Shown here: one piece after another, positions 1-64,000 of the stretch | Position numbering within the stretch: the stretch's first letter is position 1 | How the letters are laid out: every line of letters starts with the position of its first letter | Assembly: GCA_011800155.1 (NCBI GenBank) | Contig: CM022376.1 | Coordinates: forward strand, 1,860,001-1,924,000 | Length of the DNA: 64,000 nt | Direction of reading: 5' to 3' | Origin: Flammulina velutipes | Lineage: Eukaryota > Basidiomycota > Agaricomycetes > Agaricales > Physalacriaceae | Notes under the pieces: model-generated | What the model was told of the DNA's origin: nothing | Databases searched by the model: none | What the model saw: only the letters and a program-made list of their open reading frames with translations | Translations under genes and position numbers: made by a program

Positions 1-946
1 TGAAGGTCGTGTTCGTCGTCTGGAGTTTCCATACAAGAGAGACGGCGATAGCAATATCCGCGACGGCACTGGCGACTGCACACATGTCAATTTGGAGTCA
101 GGACATGTCTCTTGTCAACCTACCGAGCCAAATGCTGAGGAGAAAGGTCATTAGATCATTGTCCGCGCATAAAGGACGGAAAAAGGACATACGTCACTGT
201 CTTGATGTTGAAGTCGCGTTCAGCATAGGTACTGTGCTGAACCACAGTTATTCCGTTCGCGATTGCGCCACCTTCGAGCTGAATTAGATTGCCTCGCCAC
301 GGAGAATTTAGAGCGTACCGAGGGCAGCAAGACTGAAGAGACAGAGTAATGGAGTAATTAGGAAATTCTTGGAGCTATGTTAATAGGGTCAGAAACGGCG
401 CGCTTTCACGGTGAAGAAATACATACAGATTCCAGAAACGGTACGTCAAGAAGAGCTGCACCGTACAAGCAGAAATCCCCGACAATATAACATAAGCGGG
501 TACTGCCCAGTTCTGTATAAGGAGGTATGGTGCGTCGCCTAGTGAACAGGATTTGAGTCGGACATAGAGGGGTGCCTGTGAAGGCGGAGAACGCACCCCA
601 ATGAGTGATCGTGTACTGTTCACCGAGATATTAGCCTGCGGCATGACAAATTTCAGAGCGTGCTCACCAAGTAGATACATGCACAATTATTCGCGGTCCC
701 AAGCGTATCAACGACCAGGTTGAAGATAACAGTATATTTTATCAAAGCTGGGTCGCGGCGAAAGACCGAGAAATATGTGTACGCCTGGATGTCATCGTAA
801 GCGATCGCAAATGTGGGAGGTGTCATTAGACGTACCTGGGACAGCTCGAGCATGTAGAACATGGCATTGAACCACGAACCGATGAGCAAAGCTCTGACGA
901 CAGCATTAACGTTGGGGTGAGGTGCATGCGTCCGAGTAGAACTCAC
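1..946 (-). CDS. DUF6534-family multi-pass membrane protein, 3' end cut by window edge
   Basis: The reading begins at the ATG at 946 and runs leftwards out of the window, so the C-terminus is missing. Inferred exons are 946-836, 784-668, 615-597, 538-427 and 374-319, then at least two more to position 1, all with GT-AG introns of about 50 nt. The translation shows the family pattern in order: a GSWFNAMFYMLELSQ helix, a VVDTLGT segment, the YTITHWG loop, an NWAVPAYVI helix, RFWNL, and an ADIAIAVSLVWKL helix at the window edge. These proteins of mushroom-forming fungi have about seven membrane helices and a receptor-like topology, but no proven function. No frameshift or internal stop was seen. 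Family assignment is from remembered sequence pattern. Confidence 0.8.
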
Positions 947-1733
947 CCGAGAGACTCGTCAAAGACGCCCATGATAGTAGGTTGGGACAAGAGAAATACG
1001 CCCAGCTACCAACCGCGTAATCTTATATCGCTAAAAAAACTTTGCGTGTGAATCATGTGCTGCTACGGGCCGTCAAACAGGGTGGTTTCCATACCACGTC
1101 CAGCCTGAGAGGTTGAACGTTCAATGTTCGGCCCCACCGGTTTGAATTTGCTGATATCCCTCATTTCGTTCTCATTTCAAACACTCTAATCCATTGCCAT
1201 GGCGGTGATGCTTAAAAGATGTCAAATCTAAGATCGGATGTTTCAGTGATTTTCCATGGAGGGGATGGAGTTCTGCGTAGCACACTGTAGCATAGCTTGC
1301 ATAGGCCGAAGCGACGACTCGCGATGATGTAGATGATAACGGATGCAAATTCACCCAAGGTCCCTAATTAATTTGAGGTGCTGGAGAAGGTTGATGGGGA
1401 GCTAGCGCATAGAAATTGGAAGACAAAGGAGGAGAGCGGCTTGAAGTCTGAGTGAGTGAGGCAGAGGTGAAGCCCTACTGGCTAGCTTGAAGTATAAAAG
1501 TATAGGAGGGTAAGTTTATGAGAGTAGGAAGAGTTTTGAATTGCTCCCGCGTCGTCGTATCAACTGAAAATCTTGATCAATTCCCACGGTGCATCAAATC
1601 ACAAATTTCAAATAGGCCCCAAGCATATGCCAGGTCTATCAGCCAAGATGAATAAATCTTGGGCACGACTTTGGATTCTACACCCTCACGAAACAAACTC
1701 CTCCATTCTTGAACACATTCCTCTACCTATATT
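947..1733. other. intergenic region
   Basis: This lies between two divergently transcribed genes and probably holds both promoters. No convincing exon, repeat or RNA gene was seen; the short open frames lack conserved features. Confidence 0.5.
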
Positions 1734-2947
1734 ATGTCCTCATCTCCGCTTGTCTGGCTGATTACTGGCACCTCGTGCGTTGTCTCAAAAACTCTTCCAA
1801 AACCCGGACTAAGAGAAACGCAGATCAGGCATTGGTCGTGAGCTTACACTGGCCGCTCTGGAACGTGGTGACAAGGTCATCGCCACTGGACGCCAGCGAT
1901 CTATCCATCAGCTCGAAGACCTGAAGAAAGCAGGAGCTGATATTCTCGAGCTCGATGTTACGTCCCCCCCATCTGAACTATCTAAATGCGCTGAGAAAGC
2001 TCTCGCCATTCACGGTCGCGTCGATGTGCTTGTTAACAACGCCGGTGAGTTAGATCGCAATCTTAATCCTTTTATCCCCCAAATCTAAAGAACAACCAAG
2101 GTGCATTCCTCGCGTGCGGCGCAACGGAAGAGATCTCGTATGTCTGCTTCTTTCTCAATTCATCCATCTAAAACTTTCCGCTCAGACCCGATGACACCTT
2201 TGCTCAATTCAAGTGCGAATTCTATTCTTCGGTCTCCTGGCGATCCTTAAAGTTTATTCAGCGTCAACGTGTTTGGTCCACTCAATGTGGCGCGCGCCTT
2301 CCTCCCGTCCATGCGGAAGCAGAAGTCAGGCATTGTGGTCTGGATTGGATCCCTGTGCGGATGGCAGTGAGTTGTGATGCGTGTGCGTTCTATTTGTCTG
2401 CTAAGCGTTCCCAAGAGTCGCACCCGCTCTCAGCATGTATGCGGCTGTGAAGCATGCGATGAGAGGTCAGCGGCTTTTTTCTTGGCAATTCTTCCAAGTG
2501 TTGACTGCTCATAGCTCTCTCGGAAACGATGGACTTGGAAATAGCTCCTTTGGGCCTTCGTAGCATCAACATTGAGCCAGGCTACTTTCGTTCGAAGCTG
2601 ATAGATCCTGCTAACCGCAACCCATACGCAAACAGTATCGAAGACTACAAGCCATCGATGACCGCCATGGACGAGATCTTCAAGGGTAAGAAACTGTACC
2701 CGTGCATTTCGATAATCTAACGGATATCTCAGGCCTTGACGGAAATCAGCCTGGTGATACCCAAAAACTAACTCGTTTGATCGTTGACGTAGTTAAGGGT
2801 GAAGGCGTCGCTGAGGGAAAGACCATCCCCCGTAGTCTGCAAGTCGGTGCCGACTGCTATGAGGGATTGAAGGCGGACATCGCTGTCAGACTGCAGGTTC
2901 TAGAGGAGTGGAAGGATGTCATTACGAACACCGACCTCCCTAAGTGA
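1734..2947 (+). CDS. short-chain dehydrogenase/reductase (SDR), classical type
   Basis: The ATG at 1734 starts a seven-exon gene ending in TGA at 2947. The spliced product of about 280 residues has the classical SDR signatures: the cofactor motif TGTSSGIG (formed across intron 1), LVNNAG, a serine in IGSLCGW, and the catalytic YxxxK as YAAVK. The C-terminal half (IEPGYFRS onward) is the substrate-binding part. It should be a soluble NAD(P)(H)-dependent oxidoreductase; the substrate cannot be read from sequence. All introns join in frame, for example at 2046, 2151 and 2514. The next gene, on the same strand, is another Rossmann-fold dehydrogenase, but I see no evidence that they form a pathway. 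Confidence 0.85.
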
Positions 2948-3393
2948 TTGTGGCGCACTATATTATCATGTTTTGAATGTAAATCTCAGTGCTCGAATGG
3001 GTCCAATTCAGATAGTAGAACGGGCCAGAAACGACTGTAGCCGGTGGCCAATTTACCATCAGTCTCAAGTCTGGCGGCGTGTCAGCGTTACAAAATGACG
3101 AATATCTGGGGACGAACCTTACACGATGGCGCTCAATCTCAGTGATACCCGGTCAGCCGTCATAAGCTCTATGAGAGACAGCTTGATTGAAGCAGGAATG
3201 CCGGATTGACGGAACTGACCACGTAAAAGAGCTGCAATTGTTTGCTACTGCGAACGACGGTTTGTTGCCCGCCGCTATCCTATCATCTATATCGGACCCT
3301 CTTACCGTATGTGCCGGGGTCCTGACGCCATTAATATTTGAACCGCACATCGACCTTGCGATTTGCAAGATAATAACCTTCTTTTCCGCCACC
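2948..3393. other. intergenic region
   Basis: Spacer between two genes on the same strand, likely the 3' end of the SDR gene and the promoter of the next. Nothing else is supported. Confidence 0.45.
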
Positions 3394-4822
3394 ATGTCGA
3401 ACGCTACGATCTTGATCTCCGCGATCAATGGTTTCGTTGCCACGGATATCGCTCTTGCTTTCCTCAACGCTGGATATCGCGTCCGTGGCACTGTTAGAAG
3501 TCAGGAAAAGGCCGATGCGTGGTTAGCGTTACCCGCTTTCAAGGATCACACGGCCTCTGGAAAGCTGAAGGTGGTGATTGTAAAAGACATCACCCCAGAC
3601 AACGCCTTTGTTGGGGAACCTCTCGATGGTGTCGATTTCTTTATCCACACCCCCGCTCAGCTACCAGACTGGCGCCCCGGAGTGACCCAGGTACGAGTAT
3701 CCTACCATGTCACCTCATGAAGTCAAATATTCGAAAATTTAAAGGACTACGCCAAAGACATACTTCTCCCAAATATAAATGGGACTTTGGCAGCGCTGAA
3801 AGGCGCGTCAAAATACCCGCAATGCAAGAAGGTTATTGTTCTTGGGTACCTCTAACCATTGCTTGTTTGATCGATTTAACGCCACATCCGATTAGGTCAA
3901 TCTCAGGTGCCGTCGATTTCTCGGTGCCAAAGCATGACGCACCCGTGAACGGCGCGTCTTGGAACCCGCGAGACTTTGAATAGTACGTTCTCCACCTCCT
4001 TCTCAGTGCTTCCCACACAGTCTCATCCCTCTCCCAGTGGTAAAAACGCTCCCCACCCTCTGTTCTCCTATTGTACGTTCTTAACCGCTATACTACTCCC
4101 ACCATCTCACCCATAGAATTGTAGCTACGTCCAAAAAGCTAGCAGATGCGGCAGCGTGGAAATACATGGAAGATACCAAGCCCCATTTCGCTCTTGTCAA
4201 CATGCTTCCCGGCTTCATTTACGGACCTTCCCATGGCCATGACCGTTTCGGCGTGCATAACAGCTCTCAACAATGTACATGCGCCACCCAACTTTCTGCC
4301 TGGAAGACTGATTCACAATTTACAGGGCTGGCTGGGCCTTTATTCCGTCAAGATTGGAACTTTAAGACGGCTTCTGGTGGACCGGTGGGTACTATTGACT
4401 ATCATGACGAACACTGTTGACTCCCGCTAGACTCTGGTGGATTTGAGAGATCTGTCTACAGCTTTCATAAAGGCTGTGGAAAGAGACGAGGCTAACGGCC
4501 AACGTCTCGTTCTGGTACGTACCTGCGAACGCTCAACCTCTTTCTTGAACGTCAACTCTGATAGGGGCCATCCAATGTTTCCATATTTCCCTCCGACTTT
4601 GTACCGCTCTTCGCCAAGGCGTTCCCCGACAGAGTGGCCAAATTACCGCAGGTTCCTGACGATCTCGTCAATGCGCCACTCTTCGTGATTGATAGCACAG
4701 AGACAGAGAGTAGACTAGATATGAAGTTCCGTCCCGTGGAAGAGACAATACTGGATACTGCGAAATGGCTCCTAGATTCTGGAGCAGAGGAGGCTTGGAA
4801 AGCTGTTGAAACGATATACTGA
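3394..4822 (+). CDS. NAD(P)-dependent epimerase / dihydroflavonol-4-reductase-like dehydrogenase
   Basis: The start at 3394 lies in a strong context (gccaccATG). The exons join to a protein of about 330 residues. The N-terminus has the extended-SDR layout, a beta strand and ILISAINGFVA followed by LAFLNAGYRVRGTVR. Later come DILLPNINGTLAALKGA, a KVIVLGSISGAVDF strand, the catalytic YSTSK (tyrosine and lysine of YxxxK) and VNMLPGFIYGP. This order matches fungal ketoreductases related to dihydroflavonol-4-reductase. The usual TGxxG is SAIxG here, so the first cofactor-binding glycine is replaced by alanine. Introns fall near 3691, 3844, 3982, 4065, 4274, 4384 and 4516. The gene ends 88 bp from the convergent next gene. 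Confidence 0.8.
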
Positions 4823-4909
4823 ATAGTCTGGTATGAAGAAATATGTTGTGTACAGAATTTTGATATGTGAATGTATGAGATATTCCTGGTTGGAGTAGTG
4901 TCGTAAAGA

Positions 4910-5786
4910 TTATGCGGTGCGCTCTTGTTGCCTCCTCAACTGCCCATCAACGACCGCCAACCCTTCGCGTCTCAGCGCGCCTGTCCAAGGCTCTGGTACC
5001 ATGCCTAGGTCATGTAGACGCATGTAGACACCCTCTACGAGCCCCTTTCGCCAAGGCTCCTTCATACAAAGCTGAAACATGGCCTTCCCTAGCACTGCGG
5101 CACGCGAATCACCACTGAAATCGGCTGGTGGCACACCCGTATCGTCATCCTCGATATTGGACGGTGGACGGAAGGCATACACGCCTGAGCCAGGAATAAC
5201 TTCGATTGGCGGAGGGTAGTGATAATGCATGTCTCGAATGTGTTTTGAGTGTTTCAGGGCGGGACGGCGGGAAGGCGATGTGGGTAAAGGGCACGACGAC
5301 GTTGCTGTTGAAACGAATGAATGGGGTATTGGCGAAGATGTAGAGACGACTGGTCTCGGAGGTAGGGGCTCGGGCACCTCATCGGAGGTCTCACTGTCGG
5401 GAGTCGGTAATTGAGTCAGACGGCGTCGTCTTGGAAGATTGTCAACATGGGGTTCCAGATGGCCTTTTGGTGAAGTATCAGGAGGGTTTGTGAATCGTAG
5501 GTTCTGTGCAAAAGAGATATCATGAGTCGACGGGGAGGGACTGGGCAGCATGTTGCGAGTTAAGCTAACGGAGACCACGGTTAGAGCCCGAAAGATAGGG
5601 GGACACGGCAAGCACATACTTTTGGGCGTTCGTCGAGTTTGCCTGGGGAACTTGGGAACGTCTTCAGCACTTAAGGTGGCCTTGGTGTATTTGAGGAAGG
5701 AGGCCAAAGGTAACAGATAGGCAGTACCGGGTCGCGATCGATCGAAGATATCCCGTGAAAGTTTCTGCTGATCGCGTGCGCAAGTA
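4910..5786 (-). pseudogene. unrecognised gene, 3' part, cut off from its 5' end by a transposon
   Basis: An open frame of more than 250 codons ends in TAA at 4910. It has no convincing ATG of its own. Read leftwards from the transposon edge at 5786, the first coding exon resumes in the frame of the piece at 9483-9625 and ends near 5731. After an inferred intron (gtactg to cttaag) the frame AEDVPKFPRQTRRTPK follows. A second intron probably begins at a gtgctt donor. The remainder is rich in proline and serine, then has a more ordered C-terminus (VIPGSGVYAFRPPS, EPWRKGLVEGVYMRL). No family was recognised. As assembled the gene cannot make its full product unless the element is removed. Confidence 0.6.
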
Positions 5787-5880
5787 CAGACGTTCCCAAA
5801 AGGGATGTCGGAAGACGAAAAAGATCACTTCCGTAAATAGAAAATACCAAAAATGCCAAAAAATCTTTTAATTCTCTAAC
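5787..5880 (+). repeat. left terminal inverted repeat of the Tc1/mariner-type element
   Basis: These 94 bp are the exact reverse complement of 9389-9482. The outer end is CAGACG next to the duplicated TA. Confidence 0.95.
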
Positions 5881-5936
5881 GCTCTCGCTACACTCGCTAC
5901 ACTCTCTCACGGCTACCCGTTGATAGTGTGGATCTT

Positions 5937-7052
5937 ATGGTCTACAAGAAGCACACCTCGGAAGTGAAATGGCTCGTTCTCAGAGCATTGGATGCCGGAA
6001 AACCGATGAAAGACATTATCAGGGACTTTGACGTCTCAGAGAGGAGTGTACAACGATGGCAAGCGAAACTGGATCAGGAAGGGACATTTGCATACCCTAC
6101 TAGCGTTGTGGGTAGGCCACGTATCCTGTCGGAGATCCTTCTGGCTGAACTGGCAGCGCTCATGGATGAATCACCCAGTCAGTTCATCGCGGAGATCCAG
6201 GATTATCTCTGCATCATGAACGACCAACCTATATCAACCTCCACTCTAGCTCGAAACCTCAAGGATATTGGCTACGAGCGCAAGGTTCTGCGCAAAGTGG
6301 CCACCCAGCAAGACCCCGTTCTTCGTGGTGCTTGGATGGAGCACATGCTCTCCCACTTTGGAGCAGATCAGCTAGTCTTCACAGACGAGTCAAGCAAGGA
6401 TGGCCGAACACTTGCCAGAAGGTATGGAAGAGCTCCGAAGGGCCGGACACCTGTCGAGACGGTCACGTTTGACCGTGGTCAACGTTGGAGCATCTTGCCA
6501 GCTCTTACACTCGATGGGTATATTGCACTGCGCGTCGTAGAGGGATCTGTCGATGGCGAGGAATTTTTTGACTTCATTGTCAATGATGTCGTAAGTCTAC
6601 ATCCCTCACGCACCTACAGTTGGAGCTGATCATCGTACAGCTTCCTAAAATGAACGCCTTTCCCGCCTCGTCTAGTGTCCTCGTCATGGACAATTGCAAC
6701 ATCCATAAAAGCCGGGCTGTACGAGATGCCTGTGAGGACCATGGTATGTTTGTTACCTCTCGTTATTGTCGCTAAACTATTTATGGCGCTGTCTAGGTGT
6801 AATTCTTGTGTTCTTGCCACCGTACTCACCTGATTTCAATCCCATTGAAGAGAGCTTTAGTTGTGGTGCGTCTCTTTCCATACGGATTATGCTTCTGTGC
6901 TTATCCTTTCCGTAGTCAAGATGTACCTACGCCGCCATTGGCGGCATTTCGAGTACAGTGACTTTCCGGACGTAGATCTGTATGAAGCATGCTTCTCAGC
7001 TGTATCATCACTCAATGCTCCCGGTTGGTTTCGCCATAGTGGATATAAATGA
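5937..7052 (+). CDS. Tc1/mariner-type DDE transposase
   Basis: The first ATG in frame is at 5937; an upstream in-frame GTG is not needed. Four exons join through introns near 6591-6640, 6744-6796 and 6867-6916. The roughly 320-residue product starts with a helix-turn-helix DNA-binding part (KDIIRDFDVSERSVQRW). Next is GRPRILSE, then the RNase-H-like catalytic domain with its three acidic residues: VFTDES, VMDNCNIH and FNPIEESFS. After the last comes YLRRHW, a pattern shared by related basidiomycete transposases. It cuts and rejoins the element ends at TA sites. All catalytic residues are present and no stop interrupts the spliced frame, so it may be functional. Confidence 0.9.
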
Positions 7053-7263
7053 GTAGTATAACATTCGGAAGACGCTGAATAGGATAGACAAAGAGTAACG
7101 ACAGTAGGTAAAGAATAAATACATATTTTTCAATTTTCTGGTATGAGTAGGGATGAATAGAGATGATTAGAACAGACGATGGATAAATCAGAGTAACAGG
7201 AAGCCGGTTCTAATTGAATTACTGTAAAGACGGTGATGGCCAGCGGTGCGGAGAGATACCTAT

Positions 7264-9335
7264 TCACATGGGATATCCAAACAGGTTGTGTGTCGGAGGA
7301 GCTGACCCGGAGGATGGAGATGGAGGAGGAGATGGATTAACGAGAGGATCTTGACCTGTGTGAGAACCCTGGTGGTGCCGGGAGAATAGTGCGCCACCTG
7401 AGCCATGATTGTTGTTGCTACCATCGGGTGAATGCTGTAAGCCAGCCATGCCATGGTACATCGTGGGATAATGCTGCGATGACTGAGGGGTTGAATGATG
7501 CATTCCAAGATGTGAGGGATGCATCGGCATCGAGCCGGGACCACCATACATCGAAGGACTAAATCCTGTACTCATACCAGGATACATGGGATATGGCATG
7601 TATGGCATTCCGTATGGGGAAGACATGGACGGAGGGGGATAGTAGCCAGACATGTGTTGATGTGAGCCCAAAGGGTACGTAAACGGTGGTGGCGCAACAG
7701 TTGAAGGCCCCGCATGGCTAGAACTGCCGGGCTGTTGAGTATGCTTGTTAATACGTTCTTTGCCGTCACCATCCAGTGGGGCTTCACTCCGAAACCCTCT
7801 TTTATTGACGGGTACATCGGTGTAGGTCCCGTTGTCACGTATCTAGTAGAGGTGGTTTGGTTCATTGATCAATACAAGATAACTGAAACTCACGATGTGT
7901 AAAGCCCATGTTAGCTTACGTCCATGATCCAAGTGATAGTGCGTCTGTGTAGGACCATGACAAACACAAGCAAGCCGTGGATGTCTTGCACAGAGCCCGA
8001 CAGGATACTTTTTCTCAAGCTTCGCATATGCCGGAGCAATAGCTGCGTCGACGGAAAGCTACAGAGATCAAGTGTCAGAGTTTAATTATGCTGCACATAG
8101 AAAATAAATACCTTCCGTCCTAGCAATGTATCTAGCTTGCTTGGATCATCACTGTCTGACGCCGCCTTCTCCGAATCATCACTCTCCTCGTCTGTATCTG
8201 GCTATAGCAAAATGTTGTAAGTATTAGAAGGATGATTTCCTGAGTAAGTGTACCTTTTTCTTCTTTGGCTTCTTTGGCGGAGCCATCACGATGAGAATGA
8301 AGGAGAGAAGACGTTCAGACGGAGTCATTCCGAGGATCCGACTGATCAGTTGTCCGAACGCGGCCTCGTTCTTGAGAGGGAACGGTCCCGTAGAACGGCC
8401 ATTCTTGATACACTGCCAGGTGAATGACTCCGTCTTGTGCCACGCAAGAGGCTTCCCGGTGATAGTGACCAAAAGGGGAAGGACATCGTTGAAGGTGGCG
8501 GGATCTTTGTCGGAAATAGTATCGGGACCCAATAGCTCTCCCTTCTTGAGTTCCATCTTTGATTGTCCTTTCTTCCTCCCAGGAACCTGTTCAAGCCACT
8601 GATACTGAACATACAGTGTGATGGACACTGGTATGTCCGGAGGAGGAGGTGGTGGCGTAACCGGAGGCTTTTTCGGGCGGCCCCGTGGCTTTGGCAAGGA
8701 CTCCTGGACTTTTGGCTGAGTTGATGGTCTCTGCTTGGTCTTCGGGAGCTTGGGAAGAAGGTGAAGCTTCCCTGGCGATGGGGGATCAGAGTCGGAGTCG
8801 TCGTCAACTGTGACAGTAGTCCTGCTTCGAAATGGGGAAGGAGACATAGCACGGGCCTTCTTCCTGGCCTTGAAGAGAGGTGTCACGGCAAGTACATCAG
8901 AGGAAGAGAGGCTGACACGGCGGTGCTTGTGACCAAGTTTCGCAGGAGAGACATTGTCGCCAGGTCCTGCCAGGGCTGGAGACATCTCTGGAGTGATCTG
9001 TCTAGCGCTATACAATGGACTGAATGATGCCAGGTTCTCCCAGTATTGTAGATCGTCGTACGGCGTGCCAGTGTCCTGGGTCGTGATTCCTGCTTTGGGT
9101 GTACAAGGTTCAGCATTGCTCTGAGGGTATAATGCCGGACGTGGCAGCCTAATGGTGAGCCGTGTAGCTGGTGTGACCGGATCTGATAGGTTTGGGCTTC
9201 TTCTCAATGTCTTCACAGAATAATGCGCACCTTCGGGAATGGGTCAGCCTCTGAGCTCAGCTTGGTGAACTCTTCATTCAATTCATCTACTGTGCTCTGT
9301 TCCTTTTTTGCAGACCGACCTCTACGAGGTGGCAT
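7264..9335 (-). CDS. second gene of the Tc1/mariner-type element; basic, low-complexity protein with AT-hook-like motif
   Basis: The ATG at 9335 opens a basic N-terminus (PPRRGRSAKK). A long block follows with TRLTIRLPRPA, an AT-hook-like KPRGRPKKPP and a structured centre (ITLYVQYQWLEQVPGRKK). After introns near 8253, 8111 and 7893 come CARHPRLACVCHG and HYHLDHGRKLTWALH, and finally a tail rich in Pro, Met, Tyr, Gly and His ending at 7264. The N-terminal exon and the block starting EGAHYSVK do not join in frame with an ordinary intron near 9225. Either there is a one-base frame break or I have missed a splice site. No family was recognised. A role in DNA binding or in helping transposition is only inference from the AT-hook and the location. 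Confidence 0.55.
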
Positions 9336-9388
9336 GATTTCTGAAGCTATAGGACAGTCCTGGAGCAAGAGAGCGTGTATACAAAAGT

Positions 9389-9482
9389 GTTAGAGAATTA
9401 AAAGATTTTTTGGCATTTTTGGTATTTTCTATTTACGGAAGTGATCTTTTTCGTCTTCCGACATCCCTTTTGGGAACGTCTG
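9389..9482 (-). repeat. right terminal inverted repeat of the Tc1/mariner-type element
   Basis: Exact inverted copy of 5787-5880, ending at the TA at 9483-9484. It also encloses the last A/T-rich bases upstream of the accessory gene. Confidence 0.95.
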
Positions 9483-9625
9483 TAATGCGCAAGCCTGCTC
9501 AAGAAAGGTCGTGTTGAGGAACGCGAGTTCTGATAATTAGAGACTGGAAGGCGGAACGGCAAGGAACGTGAAATACCCCACGGGAAAACAGCGGCGTGCC
9601 TTCGTTTGGCACCCGTCCTGATCAT
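9483..9625 (-). pseudogene. unrecognised gene, 5' part of first exon, separated by the transposon
   Basis: An ATG at 9625 opens a frame (MIRTGAKRRHAAVFPWG) that runs to the TA at 9483-9484. Skipping the element, the same frame continues on the other side (HYLRTRSAETFTGYL) to a plausible donor, and splices into the frame at 4910-5680. In the assembled sequence this frame instead enters the inverted repeat and soon stops. The basic, Ser/Arg-rich start could be a mitochondrial targeting sequence, but that is speculation. It ends about 270 bp from the end of the citrate carrier gene. Confidence 0.55.
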
Positions 9626-9893
9626 GAGTGGTTTGCGTCTCGTGTCAACATATTCCGTCGTCCGTGATAGGATTTTCTGGTACACCGCTCATCATATCGA
9701 TATTCCGAAGAAGATTTCTCTCCCCCAAGTGACTTCCCCTGGACGGGCATTACGAGCGTAGACGCCGACAAGCCAACGGAGGTGTGAGTCATGAGGTTGA
9801 GCGGTAAAGGAACGCACATCAAAATCGGGACAAACTTGAGCACCCTCAGCGCGCCAGGGAATATAACATGACAGTGGTCCCACATCGATTCGC

Positions 9894-11141
9894 TCAACCT
9901 AGTACCCTCATGACATTTTCGTATACTGTAAACACAATGCCGCCGCTCATCTAATGATGAATGAGAAGGAGCAATGAAAGGATGAATAGACACGTTACCA
10001 CTAATCTAGCAAGCCGAGGGGTCGTTCCAGTCCAAAATCTAAGTACACCCTCCTCGGTGAATATTCGGTACGCACAATGCGCAAAGTTCTTGTATTGCGA
10101 CCGTGCTTCAATTGATTGCATACGCGTTTTGATGACACTAATGGAAATGAGCTGCGTCGCAAGACTATAAATCAATCACATACTCGAGAGGCATGGTTGT
10201 GTACACCGTCACCAGGCCTGCGATAGCACCGATACCGAATGTTATGGTGCTAGGAAGCTGTTGTCCAGGTCGCGCTTGGCCTTGCGCAAACTGCTTGAGC
10301 ATCGAGTAGGTTGTGAATCGGACAGCGGAGTTGGCTCCTTGGCGCATCATTGTAGGAATTAGACCGCGATAAATGCCTCGGATGCCTTCTTGACGGACAA
10401 TCATAGTCGTTCCGTGAATGAGACCGCGGTATTGGGGATTCGGGCGATGTGCATCGTCGATCAGCTTCGTTCTGGCGAACTGTCAGCGTGGCGGAATGGC
10501 GAGAGGTCGCTACACACTTTATGGTTTCTGAAGGGGTCACGGCAAAGACTGCTTCCATCATGCCCGCACCGAGGCCAGCTGCAAAGTCGTTTTAGTCTCG
10601 GTCATGTTGAAAAGAGAGGGTAGGCGCACCGACAAGACTTCTTGGTGCACTGACTTTTCCCTCAACGTGGTATCAGCGCGCAACGCGTTAGGCATTGGAA
10701 AAGTGCAGGCATACCTCAGAATCTGCAAGCTTCTTTTTGAAGTAATCATAGCTCACAAAGCGCACACCAGCTTTGGCAGAGTTTCCAATGATGAGGGCCG
10801 TACATCCCGAGTAAAGGCCTGCAATGCCCTGCGTCTTCACTGTCTGCTTGATTATCGATATTGGACTGAGTCTCTACAAGCTTCTTGGTTAGACCGACAG
10901 TTATAAGAGAGCGACAACGCACCTGTCCCCCAAACTGTGACCGCGTCTTGACGAATTCCGTCGGATAAGTTACAAAACTATGAATCGGTCATTATTCCCG
11001 TTCAACTTCCTCAGCCAGTTCGCATACGCTTCAATGGCTCCTGCAGACGCGCCAGCTGCTCTAAGGATTTGTTAAATGCCAGTCAACAAGTTATTGAAGG
11101 TCGTACAGTGAATGTATCGGTTTTTCTTTGCCGAAGGCCAT
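9894..11141 (-). CDS. CTP1: mitochondrial tricarboxylate (citrate) carrier
   Basis: The ATG at 11141 starts a gene with about seven short introns that ends in TGA at 9894. The spliced protein of about 300 residues has three carrier repeats, each with the P-x-[DE]-x-x-[KR] signature: PTEFVKTR, PSETIKTK and PLDVIKTR. Other family features are HSLAAGASAGAIEA at the start, NSAKAGVRF, GIYRGLIPTMMRQGANSAVRF and, near the end, GVLRFWTGTTPRLARLVMSGG. These match fungal Ctp1-type carriers, which exchange citrate across the inner mitochondrial membrane. The final exon (MSGGIVFTVYENVM) is joined through an intron at about 9957-10004; reading through that intron would give a shorter hydrophobic tail. Confidence 0.88.
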
Positions 11142-11471
11142 GATGGTAAGATATAAATCAATCGGAATCGACTACATCACGTGCTTCTGCCATCACCTTG
11201 AACGGCTTTGGGGACGTCGTAGCGCCTCAAATCAGGAAAAACGGCTCCGTCACACCCTCAAAAATGTCTTTCTGGAGGCCATCACGGAGAGCTTTTGAGG
11301 GGAAAAGTTGTCGGGAGCAGGTTCAAAACTTTGCGGTGTGCACGTGATGTAGTCGGTTCCGCTTGAGGACTATCTTAGGAGGACAAGTTGCACAGCCACC
11401 CCAAAGCTCGACGCATTTCACAATACAAGTACACCAGTAATATTTAGAAAGAAAAATGACTGCACAGAACA
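11142..11471. other. intergenic region
   Basis: Upstream of the carrier gene and downstream of the next minus-strand gene. Likely carrier promoter; no other feature was seen. Confidence 0.4.
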
Positions 11472-13205
11472 TCAAGCATTCGGATCGATGTACATTTGAC
11501 TTCCTGCCAATAGCTCCCTCAATTTCAGAACAGACATTCTCTTCTTCACTCGCACCATCGACCCATTGCTAGTACTGTACCTCATCCCCCAGATCGTATA
11601 CTTCTCGCCATCCACAGCAAACTCATGCATTGCCGTGGATGTAAGTAACGCGGTTGGATTCTCCAGGAAGACCAGAATAGTTTCCATAATATCTCCGGAT
11701 AGGCACTCACTCCTCTGAAGAAGGTCCCCCATCCGCCCCGTATCGTAGTCCATTACGACGTCAGCCCATCCGGTTGGGGTATGATCTCTTCCGAGGCTAA
11801 CGTCCATAGACGTGATACTCCATCGCAGATTCGTAGCGGAGGAGAATGAGATATCCTGGTCCTCCAGGACAGAGAAAGGATCGCCATCAAACATCTCCAA
11901 GACAGAATTGAAATCTTTGGGTTGTATTTGCGATGCATTTGTCCTTTGTCTGATTATTAGAAGGCAGAAAACGCGCTTGACCTCACAACTCACGAAGGCG
12001 GAGTCAAAGTCGTCGCACAAGTACCAGTATTTGACCTATGAACGGTGTAAGAAACAGATAGAAGTATCATAGAGGGCTTACTGGGAGGCTCTTTTACGTG
12101 CTCGTCGCTCTCTATTTCCAACGAAGGAGGGAGTATCTGGTTGCGCCACACATTGCGAAACGCTCTCGATCGGAGATGGGGGATGATCCTGTGAGTGATC
12201 GGCTCCTTCACTTGATGTATAAGTAGTAGAAATGTTGTTCGACAGATCCTCTACTGTCCCCGGCATCAAGGAATATTCTGAGTCAGCCTTGGGTGATGAT
12301 ATTTCGTATGGACGTCTCTCCCTTTCAGCGGAAGGCGACACGTTTTCACCAGGATTGCTTGCGCGAGTGCGTGATGTTCTCAGACTCTGTATGGGGATTA
12401 TATCTTCATTCTGGGTCAGAGAGCTGGAGCCACTGGAAAAGTGCACTCTTCTATCACGATTTCGGGCGATGTTTTCCATTGCGGTAGGAGCAGTAGTAGA
12501 CCAGGATCTATGAGCTGTCAGATTCGTGTTCCAGACGACCAGGCGAAACTAACTCGAGCTGAGCAACCTTCAGAGGTAATTGCTGCGGCAACAGCGTAAT
12601 TGTTGGCGACTCTGAACGATCGTTCACTAGACTCTCGAAAGTGCAGCGATATGGAAGACGAGTAGGATTGTGAGGTGCCCTCGAGTTTGTATCCCTACAA
12701 ATCAGTTATCAATGTCTGGCAGTACGATCGAATGAGAGGGAGTACTCACAAGCACTGGGAAATGTACCTCAAGATCGTATCTGTCCAGAACACAGAGTTA
12801 TACACCAGCGGGAGGATAGCCTTCGTGATGGTCTTAACAGCAGTTATTAAGTTTGAAACCCGAATAGCTGTACTATCCATGTGCCCTGGTGTCAACTTCA
12901 CACGGCGCTAAGTCCCCACAGATCACTTACTGTTGGCCACCGGTCCCACTATACTGTAGGTGAACGTTCATCTTCCAGGCGACGTAGAGACGCATGTCAT
13001 CATAGGAAATCAAAGCTCGTCTTTCGTTATCGAACTGCTTGTTCCGTCTGTGCAAATCCAGCCGTAGATATTCACGAGTTGGGGGATCTGATGAGATCAA
13101 GAGTGCCTCAAACTCTTCCAGACCTTGCCGCATGCAGCGAATACAGTGCGCAGACACCTGGGCGAGTCTAACGGCGGTCGAGTGGTTTGACTTGGCCAGG
13201 GGCAT
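11472..13205 (-). CDS. unrecognised protein, about 480 residues
   Basis: The ATG at 13205 (accATGCCCCTGG) opens exon 1, with HCIRCMRQGLEEFEALL and a charged, helical stretch. Downstream exons join in matching phases through introns near 12928, 12758, 12553, 12096 and 12000. The middle is Ser/Pro-rich and probably disordered (ENIARNRDRRVHFSS to NRERRARKRAS). The C-terminal 180 residues are ordered, with FNSVLEMFDGDPFSVLED, RWSITSMDVSLGRDHTP, ILVFLENPTALLTSTAM and a final LRELLAGSQMYIDPNA. All splice junctions keep the frame open, which argues for a real gene. No conserved family or motif was recognised, and no function is proposed. Confidence 0.6.
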
Positions 13206-13492
13206 GGTCGTAGTAAGAGCTTGAGAAGGGTGTAACTTAAGCGCCGTGAGTACATCACAAGGTGAGTGAGTAGCTTACGTAGCAGGAAGCACCCCAGCTA
13301 AGGCATAATAATCTTCTTCCGCCACACTATGTCCGCTTCAATAATAACACATGATAACTGTGGTAAATATCAGTCGAAGAAAGAATGCTTGTGCAAATGC
13401 AAACAAAACTCAGATTTATCTATTAACAGGGCTCACTCAATAGATAGACAAAATGAAACATGAATGCACGTTGGTCAACAACGTTGCCCCGA

Positions 13493-15143
13493 CTATGGCC
13501 GGATAGTACTCAAAATGCTGGGCACGGGATGCACAAACCTCTGAGTATCATTAGCCTGTGAGTGACTGTCAGCTAGCCCTCCATCAAGAGGACGATGTAC
13601 TGACCTGTCGATACAAGCCACGCTCAATTGGTTTGAAACTTGTTGGGGTTCCACTATCCTCACGTAGGCCTTTAGTCATGATTCCAGGACCCCCAGTCGT
13701 CGAGGTTGAGTACCGGCGTCCTACAATCAAGTCCGGGCTTTCCTCGCCCGGGCCCACATAGACGGTAGTGGAACTTTCAGTATTGATGGAACGAGCGTTG
13801 AGACTGTCCGAAAGTTAGATTCGGTAATGCTTAGTAGACAGAGCATTCAGATTACCTTGCGAGGAGACAAATAGAATACACTGCGTAGTGTCAGCGCTGC
13901 CCAGGCAATTTTTATCGTACCAAACTCACGTTTCGGCTGGTTGATGTAAAATGCAAGGTAAATGACTGTGCACAAGATGCTTGAGCACAGGAGAAGAATT
14001 TGGTATACAGGGAAGCGTACAATTCGTCGACATGAGCGAATACTAAATAAGCAGATGAGGATGATAACAAGAGAAGTGAACACGAGTCTCACAGTGATCA
14101 GGCAGACAAGGAAATTCAAACTATTGAATGATCAATTAGCGTCGGTGATGTCTTTATGGTACTAGACAATGCGCACCTCGAAATTAAGCCCGTTTCTGTG
14201 AAGGTCTTCAGAGTGAAAATACACATGTAAGACGATTGGAAACTTACGAACGGCCCACAACATAACTCTGTCTATCACCCTAGCTATGCTAAAGACGCAA
14301 TCAGCTTAGAACATGAAACAACACCCAAGAATAACCTACCATTTTTGCGAAATCCGGTGTCGTCGACCAGCGAACCAGGAGATGATTACAACGGAGATGT
14401 AGCCATCTACAACAAGAGCCAGCGTAAATGCTGCGATTATCATCGAGGACATCTTCGTATTGAAGTCACGGAGAGAATCCAAAACCAACAAATAGACAGC
14501 TACTACCATGCATACTGACAAGGAGGTGATGTCTAACAGGATGGCGATACCCATAACGAGCTTGTTGGATGTGAGTTTGAAGATCCTATATATGTAGTAC
14601 GCGTCGACTGTGAGGATGAAGTGCCCCTTTAGTCACAATCATCGGGGAAGAGTGAAATACAACTCACATATGAGCTTGAGCCCAATGGCTATAATGACGT
14701 TTGTGCCGATTGACTTGGGTGCATGAAGCATAGAGGTAGGATTACCGTAATCAGCCACAGCGAATATATAGAGGGTATGGCAAACACATATGGTTTGACC
14801 TAGTTCGAGAGCGCTGCCGATCAGATCAGTCACTGGCATAATAATAGAGTCCTGAACCACCAACTGACAGGACAACTCCAACCTAAGAGTGTTGTTAGAT
14901 ATATCAGATCACCTCCTTCTCGTGGGGGCAAAGGACGATGCTTACCATACTCTTCAGCCACATCGGATCGTTTTCATAAGTTCGAAAATACGTATGACTC
15001 TGTGCGATACAGATTCCAAACAATGTGCAAAACGTCATCACACCAACAAGCAGGGCACCTGTAATTTTCTTCACGTTAACGTGGGTACCATCTAGCAGAC
15101 GTACAAGCATACCAAGACTTGTGTCCAGAGAAGTCGAGGCCAT
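13493..15143 (-). CDS. DUF6534-family multi-pass membrane protein
   Basis: The start at 15143 gives MASTSLDTSLGML, then an intron, then GALLVGVMTFCTLFG, the usual beginning of this family. Further exons give FRTYENDPMWLK, TDLIGSALELGQTICVCHTLY, ADYGNP, a DGYISVVIISWF helix, VIDRVMLWAV, QTGLISSLNFLVCLIT, then VIYLAFYINQPK and the family hallmark SICLLASLNARSINTES near the C-terminus. About seven hydrophobic helices are present and the tail is hydrophilic and Ser/Thr-rich. The last short exon ends in TAG at 13493. One acceptor near 14873 is ambiguous; skipping GTTGGAG keeps the frame. Function is unknown. It is the second member of this family in the window (the other starts at 946). Confidence 0.78.
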
Positions 15144-15794
15144 GATGGCAATGTTACGAGCTCTGTCGAATAGTGAGCTTGCCTGTATATGCCTTTGGAA
15201 TTCGGAAATCACTACAAGCCGATATCGAAATTTCTGTGAAACGTCCTCAGCGGGAGGACGAACTGTTCTGTGAATCATAACAGGTTCTGCATCTCCTGGC
15301 GCTTCGTTCTCTGACTGATGAGATGGAAGAGAAGAGTGCGAGGGAAACAACAGCGAAGCGCTCGGCATCCTCGTGGATGCGAAGCCGGGGACTGAGGCAG
15401 CCGCGCTCAATATCAAAAGTCATAGCCTTTGTGGAGTTCAAAATGAAAGACTCGGAGTCGGCTCTGAGGTGTATAAACGCCTTGAGCTATATAGACTGCG
15501 ATCCACTTACTTTTTTGATAGCATCCGTGATCAATTGTAAAGAAGTCGAACGTCAAGTCTGAGGCTGTTCTGCACTGGACAGAACTAGTGATTCAAACTC
15601 GTGTCACTGTGGCTACGGTTTCGGTGGTGGTGGTGGTGGTTGTTCAGAGAGACGCCGTTGTGGCAGTGCAATTGCTTACATACGCAAGGCTGAGCGTGGC
15701 GCAATGAAATACAAGAACCATGAAGGAGGGATAATTTAGTAGCGTAGATGCTATAGTACACGGAAGACTACAAAATGATATACAATACTTGGTA
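15144..15794. other. intergenic region with a short GGT repeat
   Basis: Between two minus-strand genes. It holds a short run of GGT triplets near 15630-15648 and probably the promoter of the DUF6534 gene. No exon is supported. Confidence 0.4.
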
Positions 15795-17408
15795 TCAAGA
15801 GGCATTGAAAGTCAATCTAGACTCATTGCGACTTCGTGGTAACCTTCTGGCTGTTCTGGTAGCACGCATGCGATAATCCATGTCTATACTTCCGTCAACA
15901 ATGCTTTTCCGGAGACGAGGCCACCTTAGCTCACCAATTGGACTTGTAAAGTTGTGTACCATCGGATTGAGACTGAGTCGCGAGTTATTAGTGTCTGTGC
16001 TTGCGATCCTTCCGATTTCAACGTCGGTGCCGCGCTTCCTGTTGGGACTAAGAGCGGGTAGCTCGTTGTCTAGGGAGAATTTTGGTGCAGATACTTCGGG
16101 GTATGCAGGTGTGTCCGGGATCTCGAAACGAGATATAACCGAGTCGGAATCTGAGTAGATGGAATAATGTTGGCTCGGCGTAACTCGTCCTTCACGGGCA
16201 GCGATTTCGCTCTCGATAGAACGGGGGAAGAATATTACGAGGGTAAGGCCTGAGGAGACACCGCACCCGATCGCAGCGACGACGGTCAAAAGTTCTGAAA
16301 CGAGGTGAGTCGGCGTTGATGCGAAACGGAAACCATCCGTACCAACGGCGAATCGCTTGGTATTGATGACGGGGACACTTCGTATACCATCGGCTCCTAG
16401 AATGACGAAAGGGATAGTGAATAGAAAACGGAAGACGATCCGGATGGACTGTGATGGAGGTGAGTGGATAATTGAAAAATATGGGGAATGGGAATACATT
16501 GAGCTCGTGGAATTTGGTTAGTCGGATAACCGTTCCTTTGTCTACTCCCTCCTTCTTTAAAGTTTGGAGGAAGGTGTCGAAAGACCATCTAGATCACCCG
16601 TTCAATAATTAGCCAACATGAATAACTGCACAAAAACTTACAGAATAGGCGTGAACCAAAGCGTCAAGCTAAGGCTTCCCAAACCTCCCGCTAGGAAAGT
16701 ATACGCCTCGCTCTTCATCGAGTTTCCTCTAGTGAAGATCGTGACGAGGGGCATGTAAATTACGGCAACTACAGAGCCACACGCCCAAGTCTTGAAGTAA
16801 ACGGAGCGAAACCAATTTTGTTGAGGATTGGTCTGTGAGGTGACGAGGAAAAGCCAGAAGCACAGTTCTTCGAGATGGGTTACCATTTCCATAGACCATG
16901 CTACTGAGAATGCGAGGTTGAGAGGAAGGACGGCACTGCGATGTCCTGCAGACCATAGATGGAAAGGTTTGGGGATTACTAGGCGGTCTTCAGTACTACA
17001 CATATAAATAGGGGAAAGCGACTGACTACCGTATCCTTCTAACACAATAGATCCCTCCCGATACTTGATGATCGTATAGCCCACAGCGAACGTCGCTATA
17101 AGTGGGACATTGAAGAGGTACGTGTAGGTCATTAGACGCTTGAACGCTCCAGAGTATGGGCCGTTATTCCATCGCAGGCATTTGAAGCGGTCGAAACAGT
17201 AGAGATGGTACAAAAGGAATGATAGGAGGATGATTGATATGATGGACCAGACCAGGTAAGTTGAAGCAGGCGCGTTAGACATGACGGGCGGCGGAGAGAA
17301 AGAACGCCACTCGTCTATGAGCAAGACTCGGAGCGAAAAGTTCGAGGCAAGAGCTCGGTCACCTAGGGCATCAGCGGAGCTATATAGCCAGTCGGGGTCA
17401 CTACTCAT
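15795..17408 (-). CDS. multi-pass membrane protein conserved in mushroom-forming fungi
   Basis: The long first exon is open from beyond 17408 to 16645. I chose the ATG at 17408 (MSSDPDWLY); the ATG at 17282 (MSNAPASTYLVW) is an alternative. Two introns (near 16642-16591 and 16497-16455) join it to the C-terminal exon in frame. Hydrophobic helices include VWSIISIILLSFLLYHLY, LFNVPLIATFAVGYTII and VVAVIYMPLVTIF. Family-like segments are DRFKCLRWNNGPYSGAFKRL, LEELCFWLFLV, DKGTVIRLTKFHELN and RIVFRFLFTIPFVILGADGIR. The C-terminal 130 residues are hydrophilic and probably cytosolic. I recall close relatives in other Agaricomycetes but no known function. Confidence 0.7.
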
Positions 17409-18280
17409 GTGCTCGCTGATGGAGGTGATGGGGCTTGATGTTGGCGAATTTGCACATGCTGGTATCATTAAAAAAGCAATGTGACATAGCCTAGCCGCTG
17501 GTTGCCTGGTAGACGCGAGGCGAGGCAAAGGATACAGTGATCAGCACACAACCGTCTCAAAGCTGTAACAATCGCTGCTGTGAAGGTAGAGACCAGTGTG
17601 AGGGTTCGGAGAGACGGCGGACACCGGAGGGTCATGTTCGCTCAATTTGACAGAACAGGGTCACAAGCTGTCACAAGTTCAATTGACAATACAAACCCTT
17701 CAGCTGGTGTGGCGGACTCGGAAGCACACTCTTCCGACATGTCCATCGCACTGCCTGAGGTTTCCCTTTCAGAGTACTATAGAAGACTGTATAGGCGCCT
17801 ACAATCAAACAGTGTTTTATCAGCATCTATGACGGCAATCGTAGGACACTAACCACCAATCAGTCGACATCGATATCATGATCAAAAGGCGCACTAAGCG
17901 CGTTACCCCGAATTTGAGCGGAATTCATCCAAATTCGCCATGAAACCGCAGGAAAGCACCATATATCAATCCCATCGCGACCAGCAAGTCTGTCCTCGCT
18001 GAAACTAAGCAGATCGGTGACCGTCGGTCAAACAGATGCGATTGATGGGAATGATGGCCAGCCCAAAATTGTGCCGTAGGCAATTTCGGCATTTGCCTAT
18101 GTGGCGTCAATTCTTGAACATCCTCTCTTTGACAAACGGTGAAGAAATCCAGCAATGGAAATGAAAGAAATGCAAGAAATGTTCCAATTCTATGTCTATG
18201 ATATGATGCAATATGTAGGTATGTATGGTTATAAGTGATGAATGGAAGTGTGAGGAGTCAGTATATCAATAATAGGACGG
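17409..18280. other. intergenic region
   Basis: Between the membrane protein gene and the end of the Trk gene. Short open frames on both strands lack conserved features. No repeat or RNA gene was found by eye. Confidence 0.4.
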
Positions 18281-20161
18281 TCAGGAAGGAAGGTCCTGTA
18301 TATTATTCGGTAAAGGAGAGTCAATGATTTCGTTGTGGTACTGCTGTTCTTCTCTGCTCTTCTTTGTGGCGAGGTCAGAGGGCAAAGTCACAGCACGGTC
18401 AATGGAGACTGGTAGTCCACGGTGGCGGCCGCGAACCCTAGTAAAGAATTAGACGTCGCATAGATGGTGAGATGAAAGTATTCACATGATGACGATAACT
18501 ACCAGTTTAGAAAGCGGTTTAAACGCCCCAGCGAAGGAGAAGTTGTCCTGAAGCCTGGGTTAGCGGGACACAGCCATCCTTGGACTGAGGAACCATACAT
18601 TCGGGAACCCAAGGCTCAGCCCAATCCCACCAAACGCGGACACCAACTCGAACAGCACACGGAACATGTCGAACCACTTCCTGTCCGGGTCCATCAGGCT
18701 TCCGCGTTCTATAATCGCAATCGCAAACACCGCCCAGACTAGCCACCAGATGTCTGTACGAACCTTTGTCTATCTATGGCCTTTGGATGATAGTATCAGT
18801 GGAGACTTACCGATAGAGACCTGCCGACGAAGATGCCAGCCAAGATATTTGCCCACGCGTTGACGCGGTTCGAACTTCTCCAACTCCTCGAGAGCGGGTT
18901 CTTCATCTTCGTCTTCAACTGCGGCTTCGAATACCCCGAGCGATGGTTCCTCGTTGCTGTGGCCCACATGAGCAGACGCAGAGGTGCATATGATAGGCGG
19001 ACTTACACATTAGTAGAGCGAATACTCATCGCCACCTAAAGTCAAGGGCCCATTTTGAGTATGATCTACCCATCGAAAAGGAGAGGAACGTACAGGATAA
19101 ACCTAAATGTCAAATCGTTGGAGCGATAAGGTCACAGGACACAGTTATGAACTCACTGCAATGTACATCATCACGACATAGAGAAACCTTGAGTGAGTTA
19201 TCAGCCTTCAAGCTCGCTTCAGCTATACCGATCATGCTCACTGTAAAGCCGGTGCACTATCTGCCAGTCCTACGATCGGGAACCCCGACGCCCGAGCAGC
19301 CAAACCCTGGAAAAGACCAATGACAATCTTCTTCCCAGTGTTCAAGGCTTCGTATTGCGGGAGGCCGAAATCTAGTGCGCCCAACATCATCAGACAAAGC
19401 ACAATCTTCGGAAGAAAAAAGAACACACTCAAGAGTTCAAACAGGACCCATTCAATGGCACTGTGGATAGTCGATAAGGAAATGATCGCTCCAAGGCATC
19501 GTGGTGAGATAGTACGAACCTCAGAACCACCAAACAAATCAGTAAGAACCAGGTTTGATGGCTGGGAAATCTATAACGGCAATGACATGCGTGAGTATGA
19601 GCAAGCAGTGACATACTGATCAACTGACAGATAGATGAAGCATCTGAAATTGCAAGTCAATTCAATACCATAACGAAATGTGGCGCACGTACCGACGCGG
19701 GTGGTGAAGAAGGAATTCGAACGCTTGATCCAGTTCGCCGCCACTCTTTGCCACTTTTGATCCTACCCATCTGTTCGAACGTGAGTAAGGATTATCCGAG
19801 AATCATGTCCAAGGATACGGACATGATGAATCTGAGGCTGTGACACAATTACCGTCAGCGGGTATTCCAGTGCATACAACGACGACCTACAAGATAGGCT
19901 ACGGCAAGTACATGAGCCTAGATATATTTAGGAGACGATAAACGTACCAATGCATGGTTCCCGGCCAAGATCACAAAGATGAGAGCAACTGCGCCACATT
20001 CAGAAACGGTAAATACAAGAAACGAGGTACTCACAGATCATCAGATAAGCACCCTGAAATGGAACCATTCCCCTAAAGTCACTCAGCACCGCAAAGAAGA
20101 TTACGCTGAAGCTGTTCGTACATATCAACCAGAGACAGCCCACCACCTGTGTAGGCTCCCA
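18281..20161 (-). pseudogene. TRK1: Trk-type potassium transporter, 3' (C-terminal) part, separated by an 18-kb insertion
   Basis: This is the C-terminal half of a Trk potassium transporter whose N-terminal half is at 38166-39531. It starts in the middle of an exon at GAYTGGGLSLVD, a pore-loop segment with the glycines expected for the selectivity filter. In order follow GMVPFQGAYLM, FALIFVILAGNHALPIFLRF, GGELDQAFEFLLHHPRRCF, YLFPSHQTWFLL, GLFQGLAARASGFPIV, QFLYVVMMYIAVYPVAMSIR, EEPSLGVFE and the last pore segment AFGGIGLSLGFP. Near the end are KLVVIVIMVRGRHRGLPVSID and a TGA at 18281. The many introns join in matching phases, so apart from the insertion nothing is broken. The native protein brings potassium in across the plasma membrane. 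Confidence 0.85.
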
Positions 20162-20184
20162 CACACCGTGGACAAGGTAGTTTA
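20162..20184 (+). repeat. left terminal inverted repeat of the CACTA-type element
   Basis: It starts CACACCGTGGACAAGGTA and matches the reverse complement of 38143-38165 at 22 of 23 positions. The target duplication CCA precedes it. Confidence 0.88.
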
Positions 20185-20525
20185 GGTATCCTCGAAACTG
20201 TTTTAGATAATAAATATATCGAAATGGTAGGAATCAGATTACAAAACGACTAATTTAAGAATATAATCACATAACATCATCTATTCATTGGATTGTCTGT
20301 AGAAATCTTGCATAAATCCATTGGATAGAAGGTCTAACATAGTAAAGCTGTCTGATACGCAGAAAACTACTTCGAAAACTTTGATTTCTGTCCATATAGA
20401 AAGTTGTGATTTGACGGAGGTACCAAAATACATTGTTGTTACAGATATAAACACGAGAGAAAGTCGGCGAGATAGTCCATATTTCTAAACTTTTCATATA
20501 CATATCTAGATATCATTCTTTACTC
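20185..20525. other. left subterminal region of the CACTA-type element
   Basis: AT-rich, without a gene. Transposase-binding repeats are expected here in this superfamily, but I could not recognise a clear repeated motif beyond two similar CATTGGAT stretches near 20287 and 20319. Confidence 0.35.
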
Positions 20526-21509
20526 CTACTGAGATGAGCGTCCCCCTGCCAGCGTCAGCCGCTTGGAAGCCGGTCTTCCCGAGGGCCTCACACTTGCGCT
20601 TCTTTGGTTCGCATTCGCCCGGGTCTCCCGCGCCTTGGCCCTTTGGACGCCCGCTTTACAATCAAGGATGAGTAGGTCCTTGAGAGGCCAAATATCGGCG
20701 TAGTTCAGCAACTGCGGGTATTTCGTAGTGGCCTACGACCAGTCAGACGTCGAGAGTTGGGTTATAGAGGAAAATACTTACCTTTGCTCTAACAGTGTCG
20801 AGCGCATCTTCGGTCTGCAGCTCGTAGCTGACAGACAGGTCAAGGTGAGACTTAGCGAGCTCTTGAATATAATTCTAGAAAGTCCATCAGTTTGGACTTG
20901 AAAGGTTCGAACGTCTGGGGACACCTACACAGATATCCTCCGTCAGCTCACCGAGCTTCAGCCGCTTCTTGAGCTGATCTCGGCCACTGCTCTTCCCGGG
21001 ATATGCGATCTTGATCGTCGTAACCTCCGAAGGGGAAAGGATGGGTCGAGGAGGAGGGGGGACATTGAGCAGAGAGGCGACGCCAACGTCTTCGGCAATC
21101 GTCGTCGTCGTCGCCGTTGTTGTTCTAGACACATAAGAATCAATTATGTGATCAAGTTAGCAGATGTAGTTTGCTTACCCTTCGTTAGTCGGTTTGGCAT
21201 TCGAAGGCGAGCTAGCAAAACGATTGAGTTAATGATTGACAGCCTCTAGGGTGTGACTTACTCTCCACGACGGTAGGCATTGAAAAAGCGAGTGAACAGC
21301 GTTCGCCGACGATTCTTTGCTTTCTGGTACGGGTGAGGGTGTATATCACCCATGACAGAAAGCCGCGCGTCCTGAAGAGCGAGCGGGGATACGGAAGGCG
21401 TCTCCTGACCAAACCCTGTTTGCGCAAGGGCGAGGACGGTGGGAGGCTTTGGGTACGGGCGACTGGCGTGAGCATCTAGCAAAGGAGTCACCGATGGAAT
21501 CTTGGGCAT
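20526..21509 (-). CDS. transposon gene a: unrecognised protein, about 260 residues
   Basis: The ATG at 21509 (MPKIPSVTPLLDAHASRP) starts a five-exon gene ending in TAG at 20526. The exons join in phase through introns near 21262, 21178, 20930 and 20781. The N-terminal half is proline-rich and probably disordered. A helical central part follows (RDQLKKRLKLGELTEDIC, YIQELAKSHLDLSVSYEL), then DIWPLKDLLILDCKAGVQ. The tail is very basic (RAKARETRANANQRSASV) and could bind nucleic acid or act as a nuclear localisation signal. No family was recognised. It is the leftmost gene of the element and is divergent from gene b. This promoter region lacks the hairpin triplets seen further right. Confidence 0.55.
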
Positions 21510-21971
21510 GATGTGAATGCTTACCGTCGTCTCGCTCCCTTTGCCATATTCATAGAGCCGATGACAATAGAAAGGCTGAAGATAGAAGAACAATAGACCC
21601 AGGTCATGTGCTAAGTACCGCCATAAGATTCGATTCAGCGGATAATTAGATGAAGAGCGTACTTATTGTTCGCTATATGGTATATCCGTAGCGGCTTGTC
21701 AAGCTCTACCAAGGCAACAGATGGTGTAAATGATGTATACTATTGTTTGATGACCTGGCGAAACGGATTGGCTATAGATTCAACTGAGTAGATAATTGTA
21801 AGAGAAATGGAGCATACCTATTGTTCGTCGAGCTATGTCCATAGAAACATACGAGTCTAGCCAGTCACCGGCATCGAACAATTGGAGAACACCATGGGGG
21901 GGGGGCGCCCAATTGTCTTCTAGGCAATGTATAAGTATCGACATCTACAATAGAGCTGAAAGACACCAACG
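21510..21971. other. divergent promoter region between genes a and b
   Basis: It contains a run of ten G residues at 21896-21905. No hairpin triplet of the kind seen at 24-34 kb was found. Confidence 0.4.
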
Positions 21972-23682
21972 ATGGGAAAGTTTTACAGCGCTGTTAACAC
22001 TTACAACAGAAGGACCGTTCTCCGAGGCCACGAAAGCCATGTATTGTGCTTGGCGGTAGCGGAGAGTGGAAAGCTCCTAGCAAGCGGAGGTAGGTGTGCT
22101 TCCTGCTCTCTGATGGTGTACTCACTTCTTTGGAGGGGGAGATACATCAATTGTTTGGAGTTTGGACGAGATGAAGGAACTGCACCGTTTTTCGTCGTTT
22201 AGCGTCCGAGGCGCCACGACCGCGATCACATGGGTTCGAAGAGATGATAGTCCCGACGAGGGTTTCATCTACGGTACGTTAGAGGGCTACATTGGCTTCT
22301 GCAAGTACCAAAGCAAGGTGAGATCCAACTGGTGCATACACTGACGAAGTTACTTACATTCACGAAGAGCGGTGTTGAAGAAACACACGTCATTAGATTG
22401 GCATTTCCGAGTGAAATCACCTCCATCGCCTACGATTCCGCAACTTACAGGCTGGCCGTTGCCAACAGAGAAGGTTCGGTCGCTCTGTTTGCTGTGAGCC
22501 CTTCGACGATGCGCAAGACGGCAGATTTGTGGGCGATTCGCATCGACAATTGTATCCCAAAAGCGATCACCTTCACCTCAGCAAAGGATGTCATGGTTTT
22601 TGGCCTACATGATGCGATGTGAGTCTTCTCCGTTTCGTGCGAGTCTGATTCGCTGACAGTGATTAGTATGATCCTCAATGCAAGTACTGGGCAGTTAAAT
22701 AACGACCAGTCAATGCTTCACGGAATCAAGATGTAAGTAAGGCATGTTCATGGATGACATTCAACACTAACATACCTCATAGTGGGGCCGCAGCTTGTAA
22801 TGCCACGCATAACGTATTCTGCGTGGACACGATCTTGGGCGGAGCTGCGCTGTATAAGATGGACGACGGTACACGCCTCAAAGATCTCGAAATCCCACGG
22901 AAGAAGGAACTGGCAGCGCCTAAACAGGTCGCACTAGCAGAGGATTGTACTGTGATCGTTGGCGGTAGCGACCATGGTATCGTGTATGTCTTCGATAGGA
23001 AGACGGGAGCGATGATACAGAAACTCAGGACGAGGAAGGACACCTGGGTTCAGGCAATTACTGTAAGTTTGGTGTCACTCTTCGGAATTGCAATTCCTAA
23101 CGTACCAAGACCACCTCTATCAACGGTGTACCAGCAATCATAGCGGGTCACGCAATGTCGAATAATGGAAGATGCGATATATTTATCTTCCGAAAGACGT
23201 GGGTGCATCATCTGGTATATGCGTTCATCATCCTCTTTGCCTCCATCCTTGGAGTTCTGGGTGGTAAGTTGGTCTATACAGAATCGAAGGTCAGCGATAA
23301 TTCCCGTAGGATGCCACCTTATAACTTACCTATTTTCCAGGCCATAGGACAATACACCGGGGAAGTGTGGTCGACGTGGAGGATATATATATCTGGAAGC
23401 ACCCAAGATGTCAGTCCCTAATCTCGCGTGCGTAACAGTAGCCTGACCGTTCTGTAGGAAGCCACTGTCGATCCGCGTATGACAGGAACACTAGCCCACG
23501 AGACTTCGGGAAATGCACTGGCTGACATCGATCCCAGTCTCAACGCTGTCGTCACCACTATCACAGCCACGGCTACAACCACCACCGACTCCTGGGTGGT
23601 CCCCAGCGATGCGTCTGCTGAAGCACTAATGGAGGAACTCCCGGTAGACGTATTTCTGACAAACGGTACATTAGTTAGGTAG
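21972..23682 (+). CDS. transposon gene b: WD40-repeat protein with one C-terminal membrane segment
   Basis: The start is ATG at 21972 (acgATGGGAAAG). Exon 1 and the start of exon 2 make one clear WD40 repeat: TVLRGHESHVLCLAV, LLASGGGDTSIVWSL. Weaker propeller blades follow (GATTAITWVRR and GTLEGYIGFC; ITSIAYDSATYRLAVANREG; CTVIVGGSDHGIVYVFDRKTGAMIQKL). The C-terminal part has one hydrophobic segment, HLVYAFIILFASILGVLG, and then a Thr/Ala-rich tail ending in TAG at 23682. Eight exons join in phase, giving about 450 residues. WD40 propellers are protein-binding platforms; here the protein could be membrane-anchored. What it does inside a transposon is unknown; it may be captured cargo. Confidence 0.65.
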
Positions 23683-24393
23683 AATAGTCCAGATCATGGG
23701 GGCCTACCTCTCAATGCAATACTGGAACCTATGCAGCCAGCCGAAGGTCTCTCTGTCAGCGAAATCAGCCCGAGCCACAATGCGCCAGATAGATGTTCCC
23801 AGAGCTTGCAACGGCGTCGCCAATGTATCTCGCAATGTATTAGGTTTTCAGAATTCCCAGACGCCTGGCAGATGCTACGACAGGTTAGTAAAACAGCATT
23901 AGTTCATCGTTTGGCGGCGTAGCTACCTCCGTATCCAAGTCGAAACTACGAGCGTTCACGTCCTGGTGCATTCAGTCGATATGTCGCGAGAGCAAAATGT
24001 GCCAGAGGCCTCAGCGCATCGCGGCGACATGATGACGCATAGTCATCAATGCCATCCTGCACACAAAGTACAGGAGAGCAAGGCGCAATGACGCAGAGTC
24101 ATTGCATCTGCTGGTGATGGATCATGGTGGTCGGTGGTGAACATGAAATTCCCATCACGCCATCCACGCGATCACGACAACCTCGCTTCCTTCCACATCT
24201 CATCACTCAGTCAATAACCCAAGAACTTTGTGTTTTTGGTCCCCTTGTCACTTCAGAACTTTGTGTTCTGAACTTGTAGAATTGACTTTGTGTCAATTCT
24301 TTGATTTTGCTTCTATCATCCCGAACACTTATCGTACGTCGACCGTCTGCTGAGCCCTTAGCCGATGAGTTTACTGACCTATACTAGGTCAAA
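23683..24393. promoter_or_regulatory. upstream region of gene c, with six hairpins
   Basis: After gene b there is no supported exon. The second half holds two triplets of hairpins with opposite orientation. The arrangement looks like the divergent promoters at 28.4-29.0 and 32.9-33.8 kb, although no minus-strand gene is present to the left. Confidence 0.5.
24031..24300. repeat. hairpin cluster 1: two triplets of core-conserved hairpins
   Basis: Stems and loops are: 24031-24047 (GATGAC, loop GCATA), 24056-24074 (CCTG, core ACACAAAGT), 24085-24105 (GCAATGAC, loop GCAGA), 24219-24239 (CCAAGAAC, loop TTTGT, one G-T pair), 24252-24272 (TTCAGAAC, loop TTTGT) and 24278-24300 (AGAATTGAC, loop TTTGT). 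The first three carry the core as ACnCAnAGT, the last three in the opposite orientation. Stems differ in sequence but remain complementary. Confidence 0.85.
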
Positions 24394-26570
24394 ATGTCTT
24401 CCACAAGCAGATTTCTCCGTGTCGATGACCTTACCCGATACGCACCAAAGGAAGGTGAAACCAGTGAGTTGTTTTCGCATTTGCGAGAGCTTTGAGCTCT
24501 TGGAGTCTTTGTCTTCATGGGACTTATTGTCAAATGCTCATCACACATAACAGATATCCTGAGTGCTCACGACGGTTACGTCGGTACAATATTCGAAACA
24601 TCTTTCGTTACTTGCCATCGCCCCGTCAAGTCTATTCCCCCGCCACCCCCAGACGCTAAGGTTCAAGTGTATCGAGACGGATCGTTCGGCCCTCACGATT
24701 TTGTCTGCGCCCCGCAATGGTACCATGAATCCATACCCCAACTAGCAGTCGTCCCATTATGCCCAGCGTCGGATGATACGCAGCATCCGCTTCATGAAGA
24801 CCGCTGCATATGGAGCCTCCTAAAATCTGAGGATATCGACTGGACTCAGGGCGTCATATCGGGAATCGGTAGAGTCAATCGCAAATTTCTCGACCCGCTT
24901 AATCGTTCGGTGACCGCTCTAAAAGTCAAGACTGAGGCCTACCTCAACGACACTCCTGACAATACAAGCCTTCGCAACCTCTTACCCCTCTTATTGCGTC
25001 GTATGCAGCTATACGCTGACCGTCTTTCTTCGTTGACGAAGGACATTCTTTCCCTACGCGTCCTTGTACGTGGTCTCCAGAGGACATGGCTCCTCCTCCT
25101 GGCCACAATACGTTACATGACCATATATCGACCACTCATGAACGGACTGGCTCTCGACAACGAGAACGAGAACGAGCTACGGGTTCGTGTCGTCGGTACC
25201 TACACCTCAGCTCTGCATGTCGTCGAGTTGTTTCTCCCTGCAAAAGTTCCGACGTATTTCATGCGCCCATGGTCTGCGTTTGTCAACGTCAGAATTTTAT
25301 CAACATGCGAGCTGGGCCATCTTGGTCCTTTCATTCTACCGGATAAACCTCTTCCTACCGTCTTCGCCAATGGGGAGAAGTCAGTAGACGCCCTCCATCA
25401 AATGTCTATCTACGTCGCTCGTTTCATAACCTACTCCGACCCATATTCCTTTCGAGATGCCCGCGGCTCAAATTCGCAAGTCATCGCCCCAGCAGCAGCG
25501 CCTTCTTCATCCTCGAAGCCTTCGGCAGGCCCCGTTCGCTTTACTCAACAAAAGGTTCAAGAACGGAGAGACTCCTACCGAGCTGGCCCTTCTCAGCGCT
25601 CCAAAGCAAAACAGAGTGCCCAGACCACTAAGAATCCCAAGACCAGTAAGGCCAAGTTTAGTTCTCGCGCGATGTACACATTTCATAATTTATGTTTCGT
25701 ACAGATCTCTCCCCTGCTCTCTTACAAGATTGTGTTGGCGATGATTATCCCCCCATCTCGAAAAATTGGATAGGGATGAATGCCAAGATCAACATTCAAT
25801 CCACTCGTTTCCTCGATGAACGTCCCACGAAACATCAATACTCTTACCCCCCTTCTAACATGTTCGTTGGTACGGTCAAATCGGCGGATTACTTTGCGCA
25901 ATATCGCTACCTCCGCGATATTTTTATCTATCGAGTGGCATCATCATCTTCCATGCTCCCGAAACAACAATGGCGAGAAATACTTGGTCTTCGGTCAAGT
26001 GAGAAGTCCGCCGACCCAAAATCTCGCGCTAGCGCCTCATTTGACGAGGCGAAGAAGCTCCTCGGTAAATGCTTCGAAATGCAAGGGATGGAGTTCCAAC
26101 AGTCTCTCATTGCGCCACCTGAAATGGGCGAAACGGTGCCACAGGAACGCCGTCTCATACTTTGGGAGGTTTCGCAGATCGGCTTCCGTAGTGATTTGAG
26201 TTATGTCGACCGCCGCCTTTACAAGAACCCACGGAACTCAGTCGCTCATGAGCAGGATGAGGCCCTGGGAGCAGACTTGGAGCATTCAGAGAAACTCTTG
26301 GCCGTTTTCCCTGAGAGGTCTTTGACGGTAGTGGATTCAACTCGCGCCCTCAGTGGCCTACATAATCCAGAGTGGCCACTACGCTCTCTTTACTTGGAAA
26401 AATGGCGAGATGTCATGGCTGAATGGGAGGTCCCGCTACCGGAGCCCCTTAAAGCGGATGCGCCTTTCAAGGATGGCGAACTTTGGGAACGTGCATTGAT
26501 CGAACATTATTTACAACTTGTATACGACGTTTTGGGACGCCCCGCTATCATACCTTTCACCTTATCTTGA
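24394..26570 (+). CDS. transposon gene c: unrecognised protein, about 675 residues
   Basis: Exon 1 starts with ATG at 24394 (MSSTSRFLRVDDLTRYAP). An intron at about 24464-24554 leads to ILSAHDGYVGTIFETSFV. The long second exon has IPPPPPDAKVQVYRDGSFGP, helical repeats (LRNLLPLLLRRMQLYADRL, LSLRVLVRGLQRTWLLLLA) and a basic, Ser/Lys-rich linker near residue 390. An intron with donor GTAAGG near 25650 joins it in phase to the last exon (LSPALLQDCVGDDYPPISK). That part ends with LGRPAIIPFTLS before TGA at 26570. The helical domain and the linker between two ordered halves suggest a protein that binds other macromolecules, but I recognised no family and propose no function. Its end converges on gene d across a fold-back. 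Confidence 0.65.
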
Positions 26571-26699
26571 ACGTTGTCATTAGATATCCGTCGCTGTAAA
26601 ATTACTTGATCTAATCGATTTGTTTGGGAATTTTTTTAAATTTGGTTGTCTCGAAAGTGAATTGTAAGTCCAAGTTCTCGCAAGTGTATGGCATGTGTA

Positions 26700-26770
26700 G
26701 CACGCACAAAGGTCCACCTCGCCATCGGCGAGGAGCTGGCCAAAGGCCTGCGTTGGCCTTTGCTGCGTGC
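26700..26770. repeat. three-armed fold-back between convergent genes c and d (copy 1)
   Basis: An outer stem GCACGCA-CAAAGG (26700-26712) pairs with CCTTTG-c-TGCGTGC (26757-26770). Inside are two hairpins: CCTCGCC/GGCGAGG with loop ATC (26717-26733) and GGCCAA/TTGGCC (26738-26758). An inverted, diverged copy lies at 31380-31448. It may act as a 3'-end processing or insulating structure, which is inference. Confidence 0.75.
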
Positions 26771-26842
26771 GGATAAGCAATTATTCATTCATTCAAAAGC
26801 ATGTACACGGTCTATGTCTGGAAATACAGGTAATTACAGTGA

Positions 26843-28383
26843 CTAGAAACTACATAAACCATCTTGGAGGTGTGCTTTATGCGCCGCATAAGAACGACAC
26901 CGACCACATCCATCACAGTTAATTTCCATCGTAGATATCACTGCCCATACATCCCTAGGAACACCGATTCGCGAGTTCCACTCAATCAAGGCTGCACGGC
27001 TCGGCGCGAATACATCAGCCCAATCGGGTGCTCCCTCTGGAACGGTAGGAGTGCGCTGCAGAGTGGTTCGTCGCTGATTGATGTCGGGAATCACTAGATG
27101 AAGCCATTCAGTACGATGATGAGTTCGTCACAGGGAAGATACTGACCTTTGCGGCGCTGATACCAGTTGTGGCAATATCCACCGGGGACGATATGATCGA
27201 AATAACCCGCGTTTGAGAAAGCACACGAGCAGATCGAACAGACGACGCAATCGTCCCGAATAGTGTGCCATGTTTCAGAGGGTATACCACACGTCGAATG
27301 GAGCTCTCTAATGGCATGACCGATGTCGGTTCCAATGAACTGGGTAAAATGGTTCGCATTTCGATGAGCAGTCTGATCCAAAGATAAATCCCATGGACGT
27401 AAGACTTCTGCCGTAGGAATGGTATGTGTTGGATGGACGACTACACCTGAATTTGACAGTCTGAGAACGAGCTCATTGTTACAAGCGAAAGTTTTACCTG
27501 ACGAGAAATCACCCTTGCAGTACGACGATTCCATTCGGGAGCAAAACTCGGTGTCTGAAAAGATAATCAACGAAATATATGGGGCCAATAGTAAAAGTAA
27601 CTAACCATAGAGGGCACGCGAGTTAGCCTTTTCGCGGTTGAAGTAAACATGGAAGGGAGGAAGAGGGGCTTGGGCTTCGGGCGTGTGAGGATAGTGAGAG
27701 TGCTCCCAAGCGAACTCGTCACTCAGAGGATCATTCATGGTAGGGACTAGCACTACAAGCGGATTAATTTACGCGTACAAAGGCTCGAAAAGCCGCTTAC
27801 CACGAAGCGAGCATTTATGGAGGCCATTTCGGGCCTCGAAGTAGTCGATGCCATCTGGAGTACGAAATAATGACATCGTACATTCCTCCAAGCAGCGGTA
27901 AGGATTTAGGGAGTGCGGACAGATAAGCGTGGGCAGAGCAGAACCAAACTGGAATCCGTGCAGAGAGGTCATTGTTCCGTCGTCCCGCAGGATGAAAGGC
28001 CTACGATGGCGGTAAGAAATGGAAGGTATATGATAAAATTTGACCTACCTATTAACCTCCTCCCACTGAACAGTGCGAGGGTTGAAACTGACAATGAGGC
28101 CACTGTCATACACAGTGGCTAATTGCCGGGCGCAAGATGCCATGAAGTCCTCCGATGGTTCATTAGCTGCAAAGAGCTTCTCGAAGAACCTTGTAGATTT
28201 TCGAGCACGGCGAGCTTCCTCACAAGGATGAATCAAGTTGCTCTTGGGGCGAGGGCTACGAGTGGGACGGATAGGTGTGGGACTTCGAAGTTTCGCGGAT
28301 TTCCTGGTCGATTTCTTGCTGGTCGCTTTCTTGCCGGGTGCTTTCTTGGAAGCGTATTTCTTCGATTGTTTGTAGGGTAGCAT
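26843..28383 (-). CDS. transposon gene d: basic protein with two Cys/His modules, about 430 residues
   Basis: ATG at 28383 opens a very Lys/Ser-rich start (KKYASKKAPGKKATSKKS), like a histone tail. Six exons join in phase through introns near 28045, 27808, 27603, 27489 and 27148. Residues around 145-175 contain CPHSLNPYRCLEEC. Near the end two related modules occur. The first is GIPSETWHTIRDDC followed by Cys at +3 and +6 and a final His-x6-Cys. The second is GVPRDVWAVISTMEINC followed by Cys at +3 and +6 and a final His-x5-Cys. These look like metal-binding repeats I cannot assign to a known family. The basic tail suggests DNA binding. It ends in a stop at 26843, convergent with gene c, and shares a hairpin-rich divergent promoter with gene e. 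Confidence 0.65.
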
Positions 28384-28981
28384 GATAATGAAAAGACGGG
28401 CATAATGGAAGACTTAAATACAGATGCTATTATTGTTTCACTACTATGTATGCTAAGAAAAACTCACAATTGGGTATCCAAACGCGTACACAATAAAGCG
28501 GAAAGTGATGGGCCCGAAGTTCGCGCTTTGAAGACAATAATCAGCTTGGACACAGAGTCCAAGCAAAAGCCTAGCCAATGACACAAAGTCATTCGCTTTT
28601 CAGCAATACCAGAGCAATGACCCAAAGTCATTGCCTAGCACTCGTGGTGGTGGTGGTAGAAGCAGAAGTCAATCCCCGGCTGATGACAAATCAGCGGTTG
28701 GCTTATTACTATCATCTGAAGACTATGCGTCTTCAGATGATAGCCCGCAGACTTTGCGTCTTCGGTGGCGATTCACTGGTGTCTGTTTCGACTTTGCGTC
28801 GAGTCAGTCTCCTTGATCGTTGTAACGCCAACTGAATGGGTGGCTATCGTTTTTCGGTATGTGAACAATAGCCTAATTGTCTTGAAACTGACAATAAGAT
28901 AGATTTCCATCGCGCGGTAGTGTTCCGCCTTACATCTCTTATATACGCTGTCTGACGCTCCAGTCCTCCAACACCCAACCC
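28384..28981. promoter_or_regulatory. divergent promoter region of genes d and e with hairpin triplets
   Basis: About 600 bp between two divergent starts. It contains cluster 2 of core-conserved hairpins, one triplet oriented to each gene, and a short GGT run near 28645-28657. Confidence 0.6.
28544..28802. repeat. hairpin cluster 2: two triplets plus one variant
   Basis: Facing gene d: 28544-28564 (GCTTGGAC, loop ACAGA), 28577-28593 (AATGAC, loop ACAAA; outer arms AAAAGC/GCTTTT) and 28614-28634 (GCAATGAC, loop CCAAA). A variant at 28679-28695 has stem GCTGAT and loop GACAA. Facing gene e: 28711-28741 (13-bp stem ATCATCTGAAGAC, loop TATGC), 28745-28765 (AGAC plus CCG/CGG, loop TTTGC) and 28788-28802 (TCGAC, loop TTTGC). 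The core orientation flips between the two halves. Confidence 0.85.
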
Positions 28982-31341
28982 ATGTCTGACAATCCATCCG
29001 ATGTAAGGTTCGTTTTACTTCTCCATCGCTTTTTTCTCAAATATTCTACAGCCCCCCAATAAGCGACCCCACCTGGGCGATGGTCCGTCACCGTCACCTG
29101 CTCCGACTCCGAAAAAGAAGACGGCGGCCCCAGAAAGGCGTAAACTTATAAACGACCTGAAGGCCAAACTAGATCAGGCTTATACGCGCGAAAAAGAGCT
29201 AAGGCGGGATCTATCTCAACGAGATGTGGACGTGCGAAAGCTTTCCGAGGACATACGGAACCGGGATCACGAAATTATGCAATTAAATCTACGAGTTGCT
29301 GAGGCGAGCTTCGATGGCGAGGATGTCGAGATGAGCAGATTGGAAGAGCTCGAAGATCTTGAGGAGAAATATGAGGTCTTGCAAGAGGCTTTGCAGTCAT
29401 CGGTTCGTGTTTTCTTAGAGCACTAATCCTCCTTGCTGACATTCTTTAGAATCGTCAAATTGAAGCTATTACTCTCGAGAAAGCCGAACTCTCTAAATCG
29501 ACAATGATTTTGCAACAAGACCTCTTATCGGCCACGAAAAAGCACGCTAATGACTTGGCCGAAGCTACCATGAAAACTGAAGCGTTACTGGTTCGTGTTC
29601 TACCCGTTATGCCGCCCTGACGCTCATCGATCATAGACTGCCCAAAGAGAATCATTTGAAGCTCAAATTGAATCGAACGCTAGAGAACATCACAAAATCC
29701 TGGTATGTCTCCATAATCATGCGGTCTACGAAACATAATTAAATTCATTCAGGAGCAAAGAAATATTCAGATTGTCAAATTGCAGTCACAACTGGAACAG
29801 GTTAAGTACCGTCTTTTCGCGATGACAAGTAAGCTCATTCTCTCCCAGGCGTTCAGGACACCACGAAACCCATCTCCGTCTCCAGAGCCATATAACACAC
29901 GTCGACGGCCTGCTCGTGGACGTGCGCGCGGACGCAAATTCGATGCATCTAAACTGGCAGCTCCCCTTCCAGCACTTCCAGTTCGTCTTGATGTGCCAAT
30001 GGATGGCAGTACCGCTGCAGGAACTTCCATGCCGTCGCCAATGGCCAATGGAGCCTCAACCGCAGGAGCCTCTGTGCAATCATCAATGGCCGATGGCGCA
30101 GGTCCTCAATCAGGTCCTCGCGCTCCTCGAGTAGGAGAACCTCAACCTCCGGAAACCTATGTTCACCTTGGCGTTGACGCTTCACGCGGTCCTGAGGAAC
30201 GACTACTCATTCGTAGTCACTATTCCTGGACTAGAGTTATCGCAGAGGAAAGGGCAACTTGGGCCAAATACCTTGATCAACTCGCGGTGTATTATAGATG
30301 TGCTCGTTCCGACTATGCAAATGAATATCACGTAAGTTCCTTTCCCGCTTTTCATTAGCCATGCACTAAGGTGTTGGCTACTGTACTAGGCCATGAACCG
30401 CGACCTGTGGAGAGAGGTATACGGAGTACCTGGCTACAGTGACTTCAGCGGTTACACTCCCGTGGGTGACGCTGAAGCTGAAGCATTTTCGAATGGGAGT
30501 GGTGCAGGACCCGACGAAAAGTGCCATCTGTACTTCGGCAACCAGTTTACTAGTCATATCTGGAACCGACGAGTCATCGAACGACTTACTAGTCGCTTCA
30601 AGGAATTGGCCGCACAGGAGCAATCTTGGCTACCTCCCGTTTCTGATGGCTACCTCGCCGGACTGCTCCATAGCTCACTTGTACAATGTCAAAAGCACTG
30701 GAGTCAATGGCAGCCAAGGCGGGACGACAAGAAGGACAGGGTAGAGACACCAGACGAAGCTTTAGCTCGGGCGACCTCTGAACGAGAACAGAGCCTCCGA
30801 CAGGCAAGCCTGACTACTATTCGTACAGCAGTAAGTCTCTTCATTACGTGTCGGAATGCCTAAGAACAAATCAATCTAGAAATTACAACGTCGACAGTAT
30901 TGGGTCAACGTAATTTTGTCGATGAAGGAAGCCGAACAACCCGCCCCTCCAGATCTTGGTGTTTGGAGACAGTGGGCTACGGGACTCTCCAAGTGTCGTC
31001 CGGATGTCATGACCGATGAGGAATTCACCATCGAAACCAAGAGCGACGGCACGAAGCATAACGTGTACCTGATTGGACAGCCCCCTTGGAGAGACACGAC
31101 TCTTTCGCTAGCGCTCAGGACTATCGACAGGGAGGCGAAGGCAGCTGCTTTAAAGGGAGTTCCGACGACGATAGCGACAGAGCGTCGGTATACTAACGAG
31201 ATTAGCACGCAGCGCGCACCCGAGGGACTCTATAGGCCATTCTACGACTCTGCTTGGTTGACAGAACATGTGAAGACAACGGACATGTACGTAGAAGAAC
31301 CCGATTTCGAATGGCACGCAGTCACTATAACGGATCTGTAA
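28982..31341 (+). CDS. transposon gene e: coiled-coil protein, about 685 residues
   Basis: The start ATG is at 28982 (MSDNPSD), with an intron directly after. The next exons form a long coiled coil: DLKAKLDQAYTREKELRRDL, QRDVDVRKLSEDIRNRDHEI, EDLEEKYEVLQEALQ and SKSTMILQQDLLSATKKH. A basic linker RRRPARGRARGRKF and a low-complexity stretch of Ala/Ser/Gly/Met follow. The C-terminal half is ordered, with HYSWTRVIAEERATWAKYL, CHLYFGNQFTSHIWNRRVIERL, LQRRQYWVNVILSMK and a final ISTQRAPEGLYRPFYDSAWL. The basic RG-rich segment may bind DNA or RNA. Introns near 29003, 29401, 29591, 29703, 30331 and 30831 keep the frame. The family was not recognised. It ends in TAA at 31341, next to fold-back copy 2. 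Confidence 0.65.
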
Positions 31342-31379
31342 TATACAGTATAATATATGTCTAATATGTACACTTATCC

Positions 31380-31448
31380 GCACGCAGCAAAGGCCAACGC
31401 TGGCCTATGGCCACCTTCTCGCCGATGGCGAGATGGACCTTTGTGCGC
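31380..31448. repeat. three-armed fold-back between convergent genes e and f (copy 2, inverted)
   Basis: This is a diverged inverted copy of 26700-26770. Its hairpins are TCTCGCC/GGCGAGA with loop GAT (31417-31433), TGGCC/GGCCA (31401-31413) and an outer CGCA-g-CAAAGG paired with CCTTTG-TGCG. The base pair at the foot of the first hairpin changed from C-G in copy 1 to T-A here, so pairing is kept. Confidence 0.75.
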
Positions 31449-31564
31449 TCGTCCCAAATTTACAACTTAAGTCAATCCTAGTACGAGCCAATACACGTAT
31501 CCTATAGTGTACATACAAGATATTATAATACATTTTGCTTTGCGTTCAAGAAGACTGTGCGGTT

Positions 31565-32889
31565 TTACTCTATTGCTTCGCCCGTCTCAATTTTGCTCAC
31601 ATCATCTCCTCTGCATTCAGTCAACTCCACACTCCCGTCGAAGTTGAACGCGTCTGAGGAAGGGACGAAGTAAACCTCGCAGTCCGAATCTTCATGCCTC
31701 CGCTTGCGACGATTGAGAATCCCGTACATGCCAATGACACGACCTACCAAAGCTTAGTATAGTCAGATATGGGTCAATTATACTTACTAGGAACAATGAA
31801 CACTTGGATGACCCTCCCAATCCCGATATTGGACGAAGCTGTCTAGAGGGTGGATCAATAGAGATATTCGGAGTTGGAGTTGGAGTCAAAGCAGTAGCGC
31901 ACCATTGTGATAACACTGCACGATAGGCATACGGTAAGGGCGCGTGTAGCAGTAATCAGGTATTTCTATCAATATCGTCAAATTTTTGCAGAGACACAGA
32001 GCAACACCGATGATTACCTGCTTCCTGAGGTAATGCTGCACTGCTTCCATGGAGGCCTCTTCGAACTGAGAGATGATAGTGTATCCGATCATTCCGCACA
32101 TGAAGTCCGTGGCCATAGAAGCTGAGTGGGTAGCGACGATGAAGGATTTGACTACAAACTGATTGTCGAGTAATATTCCCGCCGTGGCAATGATACTGAA
32201 AACGAGGTTTGCCAAGATGGTAGTACCGCTAATCCAAATTTGGATCCGGAGAAGACGTTGAAGTGGGTAGGGGACGGTCCTTGAAAAGGTCAAGAATGAG
32301 AGAACGAAATAGCCATCTGTAGTGGCCGTGGCGCAGCCCATGAGAGCCACAGCAACGGCAGATAGACGGGTGGCAATTTTTTTGTCCAATTCCCCTATCA
32401 GAAATGCATCGACGATCCCAAAATGCGCGAGAAGGAATATGCCGGCTACAGAAGACTGGAAGTAGTCAGCAGCTGATGAATACTAAAATCTGGAAGAACA
32501 AACAGCAATGAAGACTCTTTTCCCATTCCGCCCGCCAGGGGTGGCCAGTCCTACATATTGCGCGATTGCGACTGTATAATCATGATTGACGAACGTTAGG
32601 TAGAATGCATAACGTACATCCTATCATCCTGCGATGGATTAGATTTTATGAAAAAGAGACGAGGGGGTACATACATTCCTGAGAGAACCACAATTTGGGT
32701 AACAAACATCCTATTCGTTGGGTTAGAATTGAGGCAAGGAGGTAAAACGGCGTGCGAGGACTCACAGTCTTCTCAAGCCGACTGAAGACCCAAAGTCTTC
32801 GGCAAGACCACAAAGGTCTTGCGAATTGAGAATTAGATTAAAAAAACGCACCTATTCTTGAAGTTTTCCAGTGTAGATTCAGTGGACAT
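31565..32889 (-). CDS. transposon gene f: multi-pass membrane protein
   Basis: ATG at 32889 (MSTESTLENFKN) starts a 38-nt first exon; its intron (about 32851-32710) holds three hairpins. Small exons give MFVTQIVVLSG and AIAQYVGLATPGG. The main exon has several hydrophobic helices: VAGIFLLAHFGIVDAFLIG, LSAVAVALMGCATATTDGY, WISGTTILANLVFSIIATAG and THSASMATDFMCGMIGYTII. The C-terminal part is hydrophilic (MYGILNRRKRRHEDSDCE) and ends at 31565. The splice near 31970 has two possible readings, so the last helix is uncertain. The topology resembles fungal receptor-like membrane families, but it lacks the DUF6534 marks. A membrane protein is unexpected cargo in a DNA transposon. Confidence 0.6.
32756..32822. 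repeat. hairpin cluster 3: one triplet inside intron 1 of gene f
   Basis: Members are 32756-32772 (GAGGAC with GTCTTC, loop TCACA, one G-T pair), 32782-32802 (CTGAAGAC with GTCTTCGG, loop CCAAA) and 32802-32822 (GCAAGACC with GGTCTTGC, loop ACAAA). All three read the core in the sense of gene f (minus strand). Confidence 0.8.
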
Positions 32890-33156
32890 GGTAGTTAGAA
32901 CGGAAATGGCGGCAAGCTGAGTAAGCTGAGATATAAACTTCCAAGTCGCCGTTATTCCAGATAGCACAACGCGTCAGTATCGTAGAGGCGAGCAGACATA
33001 CCGATAGCGCACTTAGGAGAACAGAGATCGTAATTCATCCGGTAGATCATGATGTAGATGAGACTGAGGGCGACAGATGATCGAGGGCGACGGATCCAGG
33101 CGTCGGGTTATGTCAGCAATTCTCTTTAAGGTTGCCCAGCGCCCACCACTACGCTC

Positions 33157-33237
33157 GCTCAGGACTTTGTGTCCTTGAGCATCTTAGTGGAGCAGAACTA
33201 TGTGTTCTGCTTTGCGAGTTGACTCTGTGTCAAATCG
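33157..33237. repeat. hairpin cluster 4: triplet upstream of the transposase gene
   Basis: Members are 33157-33180 (GCTCAGGAC with GTCC-t-TGAGC, loop TTTGT), 33191-33211 (AGCAGAAC, loop TATGT) and 33215-33237 (CGA-TTGAC with one mismatch, loop TCTGT). All read the core in transposase sense. A likely 5'-UTR intron follows, with a gtatat donor near 33281 and a ttttag acceptor near 33340. Confidence 0.85.
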
Positions 33238-33469
33238 TCTAGACCTTGGCGACCTATGTCTGATGGATCTAGTTTTACCATGGTATATCTGTCTATTGTT
33301 CTCTTCTCGTTAACAAGGGCTCACGAACATATCGTTTTAGACACAAGGCGCTCTCGCAATGCGCTACTGGGCATCAGGCGAACATCAACTTGACCCTTGT
33401 GGAGTCTTCACGGAGAACCTGGCAATGCGCCTCGAGATTCACAGTGGCTAGTGTCAATACAACTATCTG

Positions 33470-33549
33470 CTCGAGAACTTTGCGTTCATGAGCGTCCCAG
33501 TGGTGAAAAACTTCGTGTTTTTCCCTTTGGTTTGACTTTGCGTCAAATC
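33470..33549. repeat. hairpin cluster 5: second triplet upstream of the transposase gene
   Basis: Members are 33470-33492 (CTC..GAAC, loop TTTGC), 33505-33523 (GAAAAAC, loop TTCGT) and 33529-33549 (GGTTTGAC with GTCAAATC, one G-T pair, loop TTTGC). Together with the similar bases that follow, this looks like a tandem copy of cluster 4. Confidence 0.85.
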
Positions 33550-33796
33550 GTTGGACTATCCATATGTTGCTCGGCATAGGTACGTCTATTATTCTCTCTT
33601 CGTTACAAGGCAAACTTACTAAGCTATCACCTAGACGAAGAGGGGCACTTCGCATGGATCTGGTTGTTCCATATGTGGTAGACCTTGTAGTATTGTAAGT
33701 TGCATGGTGACTTTGTACTCGATTTGGTCGTCCTTACTTATATGTAGACACATTCTAAATTCCAACCTTCCATACTCTCGTGCTGCCGTCCATACC

Positions 33797-36700
33797 ATGA
33801 GTCGTTCTCGCGTCAAGAATTGTCTCTGTACGCTCTATCCTCCCCATCAGGCGACATCTATCCAGCAGTCGGAACATTTACGCATTCAGGCTTTGGTGAG
33901 TTTCCCAATATGGAGGTCATAATCATCCCTCACTCCTCTGCAGCGTCAGTTAACAACTGGACATGTTTCCCCAGTGGTTGAAGGTGTTGCACCAGTTAGT
34001 CTGGCTCAAGAAGGGACTTCCAGAGCCGGCGCTGAACATATTGAGAGCGCCAATCTAGCAGATAGATTCGCGTCTTCGCGCATGACAGAGGATTCTCGAT
34101 CAGACGACGAAATATTTAACCAACTGGCGGACATGGTAGCGGCTACGACAATCAGCGATGGTCCCCCCGCACATGAAGCCCCAAACAGACTCTGGACTTC
34201 GAGGAATGCCTATCAAACCAACATTTCTTCCACCATCCCTTCCAGCGTAGCAGGAGTTTCGCTCAGTGATCTAGAACATGGCGTGCGTTCAGTGTTTCAG
34301 TCTGGCCTATTTGGACAGGCGACGCCGGCAACCTTTCGTGGTGGCTCTCGAAGCGTCAATCGCGCGGCTGGTCGAATCCATCTCACGAAGTCCCAACGTG
34401 CCCATACCGTCATACAGAACGTTTCAGACAAGGCAGAGGCACTGGCCAAAGAACTCAGGTCATTACATCCAGTCAACCCCAACGACAAACACGCCCTAGA
34501 ACAACGATACAATTTCCTGGACGCTACCAGTGATACCGCCCGTAGTCTAAGTCAGAGTCTCTCCGCTGTCCGGCGACGAAAAAAGGACGACTACGTTGCG
34601 GAACTTGCCACAGCCAGGGGTAACTTGCAAGAGCTGGACGGTATCATCAGCCTGCTTGGTACGACCTTGCCTTCTCGGACAACGGCAGAACCTCCTGTGA
34701 TCGAAACAAGTATGTGATGTCGGCGCTAGCTCTCGATTTCTCAAACTAATGTGTTGCAGGCCGTTTTTTTCAAGATCCTCTCCAGGGGAAGACTGCCGTC
34801 GCCCAGCTCATCATATTCCTGGGTTTGGCGTGTAATCTCGTCCTCGGTCTCTCGTACGCAGCTTGCGACTTCATCATCAGTATTGCTGGCCTCATCGCTG
34901 GAGCTTCTCTCGAGGTCGGTCGGTCGGGTCAACCGAAAACCCCCTTCCATGAGCATGTCCTAGAACAGCTCCCCTCCACCTTATACTCCTCCCTCAACGC
35001 TCTCAACCTGGACGGAAAACTCACTATATATGCAGTATGTCCATCATGTAGCTACTGCCATCGCCCCGAGTTCTCTAGTGGTGTTTCGGTCACTGCCAAG
35101 TATCCCAAAACGTGTGGGCGTATGATCATTGACAAGGAAAACCCCCAAGCTCGTCGGCGTCCGTGCGGTCACGAACTGACCTCGCTACGGCATGGAACTT
35201 TGCGCCCCAAAAAGGCATATCCCGTCGCCTCACTAGAGGATCATCTTGCCCGTGTTCTCGCCGATGAAGAGCTCGAGCGGCTTTGTGACAAGGCCTGCGA
35301 CGATGCTTTCGCCAGCGTAAATCATGCTGCTGGACACACTTCTGCATGTCAACCTAACCTGCAGAATGCATTCGACGGAGACTTCCTACGGACATTCCAG
35401 GCCCCCCCTTCTTCACCGTCCACACGCAAACTCTTTATCGATAGAGGAGACCGTGCTCGACTGGCTCTCGCGATGCAAGTCGACTTTTTCAACCCCAACG
35501 GCCTTACCCTTCGAGGAGCAAGCGACTCTCTTGGCATCGTCTCCATTGCCATCCTCAACCTTCCCGCCGACATGCGCTATAAGCCGGAAAACATATTCAT
35601 GGCCTCTATCATCCCAGGACCGAAGGAACCTGACTACGACGAGTTGCCATGCTACTTGGAACCCATAATCGATGTGTGTGTGGTCGGTTGGAATACTGGG
35701 ATTCGACTTTCACGGACGGCGTCTTCCCCCACAGGCCGTATCATGGATTTCGCTGTTGTCATCTCTGTCAACGACCTCCCAGCCGCCCGAAAGGTCGGAG
35801 GCGCTGCGGGCCCTCTTTCGTCGTGGTGCACTGTTTGCGATCAATTTGCCCAGAGTTACAACGTTACCTTTCCATGGAACTTGCGGGACGTGAATACTCT
35901 CCGGAAAGCAGCTGAGGACTACTTAGGAGCCGACACTGCTGCCAGCCAACAAGCAATCTTCGATGCTCACGGTATACGCTGGTCGGAGTTTTGGAGGTTA
36001 CCCTATTGGAATCCCACCCGCATGCTTGTTATCGACAGCATGCACTGTGTTTTGGAAGGATTGGTCCATTACCATTGCCGTCACGTTCTTGAGATCGACA
36101 GAAAGGCTGCTGAGAAGAAGTTCAAACCATCCGCCGCTTTCGTCCATCCCTGGAAAGCGTACGTGCATGCGAATGTTCCCCCAAACGCCCAAATCAATCT
36201 AGCGAAGGACAACCTCACAAAGTGCTTAAAAGCCATCGAAACTATCCAAGACCTCCTGCAACACCCCTTTGAATCCGGCGAACATTCCTTATCCCGCGAC
36301 GTACTTAAAGGTCGTCTCCTCAAGCAGCCCAAAGCTGCTCTTCGATTCGTGGCCTGGTCACTTGGAATTCACGAGTTGACGCGAACACTTGTCTTCACTT
36401 TGGCGAGCGATGAAACTGAACGTAGGATTCTTAACACGCCTCTCAAGAATAAGGAACAATACACGGAAGCCTTGATGAGATGGGTAAGTACCTAGACTCG
36501 TTGTAGCGGGCACTACTGATTGTCATGTTTAGCGCGATAAACAACCTCACCCTTCTTTGACTCCATCTCGAAACGTAACATCGGATGTTATCGACCACAT
36601 CCAGGCCGTAATCAGGGATTGTACTGTCCCCACATGGATCAACACCGTACCCAAGCGCTTCGGCGAAGCAGTCGAAGGGACCATCAAGGCAGACGAATGG

Positions 36701-37680
36701 CGTACTCTGTCGACCGTCTACCTTCCTATCGCATTCATCACCCTTTTCGGGTCTCAAAACTCTTCGCCTCGTGAACGTGAGGTCCTATCACATACCATGG
36801 CGCTGTTCCAAGCTGTCAACATCCTATGTCGTTACAGCGTGAGCGTGGAGCGAATGGAAGCATACCACCACTTGTTAAAGACGTGGGTTGATGGATTACA
36901 CCGGGTTCATCCGCATACCCAAACACAAAAGCGCAGACCAAATGTGCATGCGGCTTTCCACATCTATGATTTTTTAAAGCTTTTTGGTCCAGTGACTTCC
37001 TGGTGGACATTCCCCTTCGAGCGTCTTATCGGGACAGTTCAGAAGATCAACACAAATACTCTTATCGGAGGTGAGTTTCTTATGACCTTCGTATACAGTA
37101 AGTAGTCTAATTCACTTTTATAGGCGAAGCCGAAACCACCATCGTCAGGTCGTTCACTCGAGGATCGAACCTACGCAAGCTCTTGAGGCATCAGAATTGC
37201 CCACCAATAATCCGGGAGTTTAAGCGACTCTTGGACAAGGCCCTGTCGCGTCAGTATTCGGAGGATGACAATAACGACTTCGCACCAGGCACGCAATCGG
37301 GAGAGACAGCTCGCTACGCCTACGACGGCTATCTTTACACTCGCCAAAGTACGCATCTTGGCAACAGCCTTGTGCGTTACTCGATTCCCGGATCATTGAC
37401 AAGAACCTACACGGGGAGCATACAGAGGATCGCAGCTTCGTCGGATGGCTCAAAAGTCCAGTTCCATATCTCACGATATCGTCCTCTTCCTGCTGGCGAG
37501 TATGACTCATTTTCTGTCTTTCCGTGGTTTCCGGCCACCAGCTATTCTTTGGAGACGGTTTCCGATCTCGACGTTATATCCCCGCTCAACATAGTCTGTC
37601 ATATTGCACAGCTCGAGTATGATGGACGTATGGTTACTGTAGACCTTGGTCGAGTGAGAATCCATTGTTTCTCACCTTGA
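33797..37680 (+). CDS. CACTA-type transposase (tnp2-like), about 1,230 residues
   Basis: ATG at 33797 (MSRSRVKNCLCTLYP) begins the first of five exons; introns near 33896, 34709, 36485 and 37069 keep the frame. After a disordered N-terminus comes one hydrophobic stretch (TAVAQLIIFLGLACNLVLGL). A zinc-ribbon-like CPSCSYCHR and the tnp2 core follow: DFFNPNGLTLRGASDSLGIV, ILNLPADMRYKPENIF, CTVCDQ and MLVIDSMHCVLEGL, where the Asp and His of the conserved DxxH pattern are visible. Downstream are YSVSVERMEAYHHLL, WWTFPFERLIGTVQKINTN and ETTIVRSFTRGSNLRKLL, typical of basidiomycete tnp2-like proteins. The TGA is at 37678-37680. It should recognise the CACACCGTGG ends and move the element. No stop or frameshift was seen. 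Confidence 0.88.
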
Positions 37681-38165
37681 TATGCTTTCTCATTTTTTTC
37701 CCTTTCAACAGCAGTGATCACATGGACTTGAGGTTGGCGCTCATCAGCAGCTCGTCGCCTTTACGGCGGACGCTGGCCGTGAGACTGATATCTAGACGCG
37801 AGAAAATACATATTTATGAGTTTCGGCGATATGGAACTAGGAACATGAAATATGTGGACTCATTTCTATCTCCTAGCTAATCAATGTTCACCGTTTGTTA
37901 TCTGTGTCCTGTATATACGTATCCTTTCTATTGAAGGCGTATATTGCTTTTCTCAGATGCTATCTCATCAGATTTGCGTATACATTTACAAAGGCATATG
38001 TCATTCAGGTTGTTTATTTATTTACTTAGCACATCGCTACCGGAATATGTACATAAAGAATTATTGTAAAATATAATCGTAAATGTAGATATCTTTCGTC
38101 TTATCAGCTAAGAGAGTTTTGTCAAAGAGTTTACACCAAGGGTAAATTACCTTGTCCACGGTGTG
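37681..38165. repeat. right end of the CACTA-type element with inverted repeat (38143-38165)
   Basis: AT-rich non-coding end. The last 23 bases are the inverted partner of the left end, and the duplicated CCA follows at 38166-38168. No clear subterminal repeat was recognised by eye. Confidence 0.7.
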
Positions 38166-39531
38166 CCATGGTCTGGAAGACCGAAAACCAAACTTTGTTC
38201 ACGAGGCGTGGCTGTGCTTCAAAAACACCGTCGTACTGGCTCGTCGTAGATATCCAGGGTGCGAATAACGTGAATGACACAATCTGCGTAAGAACGAAGT
38301 ACTACCGAAGCGGAGTCAGTTAAGCTCTAATCTGGGCATGGGACAACATACCATGGGCACAAGATAACTCAACACCCTCAACGCACGATACTCCGCTCCG
38401 CCAATAATCTCCAATTGATCATCCGTCAACGTGTCGGTGTAGAAGTACGAGTTGCGTCCCACGTCCAAATTAAACCCCGTAAGCCATCCCGTCGCGCTCG
38501 CCTTGAGCGTCTCGTTATACGGCAGAGTCATTTTCCGTTCGAGCTTCCTGTACGTCGTCGGTGCGGCCCGCTTGAAGAGCTTCTTGAAAGCGTGGAACGG
38601 ACCAGGAATCCCGTTCTCTGGGACCTTGCCGTCAACGCCCTTCGAACTAACGAGAGTTGCCGAGCGCGTGGGTAGACGCCGCATAGTATTACGCCGCAGG
38701 CGGAAGCTTTGTGGTTCATTCGAGAAATCGAAGGAGACTCCGAGTTGTTGGGAGGTTCGGGATTGGACTGGGGATAGGGCTATGGTGCCAGCGCGCGGGG
38801 AGGAGGTGAATGTGGTTATGTCGGACAGAATGTTTTCCTCGTGGTGATCGTGCCCCATATATGTATCCGCAGGGTCGAATGTGGGCGCTGGAGTGGGGCG
38901 TATGACACCGACGTGAGGCGTGTTGGGGTTCGAGGAGAGTTTGCCAGAGGGGGAGAAGATATTACGAGCCCGGACGCCAGTTATGGGCGAAGAGATAGAA
39001 GCTATGAATGCTGCCCGGGTGGGGAAGAGTTTCTTGCGCAGTGGGAGGTTCTCAACGTGCGTGCGGAAGTAATGTCTAGATGCATCATGTTAGCTGTGAA
39101 ACAGACTCGCGACGCGGCGTACGCACTTTCGCACAAGGACCATGATCCATGAGACGGTGGTGATGTTCCCCTACGAGTTCGCTCAGCCTTGAATGGATTG
39201 GATGGGGGAAGGATGAGCTCACCATCGTCATGAGGAGGTACAAGATAACCTGTTGCCATACAGTCAATGTCGATAGATTCACGGTGGTCAGCCCAGTAAC
39301 GGTCATCGCAGAATAGCACAAGAACAGCGCGTCCAGGTACGGAACAGGAAACCGCCCATTACTTGCATAGAATATCCCCGAGACGATGAGAGGTATGAAA
39401 GAAAAAGCAGCCAGATGGATATTGAAGAACGTAAACTCTAGGCGTCCCCAGAGGCCTATCACTCTGTCCTTGAGAGTCAAAGCTTCCCCGTTTGGAGGCG
39501 CAGGATTGGGATTTCCTTGTTTCTCCAGCAT
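38166..39531 (-). pseudogene. TRK1: Trk-type potassium transporter, 5' (N-terminal) part, cut by the CACTA-type element
   Basis: ATG at 39531 begins MLEKQGNPNPAPPNG. The first membrane helices and pore follow: FNIHLAAFSFIPLIVSGIF, DALFLCYSAMTVTGLTTVNL and WQQVILYLLM, typical of fungal Trk1/Trk2. After introns come NITTVSWIMVLVRKG and HYFRTHVENLPLRKK, then a long hydrophilic cytosolic loop (near residues 140-330) and GAEYRALRVLSYLVPM. The last exon before the break is FVLTQIVSFTLFAPW and VWFSVFQTM. The frame is then cut in the codon after ATG at 38166. In the assembly it would read into the element and stop. The rest of the protein is at 18281-20161. Confidence 0.85.
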
Positions 39532-40330
39532 TTCACAAGTCCTTCATGGTCGTTGGGTTGGTGGTTTGAGATAGAGTCGCGCTCGCGTCACCAATAATTT
39601 GCTTCCGAACGTAATTCAAGGGAGATCAATATTTTGTGATCGATCTGAGATTACGCCACTTTTATTAGCACGGACCGTGGCGGTTATCTTGGGTACATCC
39701 TACTGTTCGTTGGCTTCATACATACGCCGGCTTAAGCTTCATTCGACTAAAATTGGAACCCACTATATTTAGCTTAGCCGTTGGTGGCGTACCCAGAGTG
39801 TTCAAGTCCAAAAATTGGACATGTATCCACTAGAAGTTACCCGTGAGACCGAGGAGCAGGTGGTTAACGTTGTAAAAGGTTCTGAACTCATTTGTAGCCA
39901 ATCCAGAAACGCGGTCTGAACCGTGGCGACAGCCTGAGTAAGTAATCGACCTATCAAGCGAGCCCGGCCCCGTGCGCATGAGTATCTATGCCAGCGCCAC
40001 ACAAGTAATCTGTGAATTGCCACGCTACGGAGGGAGGCCGAGCGACAAAGGGAGCTAATGAGGAGGGAAGAGAGAGAGCGATGGGGACCGAGAGATTGAG
40101 TCAGTGCTGCTATTGATAGTGTAACATAGCTATCTTCCAACTACTAACTTAGCTGAACTTTCTGCGGGCCCCAGTCTAGCGTCTCATCAATAAAACTTGC
40201 TCCACTTCGCATTTACTTAGGACACCCAACCATTGGTACAACAGAAATATATGCAATTGATGTAAAAATACAGTGTGTAAATGATATGCGTATGGTCTAC
40301 AATAATGTATCGAATGAATTAAGATGCAAC
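39532..40330. other. intergenic region, probable Trk promoter
   Basis: Between the Trk start and the end of the next minus-strand gene. A 112-codon open frame on the minus strand (39802-40140) lacks an ATG start and any recognisable feature. No repeat was seen. Confidence 0.4.
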
Positions 40331-42078
40331 TTATGAGTCAACATCCATCGGATCGTCGCTCACCGCCTCCGCGCGCGCAAACAAGGCCTCCTGCGCCGCC
40401 TTGTCCTTGGTAAAGTTGCCCAACGTATATAGAGCCTCCGCCAACATCTTCTGTCGCTCCTCCTCCTCCTCAATCTGATCACTCCCCGCCTTTCCCTTCT
40501 CCAAGAAGGCAACAGCTTTTTCCAAAAAGGCCCTCGCCTCGGCCGCATTCGCAGTATCCAGAACAGTGTCATCGCCCTGCGATAGTCTGTCCTCCAACTC
40601 GTCCGCATGCACCGATCCAGCAATCAGCCAGCACTTGCCCCGTGTACGACTTATAATCCCTCTCCACGCATCCATGTCAGCCTCCATCTTCATCTGATTC
40701 AACACCGAGTCGGCCCAGGAGGCCCAGAACTGTCGCTCAGAGGCGTGCGGTAGCTTTTCAGCTAGAAGCATGACCTCCGACGCTATGGTGAACAGTTCCT
40801 TTGGTCTACTGAACGGTTCTGCGGTGGCTTTGGCGGGGATAAGGTGAGGGGCTGGGGATGGGCCAACAGTGGTGGCGCCAGTAGTATGACAAGACGGCTG
40901 CGGTGCGGGAGATTCGATGAATATGCGGGAGACGTGGAGGGCGTGCTGTGGATGTGGCATGTGGAAGATTCCGCGGGAGAATTGGTCCATCGCGAGGTTC
41001 ATGAGGTCGTTCGGACTCGCAGTGGAAAGGGTCATGCGCCTAGTTAACGGAGGCCGTCGTAGTGCAATGGCTGCAAATGGAGAATCCGCCGGCCAAGAAG
41101 GATCGTCCGCGGCAAAGGTGGCGACACAGTTTGGATCGCCCAGGGCCTGAGAAATGGTGGCGTCGGCGATGGCAACGAGCGTGCGTCCCCAGACGATGGC
41201 CATTCGCCAGTCCTCTGGCGAGTCGCAGCCTGTGCCGTACACACGACTCGGCAGATTTTCACCGGTCTCGAACACGTCGAGAGCAGCGAGCCAATACGGA
41301 ATCGGTGAATTCGGTTCTCCGGACATGGCCAGACTGCCGTCCTGGTCTATGAGGTTGCCAAACAGGAAGAGCGCAAAGCCCAAGATGGCGTGAAAGGCGG
41401 TGGGCAGCTCGACGCATCGACTGTAACAACTCGGTCGGTACGCGATACTGAGCAGAGCAAGGAAACGCACCACTGGTGTTTTTCCGCCGTCTTTGCAGAT
41501 GGATCGGATGCTGGTCTGGGCCCCGCGAAAAGGACGGATGGATCTTGGTAGAATTTGAGAAATGTATGGCATTCGTGCACGACGCCACGCAGCAGCGGGA
41601 GCGCCTCTGCTGGCGAGCCCGTCTCGTACTGCTCAGCGGCTTTCGCAAACAGATCCTTCAAATCCATCCAATCCTCCAAATCACACGACGTCTTCATCTC
41701 CGTCTGGGTGCCAACGAACGCTACCGATGTCGAATCCATGATACGCTGCCGTCGAATCCAGTTTTGCTCTCTGCCTGGAAGATGTGTGTGGAATATGCCG
41801 CACGTCTGCCGCCGCGCAAAATCCCAGCGATAAACGTCGTCGTCGCTCAGTTCACTGCCAAAGTCGGATACAGCGCGCGATGCAACGGAGGACAGCGAAG
41901 AGACACTTTCGAATTCGTCGTCGTGGTCGCTGTCTGAAGTGTCCGAGGACGCTTTCCTTTCAGGGGCGATACAACGTGGCGCCGAAAGGGTGGCGCGCGC
42001 CCTCCATAACCCTTTTGGGCGAAGTGGTCTGCTCGCTCTTTTCGCTGGCGGCGACAGCGACGACGAGGGTATGGGCAT
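40331..42078 (-). CDS. ETT1: Ett1-like protein (enhancer of translation termination)
   Basis: ATG at 42078 (MPIPSSSLSPPAKRASRP) starts exon 1; one intron (about 41470-41417, gtgcgt donor) joins exon 2 in phase, and the stop is at 40331. After a disordered, acidic N-terminus the protein shows LKDLFAKAAEQYETGSPAEA and LLRGVVHECHTFLKFYQDPS. Across the intron follows PTAFHAILGFALFLFGNLI. This arrangement matches my recollection of fungal Ett1, a TPR-like protein that in budding yeast supports efficient translation termination in the nucleus and cytoplasm. Further helices (WRMAIVWGRTLVAIADATI, AEARAFLEKAVAFLEKGK) fit a helical-repeat protein; the acidic end is DDPMDVDS. The assignment is from pattern memory and is moderately sure. 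Confidence 0.6.
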
Positions 42079-43418
42079 CGTGCAAGCGTGAGGGGAATCA
42101 AGACCATACGCTGGAACGACCAGGGCTTTTATTCCAGGCGCTCAGGATGGCCTGAAATCCAGACTGTCAAGTCTAGATCTCATTGGATCACTTTGATTTT
42201 GCGCCTGTTGCATCACCCCCACATCCGTCCAGACCATTTCTTGCCGCCTTGCTGTTTTGCCAGGTATTCCAGACAGCTCTGGCTATTTTTCCTGCTTTTT
42301 TTCGGTGGGAGGGAACGGCAGGAGATGACTTTTTCTCCCGATTGAATCTTAGCCAATCATGGCTGCTAACGCAATGGCAGCGGTACTGCCCAATCCTGGC
42401 TCGACTCACGCTCGGATCTCAACCTTCAATAAGCTCCATTGGCTAACATGCATGTAAGGAAGGCAATTAGACCTGGGGCTTCACGTACGCCCACTAGCCA
42501 ATCGCTGCACTGCGCTCTCATTGGCTAGCTCGCTCTTCGTCCAATCATCTCTCTCACCCGTGATCTGTTTCGTTACTACAGTTGACTGCAGTCCAGATTG
42601 TGGACTACGGTTTACCTCCTGCGTCTGGAGTAATCTGAAGCCGGATCCTTCCACCTGACATTAATCTTCATGCCGATGCGGTGCGTACGTCTCTGGTAAG
42701 CTGTATTGCAGCAAAATCATACAAATATGTCAGGCAGGTAACCATAAAGTATACATATCTAAGATACGTAGTATTTGCACGATTCAAATCTCAGACAGAC
42801 GTTGACAATTGGCATGGTTCTCTTCCCGAGCCACCTGCTTCTGTATTGCCGCCTTCCGTGACCTGCGCAATGATGCATCCCGCTGGGTCTCTCAATTTTT
42901 TGGAATATGCATAGCTTCCAGATAAGGACTGCGCCACAGGCCCAGAGCCTCATACGCCACACTGCCCGTTTTCGATCGTTCCGGGATCAATAGCGTCCAT
43001 AACCGACAGCATCTTATGTTCAATACTGCTGTAGCTTTAGCTAACGGAATGCTTGACGCTGTTTCGAATGCTCTTCGAATGCAATATCTTTCCCATTCTA
43101 ATCAACGTTACTACTGATCTGCGGAGTTAGAGAATCTCCGTTATTTCTTGACTTCTTTCTCTGACATTGACGTACTTTGAATGCGACTATGTGATAACGA
43201 ACCTTGATTGTAGAATTGCTTTCGACTTGCTTTCGACAATACATACATTGAAGTGTGGCGCTCTGTATTGGTCAATGTTTGGCTCAAAGCTGAAGTTTCA
43301 ATCGAGTATCGCAGCTTGTCTTCTTACCATCATGTTGGCACTCTGAATCGCTCTGTGTCGATTAGACGTCTGAATCTTCATTTCTCGCGTCATTCAGTAC
43401 TCAAGAACTCACGACACA
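42079..43418. other. long intergenic region between ETT1-like and PIG-P genes
   Basis: About 1.3 kb between divergent genes. It has a cluster of CCAAT boxes (see 42353-42545). Short open frames at 42681-42962 have no recognisable features, and no RNA gene was found. Confidence 0.45.
42353..42545. promoter_or_regulatory. cluster of six CCAAT boxes
   Basis: CCAAT occurs at 42353, 42390, 42498 and 42541, and its complement ATTGG at 42438 and 42520. Four of the six carry the extended form gCCAATC or its complement. CCAAT is the site of the HAP/NF-Y complex in fungi. They lie 275-470 bp upstream of the ETT1-like start. Confidence 0.55.
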
Positions 43419-43998
43419 ATGAAAGAAAGTGTAACTTCGCCAACATCTCCACTTGCACCATTCCCTCCTCTGCCACCACCGGAATTCCGTAGTCGGGCAC
43501 CCGAGTTCTATGGATTCGTTGCGTGGACTTCAACATACCTTGGATTCGTGGTTTTCCTTCTCTGGGCTCTCCTACCGGACAAGCTCATCGTGTCGATGGG
43601 AATTACATGGTATCCCAATAGGTAAGTGTTCACCATGACAGAATGCTTTCTGCTTTTCTGACGATGAAAAAGAGAATGGGCACTGCTGCTTCCGGCGTAC
43701 AGCGTCGTCGTTTTCCTCCTGGCGTATTTTGTATATTCTGCCCTGGCAATATATGGGGCGCCTGCTTTCAATGAAATGCGTGCTATCACAGGTATATTTC
43801 TTCTGGTCAAGCGATAGATTGAGCTAAATTTTAGCAGATAGTCGGGCCCATTTTCCCTTCACTGACGACTCTCAACAACGATCCCCATACGCGCGATTTG
43901 CAAAACCCGACTCCATTCCAGAGCTTTATGACCTTCCTATAGGACTTGTCAACCGGGTTATCTATCGCAAAACATGCACCGCTACTGCAGCGAGATGA
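43419..43998 (+). CDS. GPI19: PIG-P / Gpi19 subunit of GPI-GlcNAc transferase
   Basis: ATG at 43419 (cacaATGAAAGAAAGT) begins a three-exon gene with in-phase introns at about 43622-43671 and 43792-43837 and a TGA at 43996-43998. The PIG-P domain is clear: EFYGFVAWTSTYLGFVVFLL, WALLPDKLIVSMGITWYPNR, EWALLLPAYSVVVFLLAYFV. It has two membrane helices with the conserved GITWYPNREWAL loop between them. PIG-P is a small endoplasmic reticulum membrane subunit of the complex that moves GlcNAc to phosphatidylinositol, the first step of GPI-anchor synthesis. A proline-rich stretch precedes and a hydrophilic tail (LYDLPIGLVNRVIY) follows, as in other fungal forms. Length, about 160 residues, is as expected. 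Confidence 0.85.
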
Positions 43999-44270
43999 AT
44001 CCGCATCGTCGTCTCAAAACTAATTTTACGGCCGAGACGGAGGTGGGTTGGGTGGTGCTCCCACTGCCCGCAAGCTAGTCGAGTTCACAATCGGCTCTTG
44101 TGCGTTCCTCAGAATTAATTGATTGGCATCTGCTAATTCTTTGACTGCAGTGTGACACGTCGCCGCTGTTCATTGATATCTAGATATACGGTAATAGATA
44201 CTCGACTCCTCTACTGCCAGCGCACGAGCACCCCAATCATCGACTACAGTCGACCTCTAGCATTGGAAGC

Positions 44271-45631
44271 ATGCATTGTCCAGTCCTTCCACCTGAAATA
44301 GTCGACGCCATCATTGACCAAGTAAACGATATCGGGCCAGAGACGAAAGTCCCCAACGATGATTCGTACTTTGAGCGACGCACTGCCCTGGGAGCCTGCG
44401 GTCGGACGGCGCGCTCGTGGCTTCCTCGAAGCAGGTTTTACCTGTTCGGCGCCGTCCACCTTCCTCCGAATGATTTCGACCGATGCAAGGCATTCAGCGC
44501 ACTCCTTTCCGACCAACACTGCACCATCCTCCCACACGTCCGCACACTCATCGTTCGTGAAGCCTACAGCTTTACTGGAATGGGAGTCTTATGGTTCAAC
44601 GATGCCCTCCCCACCCTGTCCTTACTCCGAAACGTCCGGACTCTAGCCATCTTCGGTGCACGTTTTGACCGAATGCGACCCCAGGACTGGTCCAACGCCG
44701 GAGTCCCCTTCTTTGCCCATCTGAAGAGTGTTGTCGACTTGCGTTTGACAGCGTGCCAGTTCCGCTGTCCAGATCAATGTTTGGAAGCTTTGGCGGTGTG
44801 CGAGTCGTTGGAGAATTTGGTCGTGCGTCGGACGTCGTTGGACATGGACGTGCTGTTGACTGTGGATCTACGGCGGGAACCTCGTCCTCCTCCGCCACGA
44901 AGGCTGTTGAGCTTGAGCCTTGATAGTCATAGGATGGGCAATTATGATTCTCTTCTCAGGTGGATTGGACAAACGCCGCCTCTCATTCGGAGATTGGTTT
45001 TCGAACGTGTTACGGAGGCGGAGGCTTCGTCGATTGCGCAGTTCCTGCAGCAGCTCGGGCCAAGCTTGGAGTCGCTGGAACTGACGGTTGTCGATGCATC
45101 GGACGAGACGGATACACAAGGTGACTAAATGCATAAAATCTTCTCTCCACTCTGATCGTTTGTGACAGAGACGTTCTGTCGCTTCGTGGACCTCAAACAC
45201 AACGCGTCGCTTCAGTCCATCACCTTCGACCAGCTCATAATCTGCGAGCCGTACCCCGGCCGACATTCAATCGCGAGATACGTACCCAGAATAATGGCCA
45301 CGATAACGTCGCCCATGAAGGAGTTAATCCTGCGCGTGCAGATCAACACTGTTGACGATTTGGACATGATTGATTGGGATGCGATTATCATGGTGATACG
45401 AACGAACGGTAACTGGGGAGGACTGGAGAGGGTGATTGTTGCTGGACCAAGGAAGGAGATTTTGGGCGAGTCGGAGGAGTGGATGAAGACACGGCTTGCG
45501 GCGCTCGAGCACGTCAACGTGATGTGTACTTTGTTGCCGAAGGTGGCGGTGAGTTTTTGTGTCGAACGTTGTTTCTTGGTACTTATGGGATGTAGGTTAT
45601 GGGCGCGGACATGGATCCTATTCGGTTTTAA
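44271..45631 (+). CDS. F-box-like protein with leucine-rich repeat-like C-terminus
   Basis: ATG at 44271 begins MHCPVLPPEIVDAIIDQV, the usual F-box-like start of many mushroom proteins (LPPEI-DxIIDxL). LGACGRTARSWLPRSRFYLF follows. The rest has irregular leucine-rich segments: LRNVRTLAIFGARF, LKSVVDLRLTACQF, CESLENLVVRRTSL, LLSLSLDSHRMG and LGPSLESLELTVVD. Introns near 45119-45168 and 45549-45595 join in frame, and the short last exon (VMGADMDPIRF) ends in TAA at 45631. F-box proteins couple substrates to SCF ubiquitin ligases; this class is highly expanded and individually uncharacterised. No break was seen. Confidence 0.7.
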
Positions 45632-45750
45632 GTGCGAGATACCTGAACCAGTTGTGGTCACAGAGGTGTTATCATTGTGAGCATATCTCACTCTCCCAAT
45701 CCTCTCTACGCGAATAATCAGTTCTGGGTGAGGGTTGATCTCTCTCTGAC

Positions 45751-46635
45751 TTACTCCCATAATTCGTCTCCGGATTTTCCCAAAACCTCCATCAAGTGGT
45801 TACAACTGATCATCACTGGGATGGTCTCAGATAGGAATGCTTTATACTCTTTGATATCGCCCGGTTTTGTTACCTCTTTAACGCCCCACAGATTACCAAT
45901 TGCGGGGCCCCAGTCTATCGGCATCACTGTCTGGAGAGTCTCGTCAACGTATATGTTTAAAAAGTCGATGTCCTTGTAGCTACGCAAGTTCAGTCGATGA
46001 AAGTCACGGTAGAGTTCACATACATTAGTCTCCACCTAGGCTCTGTGTACATCATCAGCTGCTCCATGATATTTTTTTGCAATGTTTCTAAATCCACCTC
46101 CAGGTTTCTATCGCTATCTTCGAGATACCATTCATGATATGGCTTCAATGGAGGTATTTTCTTCCGTACGTTCAACACCACCGTGTAAAACGCCTTTTTA
46201 TCGAGTTCGGTGTATAAATGTAGGCGAACCTAATGAATTGTCGATTTGGTTTCTAGTAATGATATGATAGTGCACTCACTTTTGTCAAGTACTTTATTTC
46301 TTTCTTGATATAAGCCTTCAAGTCGTGTCCCTTATACGACATGACCTTCAAAATAGCAGGCGCTCGAGACCCGTTATCTAGTAGGAACCCCTCCAATATA
46401 TCATATGTGGAGGACCGCGCGCCTTGCATCTCCTCTGACAGTAGTTTGCGGTGGTACAGGCGACCATTGAGCTCTATCGGCTCAAAACCTCTATTCGTCC
46501 TAATCAAGGAGTAATCCATCCATGATGAGAGATGGGGATATGAATGAAGACGTACCGCTCGCGGCGAGTAATCACACTGGCAGTTACATGCGCAGCGAGG
46601 AAGATGAAGCAGACAACACGAGTGCTGTAGAACAT
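45751..46635 (-). CDS. secreted protein-kinase-like protein, unit A
   Basis: ATG at 46635 gives a signal peptide (MFYSTRVVCFIFLAAHVTAS). An intron of phase 2 leads to a small kinase-like fold of about 240 residues. Visible elements are STYDILEGFLL (glycine-loop region), APAILKVM with the candidate ATP-binding lysine, IKKEIKYL with the candidate helix-C glutamate, and the hinge signature PLKPYHEWYLED. After a second phase-2 intron comes the catalytic loop YKDIDFLN (Asp and Asn at the HRDxxxxN positions) and PIDWGPA in place of DFG. The C-terminus is ELWE before TAA at 45751. Neighbours with the same intron pattern lie at 47105-48783 and 52955-53833. Activity and substrate are unknown; a kinase fold is inferred from motif order. 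Confidence 0.65.
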
Positions 46636-46800
46636 GGCCCGCAAGTTCCAGATCATGAAGCGTGGTGACACCGCCTGGGTATTTATCGTCTAGATGAGTC
46701 AACAGGCAGTACTCCGAGTCTGAAACGAAGGTAGCCATAGACATCGATTGGTAGTGCCATAGCCTCGCGAGAATAGCCTCAGAGTTTGTTTCAAGGACGG
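46636..46800 (-). promoter_or_regulatory. conserved upstream region of kinase-like unit A
   Basis: In the minus-strand sense the bases next to the ATG read ggaacttgcgggccATG, as in unit C. A TATA-like ATAAATACC lies about 50 bp upstream, then a shared stretch including CCGAGTCTGAAACGAA (plus strand, near 46714). Units C and D share it. Confidence 0.5.
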
Positions 46801-47104
46801 GACTTAGTATGACTTTTTGATCAATGGCTATATCCTGACGATCGGGCCCGGCCCGGACCCGTATGGGGACGGATCGGAGCTGGCAGAGCACTTGTGGGAT
46901 GAATTGGACCAGTCAAGCAAGTGAAGCTTAAAAGGCAATACTAAATGTGGCCCATGCACTGCAATACAAACAGCACCGGAACGACCAGCACCAGATTCTC
47001 TTCAACGAAGCATTGAACTCCTGTATATTTGACCCTTCCCGAGCTAATCCCCGCTAGGTGAATAATTAATCCTGCGCGAGGATCATCTCCCCGACTTAGG
47101 GCTG
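46801..47104. other. intergenic region between kinase-like units A and B
   Basis: About 300 bp; no further feature recognised. Confidence 0.35.
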
Positions 47105-48783
47105 TTACTTCTTATTCCGCAATACCTCTTCTAGGGCCACACGATTGAACATTTCTCCAACCTTCTTGGATATGAACCTTTCACACTCCTCCATGGCGCC
47201 CTTGGATATTATTTCTTCAACACCCCACACACGGTTATCACCAGGCCCCCAGTCTACCGGCCTCACTTTTTGGAGCGTCTTGTCAACGTAGATGTTTAAT
47301 AAGTGAATATCCTGGTAGCTACCCAAGCTCAGCCAATGAACGTCACAGTAGAATCAGACATGTCAACATACCATAGTTTCCCCTTCTCTGCGTATATAAC
47401 CAATTGCTTCTCGACGTTTGTTCGCAATTCTTTTAGATCATCATCTCCGTTCCTGCTACGGTCTCCGAGATACCATTCATGATATGGCTTCAACGACGGG
47501 ACTTCCTTCCGTACGTTCCGCGTGACAATGTAAAACGCCACATCGTCGGCTGCCGTGAAGAGATGCAGTCCAACCTATTGATTGGTCAATTTTGTTTTTC
47601 TCTTTTTCTCTAGAGATACCGCACTCACTTCTGTCAAGTAAGCTATTTCTTTCTTGATCTTAGCCTCTTCGAACCGATTTCCGCAAAGTATGACCTTCAA
47701 GAGAGCAGGCGCTCGATTGCCCTTTTTCAGTATGAAACCCCCGGAAATATGATAGGTGAACTGTGTATTTTGCTTTGTCTTTGACAGTAGATTGATGGTG
47801 TAAAGGTACTGATTGAGCACGACCGTGTCCAATGGACCTCCGTCAGCACTAATCAATGATTAATTTCCATGATGATATGCTCAGAGTCGTGCTCACTGTC
47901 TCAAGTTCTTCCCAACAGCTTTCAATACAGATTCCAATGTTCCAACGCTGAATCTTTGCGGAAGAACTCGATCCATATCATGGATATAATTATTGAGCTT
48001 TTGGCGGTCATCCTTCAAGTGAACCTCAACACCGGCATAAACATCGTCGGCGGGTGACCAGTCTATGGCCACGAGCTTCTCAAAATGCTGGTCAATAAGT
48101 ACACTCCAAAGGTAAATGTTCGGATTGCTGTGATGAGTTAGTAAGAGAAACATCACGAGGGATTGGGATAGCGCACATCAAGCCAATGCCATGCGCCACT
48201 TTAGGCAGTTTCTGTCTGATGAGGTCTCTCAAGTCAGCCAGTCCTTTCTCCGCATTCATACGACGGTCCTCCAGATACCACTCGTGGAAGAACTTCAAGG
48301 GCACACTCATCTTCCCCGGATAGTCATCTCTGATAACGAGGTAGTCATAGGCATTGTCTGCTTGGTGGAACAGATGTATTCTAGCCTGACGGGCAGAAAG
48401 AGCTTTCAGCGTTGAAATTGTTTTCCCATATAACACTCACCTCTTTAGCATACGAGGCTTCCTTCTTCAACCGCTCACTAGCTCCAGTTTCGTTGAGCCG
48501 TTTAGTTATCATCACCAAAGCGGTCTGTTTATCGAAGCGTTCCCTCATCTGATTGATACTTGTCGTTCTCCTTGCCTCATTCAAGGCCGGCAGTATGAAT
48601 TCAATGTTGTATTCCTTTCCGTTGATGTGAGCTGTGGGTGACGGCTCTTGACGGGGAGACACAGATATTGACCTATCGGCTGGGTGAGGCGCTGAAAATG
48701 AAGAAACGAAGAACGTACTGCGCGCTAGGGATTATACTAGCAAGGAGGAAAACGAAGAAGAAAACACGAATTCTGCATAACAT
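47105..48783 (-). CDS. secreted double protein: pseudokinase-like unit C fused to kinase-like unit B
   Basis: ATG at 48783 gives a signal peptide (MLCRIRVFFFVFLLASIIPS), then unit C with HINGKEYNIEFIL, LKKEASYAKEV and VPLKFFHEWYLEDRR. Its catalytic loop is INPNIYLWS: the catalytic Asp is Asn and the metal-binding Asn is Ser; AIDWSP replaces IDWGP. Unit C ends KNLRQ at 47895. A splice donor gtgagc overlaps its TGA, and the next acceptor (gattag, near 47848) is the phase-2 acceptor of unit B. Splicing there reads on in frame into unit B (SGGFIL, APALLKVI, IKKEIAYL, SLKPYHEWYLGD, YQDIHLLN, PVDWGP), ending at 47105. Unit B has no ATG or signal exon of its own, which supports a fusion. If the TGA is used instead, only unit C is made. 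Confidence 0.6.
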
Positions 48784-48965
48784 GGCCCGCAAGTTCCAGA
48801 TCGCTAAATGGACATGACAGCAGGACATCGTGGTATTTATGGACTTTCTAATAAGTCAACAAGCATTGCTCCGAGTGTGAAACGAAGTTTACTCCAAACA
48901 CTGGCTGGCAGCGCCATAGTGTCGCAAAATGAATAGCCTGAGAGTTTGGTTTGAAAGACACAAGA
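48784..48965 (-). promoter_or_regulatory. conserved upstream region of the C-B kinase-like gene
   Basis: It shares with units A and D the bases next to the ATG, a TATA-like ATAAATACC (near 48833-48841) and a 100-bp stretch including GCATTGCTCCGAGT (48863-48876) and GAATAGCCTGAGAG (48931-48944). Confidence 0.5.
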
Positions 48966-49782
48966 CATAGAAAACTTGTAGGCTAGACGTCGTGAGAGGC
49001 TTGACTTCTCTGGGGACAGTAGTGTCATGTACAACGTCGTTAGACAAAGTATAGCAGACGCAAGAGACGCTATATGGTAGCGGGAAAATGCACAGGCTTA
49101 GGTAACACCGTGACGTTCAGATGGGCAGATGTAAAGCAGTCTGAGCAGCAAGCATTCTGTGGCGGTATTAGCACTGGAGGCAGTATGCGTGACTGCTGAA
49201 ATGCACTTATTATGGCTGATAACTGCTGATATGATAGACAGCAAGGATTCGTGGCTGTTGAAGACGATGAAGGTTGATTGTAAAGGCGCGGATGAAACGG
49301 ACCGGTTGTCACGGTTGACTCTGTTTATTAACGATTTTGGCCCAGTACATTGACGAAGGGCCACTGCGCTACAGAGATATAAAACTGGATAGTGTTGAGT
49401 ATTCAGCCAATGTTATCCTCCGGAACGCGTATCGGACCGCGATGAGATCAACCACGCGTTCACTTGTCCTCCTGCCATCATGTTCACACTCGACGATTTC
49501 TCATGTTCATTCCTCAACGTCGCTCAAAGCAACGATTTTACTAGGGTATGCTTCTCCCTTGAAGAATACTTCCTTACCCGATATAAGGACGCTACAGAAC
49601 AACACCAACATCGGTATCCTCTGTATCCAACTAAAGGATAATCCTCGGTCGCAGAAGGTCTTCAGAGCCTCATGGGAATAGCTCAAGATGTATATAAGAG
49701 AGAGCCGGAAGCTGTTAGTAGGACATCGTCTTATAGGTACGTTCTTTGTGCGCACTTATTTCCCTACTAATTCCTTCCTAGG
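48966..49782. other. intergenic region, partly duplicated near 54.0-54.4 kb
   Basis: The left part, to about 49310, resembles 54008-54415 (for example GATGAAGGTTGATTG at 49266 and 54375). The right part is the promoter of the DUF5695 gene, possibly with a 5'-UTR intron at about 49738-49781. No gene is supported. Confidence 0.4.
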
Positions 49783-52729
49783 ATGCTTAGCATCTTCTTC
49801 GCTTTCTGCATAACATTATGGATCCAAAAGATTCGCGCCCAGGGAACACTTGGACTTCAGAATGGCTTTACGACCCACCAAACGCCGGAATTCGCGCTGC
49901 AACTCGTGTCGGATTCGCAAACGGCCTATTCGTTGAAGCCTGTGGGCTCGGATTTCGACTTTATTCCCTCCGATTACATGGTGAATAGGCAAAACAATCG
50001 CCAGTATCATCTTGGAGATATCACTATTCGTGCGCGCGTTGAAGGCGCGTCTGCGTGGACGACGATGGACTCTGCTGCGAATCGCAAGCCAATCACGAAG
50101 CAGTCCGTCTCAGGCAATACACTCGCTCAAGCCAACCTTGCTCCTACCCTTGGCTCATCGCTCCTCAACGTGACGCGCCGTTGGGTCGTCGAAGACGGCG
50201 TCCTCCAGCTGCTTTTTGACATTAACAACCCGCAAAATAGAAATGTTCTCATTGGCTCTATCGGTGCATCACTGGAATTTAACAATGTGTGTATCAATTT
50301 CTTCGCATCGAATCCCGCTAACATGCCAGCAGATTTTTACCGGCCACACAGCAGAGCAAACCAACACGCGTTGCAGCCTCACAGATCCATACATCGGCCA
50401 GGACGCTGGATTCGTACAAGTCACCCCGCTTCTCGGTACTCTTCCCCCTCTCGTTGTCATCCCAGTCAAGGCATCACCACTTGAAGGCTGGCGCAATCTC
50501 GACGAGCCGTCGACGGAGGCGAGCTATTGGTACGGATCCCAGACTTTCGAAGGTCTCTTCGAGTGGCTCTTTCATACTAGGGCCTACGCCGAGAACGAGT
50601 GGACGGCTACTACACCTTGGAATGAGCCCACGTCACATACCCTTTTACCAGGACAGACACGAACATACGGACTACAGTTTCTTCTCGCTGATTCTATTCC
50701 AGAGATAGAATCGAGGCTTATTGAAGCGGGACATCCGGTAGCTGCTGGACTCCCCGGCTACGTCCTTCCTTCCGACCAACCTGCAAAACTGTTCCTACAC
50801 TATTCATCCCCCGTCCAGTCCATCTCAACGAGCCCTTCGGGATCACTATCATGGAAAGCCAACTCCGACAGCAGCACTTGGGAGGGCTATGACATTACTG
50901 GGTTGAAATGGGGTCGGTCGCGTCTCTCCGTTACCTACGAGGACGGAACAGTGCAGACGATTCATTACTTTGTTACCCACGACGCTGTGAAAGCTGTTGC
51001 AGATCTCGGTCGTTTTCTGACCACCAAGCAGTGGTTCGAAGACGATGCGGATCCGTTCGGACGTTCGCCTTCGATTATCAGCTACGATAGGGAGGTTGAC
51101 GCTGTGGTGAAGAACGATCCTAGGGCATGGATCCCGGGGTTGAGCGATGAAGCTGGTGCCGGGTCTTGGTTGGCGGCTGCTATGAAGCAATATCTGCAGC
51201 CTAACGCGGAAGAGGTGGCAAAGTTCGAGAGATTCGTGAACGAGACACTTTGGGGGTCCGTGCAGAATACAAATGGTTAGTGCATATCATCTACCTGTCC
51301 TCTCTCAGCGCTGATCATTCTCTAGGAACTGTGAAGAAAGTGAGTTGTGGTGTCAGAGCAATGAGTCAGGAATGCTAACCTTTTCCTTTGCAGGCCGTGT
51401 TTTTCTACGAACCCTCAAAGGTGCCCGGATACAACTACCCTTCCAATATCGACTGGAGAAACTGGTGGTCATGGAACCAGGCGGCATCGTATGACACGGG
51501 GCGTGCGTACGACTATATCCACGTTATCGCAGCACATTGGGCCATGTACCGTGTTGCGCGAAACTATCCCTCGCTCACGTCGTTGAAGTGGGATTGGTAT
51601 TTGGACAAGGCGGTTTTGACGGTCGATCGCATGACTGGGGGTTCTGTGGGATACGTCGATGTTGGACTTATGGGCGAGACGGTCATCCAGCTTTTGTTGG
51701 ATGATCTATTGAGGGAGGGGTGGGGCGATGAAGCTGCTCTGGTGGGAGGGAGGATGCGAACGAGACAGGCTGTTTGGTCTCGCCAACGATTCCCGTAAGT
51801 TTTCCATGAATGTATCCATTGTCTTTGCTAATGGATTGCCCAGATTTGGCTCAGAGATGGCTTGGGACTCTACTGGCCAGGAAGGCATATATGTATGGAG
51901 CCGATACTTTGGCGATGGGACTACGGCTGTGAACGCTGTCAGCTCGATTCTGGCGTACCAGCCACTCGTACCGCACTGGGGCTATAACGGGAATGCAAGA
52001 CGCTACTGGTATGTTTTCAACTATGATCTCATTGGGGGCACGTACTAAACAACAGTATGTAGGGATAACATCTACGGCGGGAAGCTTCAAAGGATCGAGC
52101 GTCAAATTCACCACTACGGTTCCGGCTTGAATGCCCTTCCCCTTATCGATTCTTTCCTCAAGGATCCGGACAACTTCTTCCTTCTGCGCCTGGCGTATGG
52201 TGGTCTGTCCGGCGCGCTTTCGAACATCGACGAGGAAGGTTTTGCGTCTGCCTCGTTCCACTCGTGGCCCGATACGATGAAATGGGACGCATACTCAGGA
52301 GACTATGGGCCAAACTTTTCGGGGCATGCGATGGGGATCGGGACGTTCGTTGTTGAGCATCCGGACTTTGGGTGGCAGGCGTTTGGGGGGAGAGTCGTGT
52401 CTTCGGGAAAGGCGATTGTTGAGGTGGAGGTTTTGGATACTGGGAGGAGGAAGGTGTTCATTGGTCCGATTGCGGCGTTGTTGCGGCTGGATGCTGGGGC
52501 GTTTGAGAGGGTGGCGTATGATGTGGAGAGGAAGGAGGTGACTGTTACGATTCGGGATGTTGTTGGGTCGGGGGCTGCTGCGCCTGTGGCTCGCCTTTTA
52601 GTCGGGCAGACTGTTAACGGATATGGGGGAGTGGGTGTTCTGAAGCCTAGCGGGAACTATGATATGGATGCTGGGGCGTTTGCCATCCCTTTCACCGGTG
52701 GAGAGGCGCAAGTTAGGTTATCTATTTGA
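49783..52729 (+). CDS. secreted DUF5695-type protein (six-hairpin-glycosidase-like), about 915 residues
   Basis: ATG at 49783 gives a signal peptide (MLSIFFAFCITLWIQKIRA) followed by GTLGLQNGFTTHQTPEFALQ. Later features are DFDFIPSDYM, HLGDITIRARV, FTGHTAEQTNTRCSLTDPYI, YWYGSQTFEGLFEWLFHTRA, YNYPSNIDWRNWWSWNQAAS, YDTGRAYDYIHVIAAHWAM, WDSTGQEGIYVWSRYFG and NYDMDAGAFAIPFTGGE at the end. This matches my memory of fungal DUF5695 proteins, thought to have an (alpha/alpha)6 glycosidase-like fold; catalysis is unproven. Five in-phase introns were inferred, including one each side of a 14-nt micro-exon (about 51327-51340). An in-frame upstream ATG joined through an intron could add residues, but it would bury the signal peptide. 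Confidence 0.72.
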
Positions 52730-52954
52730 ATGTGGCGTCACTATGGACATGCATTGCCTCACGATTTCGGGCCACCAAGTAGCTACCTAATGGTTAGACA
52801 TAGCATGGAGGGGGTTCCTTAGTGCCTATTTCGTGTTCTCAAGATCTTATCATTTGTAAACTATGAGCACATATCCTAGGCTTTAATGAGGCCTCCTATG
52901 CCGATCCCATCTAAATGGATGCTTAGTTCTGGACGAGGATAATATCTTTTCGAC

Positions 52955-53833
52955 TTACGGCCATAATTTGTTGTTGGATCTTTTCAATATATCTGCCAAC
53001 TCTGCACGATTGAACATGATTGGGATGTTCTTTGATAGGAATTTTTCATACTCCACCAAGTCATCTCGTCCTCTTATTTTCCGAACGCCCCAATATTTTC
53101 CATAAGCAGGCCCCCAGTCTATCGGCTTAACCGTCTTGAGCGTCTTGTCAACATATATGTTTAAGAAGTGAAAGTCCTCGTAGCTGCCCATTCTCAGTCA
53201 ACGGAAGTCACAATGGAGTCAGACATGCTAACATACCGTAGTTCCCACCCGGGCTTTGTGTACGAAAGCAATTTATTCTCGATATTCTCTCGTAAGACTT
53301 GCAGATCCTCGGCTAAGTTTCTGGTACGGTCTTCGAGATACCATTCAGGATATGGCTTCAGTGGAGGGTTACCCTGCCGTACGTTCCACATTACAATGAA
53401 AGACTTCAAATTATTGACTTTCGTGAACAAGACGAGTCCAACCTATCGAAAATTAATCCTATCCCTGTCCAATGATATTGCACTCACTGTCCTCAAGTAC
53501 AATATTTCTTTCTCTATTTTAGCCTTCTCCTTGTCGTTTCCGTAGTGTGAAATGACCTTCAAGATAGCAGGTGCTCGAGAGTTGGCATCTAGTTGGAAAC
53601 CCCCCAAAATATCATATGTGGTGGATGTCGAGCCTTGGTTTGCCCTTGACAGTAATTCGAGGTCGTAAGTGTGACCATTGAGCATTATCCTGATCGAGGA
53701 ACCATTTGTTATGGTGAGAAATGAAGATACGACGGAAGACGCACTGTGCGAGGGGTTCGAGAGCAAATACGCCAACATCTATACGTCCGGCAAGGAGGAA
53801 GATAATGAGGACAACATGAGTTCTATGGAACAT
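52955..53833 (-). CDS. secreted protein-kinase-like protein, unit D
   Basis: ATG at 53833 gives a signal peptide (MFHRTHVVLIIFLLAGRI). A phase-2 intron (gtgcgt to gatcag) leads to IMLNGHTYDLELLSR, TTYDILGGFQL, APAILKVI with the candidate lysine, IEKEILYL with the candidate glutamate, and PLKPYPEWYLED. The last intron precedes RYEDFHFLN, with catalytic Asp and Asn present, and PIDWGPAYG. The protein ends NNKLWP at 52955. Intron positions and phases are the same as in unit A. It lies convergent to the DUF5695 gene. All expected catalytic positions are kept, so it may be active; substrate unknown. Confidence 0.65.
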
Positions 53834-54008
53834 GGCCTGCAAATTCCAAATAGCGAAATGGACAGGACTGTAGCACATTGTGATATTTATGGTCTTTCTT
53901 GTCAGTCAACACGCATTGCTCCGAGTCTGAAACAAAGTCCACTCCAAACACTCACTGGCAGCGCCACACCGTCACAAAGTGAATAGCCTGAGGGTTCGGT
54001 TCGAAAGT
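53834..54008 (-). promoter_or_regulatory. conserved upstream region of kinase-like unit D
   Basis: It shares with unit C a TATA-like ATAAATATC (near 53882-53890), GCATTGCTCCGAGTCTGAAA, CACTCCAAACACT and GAATAGCCTGAG in the same order and spacing. Confidence 0.5.
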
Positions 54009-54755
54009 CGGAAACAGGGATGAATATAGAAGACTCGCAGGCCCAACAGCACGAAAGTCCCGTGTCCTATCTGAGGCTAGCATGGTGCACACTGCCTGAA
54101 GCAAGTTGGGTATCCTTTAGGACCCAGTTACGTTTGAGCGGCCTGGCCGTGGGTGCAGTACCATGTGCAACATCCTCAGATTAGATGCATAGCAGGTGAG
54201 AGAGACGCTATGTATGCAAGTCGTGATGATAGATGTTGAAATGTACACGCATGACTGAAGGCGGTACGCGTAGGTCCTGAGAGTGCAATGGTTTCATACG
54301 ACTGACGACTCCAGATATGGTAGCTAGTGAGTGTTCACGCTACAAGCTTGGCTATGGAACACGGTTGAGCAGATGATGAAGGTTGATTGCAAAGGCGCGG
54401 ATGAGCGGGCCGTAACCGATCAACACGTTTTACAACCTACCACCACCAATTCATCACACTCATCCCTCAATATACGTCCTTGTTCCCAATAAAACTCGGA
54501 TTACCGCCTTCATTGCAATCTTCATCAACCGTATTCTTTGGCCTCACAAGTTCCAAGATGCCCTTGTCCCCCATACGGAATTCCTTGTCAAGGCAACCTA
54601 GCGCTCCAGGCAATGAAGGACGAGTCTTATTCCCCTCGAGGAAGAAAGGATGGCGCTTCTTGAGCTGGAACCAGATAAATCACCAGACGCGGATCCTGTG
54701 TGATAGATAGTCCCCACATTCCCTTAGCTGTTCCGCTTGATTTTGCGCCACAACC
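54009..54755. other. intergenic region upstream of DUF6535 copy 1
   Basis: The left part resembles 48966-49310. From 54415 on it is the start of a repeat shared with 58541 and beyond, and contains the DUF6535 promoter and leader. Confidence 0.45.
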
Positions 54756-55812
54756 ATGGCAGATTCCTCCCCTCCTTCTAGCGGCTCTACGCTTTGCAAC
54801 ACTGACCTCCTCAGTGCCGGTAATTACTCTGGCCGTCCTGTTGACGCGTCGAATGTCGATGCGCAGAATGGATCCACCTTTCCCATCCCGACTTTTTATT
54901 CCGCTCCCAGAACAACCAAGCACACGCTCATGGGTATACGAGCCGCTGAAGGACATTCTCAAAGGGGTGAGCAATTTATCTAGTCTGGTTTCCATCGTCG
55001 ACTGAATTGCGCCACGCAGCGAATGACCCATTCGACTACGAACAGAAGTATCCAGAAGACGAGGAGTACCAAGAGATGGGCCCCATGGCTAGGATCTGGA
55101 AGGTTTTCTTAGATGAATGTGGTAAATTCGACTCTGAGATGGTTGAGAACTGGAGAGACGCGCTGGATGTGCTGCTTGTTTTCGTGAGTTTTACAGCACT
55201 GTTTGGGCATTTTCTCAATGAGCGTGTATAGGCTGGACTGTTCTCTGCCGTCGTCACCACCTTCGTCTCCCAAACGTGCCAAAACCTCCAACCCGACTTC
55301 CAGGAGATCAATGCGTCCAAGATGAACGAGGTCTCCGAACTCATCCGTGCCGCCATCCTAAACGGCACCGAAGGCATTTTGAGCATTCCGCGCTCCGCCA
55401 ACACGGCCACCTCCTTCAGACCCAGCCTATCCGCGCTTTGGGTCAATGGCCTTTGGTTCACAAGCCTCGCACTAAGTCTGACGACAGCGCTTATTGCTGT
55501 TTTGACGAAGCAGTGGTTACACCAGTCCATGTTCGTCCCCTCTGGCACGCCCCGCGACCGTAGTCGCATCCGCCAGTTCAGGTACATGAGCCTGCAACAA
55601 TGGCAGGTTCCCGTCATCATCGGTCTCCTCCCCGTCCTCATGCATGTCTCCCTCGGCGACTTCTTTGCCGGACTCACGATCTTCCTATGTTCACTTAATA
55701 CGACGATAGCTGGTGTTATTGGTTCTATCGCCGCCGCCGCTTTTGGTGTCTACATCATCACGAATCTCCTTCCACTTTTTAAACCTGGCTGCCCGTACAA
55801 GACCCCATTGAC
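54415..55812 (+). repeat. direct repeat, copy 1 (upstream region and first third of DUF6535 gene)
   Basis: Nearly identical to 58541-59938 with a constant offset of 4126 bp. Identity is high up to the codons for KPGCPYKTPLT and then drops sharply. Confidence 0.85.
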
Positions 55813-57691
55813 CATCTGCTCTCATTCCCTCTCCCCATACGTCTGGCATCGATGTCAGCAAGTTATACACCGGTTCTCTCCTCCCACAGTGACTGTGACT
55901 ACACAAACAGATGATGACGACGACTCCGACGACGACTCCTCGCTTGAGGAAGAGAATACGATACCAACAGAGCCGTTATCACTAAAAGCTCTGGAAAGAG
56001 AACGAGTAAATATGGACGCCAGCAATATCGATATTCAATGCCTCTCGTGGCTATTCAGTGCATCATCAAACTCCTCCGTCCAGCGTGTCGCCATGCAAGC
56101 TGTCAGCAATCTTCCGCTACAAGACTCCAATGCTGTTAGTGAAAGTATCCCGTCATTGAAGTCCGCCATCGCCAGCACCATGATATCTATCCAGGAGCGT
56201 CCCGCAGAGAGGCCAGTGTATGAACGCCTGTTCCGAGCGCTCTCGAGGATCGAAGATGACTTCAGCCTTCCCCGTTGCCTGTTTGGCTCCGAACCAGGTG
56301 ACCAACGTCTATCCATCCTGGCGAACTATGACCATCGTTCTCTCGAAGCCGCTGAATTCCTTCGCGCCCAGCTTGTCAGTCCGACAGTCAAAACGGACGT
56401 CCTTTCATGGGCTCTGATTATGACAAGCGCGTTGCATAGCGGCACTGGGTGGCTGGATGTGAACGTGACGGATTCAAAAGTCTGGCAGTCCGTGTTCCCA
56501 ATGCTTATTGGGAGCCATTGCTGTACTCGAGAAACCAACTGCGACCTATCTCGCAAGGGACTCGTCACGCTCGCCGTACTTTCTCCCCCTGGCTTGGACA
56601 AGTGTCCTCTAACGATCCTAGATGGAAAGGATACAACCGAGGCTCTTTCCTTGAGGTTTGCAATCACCGAGTTCATGTTTCCTTCCTTTACGACGCTGGT
56701 CTTGAATGCATATCAACCCTCATTGCGGATATTCCCTCCAGAACTTCCTGCAGACATTTCGCTTCAGCTCAACCTCATGATATCGCCTTCTGTGCGCTCG
56801 CTAGACTTTCGGACGGAAGAGCTATGGCAATGCATCGAATTGTATATTGGCCTGGCACCGTCGCTCAACTGTCGCACTACTCAGCGACATCCGGAGATCA
56901 TAATGCCTATGTTTTGCGCCCTACTTGACGTCATATGTGCGGACGACTTCGTCGAATCAGATACATTGACACTGGCTCAGAAGATGGACTCCTGCCTCTT
57001 CCTTCTTCGAACCTTCTTCCTCGACTCCGAGCTGCAACCAAACATGGGCGCTCTTATAACACCTTCCATCATGAAGAGCATTATTGACGTCGCTTTTGTT
57101 CCTTGTTCTCCGAGGCTTCCTTCCCCTCTCATCACTGATATACTAAATCTCCTCGTTGCCTCGAAATCGCCGTTGTCCGTTAAGGTATATACCTTGCTGC
57201 ATGAACGGCAGTGGCTAGAGGAAATCGAGGCCCTACTTTCTTGCTGGCCTAAACCAGAAGTCCCACTCCAACGTCGGGAATGTTCATATAAACTCAGTTA
57301 TCCGTTTTTGGCATGCGCGTATGCGAAGGGTTTGCAGGTTCTCAAGGATGTCAATCCTGACGAATACCAGCGTACAATGCAATACTTGGAACCTCGCAAT
57401 TTATTCCGGATTTCCAAGCTCATCCTGCTCGCTGATACAAGTGGAAGACAGAGCCTAGATACTCTGGCTTGCCTTGTCGGGAACGCGGCATGGACAAAGT
57501 GCAGTGAAGAGCTTAATACCTTCTTATCATCTAAGGAAGGGCGAGCACTCTATGATTATCACACTGGGGCGCGTCATGGGCGTCATCCCTTCAACGTCGG
57601 ACTGCAGCTTTCATACGGACCTTTCGATGATCTGAAGGACTTACTATACTGCTGGGCATGGATCGACGCCAGAGTTACAGACTCCATTTGA
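54756..57691 (+). CDS. DUF6535-domain membrane protein, copy 1
   Basis: ATG at 54756 (accATGGCAGATTCC) begins a hydrophilic start. Introns at about 54966-55018 and 55183-55230 join in phase. The DUF6535 region follows: NDPFDYEQKYPEDEEYQEMG, ARIWKVFLDECGKFDSEMVE, AGLFSAVVTTFVSQTCQ. Membrane helices include LWFTSLALSLTTALIAVL, QVPVIIGLLPVLMHVSL and NTTIAGVIGSIAAAAFGVYI. The last 600 residues are soluble and helical, with acidic DDDDDSDDDSSLEEEN after the helices. DUF6535 proteins are numerous in Agaricomycetes and have no known function. The product has about 945 residues and ends in TGA at 57691. Confidence 0.8.
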
Positions 57692-58269
57692 TGAACAATG
57701 GCCAAAGGTACGTTTTCGTTCAAACATTCAATGTCTACTGATCATTATGCCCAGTCCTCCGAGCCAGTCTTTGCAATACCGCTGGTAAACATCAACAAGT
57801 GGCGGAGAGGCTCTACATCGAGTGTATGGTCTCATAATAGACGAGCTGATGTTGTTTTATCAATGTAAATCACCGGCATGATTTCTTATAAGTGAATGTT
57901 TTTCGGGGTACTGTTAAGTTCTATGGGAATAGTGTACATGGATTCTGTGGTTTCTACTGATGTAACACATCGACTGCCCTTGAAGGGTGTAGACAGTACT
58001 GATTCATGATCATGCATTCCATGGGCTGAATCATTACAGCATCTTCACCAGACATCAATAGATTAATTGGGGTACACTTTACGAGTCCAGAACTGGCAGA
58101 AGAATTGGACATCCAACGCACATATAAAGACCCATATCATGATATGCTTACACCTGCTATCCAGTTCGGGCCATGTTGAACATGACTTGTACAGTTACTT
58201 AATCATAAACTACCACTGGGCCATGTGTCCTCCCTTCCACTAGAAAATGACGAATTAGAGATCCAAACA
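57692..58269. other. intergenic region
   Basis: No coding or repeated feature was recognised between DUF6535 copy 1 and the PDX1 fragment. Confidence 0.35.
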
Positions 58270-58490
58270 TCAAGAATCACAATCTAGCAGAGCTGCTCTC
58301 ATAGTCAGACCAACCATTGCCGCGCCGAGATCTTCAGCCAGTACTGTAGGGTTGTTGTAGTGTGTAACGGCTTGGACGATAGCTTTGGCGCGTTTTGTGG
58401 CATCACCCGACTATCCTTCGTGAAAAGCACACACTATGATGGGGCGGAGAACATGCATACCTTGAAGCTTCCGAAACTGACGAAGTGAGA
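58270..58490 (-). pseudogene. PDX1: fragment of pyridoxal 5'-phosphate synthase (PDX1/SNZ), C-terminal end only
   Basis: On the minus strand a short exon reads VSFGSFK and, after an intron (gtatgc to gatag, about 58461-58413), [36 protein letters not shown] and a TGA at 58270. This is the C-terminal end of the lyase subunit of vitamin B6 synthase, whose usual text is close to [21 protein letters not shown] and GEAMVGI. The rest of the protein, about 250 residues including the catalytic lysines, is absent. The homology ends near 58490, just before the direct repeat at 58541. It is a non-functional remnant. Confidence 0.75.
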
Positions 58491-58540
58491 TTAGAATGCA
58501 GCCACGGCTGGACCGGCCCGCGGACGAATACCATCAATGA

Positions 58541-59938
58541 ACCAATCAACACGTTTTACAACATACCACCACCAATTCATCACACTCATCCCTCAATATA
58601 CGTCCTGGTTCCCAATAAAACTCGGATTACCGCCTTCATTGCAATCTTCATCAACCGTATTCTCTGGTCTCACAAGTTCCAAGATGCCCTTGTCCCACAT
58701 ACGGAATTCCTTGTCAAGGCAACCTAGCGCTCAAGGCAATGAAGGACGAGTCTTATTCCCCTCGAGGAAGAAAGGATGGCGCTTCTTGAGCTGGAACCAG
58801 ATAAATCACCAGACGCGGATCCTGTGTGATAGATAGTCCCCACATTCCCTTAGCTGTTCTGCTTGATTTTGCGCCACGACCATGGCAGATTCCCCTCCTC
58901 CTTCAAGCGGCTCTACGCTTTACAACACTGACCTCCCCAGTGCCGGTAATTACTCTGGCCGTCCTGTTGACGCGTCGAATGTCGATGCGCAGAATGGATC
59001 CACCTTTCCCATCCCGACTTTTTATTCCGCTCCCAGAACAACCAAGCACACGCTCATGGGTATACGAGCCGCTGAAGGACATTCTCAAAGGGGTGAGCAA
59101 TTTATCTAGTCTGGTTTCCATCGTTGACTGAATTGCGCCACGCAGCGAATGACCCCTTCGACTACGAACAGAAATATCCGGAGGACGAGGAATACCAAGA
59201 GATGGGCCCCATGGCTAGGATCTGGAAGGTTTTCTTAGATGAATGTGGTAAATTCGACTCTGAGATGGTTGAGAACTGGAGAGACGCGCTGGATGTGCTG
59301 CTTGTTTTCGTGAGTTTTACAGCACTGTTTGGGTGTTTTCTGAATGAGCGTGTATAGGCTGGACTATTCTCTGCCGTCGTCACCACCTTCGTCTCCCAAA
59401 CGTGCCAAAACCTCCAACCCGACTTCCAGGAGATCAATGCGTCCAAGATGAACGAGGTCTCCGAACTCATCCGTGCCGCCATCCTAAACGGCACCGAAGG
59501 CATTCTGAGCATCCCGCGCTCCTCCAACACAGCCGCCTCCTTCAGACCCAGCCTATCCGCGCTTTGGGTCAATGGCCTTTGGTTCACGAGCCTCGCGCTG
59601 AGTCTGACGACAGCACTTATCGCTGTTTTGACGAAGCAGTGGATACATCAGTACATGTCTGTTTCATCTGGCACGCCCCGCGACCGTAGTCGCATCCGCC
59701 AGTTCAGGTACATGAGCTTGCAACAGTGGCAGGTTCCCGTCATCATCGGTCTCCTCCCCGTCCTCATGCATGTCTCCCTCGGCGTCTTCTTCACTGGACT
59801 CACGATCTTCCTATGTTCACTCAATACGGCCATAGCTGGTGTCATCGGTTCTATCGCCGCTGCTGCCTTTGGCGTCTACATCACCACGAACCTCCTTCCA
59901 CTCTTCAAACCTGGATGCCCGTACAAGACCCCGCTGAC
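58541..59938 (+). repeat. direct repeat, copy 2 (upstream region and first third of DUF6535 gene)
   Basis: Partner of 54415-55812 with the same length to within a few bases. Its left edge falls about 50 bp from the PDX1 fragment. Confidence 0.85.
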
Positions 59939-61805
59939 CTTCCACTCTCACTCGCTTTCGCATTACCTGTGGCGCCAGTTCCAATGTCTCATGGTCTTGT
60001 TCGTGTCCGTTGTGTCCCCGGATTCGCACAAAGACGACAGATCAGTTAAAGGGGGACGGGGAAGGCCATTAAAAGAGTTACGGTCCCTCGAAGCTCTGGA
60101 GAAAGAGCGAGTAGACTGCGACGCAAGCTGCATTGACACCCAGTGCCTTTCATGGCTGTTCAACGTGTCATCTAACTTATCCGTCCAACGCGTCGTCATG
60201 CAGGCCATCAGCAATTTACCTCTGCAGGATACCGGCGCCATTCTTACCAGCATCCCATCGTTGAAGGTCTCCCTTACAAATACCATGACATCTATCGAAG
60301 AGCGAGTTTCCGACAGGCCAGTCTATGACCGGCTCTTTCGATCCCTCTCAAGGTTCGACTACTACTACACAATTCCCTATACATTAGGTCAAGCTCCTGG
60401 CCAACATCGCCTCTCTGTCCTTGCTCACAGGAGCCATTCTGCTCAGGCCGCTGAGTACCTTCGTGCTCAAATCATCAATCCCACCGCAAGGATGGATGTC
60501 TTGTCGTGGGCCAAGATTATGACCAATGCCCTCCATGACGGTATTGCATGGTTAGACGTCAACCGGGAAGATTCTGATGTCTGGCGCTCCCTGGTCCCTA
60601 TACTGCTTGTGGCCCATACGTGCTCTCAGCGCACAAATTGCGATCGGTCTCGCAAGAAACTCATCACAGTCCAAGCCTGGCAATCCCATCGGCTGACCAT
60701 CCTTGATGCCGACAGGACTAACGAGGCCTTTTCATTTCGCTATGCAATCGAAACATACATGCGCCCTTCCTTCTTGAAGTTGATCTTGGACGAGTATGAT
60801 TCATCTCTGCAACCGTTCCCTCCCGAACTGCCCTCGGATATTGCCCTTCAGCTCAGTCTCATGCCATCGCCCTCCGTTCGGACGGCTGGTATTTGGACAG
60901 AAGAGTTATGGCAGTGTATCGAGAAGTATGTCGAGGTGCTACCTGCAAAGATTGGGGGACATACAGTCGAGCGACACCCAGAGATAGTCAGGCCTATGTT
61001 CCATGCCCTGCTCAATGTCGTGCGCGCAACTGACTTCGTTGAAACGTTGACTTCGGGTCAAAAGTTGGAGGCTTGTCTATTTCTCCTTCGAGCATTACAC
61101 ATGGATCCTGGACTTCAGCAGTACATGGACTCTCACATCACTCCAGCTATTCTGCAAAAGATTTTAGGAGTTGCCTTCGCTCCCGGCCGCCATCTCCTTC
61201 CTTCACCTCTTATCACCGATATACTCAATGTCCTTGAACCGTCGAGATCTCCCCTTGTTGCCAACGTCTACGAATACTTGCGTGAGCGGCAATGGCTCGA
61301 GGAAGTCACGAAGACACTTTCGTCTTGGCATGATATCGATATTCCACGTCATGAAGATCACTACGACCTGAGTTATCCGTTTCTCGCTTGTGCGTATGTA
61401 AAGGGCTTGAGGGCGCTCAAATATGTCAGTCCCGCGGAATATAGGGATACTTTAGATTACTTGACGCCTCCGAATCTTTTGCGACTGTCGAAACTCGTCC
61501 TGCTCGCTGACACAGACAGCAGGCAGAACCTATGGACTTTGGCCAACGTCGCTGGGAGCATGGCGTGGGCAAAGTGCGGCGAGGATCTTGCTACCTTCCT
61601 AGCATCTGAGGGCGCGAAGGCGAATTATGATCACCACGCCAGCGCTCGTCGAGGACGCCATCCGTTCAATGACCGATTGCTTTTGTCATACGGGACCTAC
61701 CACGATCTGTCAGATCTACTCGGCCAGACTATACACCACCAAGCAACACTAGGGAAGACGGTACAGTTACCATTGTCTAATGCCTATCCACCTATGGTTT
61801 GTTAA
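58882..61805 (+). CDS. DUF6535-domain membrane protein, copy 2
   Basis: ATG at 58882 starts a product of about 940 residues with the same three-exon start as copy 1. The N-terminal third is nearly identical (NDPFDYEQKYPEDEEYQEMG, AGLFSAVVTTFVSQTCQ) and the membrane helices are conserved. From about residue 300 the two proteins share only moderate similarity, for example RHPFNDRLLLSYGTYHDLSD here against RHPFNVGLQLSYGPFDDLKD. The acidic run of copy 1 is replaced by DSHKDDRSVKGGRGRP. The C-terminus is longer (LSNAYPPMVC, TAA at 61805). Function is unknown. Confidence 0.8.
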
Positions 61806-62340
61806 CTTTTTTACGTGTATAGATGGAGGCTAACGAGAATTATAGACGGGCACAGTGAATGAGTGGACGGCCCAAAGGGAAATGAATGTTACCACTCAGA
61901 CTGATTTTGTGTAATTACTTATCTAGTAATGATTCCTCCTGTACATAAACGTCGTCTCTGACAAAGATTCAGAAGCTCTCGAAAGCTTCGCTGGAAAAGT
62001 ACATCAAACGATCACGCCTCTCACAGGATGTGAAATTCACATCTTTCCTCCTTCCACTTCCACGCGTCAAGCCTAGTTATGTTTCATTGTTTTATCGTTA
62101 TGGCGATTACAGATCACCATGTCACTGCATGCTACCGACTTTATTGTCCCGCTTGCAGTGACGAGGTATTGGTGCTTGTTCTAGGACAATGCATGCCCTT
62201 GTTCTGCAGTACTGCAAAATTTTATTATAGGACATGGACAAGGGCTCAGTACACCCACACTTTCTAAAGACAAAAGCTTTTGTCTTGGTCACAGGTTATA
62301 ACACTCTCACCAGAGCTTCCAAACATGTACGCTTCTCAGA
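61806..62340. other. intergenic region with a 20-bp perfect palindrome
   Basis: AAGACAAAAGCTTTTGTCTT at 62267-62286 is a perfect palindrome, and GATGTGAAATTCACATC near 62028-62044 is another. Otherwise nothing is supported. Confidence 0.4.
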
Positions 62341-62879
62341 ATGTCTACTACGCAGGATGAGCGGCTCAACGACGAATTCCTCGCCTCTTTTATTCTGTCT
62401 GTTGTCAAGAATGTCACCTCAGATCCCCCCAGCGTTCTGGTATCAATTATTGCGCGTCAATTCCAAAGGTAGAGTGTCTCGTTTGGTTTCTGACTGCATT
62501 CAGATTGTTGCTGAAATGAGATTTAACAAGGTCTGCTCACACTATTCGCTCGTACTTCAGTACCGTAGATCACAACGGAGAACACGAAGTTTCCGCTCCT
62601 CTCGACGATGGTACAGGTCGTCCTATTAGAGACATATCTCTACGGCCTGCTCTCGTCCGCGGGAGGGAAGGCCATATCTGGACGGTAGAGGACTTCTCAT
62701 CCATCGTATCCAACCTCATCCTTCAAGCGCGCCAGCTAGAATCCAATTCTCATGTAGGACAACGGCCTCCATCACCATCATCTGGCAAGCGCGCCACACA
62801 ACCGGTCAGGACGACTTTATCGACAACGAGGATCGCTCCGTCTCGCCACAAACGTCGGTGGCGCAGCCAATCAACTTGA
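62341..62879 (+). CDS. small unrecognised gene (tentative)
   Basis: ATG at 62341 opens MSTTQDERLNDEFLASFI, then LSVVKNVTSDPPSVLVSIIA. A phase-2 intron of about 95 nt (gtagag to cttcag) leads to STVDHNGEHEVSAPLDDGTG, RPALVRGREGHIWTVEDFSS and IVSNLILQARQLESN. The frame then ends in TGA at 62877-62879 after a basic stretch. A different frame (GQDDFIDNEDRSVSPQTS) is also open at the end, so the C-terminus is uncertain. The product would be about 150 residues. The patterned first part looks like real coding sequence, but no family was recognised. Confidence 0.4.
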
Positions 62880-63446
62880 ACACAGCCTACACGAGCAACA
62901 TTCCTTATCACTTCCAACTTCTACTCTTACCACCCACGTTCCCACAAATCCAGCACGTCCTAAATGCTCCAGTAAATTTTTCTGCGAAGCTACATACCCT
63001 CAACATTCTTTACTCTCTTCCATCCTTCCAAATTTCTGAAGTCTCTATCTCTATTCTTTCAGGCTTGTCTGTGTCTGACTCGGAGTCCATCACCAAGTTC
63101 CTGCATTCTATTTCTTGTATTCACGCTGGCTCAATTTTTATCAAGTGATCTCTCTAATTTCCGAAGAAGCACTACTCTCCAGTCATAGCAATGTCTATTA
63201 TGTGTGTCCTTGAGCTCGAATCATTGCGCCACACAAAGCTGTGGACATCGAATCTGGATATAGGCTGCAAGATTACCTGGAGAGTATATATAGGACCTAG
63301 ATTACGACGCAGAATAACATAGTACATCTGTTTTGCCTGGAACTTCGCGCTCTTCATGTGTTTTGCTTACCGTACAAAATATGCATGTGTAACGTTCGAA
63401 ACAGAATACTTTCGCCCTAATGGTAAAACACTACATCATAAATTTC
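62880..63446. other. intergenic region
   Basis: Between two convergent genes. A hydrophobic open frame (62858-63148) may be a 3' extension of the small gene before it, but this is not supported further. Confidence 0.35.
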
Positions 63447-64000
63447 TCAGTAAAATCGTATGCTAGTTGGGTCTTTACCATCCACCAACCGCCGATGTAC
63501 GATACTACTCGTGAAAGAGGACCACTAGAAGGTATCATGAGCATCAAGACCTCAACGAGAAGAAGGAAACATACCCCATTGCCAACAAACACAGCCGCTC
63601 TTCTTGCAATCTCCATATCAATAGCCATAGCGACCTCTTTCTGCTCTACCGTCTCCAATAGCAAATCCCTACTCGTCCTAATCGTTGGCCACCCGTCCAT
63701 CTTCAACGCTACTAGAAGCTGATCCAGCCATTCCCCCTTCTCATTCGTCAAGAGATACATGACGTCCGTCACACCCTTGTACTCCTTCCGCGCCTGGCTG
63801 ATTCGTGCCACCACGTCATTTATGTCCGGTAAGCAACGTCGCATGTATATGGCGATGTTATCCGGAGTATTCTCGCCCCATGAACTGCCTGGCGGAGGCG
63901 TAAAAGCATCAGGAAGGAAATCAAGCTGGTTCCAGCCATAGAAAGTCGAGCTCCACGTCGCAAAGTGCTTGCATGCACCCTCGTAGTCGCCTCGCCGAAT
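63447..64000 (-). CDS. O-fucosyltransferase-like protein, C-terminal part (5' end outside window)
   Basis: The frame enters from beyond 64000 with IRRGDYEGACKHFATWSS. The R-R-G-D motif is like the H-x-R-R-G-D nucleotide-sugar motif of O-fucosyltransferase-like and related fungal glycosyltransferases. It continues with WNQLDFLPDAFTPPPGSS, NIAIYMRRCLPDINDVVARI and MAIDMEIARRAAVFVGNG. An intron of about 50 nt precedes the last exon WSSFTSSIVHRRLVDGKDPT, which ends RFY and TGA at 63447. The conserved GNGWSSFTS end near the terminus is typical of this group. It probably transfers a sugar in the secretory pathway, but the donor and acceptor cannot be read from this part. Confidence 0.6.

Follow-up and report, generated by a model that had tools for sequence, protein, structure and literature searches.

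Triplets of small hairpins with a constant loop and covarying stems beside the genes of a CACTA/EnSpm-type transposon of Flammulina velutipes

In phage N4, the early promoters carry a hairpin with conserved loop bases and a conserved closing pair, the stem bases being free if the hairpin is kept, and small DNA hairpins extrude at physiological supercoiling (both in the available part of PMC4496689). In Arabidopsis, the VANC/VANDAL anti-silencing system works through short motifs, arrayed in non-coding regions and specific to the transposon, which an element-encoded protein reads (PMC10398659, in the main text of which the word "hairpin" does not occur). In plant CACTA elements, the DNA-binding proteins TNPA/TNP1 read repeated subterminal motifs (available part of PMC2613891). 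Fungal EnSpm/Plavaka elements have CAC..GTG ends and make 3-bp duplications, and EnSpm elements with accessory genes occur in Agaricales (Kojima 2025, PMC12730594, the available text of which has no occurrence of "hairpin"). No described counterpart of the hairpin triplets presented here was found in the literature searched.

The window, that is, the whole stretch of 64,000 nucleotides of Flammulina velutipes DNA that was analysed, contains a transposon with repeated triplets of hairpins, which are concentrated in the element and have defined positions with respect to its predicted genes. The paired arms of their stems change together while the loop stays constant. The pattern suggests gene control by a folded shape and not by a fixed sequence. 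The element, its ends and its genes are as follows:

20162..38165, plus strand: whole CACTA/EnSpm-type element, 18,004 bp; a second, near-identical copy has the same end bases
20162..20184, plus strand: left terminal inverted repeat, 23 bp, one mismatch with the right end
38143..38165, minus strand: right terminal inverted repeat
20529..21662, minus strand: gene b, function not assigned
22114..23679, plus strand: gene c, weak beta-propeller similarity below the Pfam cut-off; 5' region without a hairpin triplet
24394..26570, plus strand: gene d, three predicted coding exons
26846..28383, minus strand: gene e, cysteine-containing protein, no family assigned
28982..31341, plus strand: gene f, by inspection a coiled-coil-like first half, a basic RPARGRARGRK stretch and a conserved second half
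31568..32889, minus strand: gene g, hydrophobic, judged from its translation to be probably a multi-pass membrane protein
33797..37677, plus strand: Tnp2 (Transposase_21) transposase gene, several exons

A sequence-only reading of this DNA had called the element CACTA-type, and this is borne out by the Tnp2-type transposase (PF02992, E 6.5e-12, above the Pfam cut-off), by terminal inverted repeats that start with CAC (CACACCGTGGACAAGGTA at both ends, giving CAC..GTG), and by 3-bp target duplications in the three copies examined at their ends (CCA in the window copy, AAG in C7b, TCA in C5). The plant pentamer CACTA itself is absent from the terminal repeats. The element itself belongs to a superfamily already described, and the claim of novelty concerns the hairpin sites alone. 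The genome has at least five copies, of which four are distinct; no relatives of the transposase were found in viral_contigs or genome_contigs. Homologue searches gave one match for gene e, in Tricholoma, two for gene d, covering 53-57% of d, and none for residues 300-670 of gene f among 6631 candidates. A scan of 22 ORF pieces from the element, with exons taken apart, yielded neither a polymerase family nor a TET/JBP domain.

The hairpins form seven triplets in the window (21 hairpins) and 29 triplets over the four distinct copies (87 hairpins), and in 29/29 triplets the three hairpins share one orientation. The window holds:

24029..24105, minus strand: triplet c, cores 24091, 24061, 24035; antisense to gene c and downstream of it
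24219..24300, plus strand: triplet d, cores 24225, 24258, 24285; upstream of gene d
24486..24500, plus strand: motif-bearing hairpin in intron 1 of gene d, the one left of an extra array that is decaying
28544..28634, minus strand: triplet e, cores 28620, 28581, 28550; upstream of gene e
28709..28805, plus strand: triplet f, cores 28722, 28751, 28791; upstream of gene f
32754..32822, minus strand: triplet g, cores 32808, 32788, 32760; within predicted intron 1 of gene g (32851-32711)
33156..33236, plus strand: triplet t, cores 33164, 33197, 33222; first of two upstream of the transposase
33470..33549, plus strand: triplet u, cores 33477, 33510, 33535; second upstream of the transposase

The extra array in d intron 1 has three hairpins in copy C12 and two in C7a, and triplet u is decayed in C12. 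The sequence-only reading had counted 22 hairpins, in threes apart from one variant; the 21 in triplets stand, and the variant is presumably the palindrome at 28679-28695, which lacks the loop motif. Helical phasing of the hairpin spacing was considered and dropped (Rayleigh p about 0.15 at 10.5 bp); its absence counts against the reading as DNA sites that is put first below.

Sites were found by the core ACTNTGNGT with at most two mismatches, so the constancy of the loop is partly by construction. The core is perfect in 80/87 hairpins; the other seven (g1 and u2 in the window; d2, g1 and u2 in C5; f2 and u2 in C7a) were taken in because their stems pair, and perfect cores near but outside the triplets without good stems, such as C5 12333 and C7a 9731 and 12382, were left out. 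The loop reads T-N-T-G-N and is closed by C-G, on a freely variable stem of about 8 bp; loop positions 1, 3 and 4 and the closing pair are near-invariant in the 87 hairpins. The longer core proposed earlier gives way to the consensus CTNTGNG with a stem of about 8 bp; even the second pair, usually A-T, can be swapped with compensation (C-G in g1 of the window and C5, G-C in f2 of C7a). Between 4 and 8 of the 8 stem positions are paired, 7 or 8 of them in 64/87 hairpins. Watson-Crick pairing drops to 44% at position 9 and to 32-39% further out, the 15-bp stem of f1 being exceptional.

Chance palindromes are rejected on three grounds: an excess of the motif, comparison with shuffles and the poor pairing of loop-motif sites elsewhere. 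Where 3.0 occurrences of ACTHTGYGT would be expected, the window has 18, and 16 of these fall inside the element. The paired cells amount to 86.6%, against 59.0 +/- 1.3 in shuffles, and the covariation to 0.684, against 0.185, neither value being reached in any of 500 shuffles; pairs changed on both sides, one of five measures, number 8 against 7.1 and were matched by 42/500. These shuffles ignore relatedness, and same-triplet sites in different copies are not independent. Elsewhere in the same stretches, only 11 of 441 loop-motif sites have at least 6 of 8 positions paired, and six of these 11 belong to d intron 1. A covariance model, run on the window alone and against its own training sites, gave 20 matches with E < 0.01, all in triplets; the 21st hairpin, g2, had E 0.18. 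In a comparison set of four distinct copies from one genome, 23/34 two-sided stem changes between copies lead from one Watson-Crick pair to another, against 4/29, 4/32, 5/37 and 0/18 in register-shifted controls. Selection for structure, as first suggested, is supported by this covariation between sites and between copies and by the concentration of the sites in the element.

Two explanations without selection on a folded form have to be weighed against these data. Hairpin-templated repair or arm-to-arm conversion might perfect palindromes around a core conserved as sequence, and upkeep of this kind has been put forward to explain long inverted repeats of nematodes (available part of PMC1803023). 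However, between the window copy and C5, the closest distinct copies, there are 15 one-sided stem changes and 2 two-sided ones, none of them from Watson-Crick to Watson-Crick; since the changes are mostly one-sided, compensation looks stepwise, with mismatched intermediates. Moreover, the arms mostly stop at about 8 bp without spreading (f1 excepted), the loop and the number three are conserved, and the 441 sites with the same loop mostly lack such stems. Mutational upkeep is thus very improbable. Alternatively, a homodimer could read the inverted repeat RAC-N5-GTY in ordinary duplex DNA. The inner three pairs are indeed strongly biased (pair 2 is A-T in 77/82 cases, and the 5' side of pair 3 is G or A in 76/80 paired sequences), and 76/82 have A-T or T-A at pair 5. 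Such duplex binding would leave the complementary covariation at positions 4 and 6-8 without a reason and would account neither for the asymmetric loop, the most conserved part, nor for the compensated swaps of the second pair; we give it very little credence.

The sites do not represent a genome-wide motif, a candidate rejected on stem-pattern scans and on the poor pairing of outside sites. Four stem-specific genome scans, whose patterns were taken from stems already seen in the element, placed 55/65 matches within five element copies. Where GACTTTGYGTC occurs outside the copies (23 sites fetched), 37/115 outer positions pair, against 27/35 in the seven sites of C5. The two refuting outcomes named in the sequence-only reading, equal motif density in unrelated regions and stems paired no better than in shuffles, did not arise. 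The genome also has more distant relatives of Tnp2; at 15 such loci, of which some overlap, taken with flanks of 1.5 kb only, 212 loop-motif sites pair at chance level, the exceptions being one site with 7/8 pairs and two with 6/8, all single and outside any triplet. In intergenic alignments, the hairpins are the main, though not the sole, blocks kept in all copies.

The copies differ by inversion of the blocks [d] and [e/f], and one [d]-inversion breakpoint falls between triplets c and d. The triplets could be recombination or replication sites used as single strands and lie near promoters by coincidence. Against this, the e/f breakpoints match long inverted repeats at 26703-26777 and 31373-31447 and not triplets, and the ends of the window's element copy carry neither the hairpin motif nor a triplet. 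Of all the explanations weighed here, this is the one to which we assign the lowest probability, and that probability is slight.

The triplets adjoin the start regions of genes d to g and of the transposase gene, the last having two. The promoter location proposed earlier fits the triplets upstream of d, e, f and the transposase; that of g lies in a predicted intron, and triplet c lies downstream of gene c. Likewise, the proposal that the core reads in the sense of the neighbouring gene applies to 6/7 window triplets, the seventh being antisense to c, which is on the plus strand; a minus-strand gene c was considered and rejected. No gene stands out as the one that triplet c would serve, a point against the reading put first below. 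Downstream of this triplet, a minus-strand intron seemed plausible by eye but was discarded, as it coincides with sequence resembling the 3' end of c.

The reading that we put first, with a confidence that stays short of even, takes the triplets for cis-regulatory sites whose shape is recognised, most likely acting as extruded DNA hairpins bound by a loop-reading protein. The sites may instead act as sense-strand RNA stem-loops in nascent transcripts, in 5' leaders or first introns, where a loop-specific RNA-binding protein would control splicing, export, stability or translation; we regard this as quite possible, though on balance we doubt it. The orientation shared within triplets and the gene sense of six in seven count against DNA and are explained more simply by RNA. 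A constant loop on a generic stem is a frequent design among protein-bound RNA hairpins, which these sites resemble. The sense folds of all seven window triplets lie below shuffles (z -2.9 to -6.0) and are more stable than the antisense folds in 5/7, and the triplet of g and the extra d array are intronic. In addition, upstream ATGs fall short of the number in permuted triplets after d (1 where 5.0 are expected, in 406 nt from four copies), after e (1 where 2.8 are expected, in the window alone) and after f (7 where 10.6 are expected, in three copies), which is compatible with leaders there.

Other observations are counted for DNA over RNA. G-U origins outnumber A-C origins by 23 to 13, where the composition of the flanks would by itself give about 1.5 to 1, so that G-U is not preferred beyond composition. 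Measured against shuffles, the antisense strand is no poorer a folder than the sense strand, its z-score being the more extreme in 5/7 triplets. Upstream ATGs show no depletion from triplet u to the start of the transposase (15 over 722 nt, where permuted triplets give 9.0; three copies); ATGs also occur inside many hairpins. The triplets range in position from about -640 to +135 relative to the start codon, and that of g is in an intron. Finally, t and u are each followed by a block where transcription may start:

33296..33319, plus strand: CT-rich block with ACAAGGG at its end, downstream of triplet t; candidate zone of transcription start
33589..33610, plus strand: CT-rich block of the same kind, downstream of triplet u

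A CT-rich, ACAAGG-like block stands 35-59 nt past the third stem in 7/7 t/u modules of the four copies, by a pattern that was fitted after the alignment had been seen. GTRNGT/AG-like pairs flanking these blocks could be introns, in which case transcripts would start upstream of the triplets or close to them. TATA boxes before f and the transposase were given no weight, as they are not kept in all copies. The antisense position of triplet c also speaks against RNA, and the element (20162-38165) has no Rfam match up to E 1, so a known structured RNA family is rejected. Leader RNA, first offered as one option, is accordingly not favoured at the transposase triplets and is at odds with the predicted intron 1 position of the g triplet; action as RNA in general keeps the fair probability given above.

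As extruded DNA hairpins, the sites might work as follows. Each triplet consists of three adjacent short palindromes, of which one strand would fold into hairpins of about 8 bp with the constant C-TNTGN-G loop; negative supercoiling near an active promoter would allow extrusion, provided that 8-bp hairpins with 5-nt loops can extrude in chromatin. The protein reading the loops, probably a product of the element itself, would bind the three hairpins jointly, and bound triplets would keep the genes of the element co-active or let them escape host silencing. Folding in the cell, as DNA rather than RNA, the protein with its origin in the element and the activating effect are all steps that we infer. 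None of the element's proteins can be assigned as the binder, the two predicted structures being of too low quality for use (mean pLDDT 32.7 for P0001 and 37.6 for d). It is possible, if rather doubtful, that the whole amounts to a private regulon run through folded DNA in a eukaryotic transposon, with three co-oriented loop-read hairpins per controlled gene, in which stems drift and promoter homology falls while control stays.

Strong covariation is usually taken as a mark of functional RNA structure, and here it is found in promoter-proximal and intronic transposon DNA, for which no structured RNA or structure-read DNA element is described in the literature searched. If the sites act as DNA hairpins, they would be an instance, in a eukaryote, of genes controlled through extruded DNA; if they act as RNA, they would form a new family of loop-specific regulatory stem-loops, common to most genes of one element. 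Under either reading, a site read by its shape would allow a selfish element to keep control in trans despite sequence drift.

Set beside the available parts of the sources cited at the outset, the element agrees with fungal EnSpm in its CAC..GTG ends and 3-bp duplications. With plant CACTA elements it shares the transposase superfamily, but their motifs are subterminal and read as sequence, whereas those described here are internal, beside gene starts and conserved as structure. Like VANC/VANDAL, it has element-specific arrays of short motifs in non-coding regions. VANDAL elements belong to a transposase superfamily other than CACTA/EnSpm, and their motif is a sequence in tandem repeats; here, in contrast, the flanking stems vary as complements and only the loop and the inner pairs are fixed. 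The N4 promoters offer a likeness in form, a short hairpin with a conserved loop and closing pair whose stem may vary while paired, all of which is found here. In that bacterial virus, however, the loop has three bases and the phage virion RNA polymerase binds at the start site, whereas the present hairpins belong to a fungal transposon, have a loop of five bases and stand in threes, some of them within introns.

The element that holds the hairpins is of the CACTA/EnSpm type and has about seven genes. This type had been read from the sequence alone and is borne out by a Tnp2 transposase (Transposase_21/Tnp2 match) and by 3-bp target duplications: CCA in the window, AAG in C7b, and TCA in C5, these two being further copies named by contig. 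In the 38.1-Mb genome, where the window belongs to contig C9, C7b (on C7, at about 2,528.9-2,547.0 kb) is an inverted copy of 20162-38165. Because this copy is 99.9% identical and has a target duplication of its own, transposition was recent. Comparison of the two set the ends of the element, which is 18,004 bp long with termini 5'-CACACCGTGGACAAGGTA...TACCTTGTCCACGGTGTG-3'. A genome search with the transposase gave 20 matches, of which five span the whole query and the others are distant. The copies on C5, C7 (C7a), and C12 have about 66-87% identity in the main aligned blocks. Their substitutions fall mainly at third codon positions, a bias that is plain in the transposase and in c to f but less clear in b and g; the element genes have therefore been under purifying selection.

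Genes of the element in order, with positions of hairpin triplets relative to the start codon (window coordinates, window copy only):
Gene b, minus strand
Gene c, plus strand
Gene d, plus strand; triplet d at -175 to -94
Gene e, minus strand; triplet e at -251 to -161
Gene f, plus strand; triplet f at -273 to -177
Gene g, minus strand; triplet g at +67 to +135, inside predicted intron 1
Transposase gene, plus strand; triplet t at -641 to -561 and triplet u at -327 to -248

Within 24217-31447, inversions have changed the orientation of the d block and of the e/f block between element copies, each independently of the other. The endpoints of the e/f inversion are two inverted repeats (26703-26777 and 31373-31447; 93%), each a strong hairpin between convergent genes (RNA fold -44.9 kcal/mol, z -4.55). 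Contig C13 carries an 82% relative at four sites, and the spacing of 8,708 bp among three of these suggests a tandem repeat, candidate rDNA; an Rfam search of 1.1 kb at one of the sites found nothing. Gene c of C7a is 80% identical to the window (22051-23823), against 67-74% for other C7a blocks longer than 100 bp, a difference that suggests recombination between element copies. Outside the element, ORFs at 55322-57691 and 59448-61805 (789 and 785 aa) both contain DUF6535.

Four distinct copies together list 87 hairpins in 29 triplets (eight in C7a and seven in each of the other three, namely the window, C5, and C12); the c-type triplet is doubled in C7a and C12, and only remnants of u are found in C12. 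The loop reads T (87/87), N, T (85/87), G (87/87), N and is closed by C-G in 87/87, a constancy that is partly by construction, as the sites were located with that very motif. The second pair is A-T, except for a compensated C-G in the first hairpin of triplet g (window and C5), a likewise compensated G-C in the second of triplet f in C7a, and two A.C mismatches. Watson-Crick pairing reaches 90-100% at positions 1-5, 69-78% at 6-8, 44% at 9, and 32-39% beyond. All three hairpins share one orientation in 29/29 triplets. Spacing within triplets is 20-41 nt (mean 28.8), stems abutting at 20-21 nt; helical phase was looked for in this spacing and none was seen.

The proposal that stems keep pairing while their sequence changes passed the shuffling test. 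In the set of 82 distinct sequences, paired cells make up 86.6% (59.0 +/- 1.3 in shuffles), two-sided changes affect 233 cells (88.3 +/- 7.6), and covariation scores 0.684 (0.185 +/- 0.015); none of 500 shuffles equaled any of these values. The number of pairs with two-sided change, 8, was equaled by 42/500. Sliding the partner by 1-3 columns lowers pairing to 31-44%.

Comparison of distant copies gives about 0.19 changes per site in stems and 0.58-0.67 in flanks. The expected excess of compensatory changes was also found: 34 stem positions changed on both sides in some copy pair, 23 of them from one Watson-Crick pair to another, compared with 4/29, 4/32, 5/37, and 0/18 in slid controls. Between the window and C5, 15 stem changes are one-sided and two are two-sided, with 0/2 passing from Watson-Crick to Watson-Crick, so that compensation looks stepwise. 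Pair 3 of the second hairpin of triplet c is an example: C5 has T-A and C12 has C-G, with T.G in the window copy. Stepwise compensation favors selection rather than concerted repair.

The paired motif is concentrated in the element, and the same density was not seen in unrelated regions. Four genome scans with five stem pairs fixed and the loop degenerate gave 17, 15, 20, and 13 matches, of which 11, 12, 19, and 13 are inside copies; the ten outside are single and scattered, and reversed controls gave 5 altogether. Genome-wide, GACTTTGYGTC has 77 sites, with 30 inside the five copies (reversed pattern, 24 sites genome-wide). In the 23 of 47 outside sites fetched for analysis, 37/115 outer positions are paired, against 27/35 in seven C5 sites; in 6/23, three or more of the next four positions pair, the fixed G-C included. 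Another 441 loop-motif occurrences in the compared stretches pair ordinarily, bar 11 with at least 6 pairs, six of which are within intron 1 of d. In 23 background loci, 9/264 loop-motif sites have 6 pairs, the maximum.

The sequence-only reading placed nearly all hairpins in promoter regions, which fits d, e, f, t, and u, upstream of predicted starts, but not g, in predicted intron 1. It also had the core in the sense of its gene; this applies to 6/7 window triplets, the exception being c, which points toward the 3' end of gene c since that gene is on the plus strand. In its four copies, gene g has a short exon 1 (38, 35, 23, and 29 nt) with a phase 2 end, followed by GTGCGT or GCGCGT and then by the triplet; its splice sites are predictions, and predicted intron 1 (32851-32711, minus strand) apparently begins with GT in half of the copies and with GC in the other half. 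Intron 1 of d contains three divergent hairpins in C12 (spaced 30 and 27 nt), two in C7a, and one each in the window and C5. Conserved intergenic sequence goes beyond the hairpins: a 14-nt block followed by GTGAG upstream of e (28466-28485, minus strand), kept in four copies, may close a non-coding first exon. A further palindrome (28679-28695), with the divergent e and f triplets on either side, lacks the loop motif; at roughly the equivalent position, palindromes with different loops are present in C5 and C7a.

From these sequence patterns, it seems slightly more likely that the hairpins act in DNA than as RNA. Action as RNA would fit their consistent orientation, the intronic triplets in g and d, and the sense RNA being the stabler strand in 5/7 triplets; measured against shuffles, however, the antisense strand folds better in 5/7. 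Also against RNA, G-U is not above A-C beyond composition (23 vs. 13 origins, with 43 other mismatches; flank composition predicts 0.150 and 0.101). Upstream ATGs are fewer than counts from permuted triplets after d (1 vs. 5.0), e (1 vs. 2.8, window only), and f (7 vs. 10.6), as a leader would have it, whereas those between u and the transposase are undepleted (5, 7, and 3 in 246, 249, and 227 nt; 9.0 expected) and ATGs occur inside hairpins of every triplet except d. A CT stretch followed by CAAG can mark a fungal transcription start. In 7/7 t/u modules, a CT-rich block ending ACAAGG or similar lies 35-59 nt past the third stem, which argues against RNA, although GT..AG-like pairs around these blocks could be introns. 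For fungal promoters, one paper mentions only pyrimidine-rich stretches (PMC3036848).

A protein that reads the hairpins might be encoded by d, e, or f, which are conserved between element copies. A Pfam scan of pieces of the three gave no family above cut-off, and structure models were of too low quality for use. Two homologues were found for d, one for e (Tricholoma furcatifolium, 36% identity over 39%), and none in a search with f. By inspection, f, with its basic stretch RPARGRARGRK, would be the first candidate nucleic-acid binder.

Both VANC systems (PMC10398659) and plant CACTA binding motifs (PMC2613891) are sequence-read. Among the open-licence PMC papers listed, none was seen to report transposon hairpin arrays in which the loop is constant and the stems covary. 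By analogy, the nearest working counterpart is the N4 early promoter, in which non-conserved stem bases are free provided that the hairpin is kept (PMC4496689).
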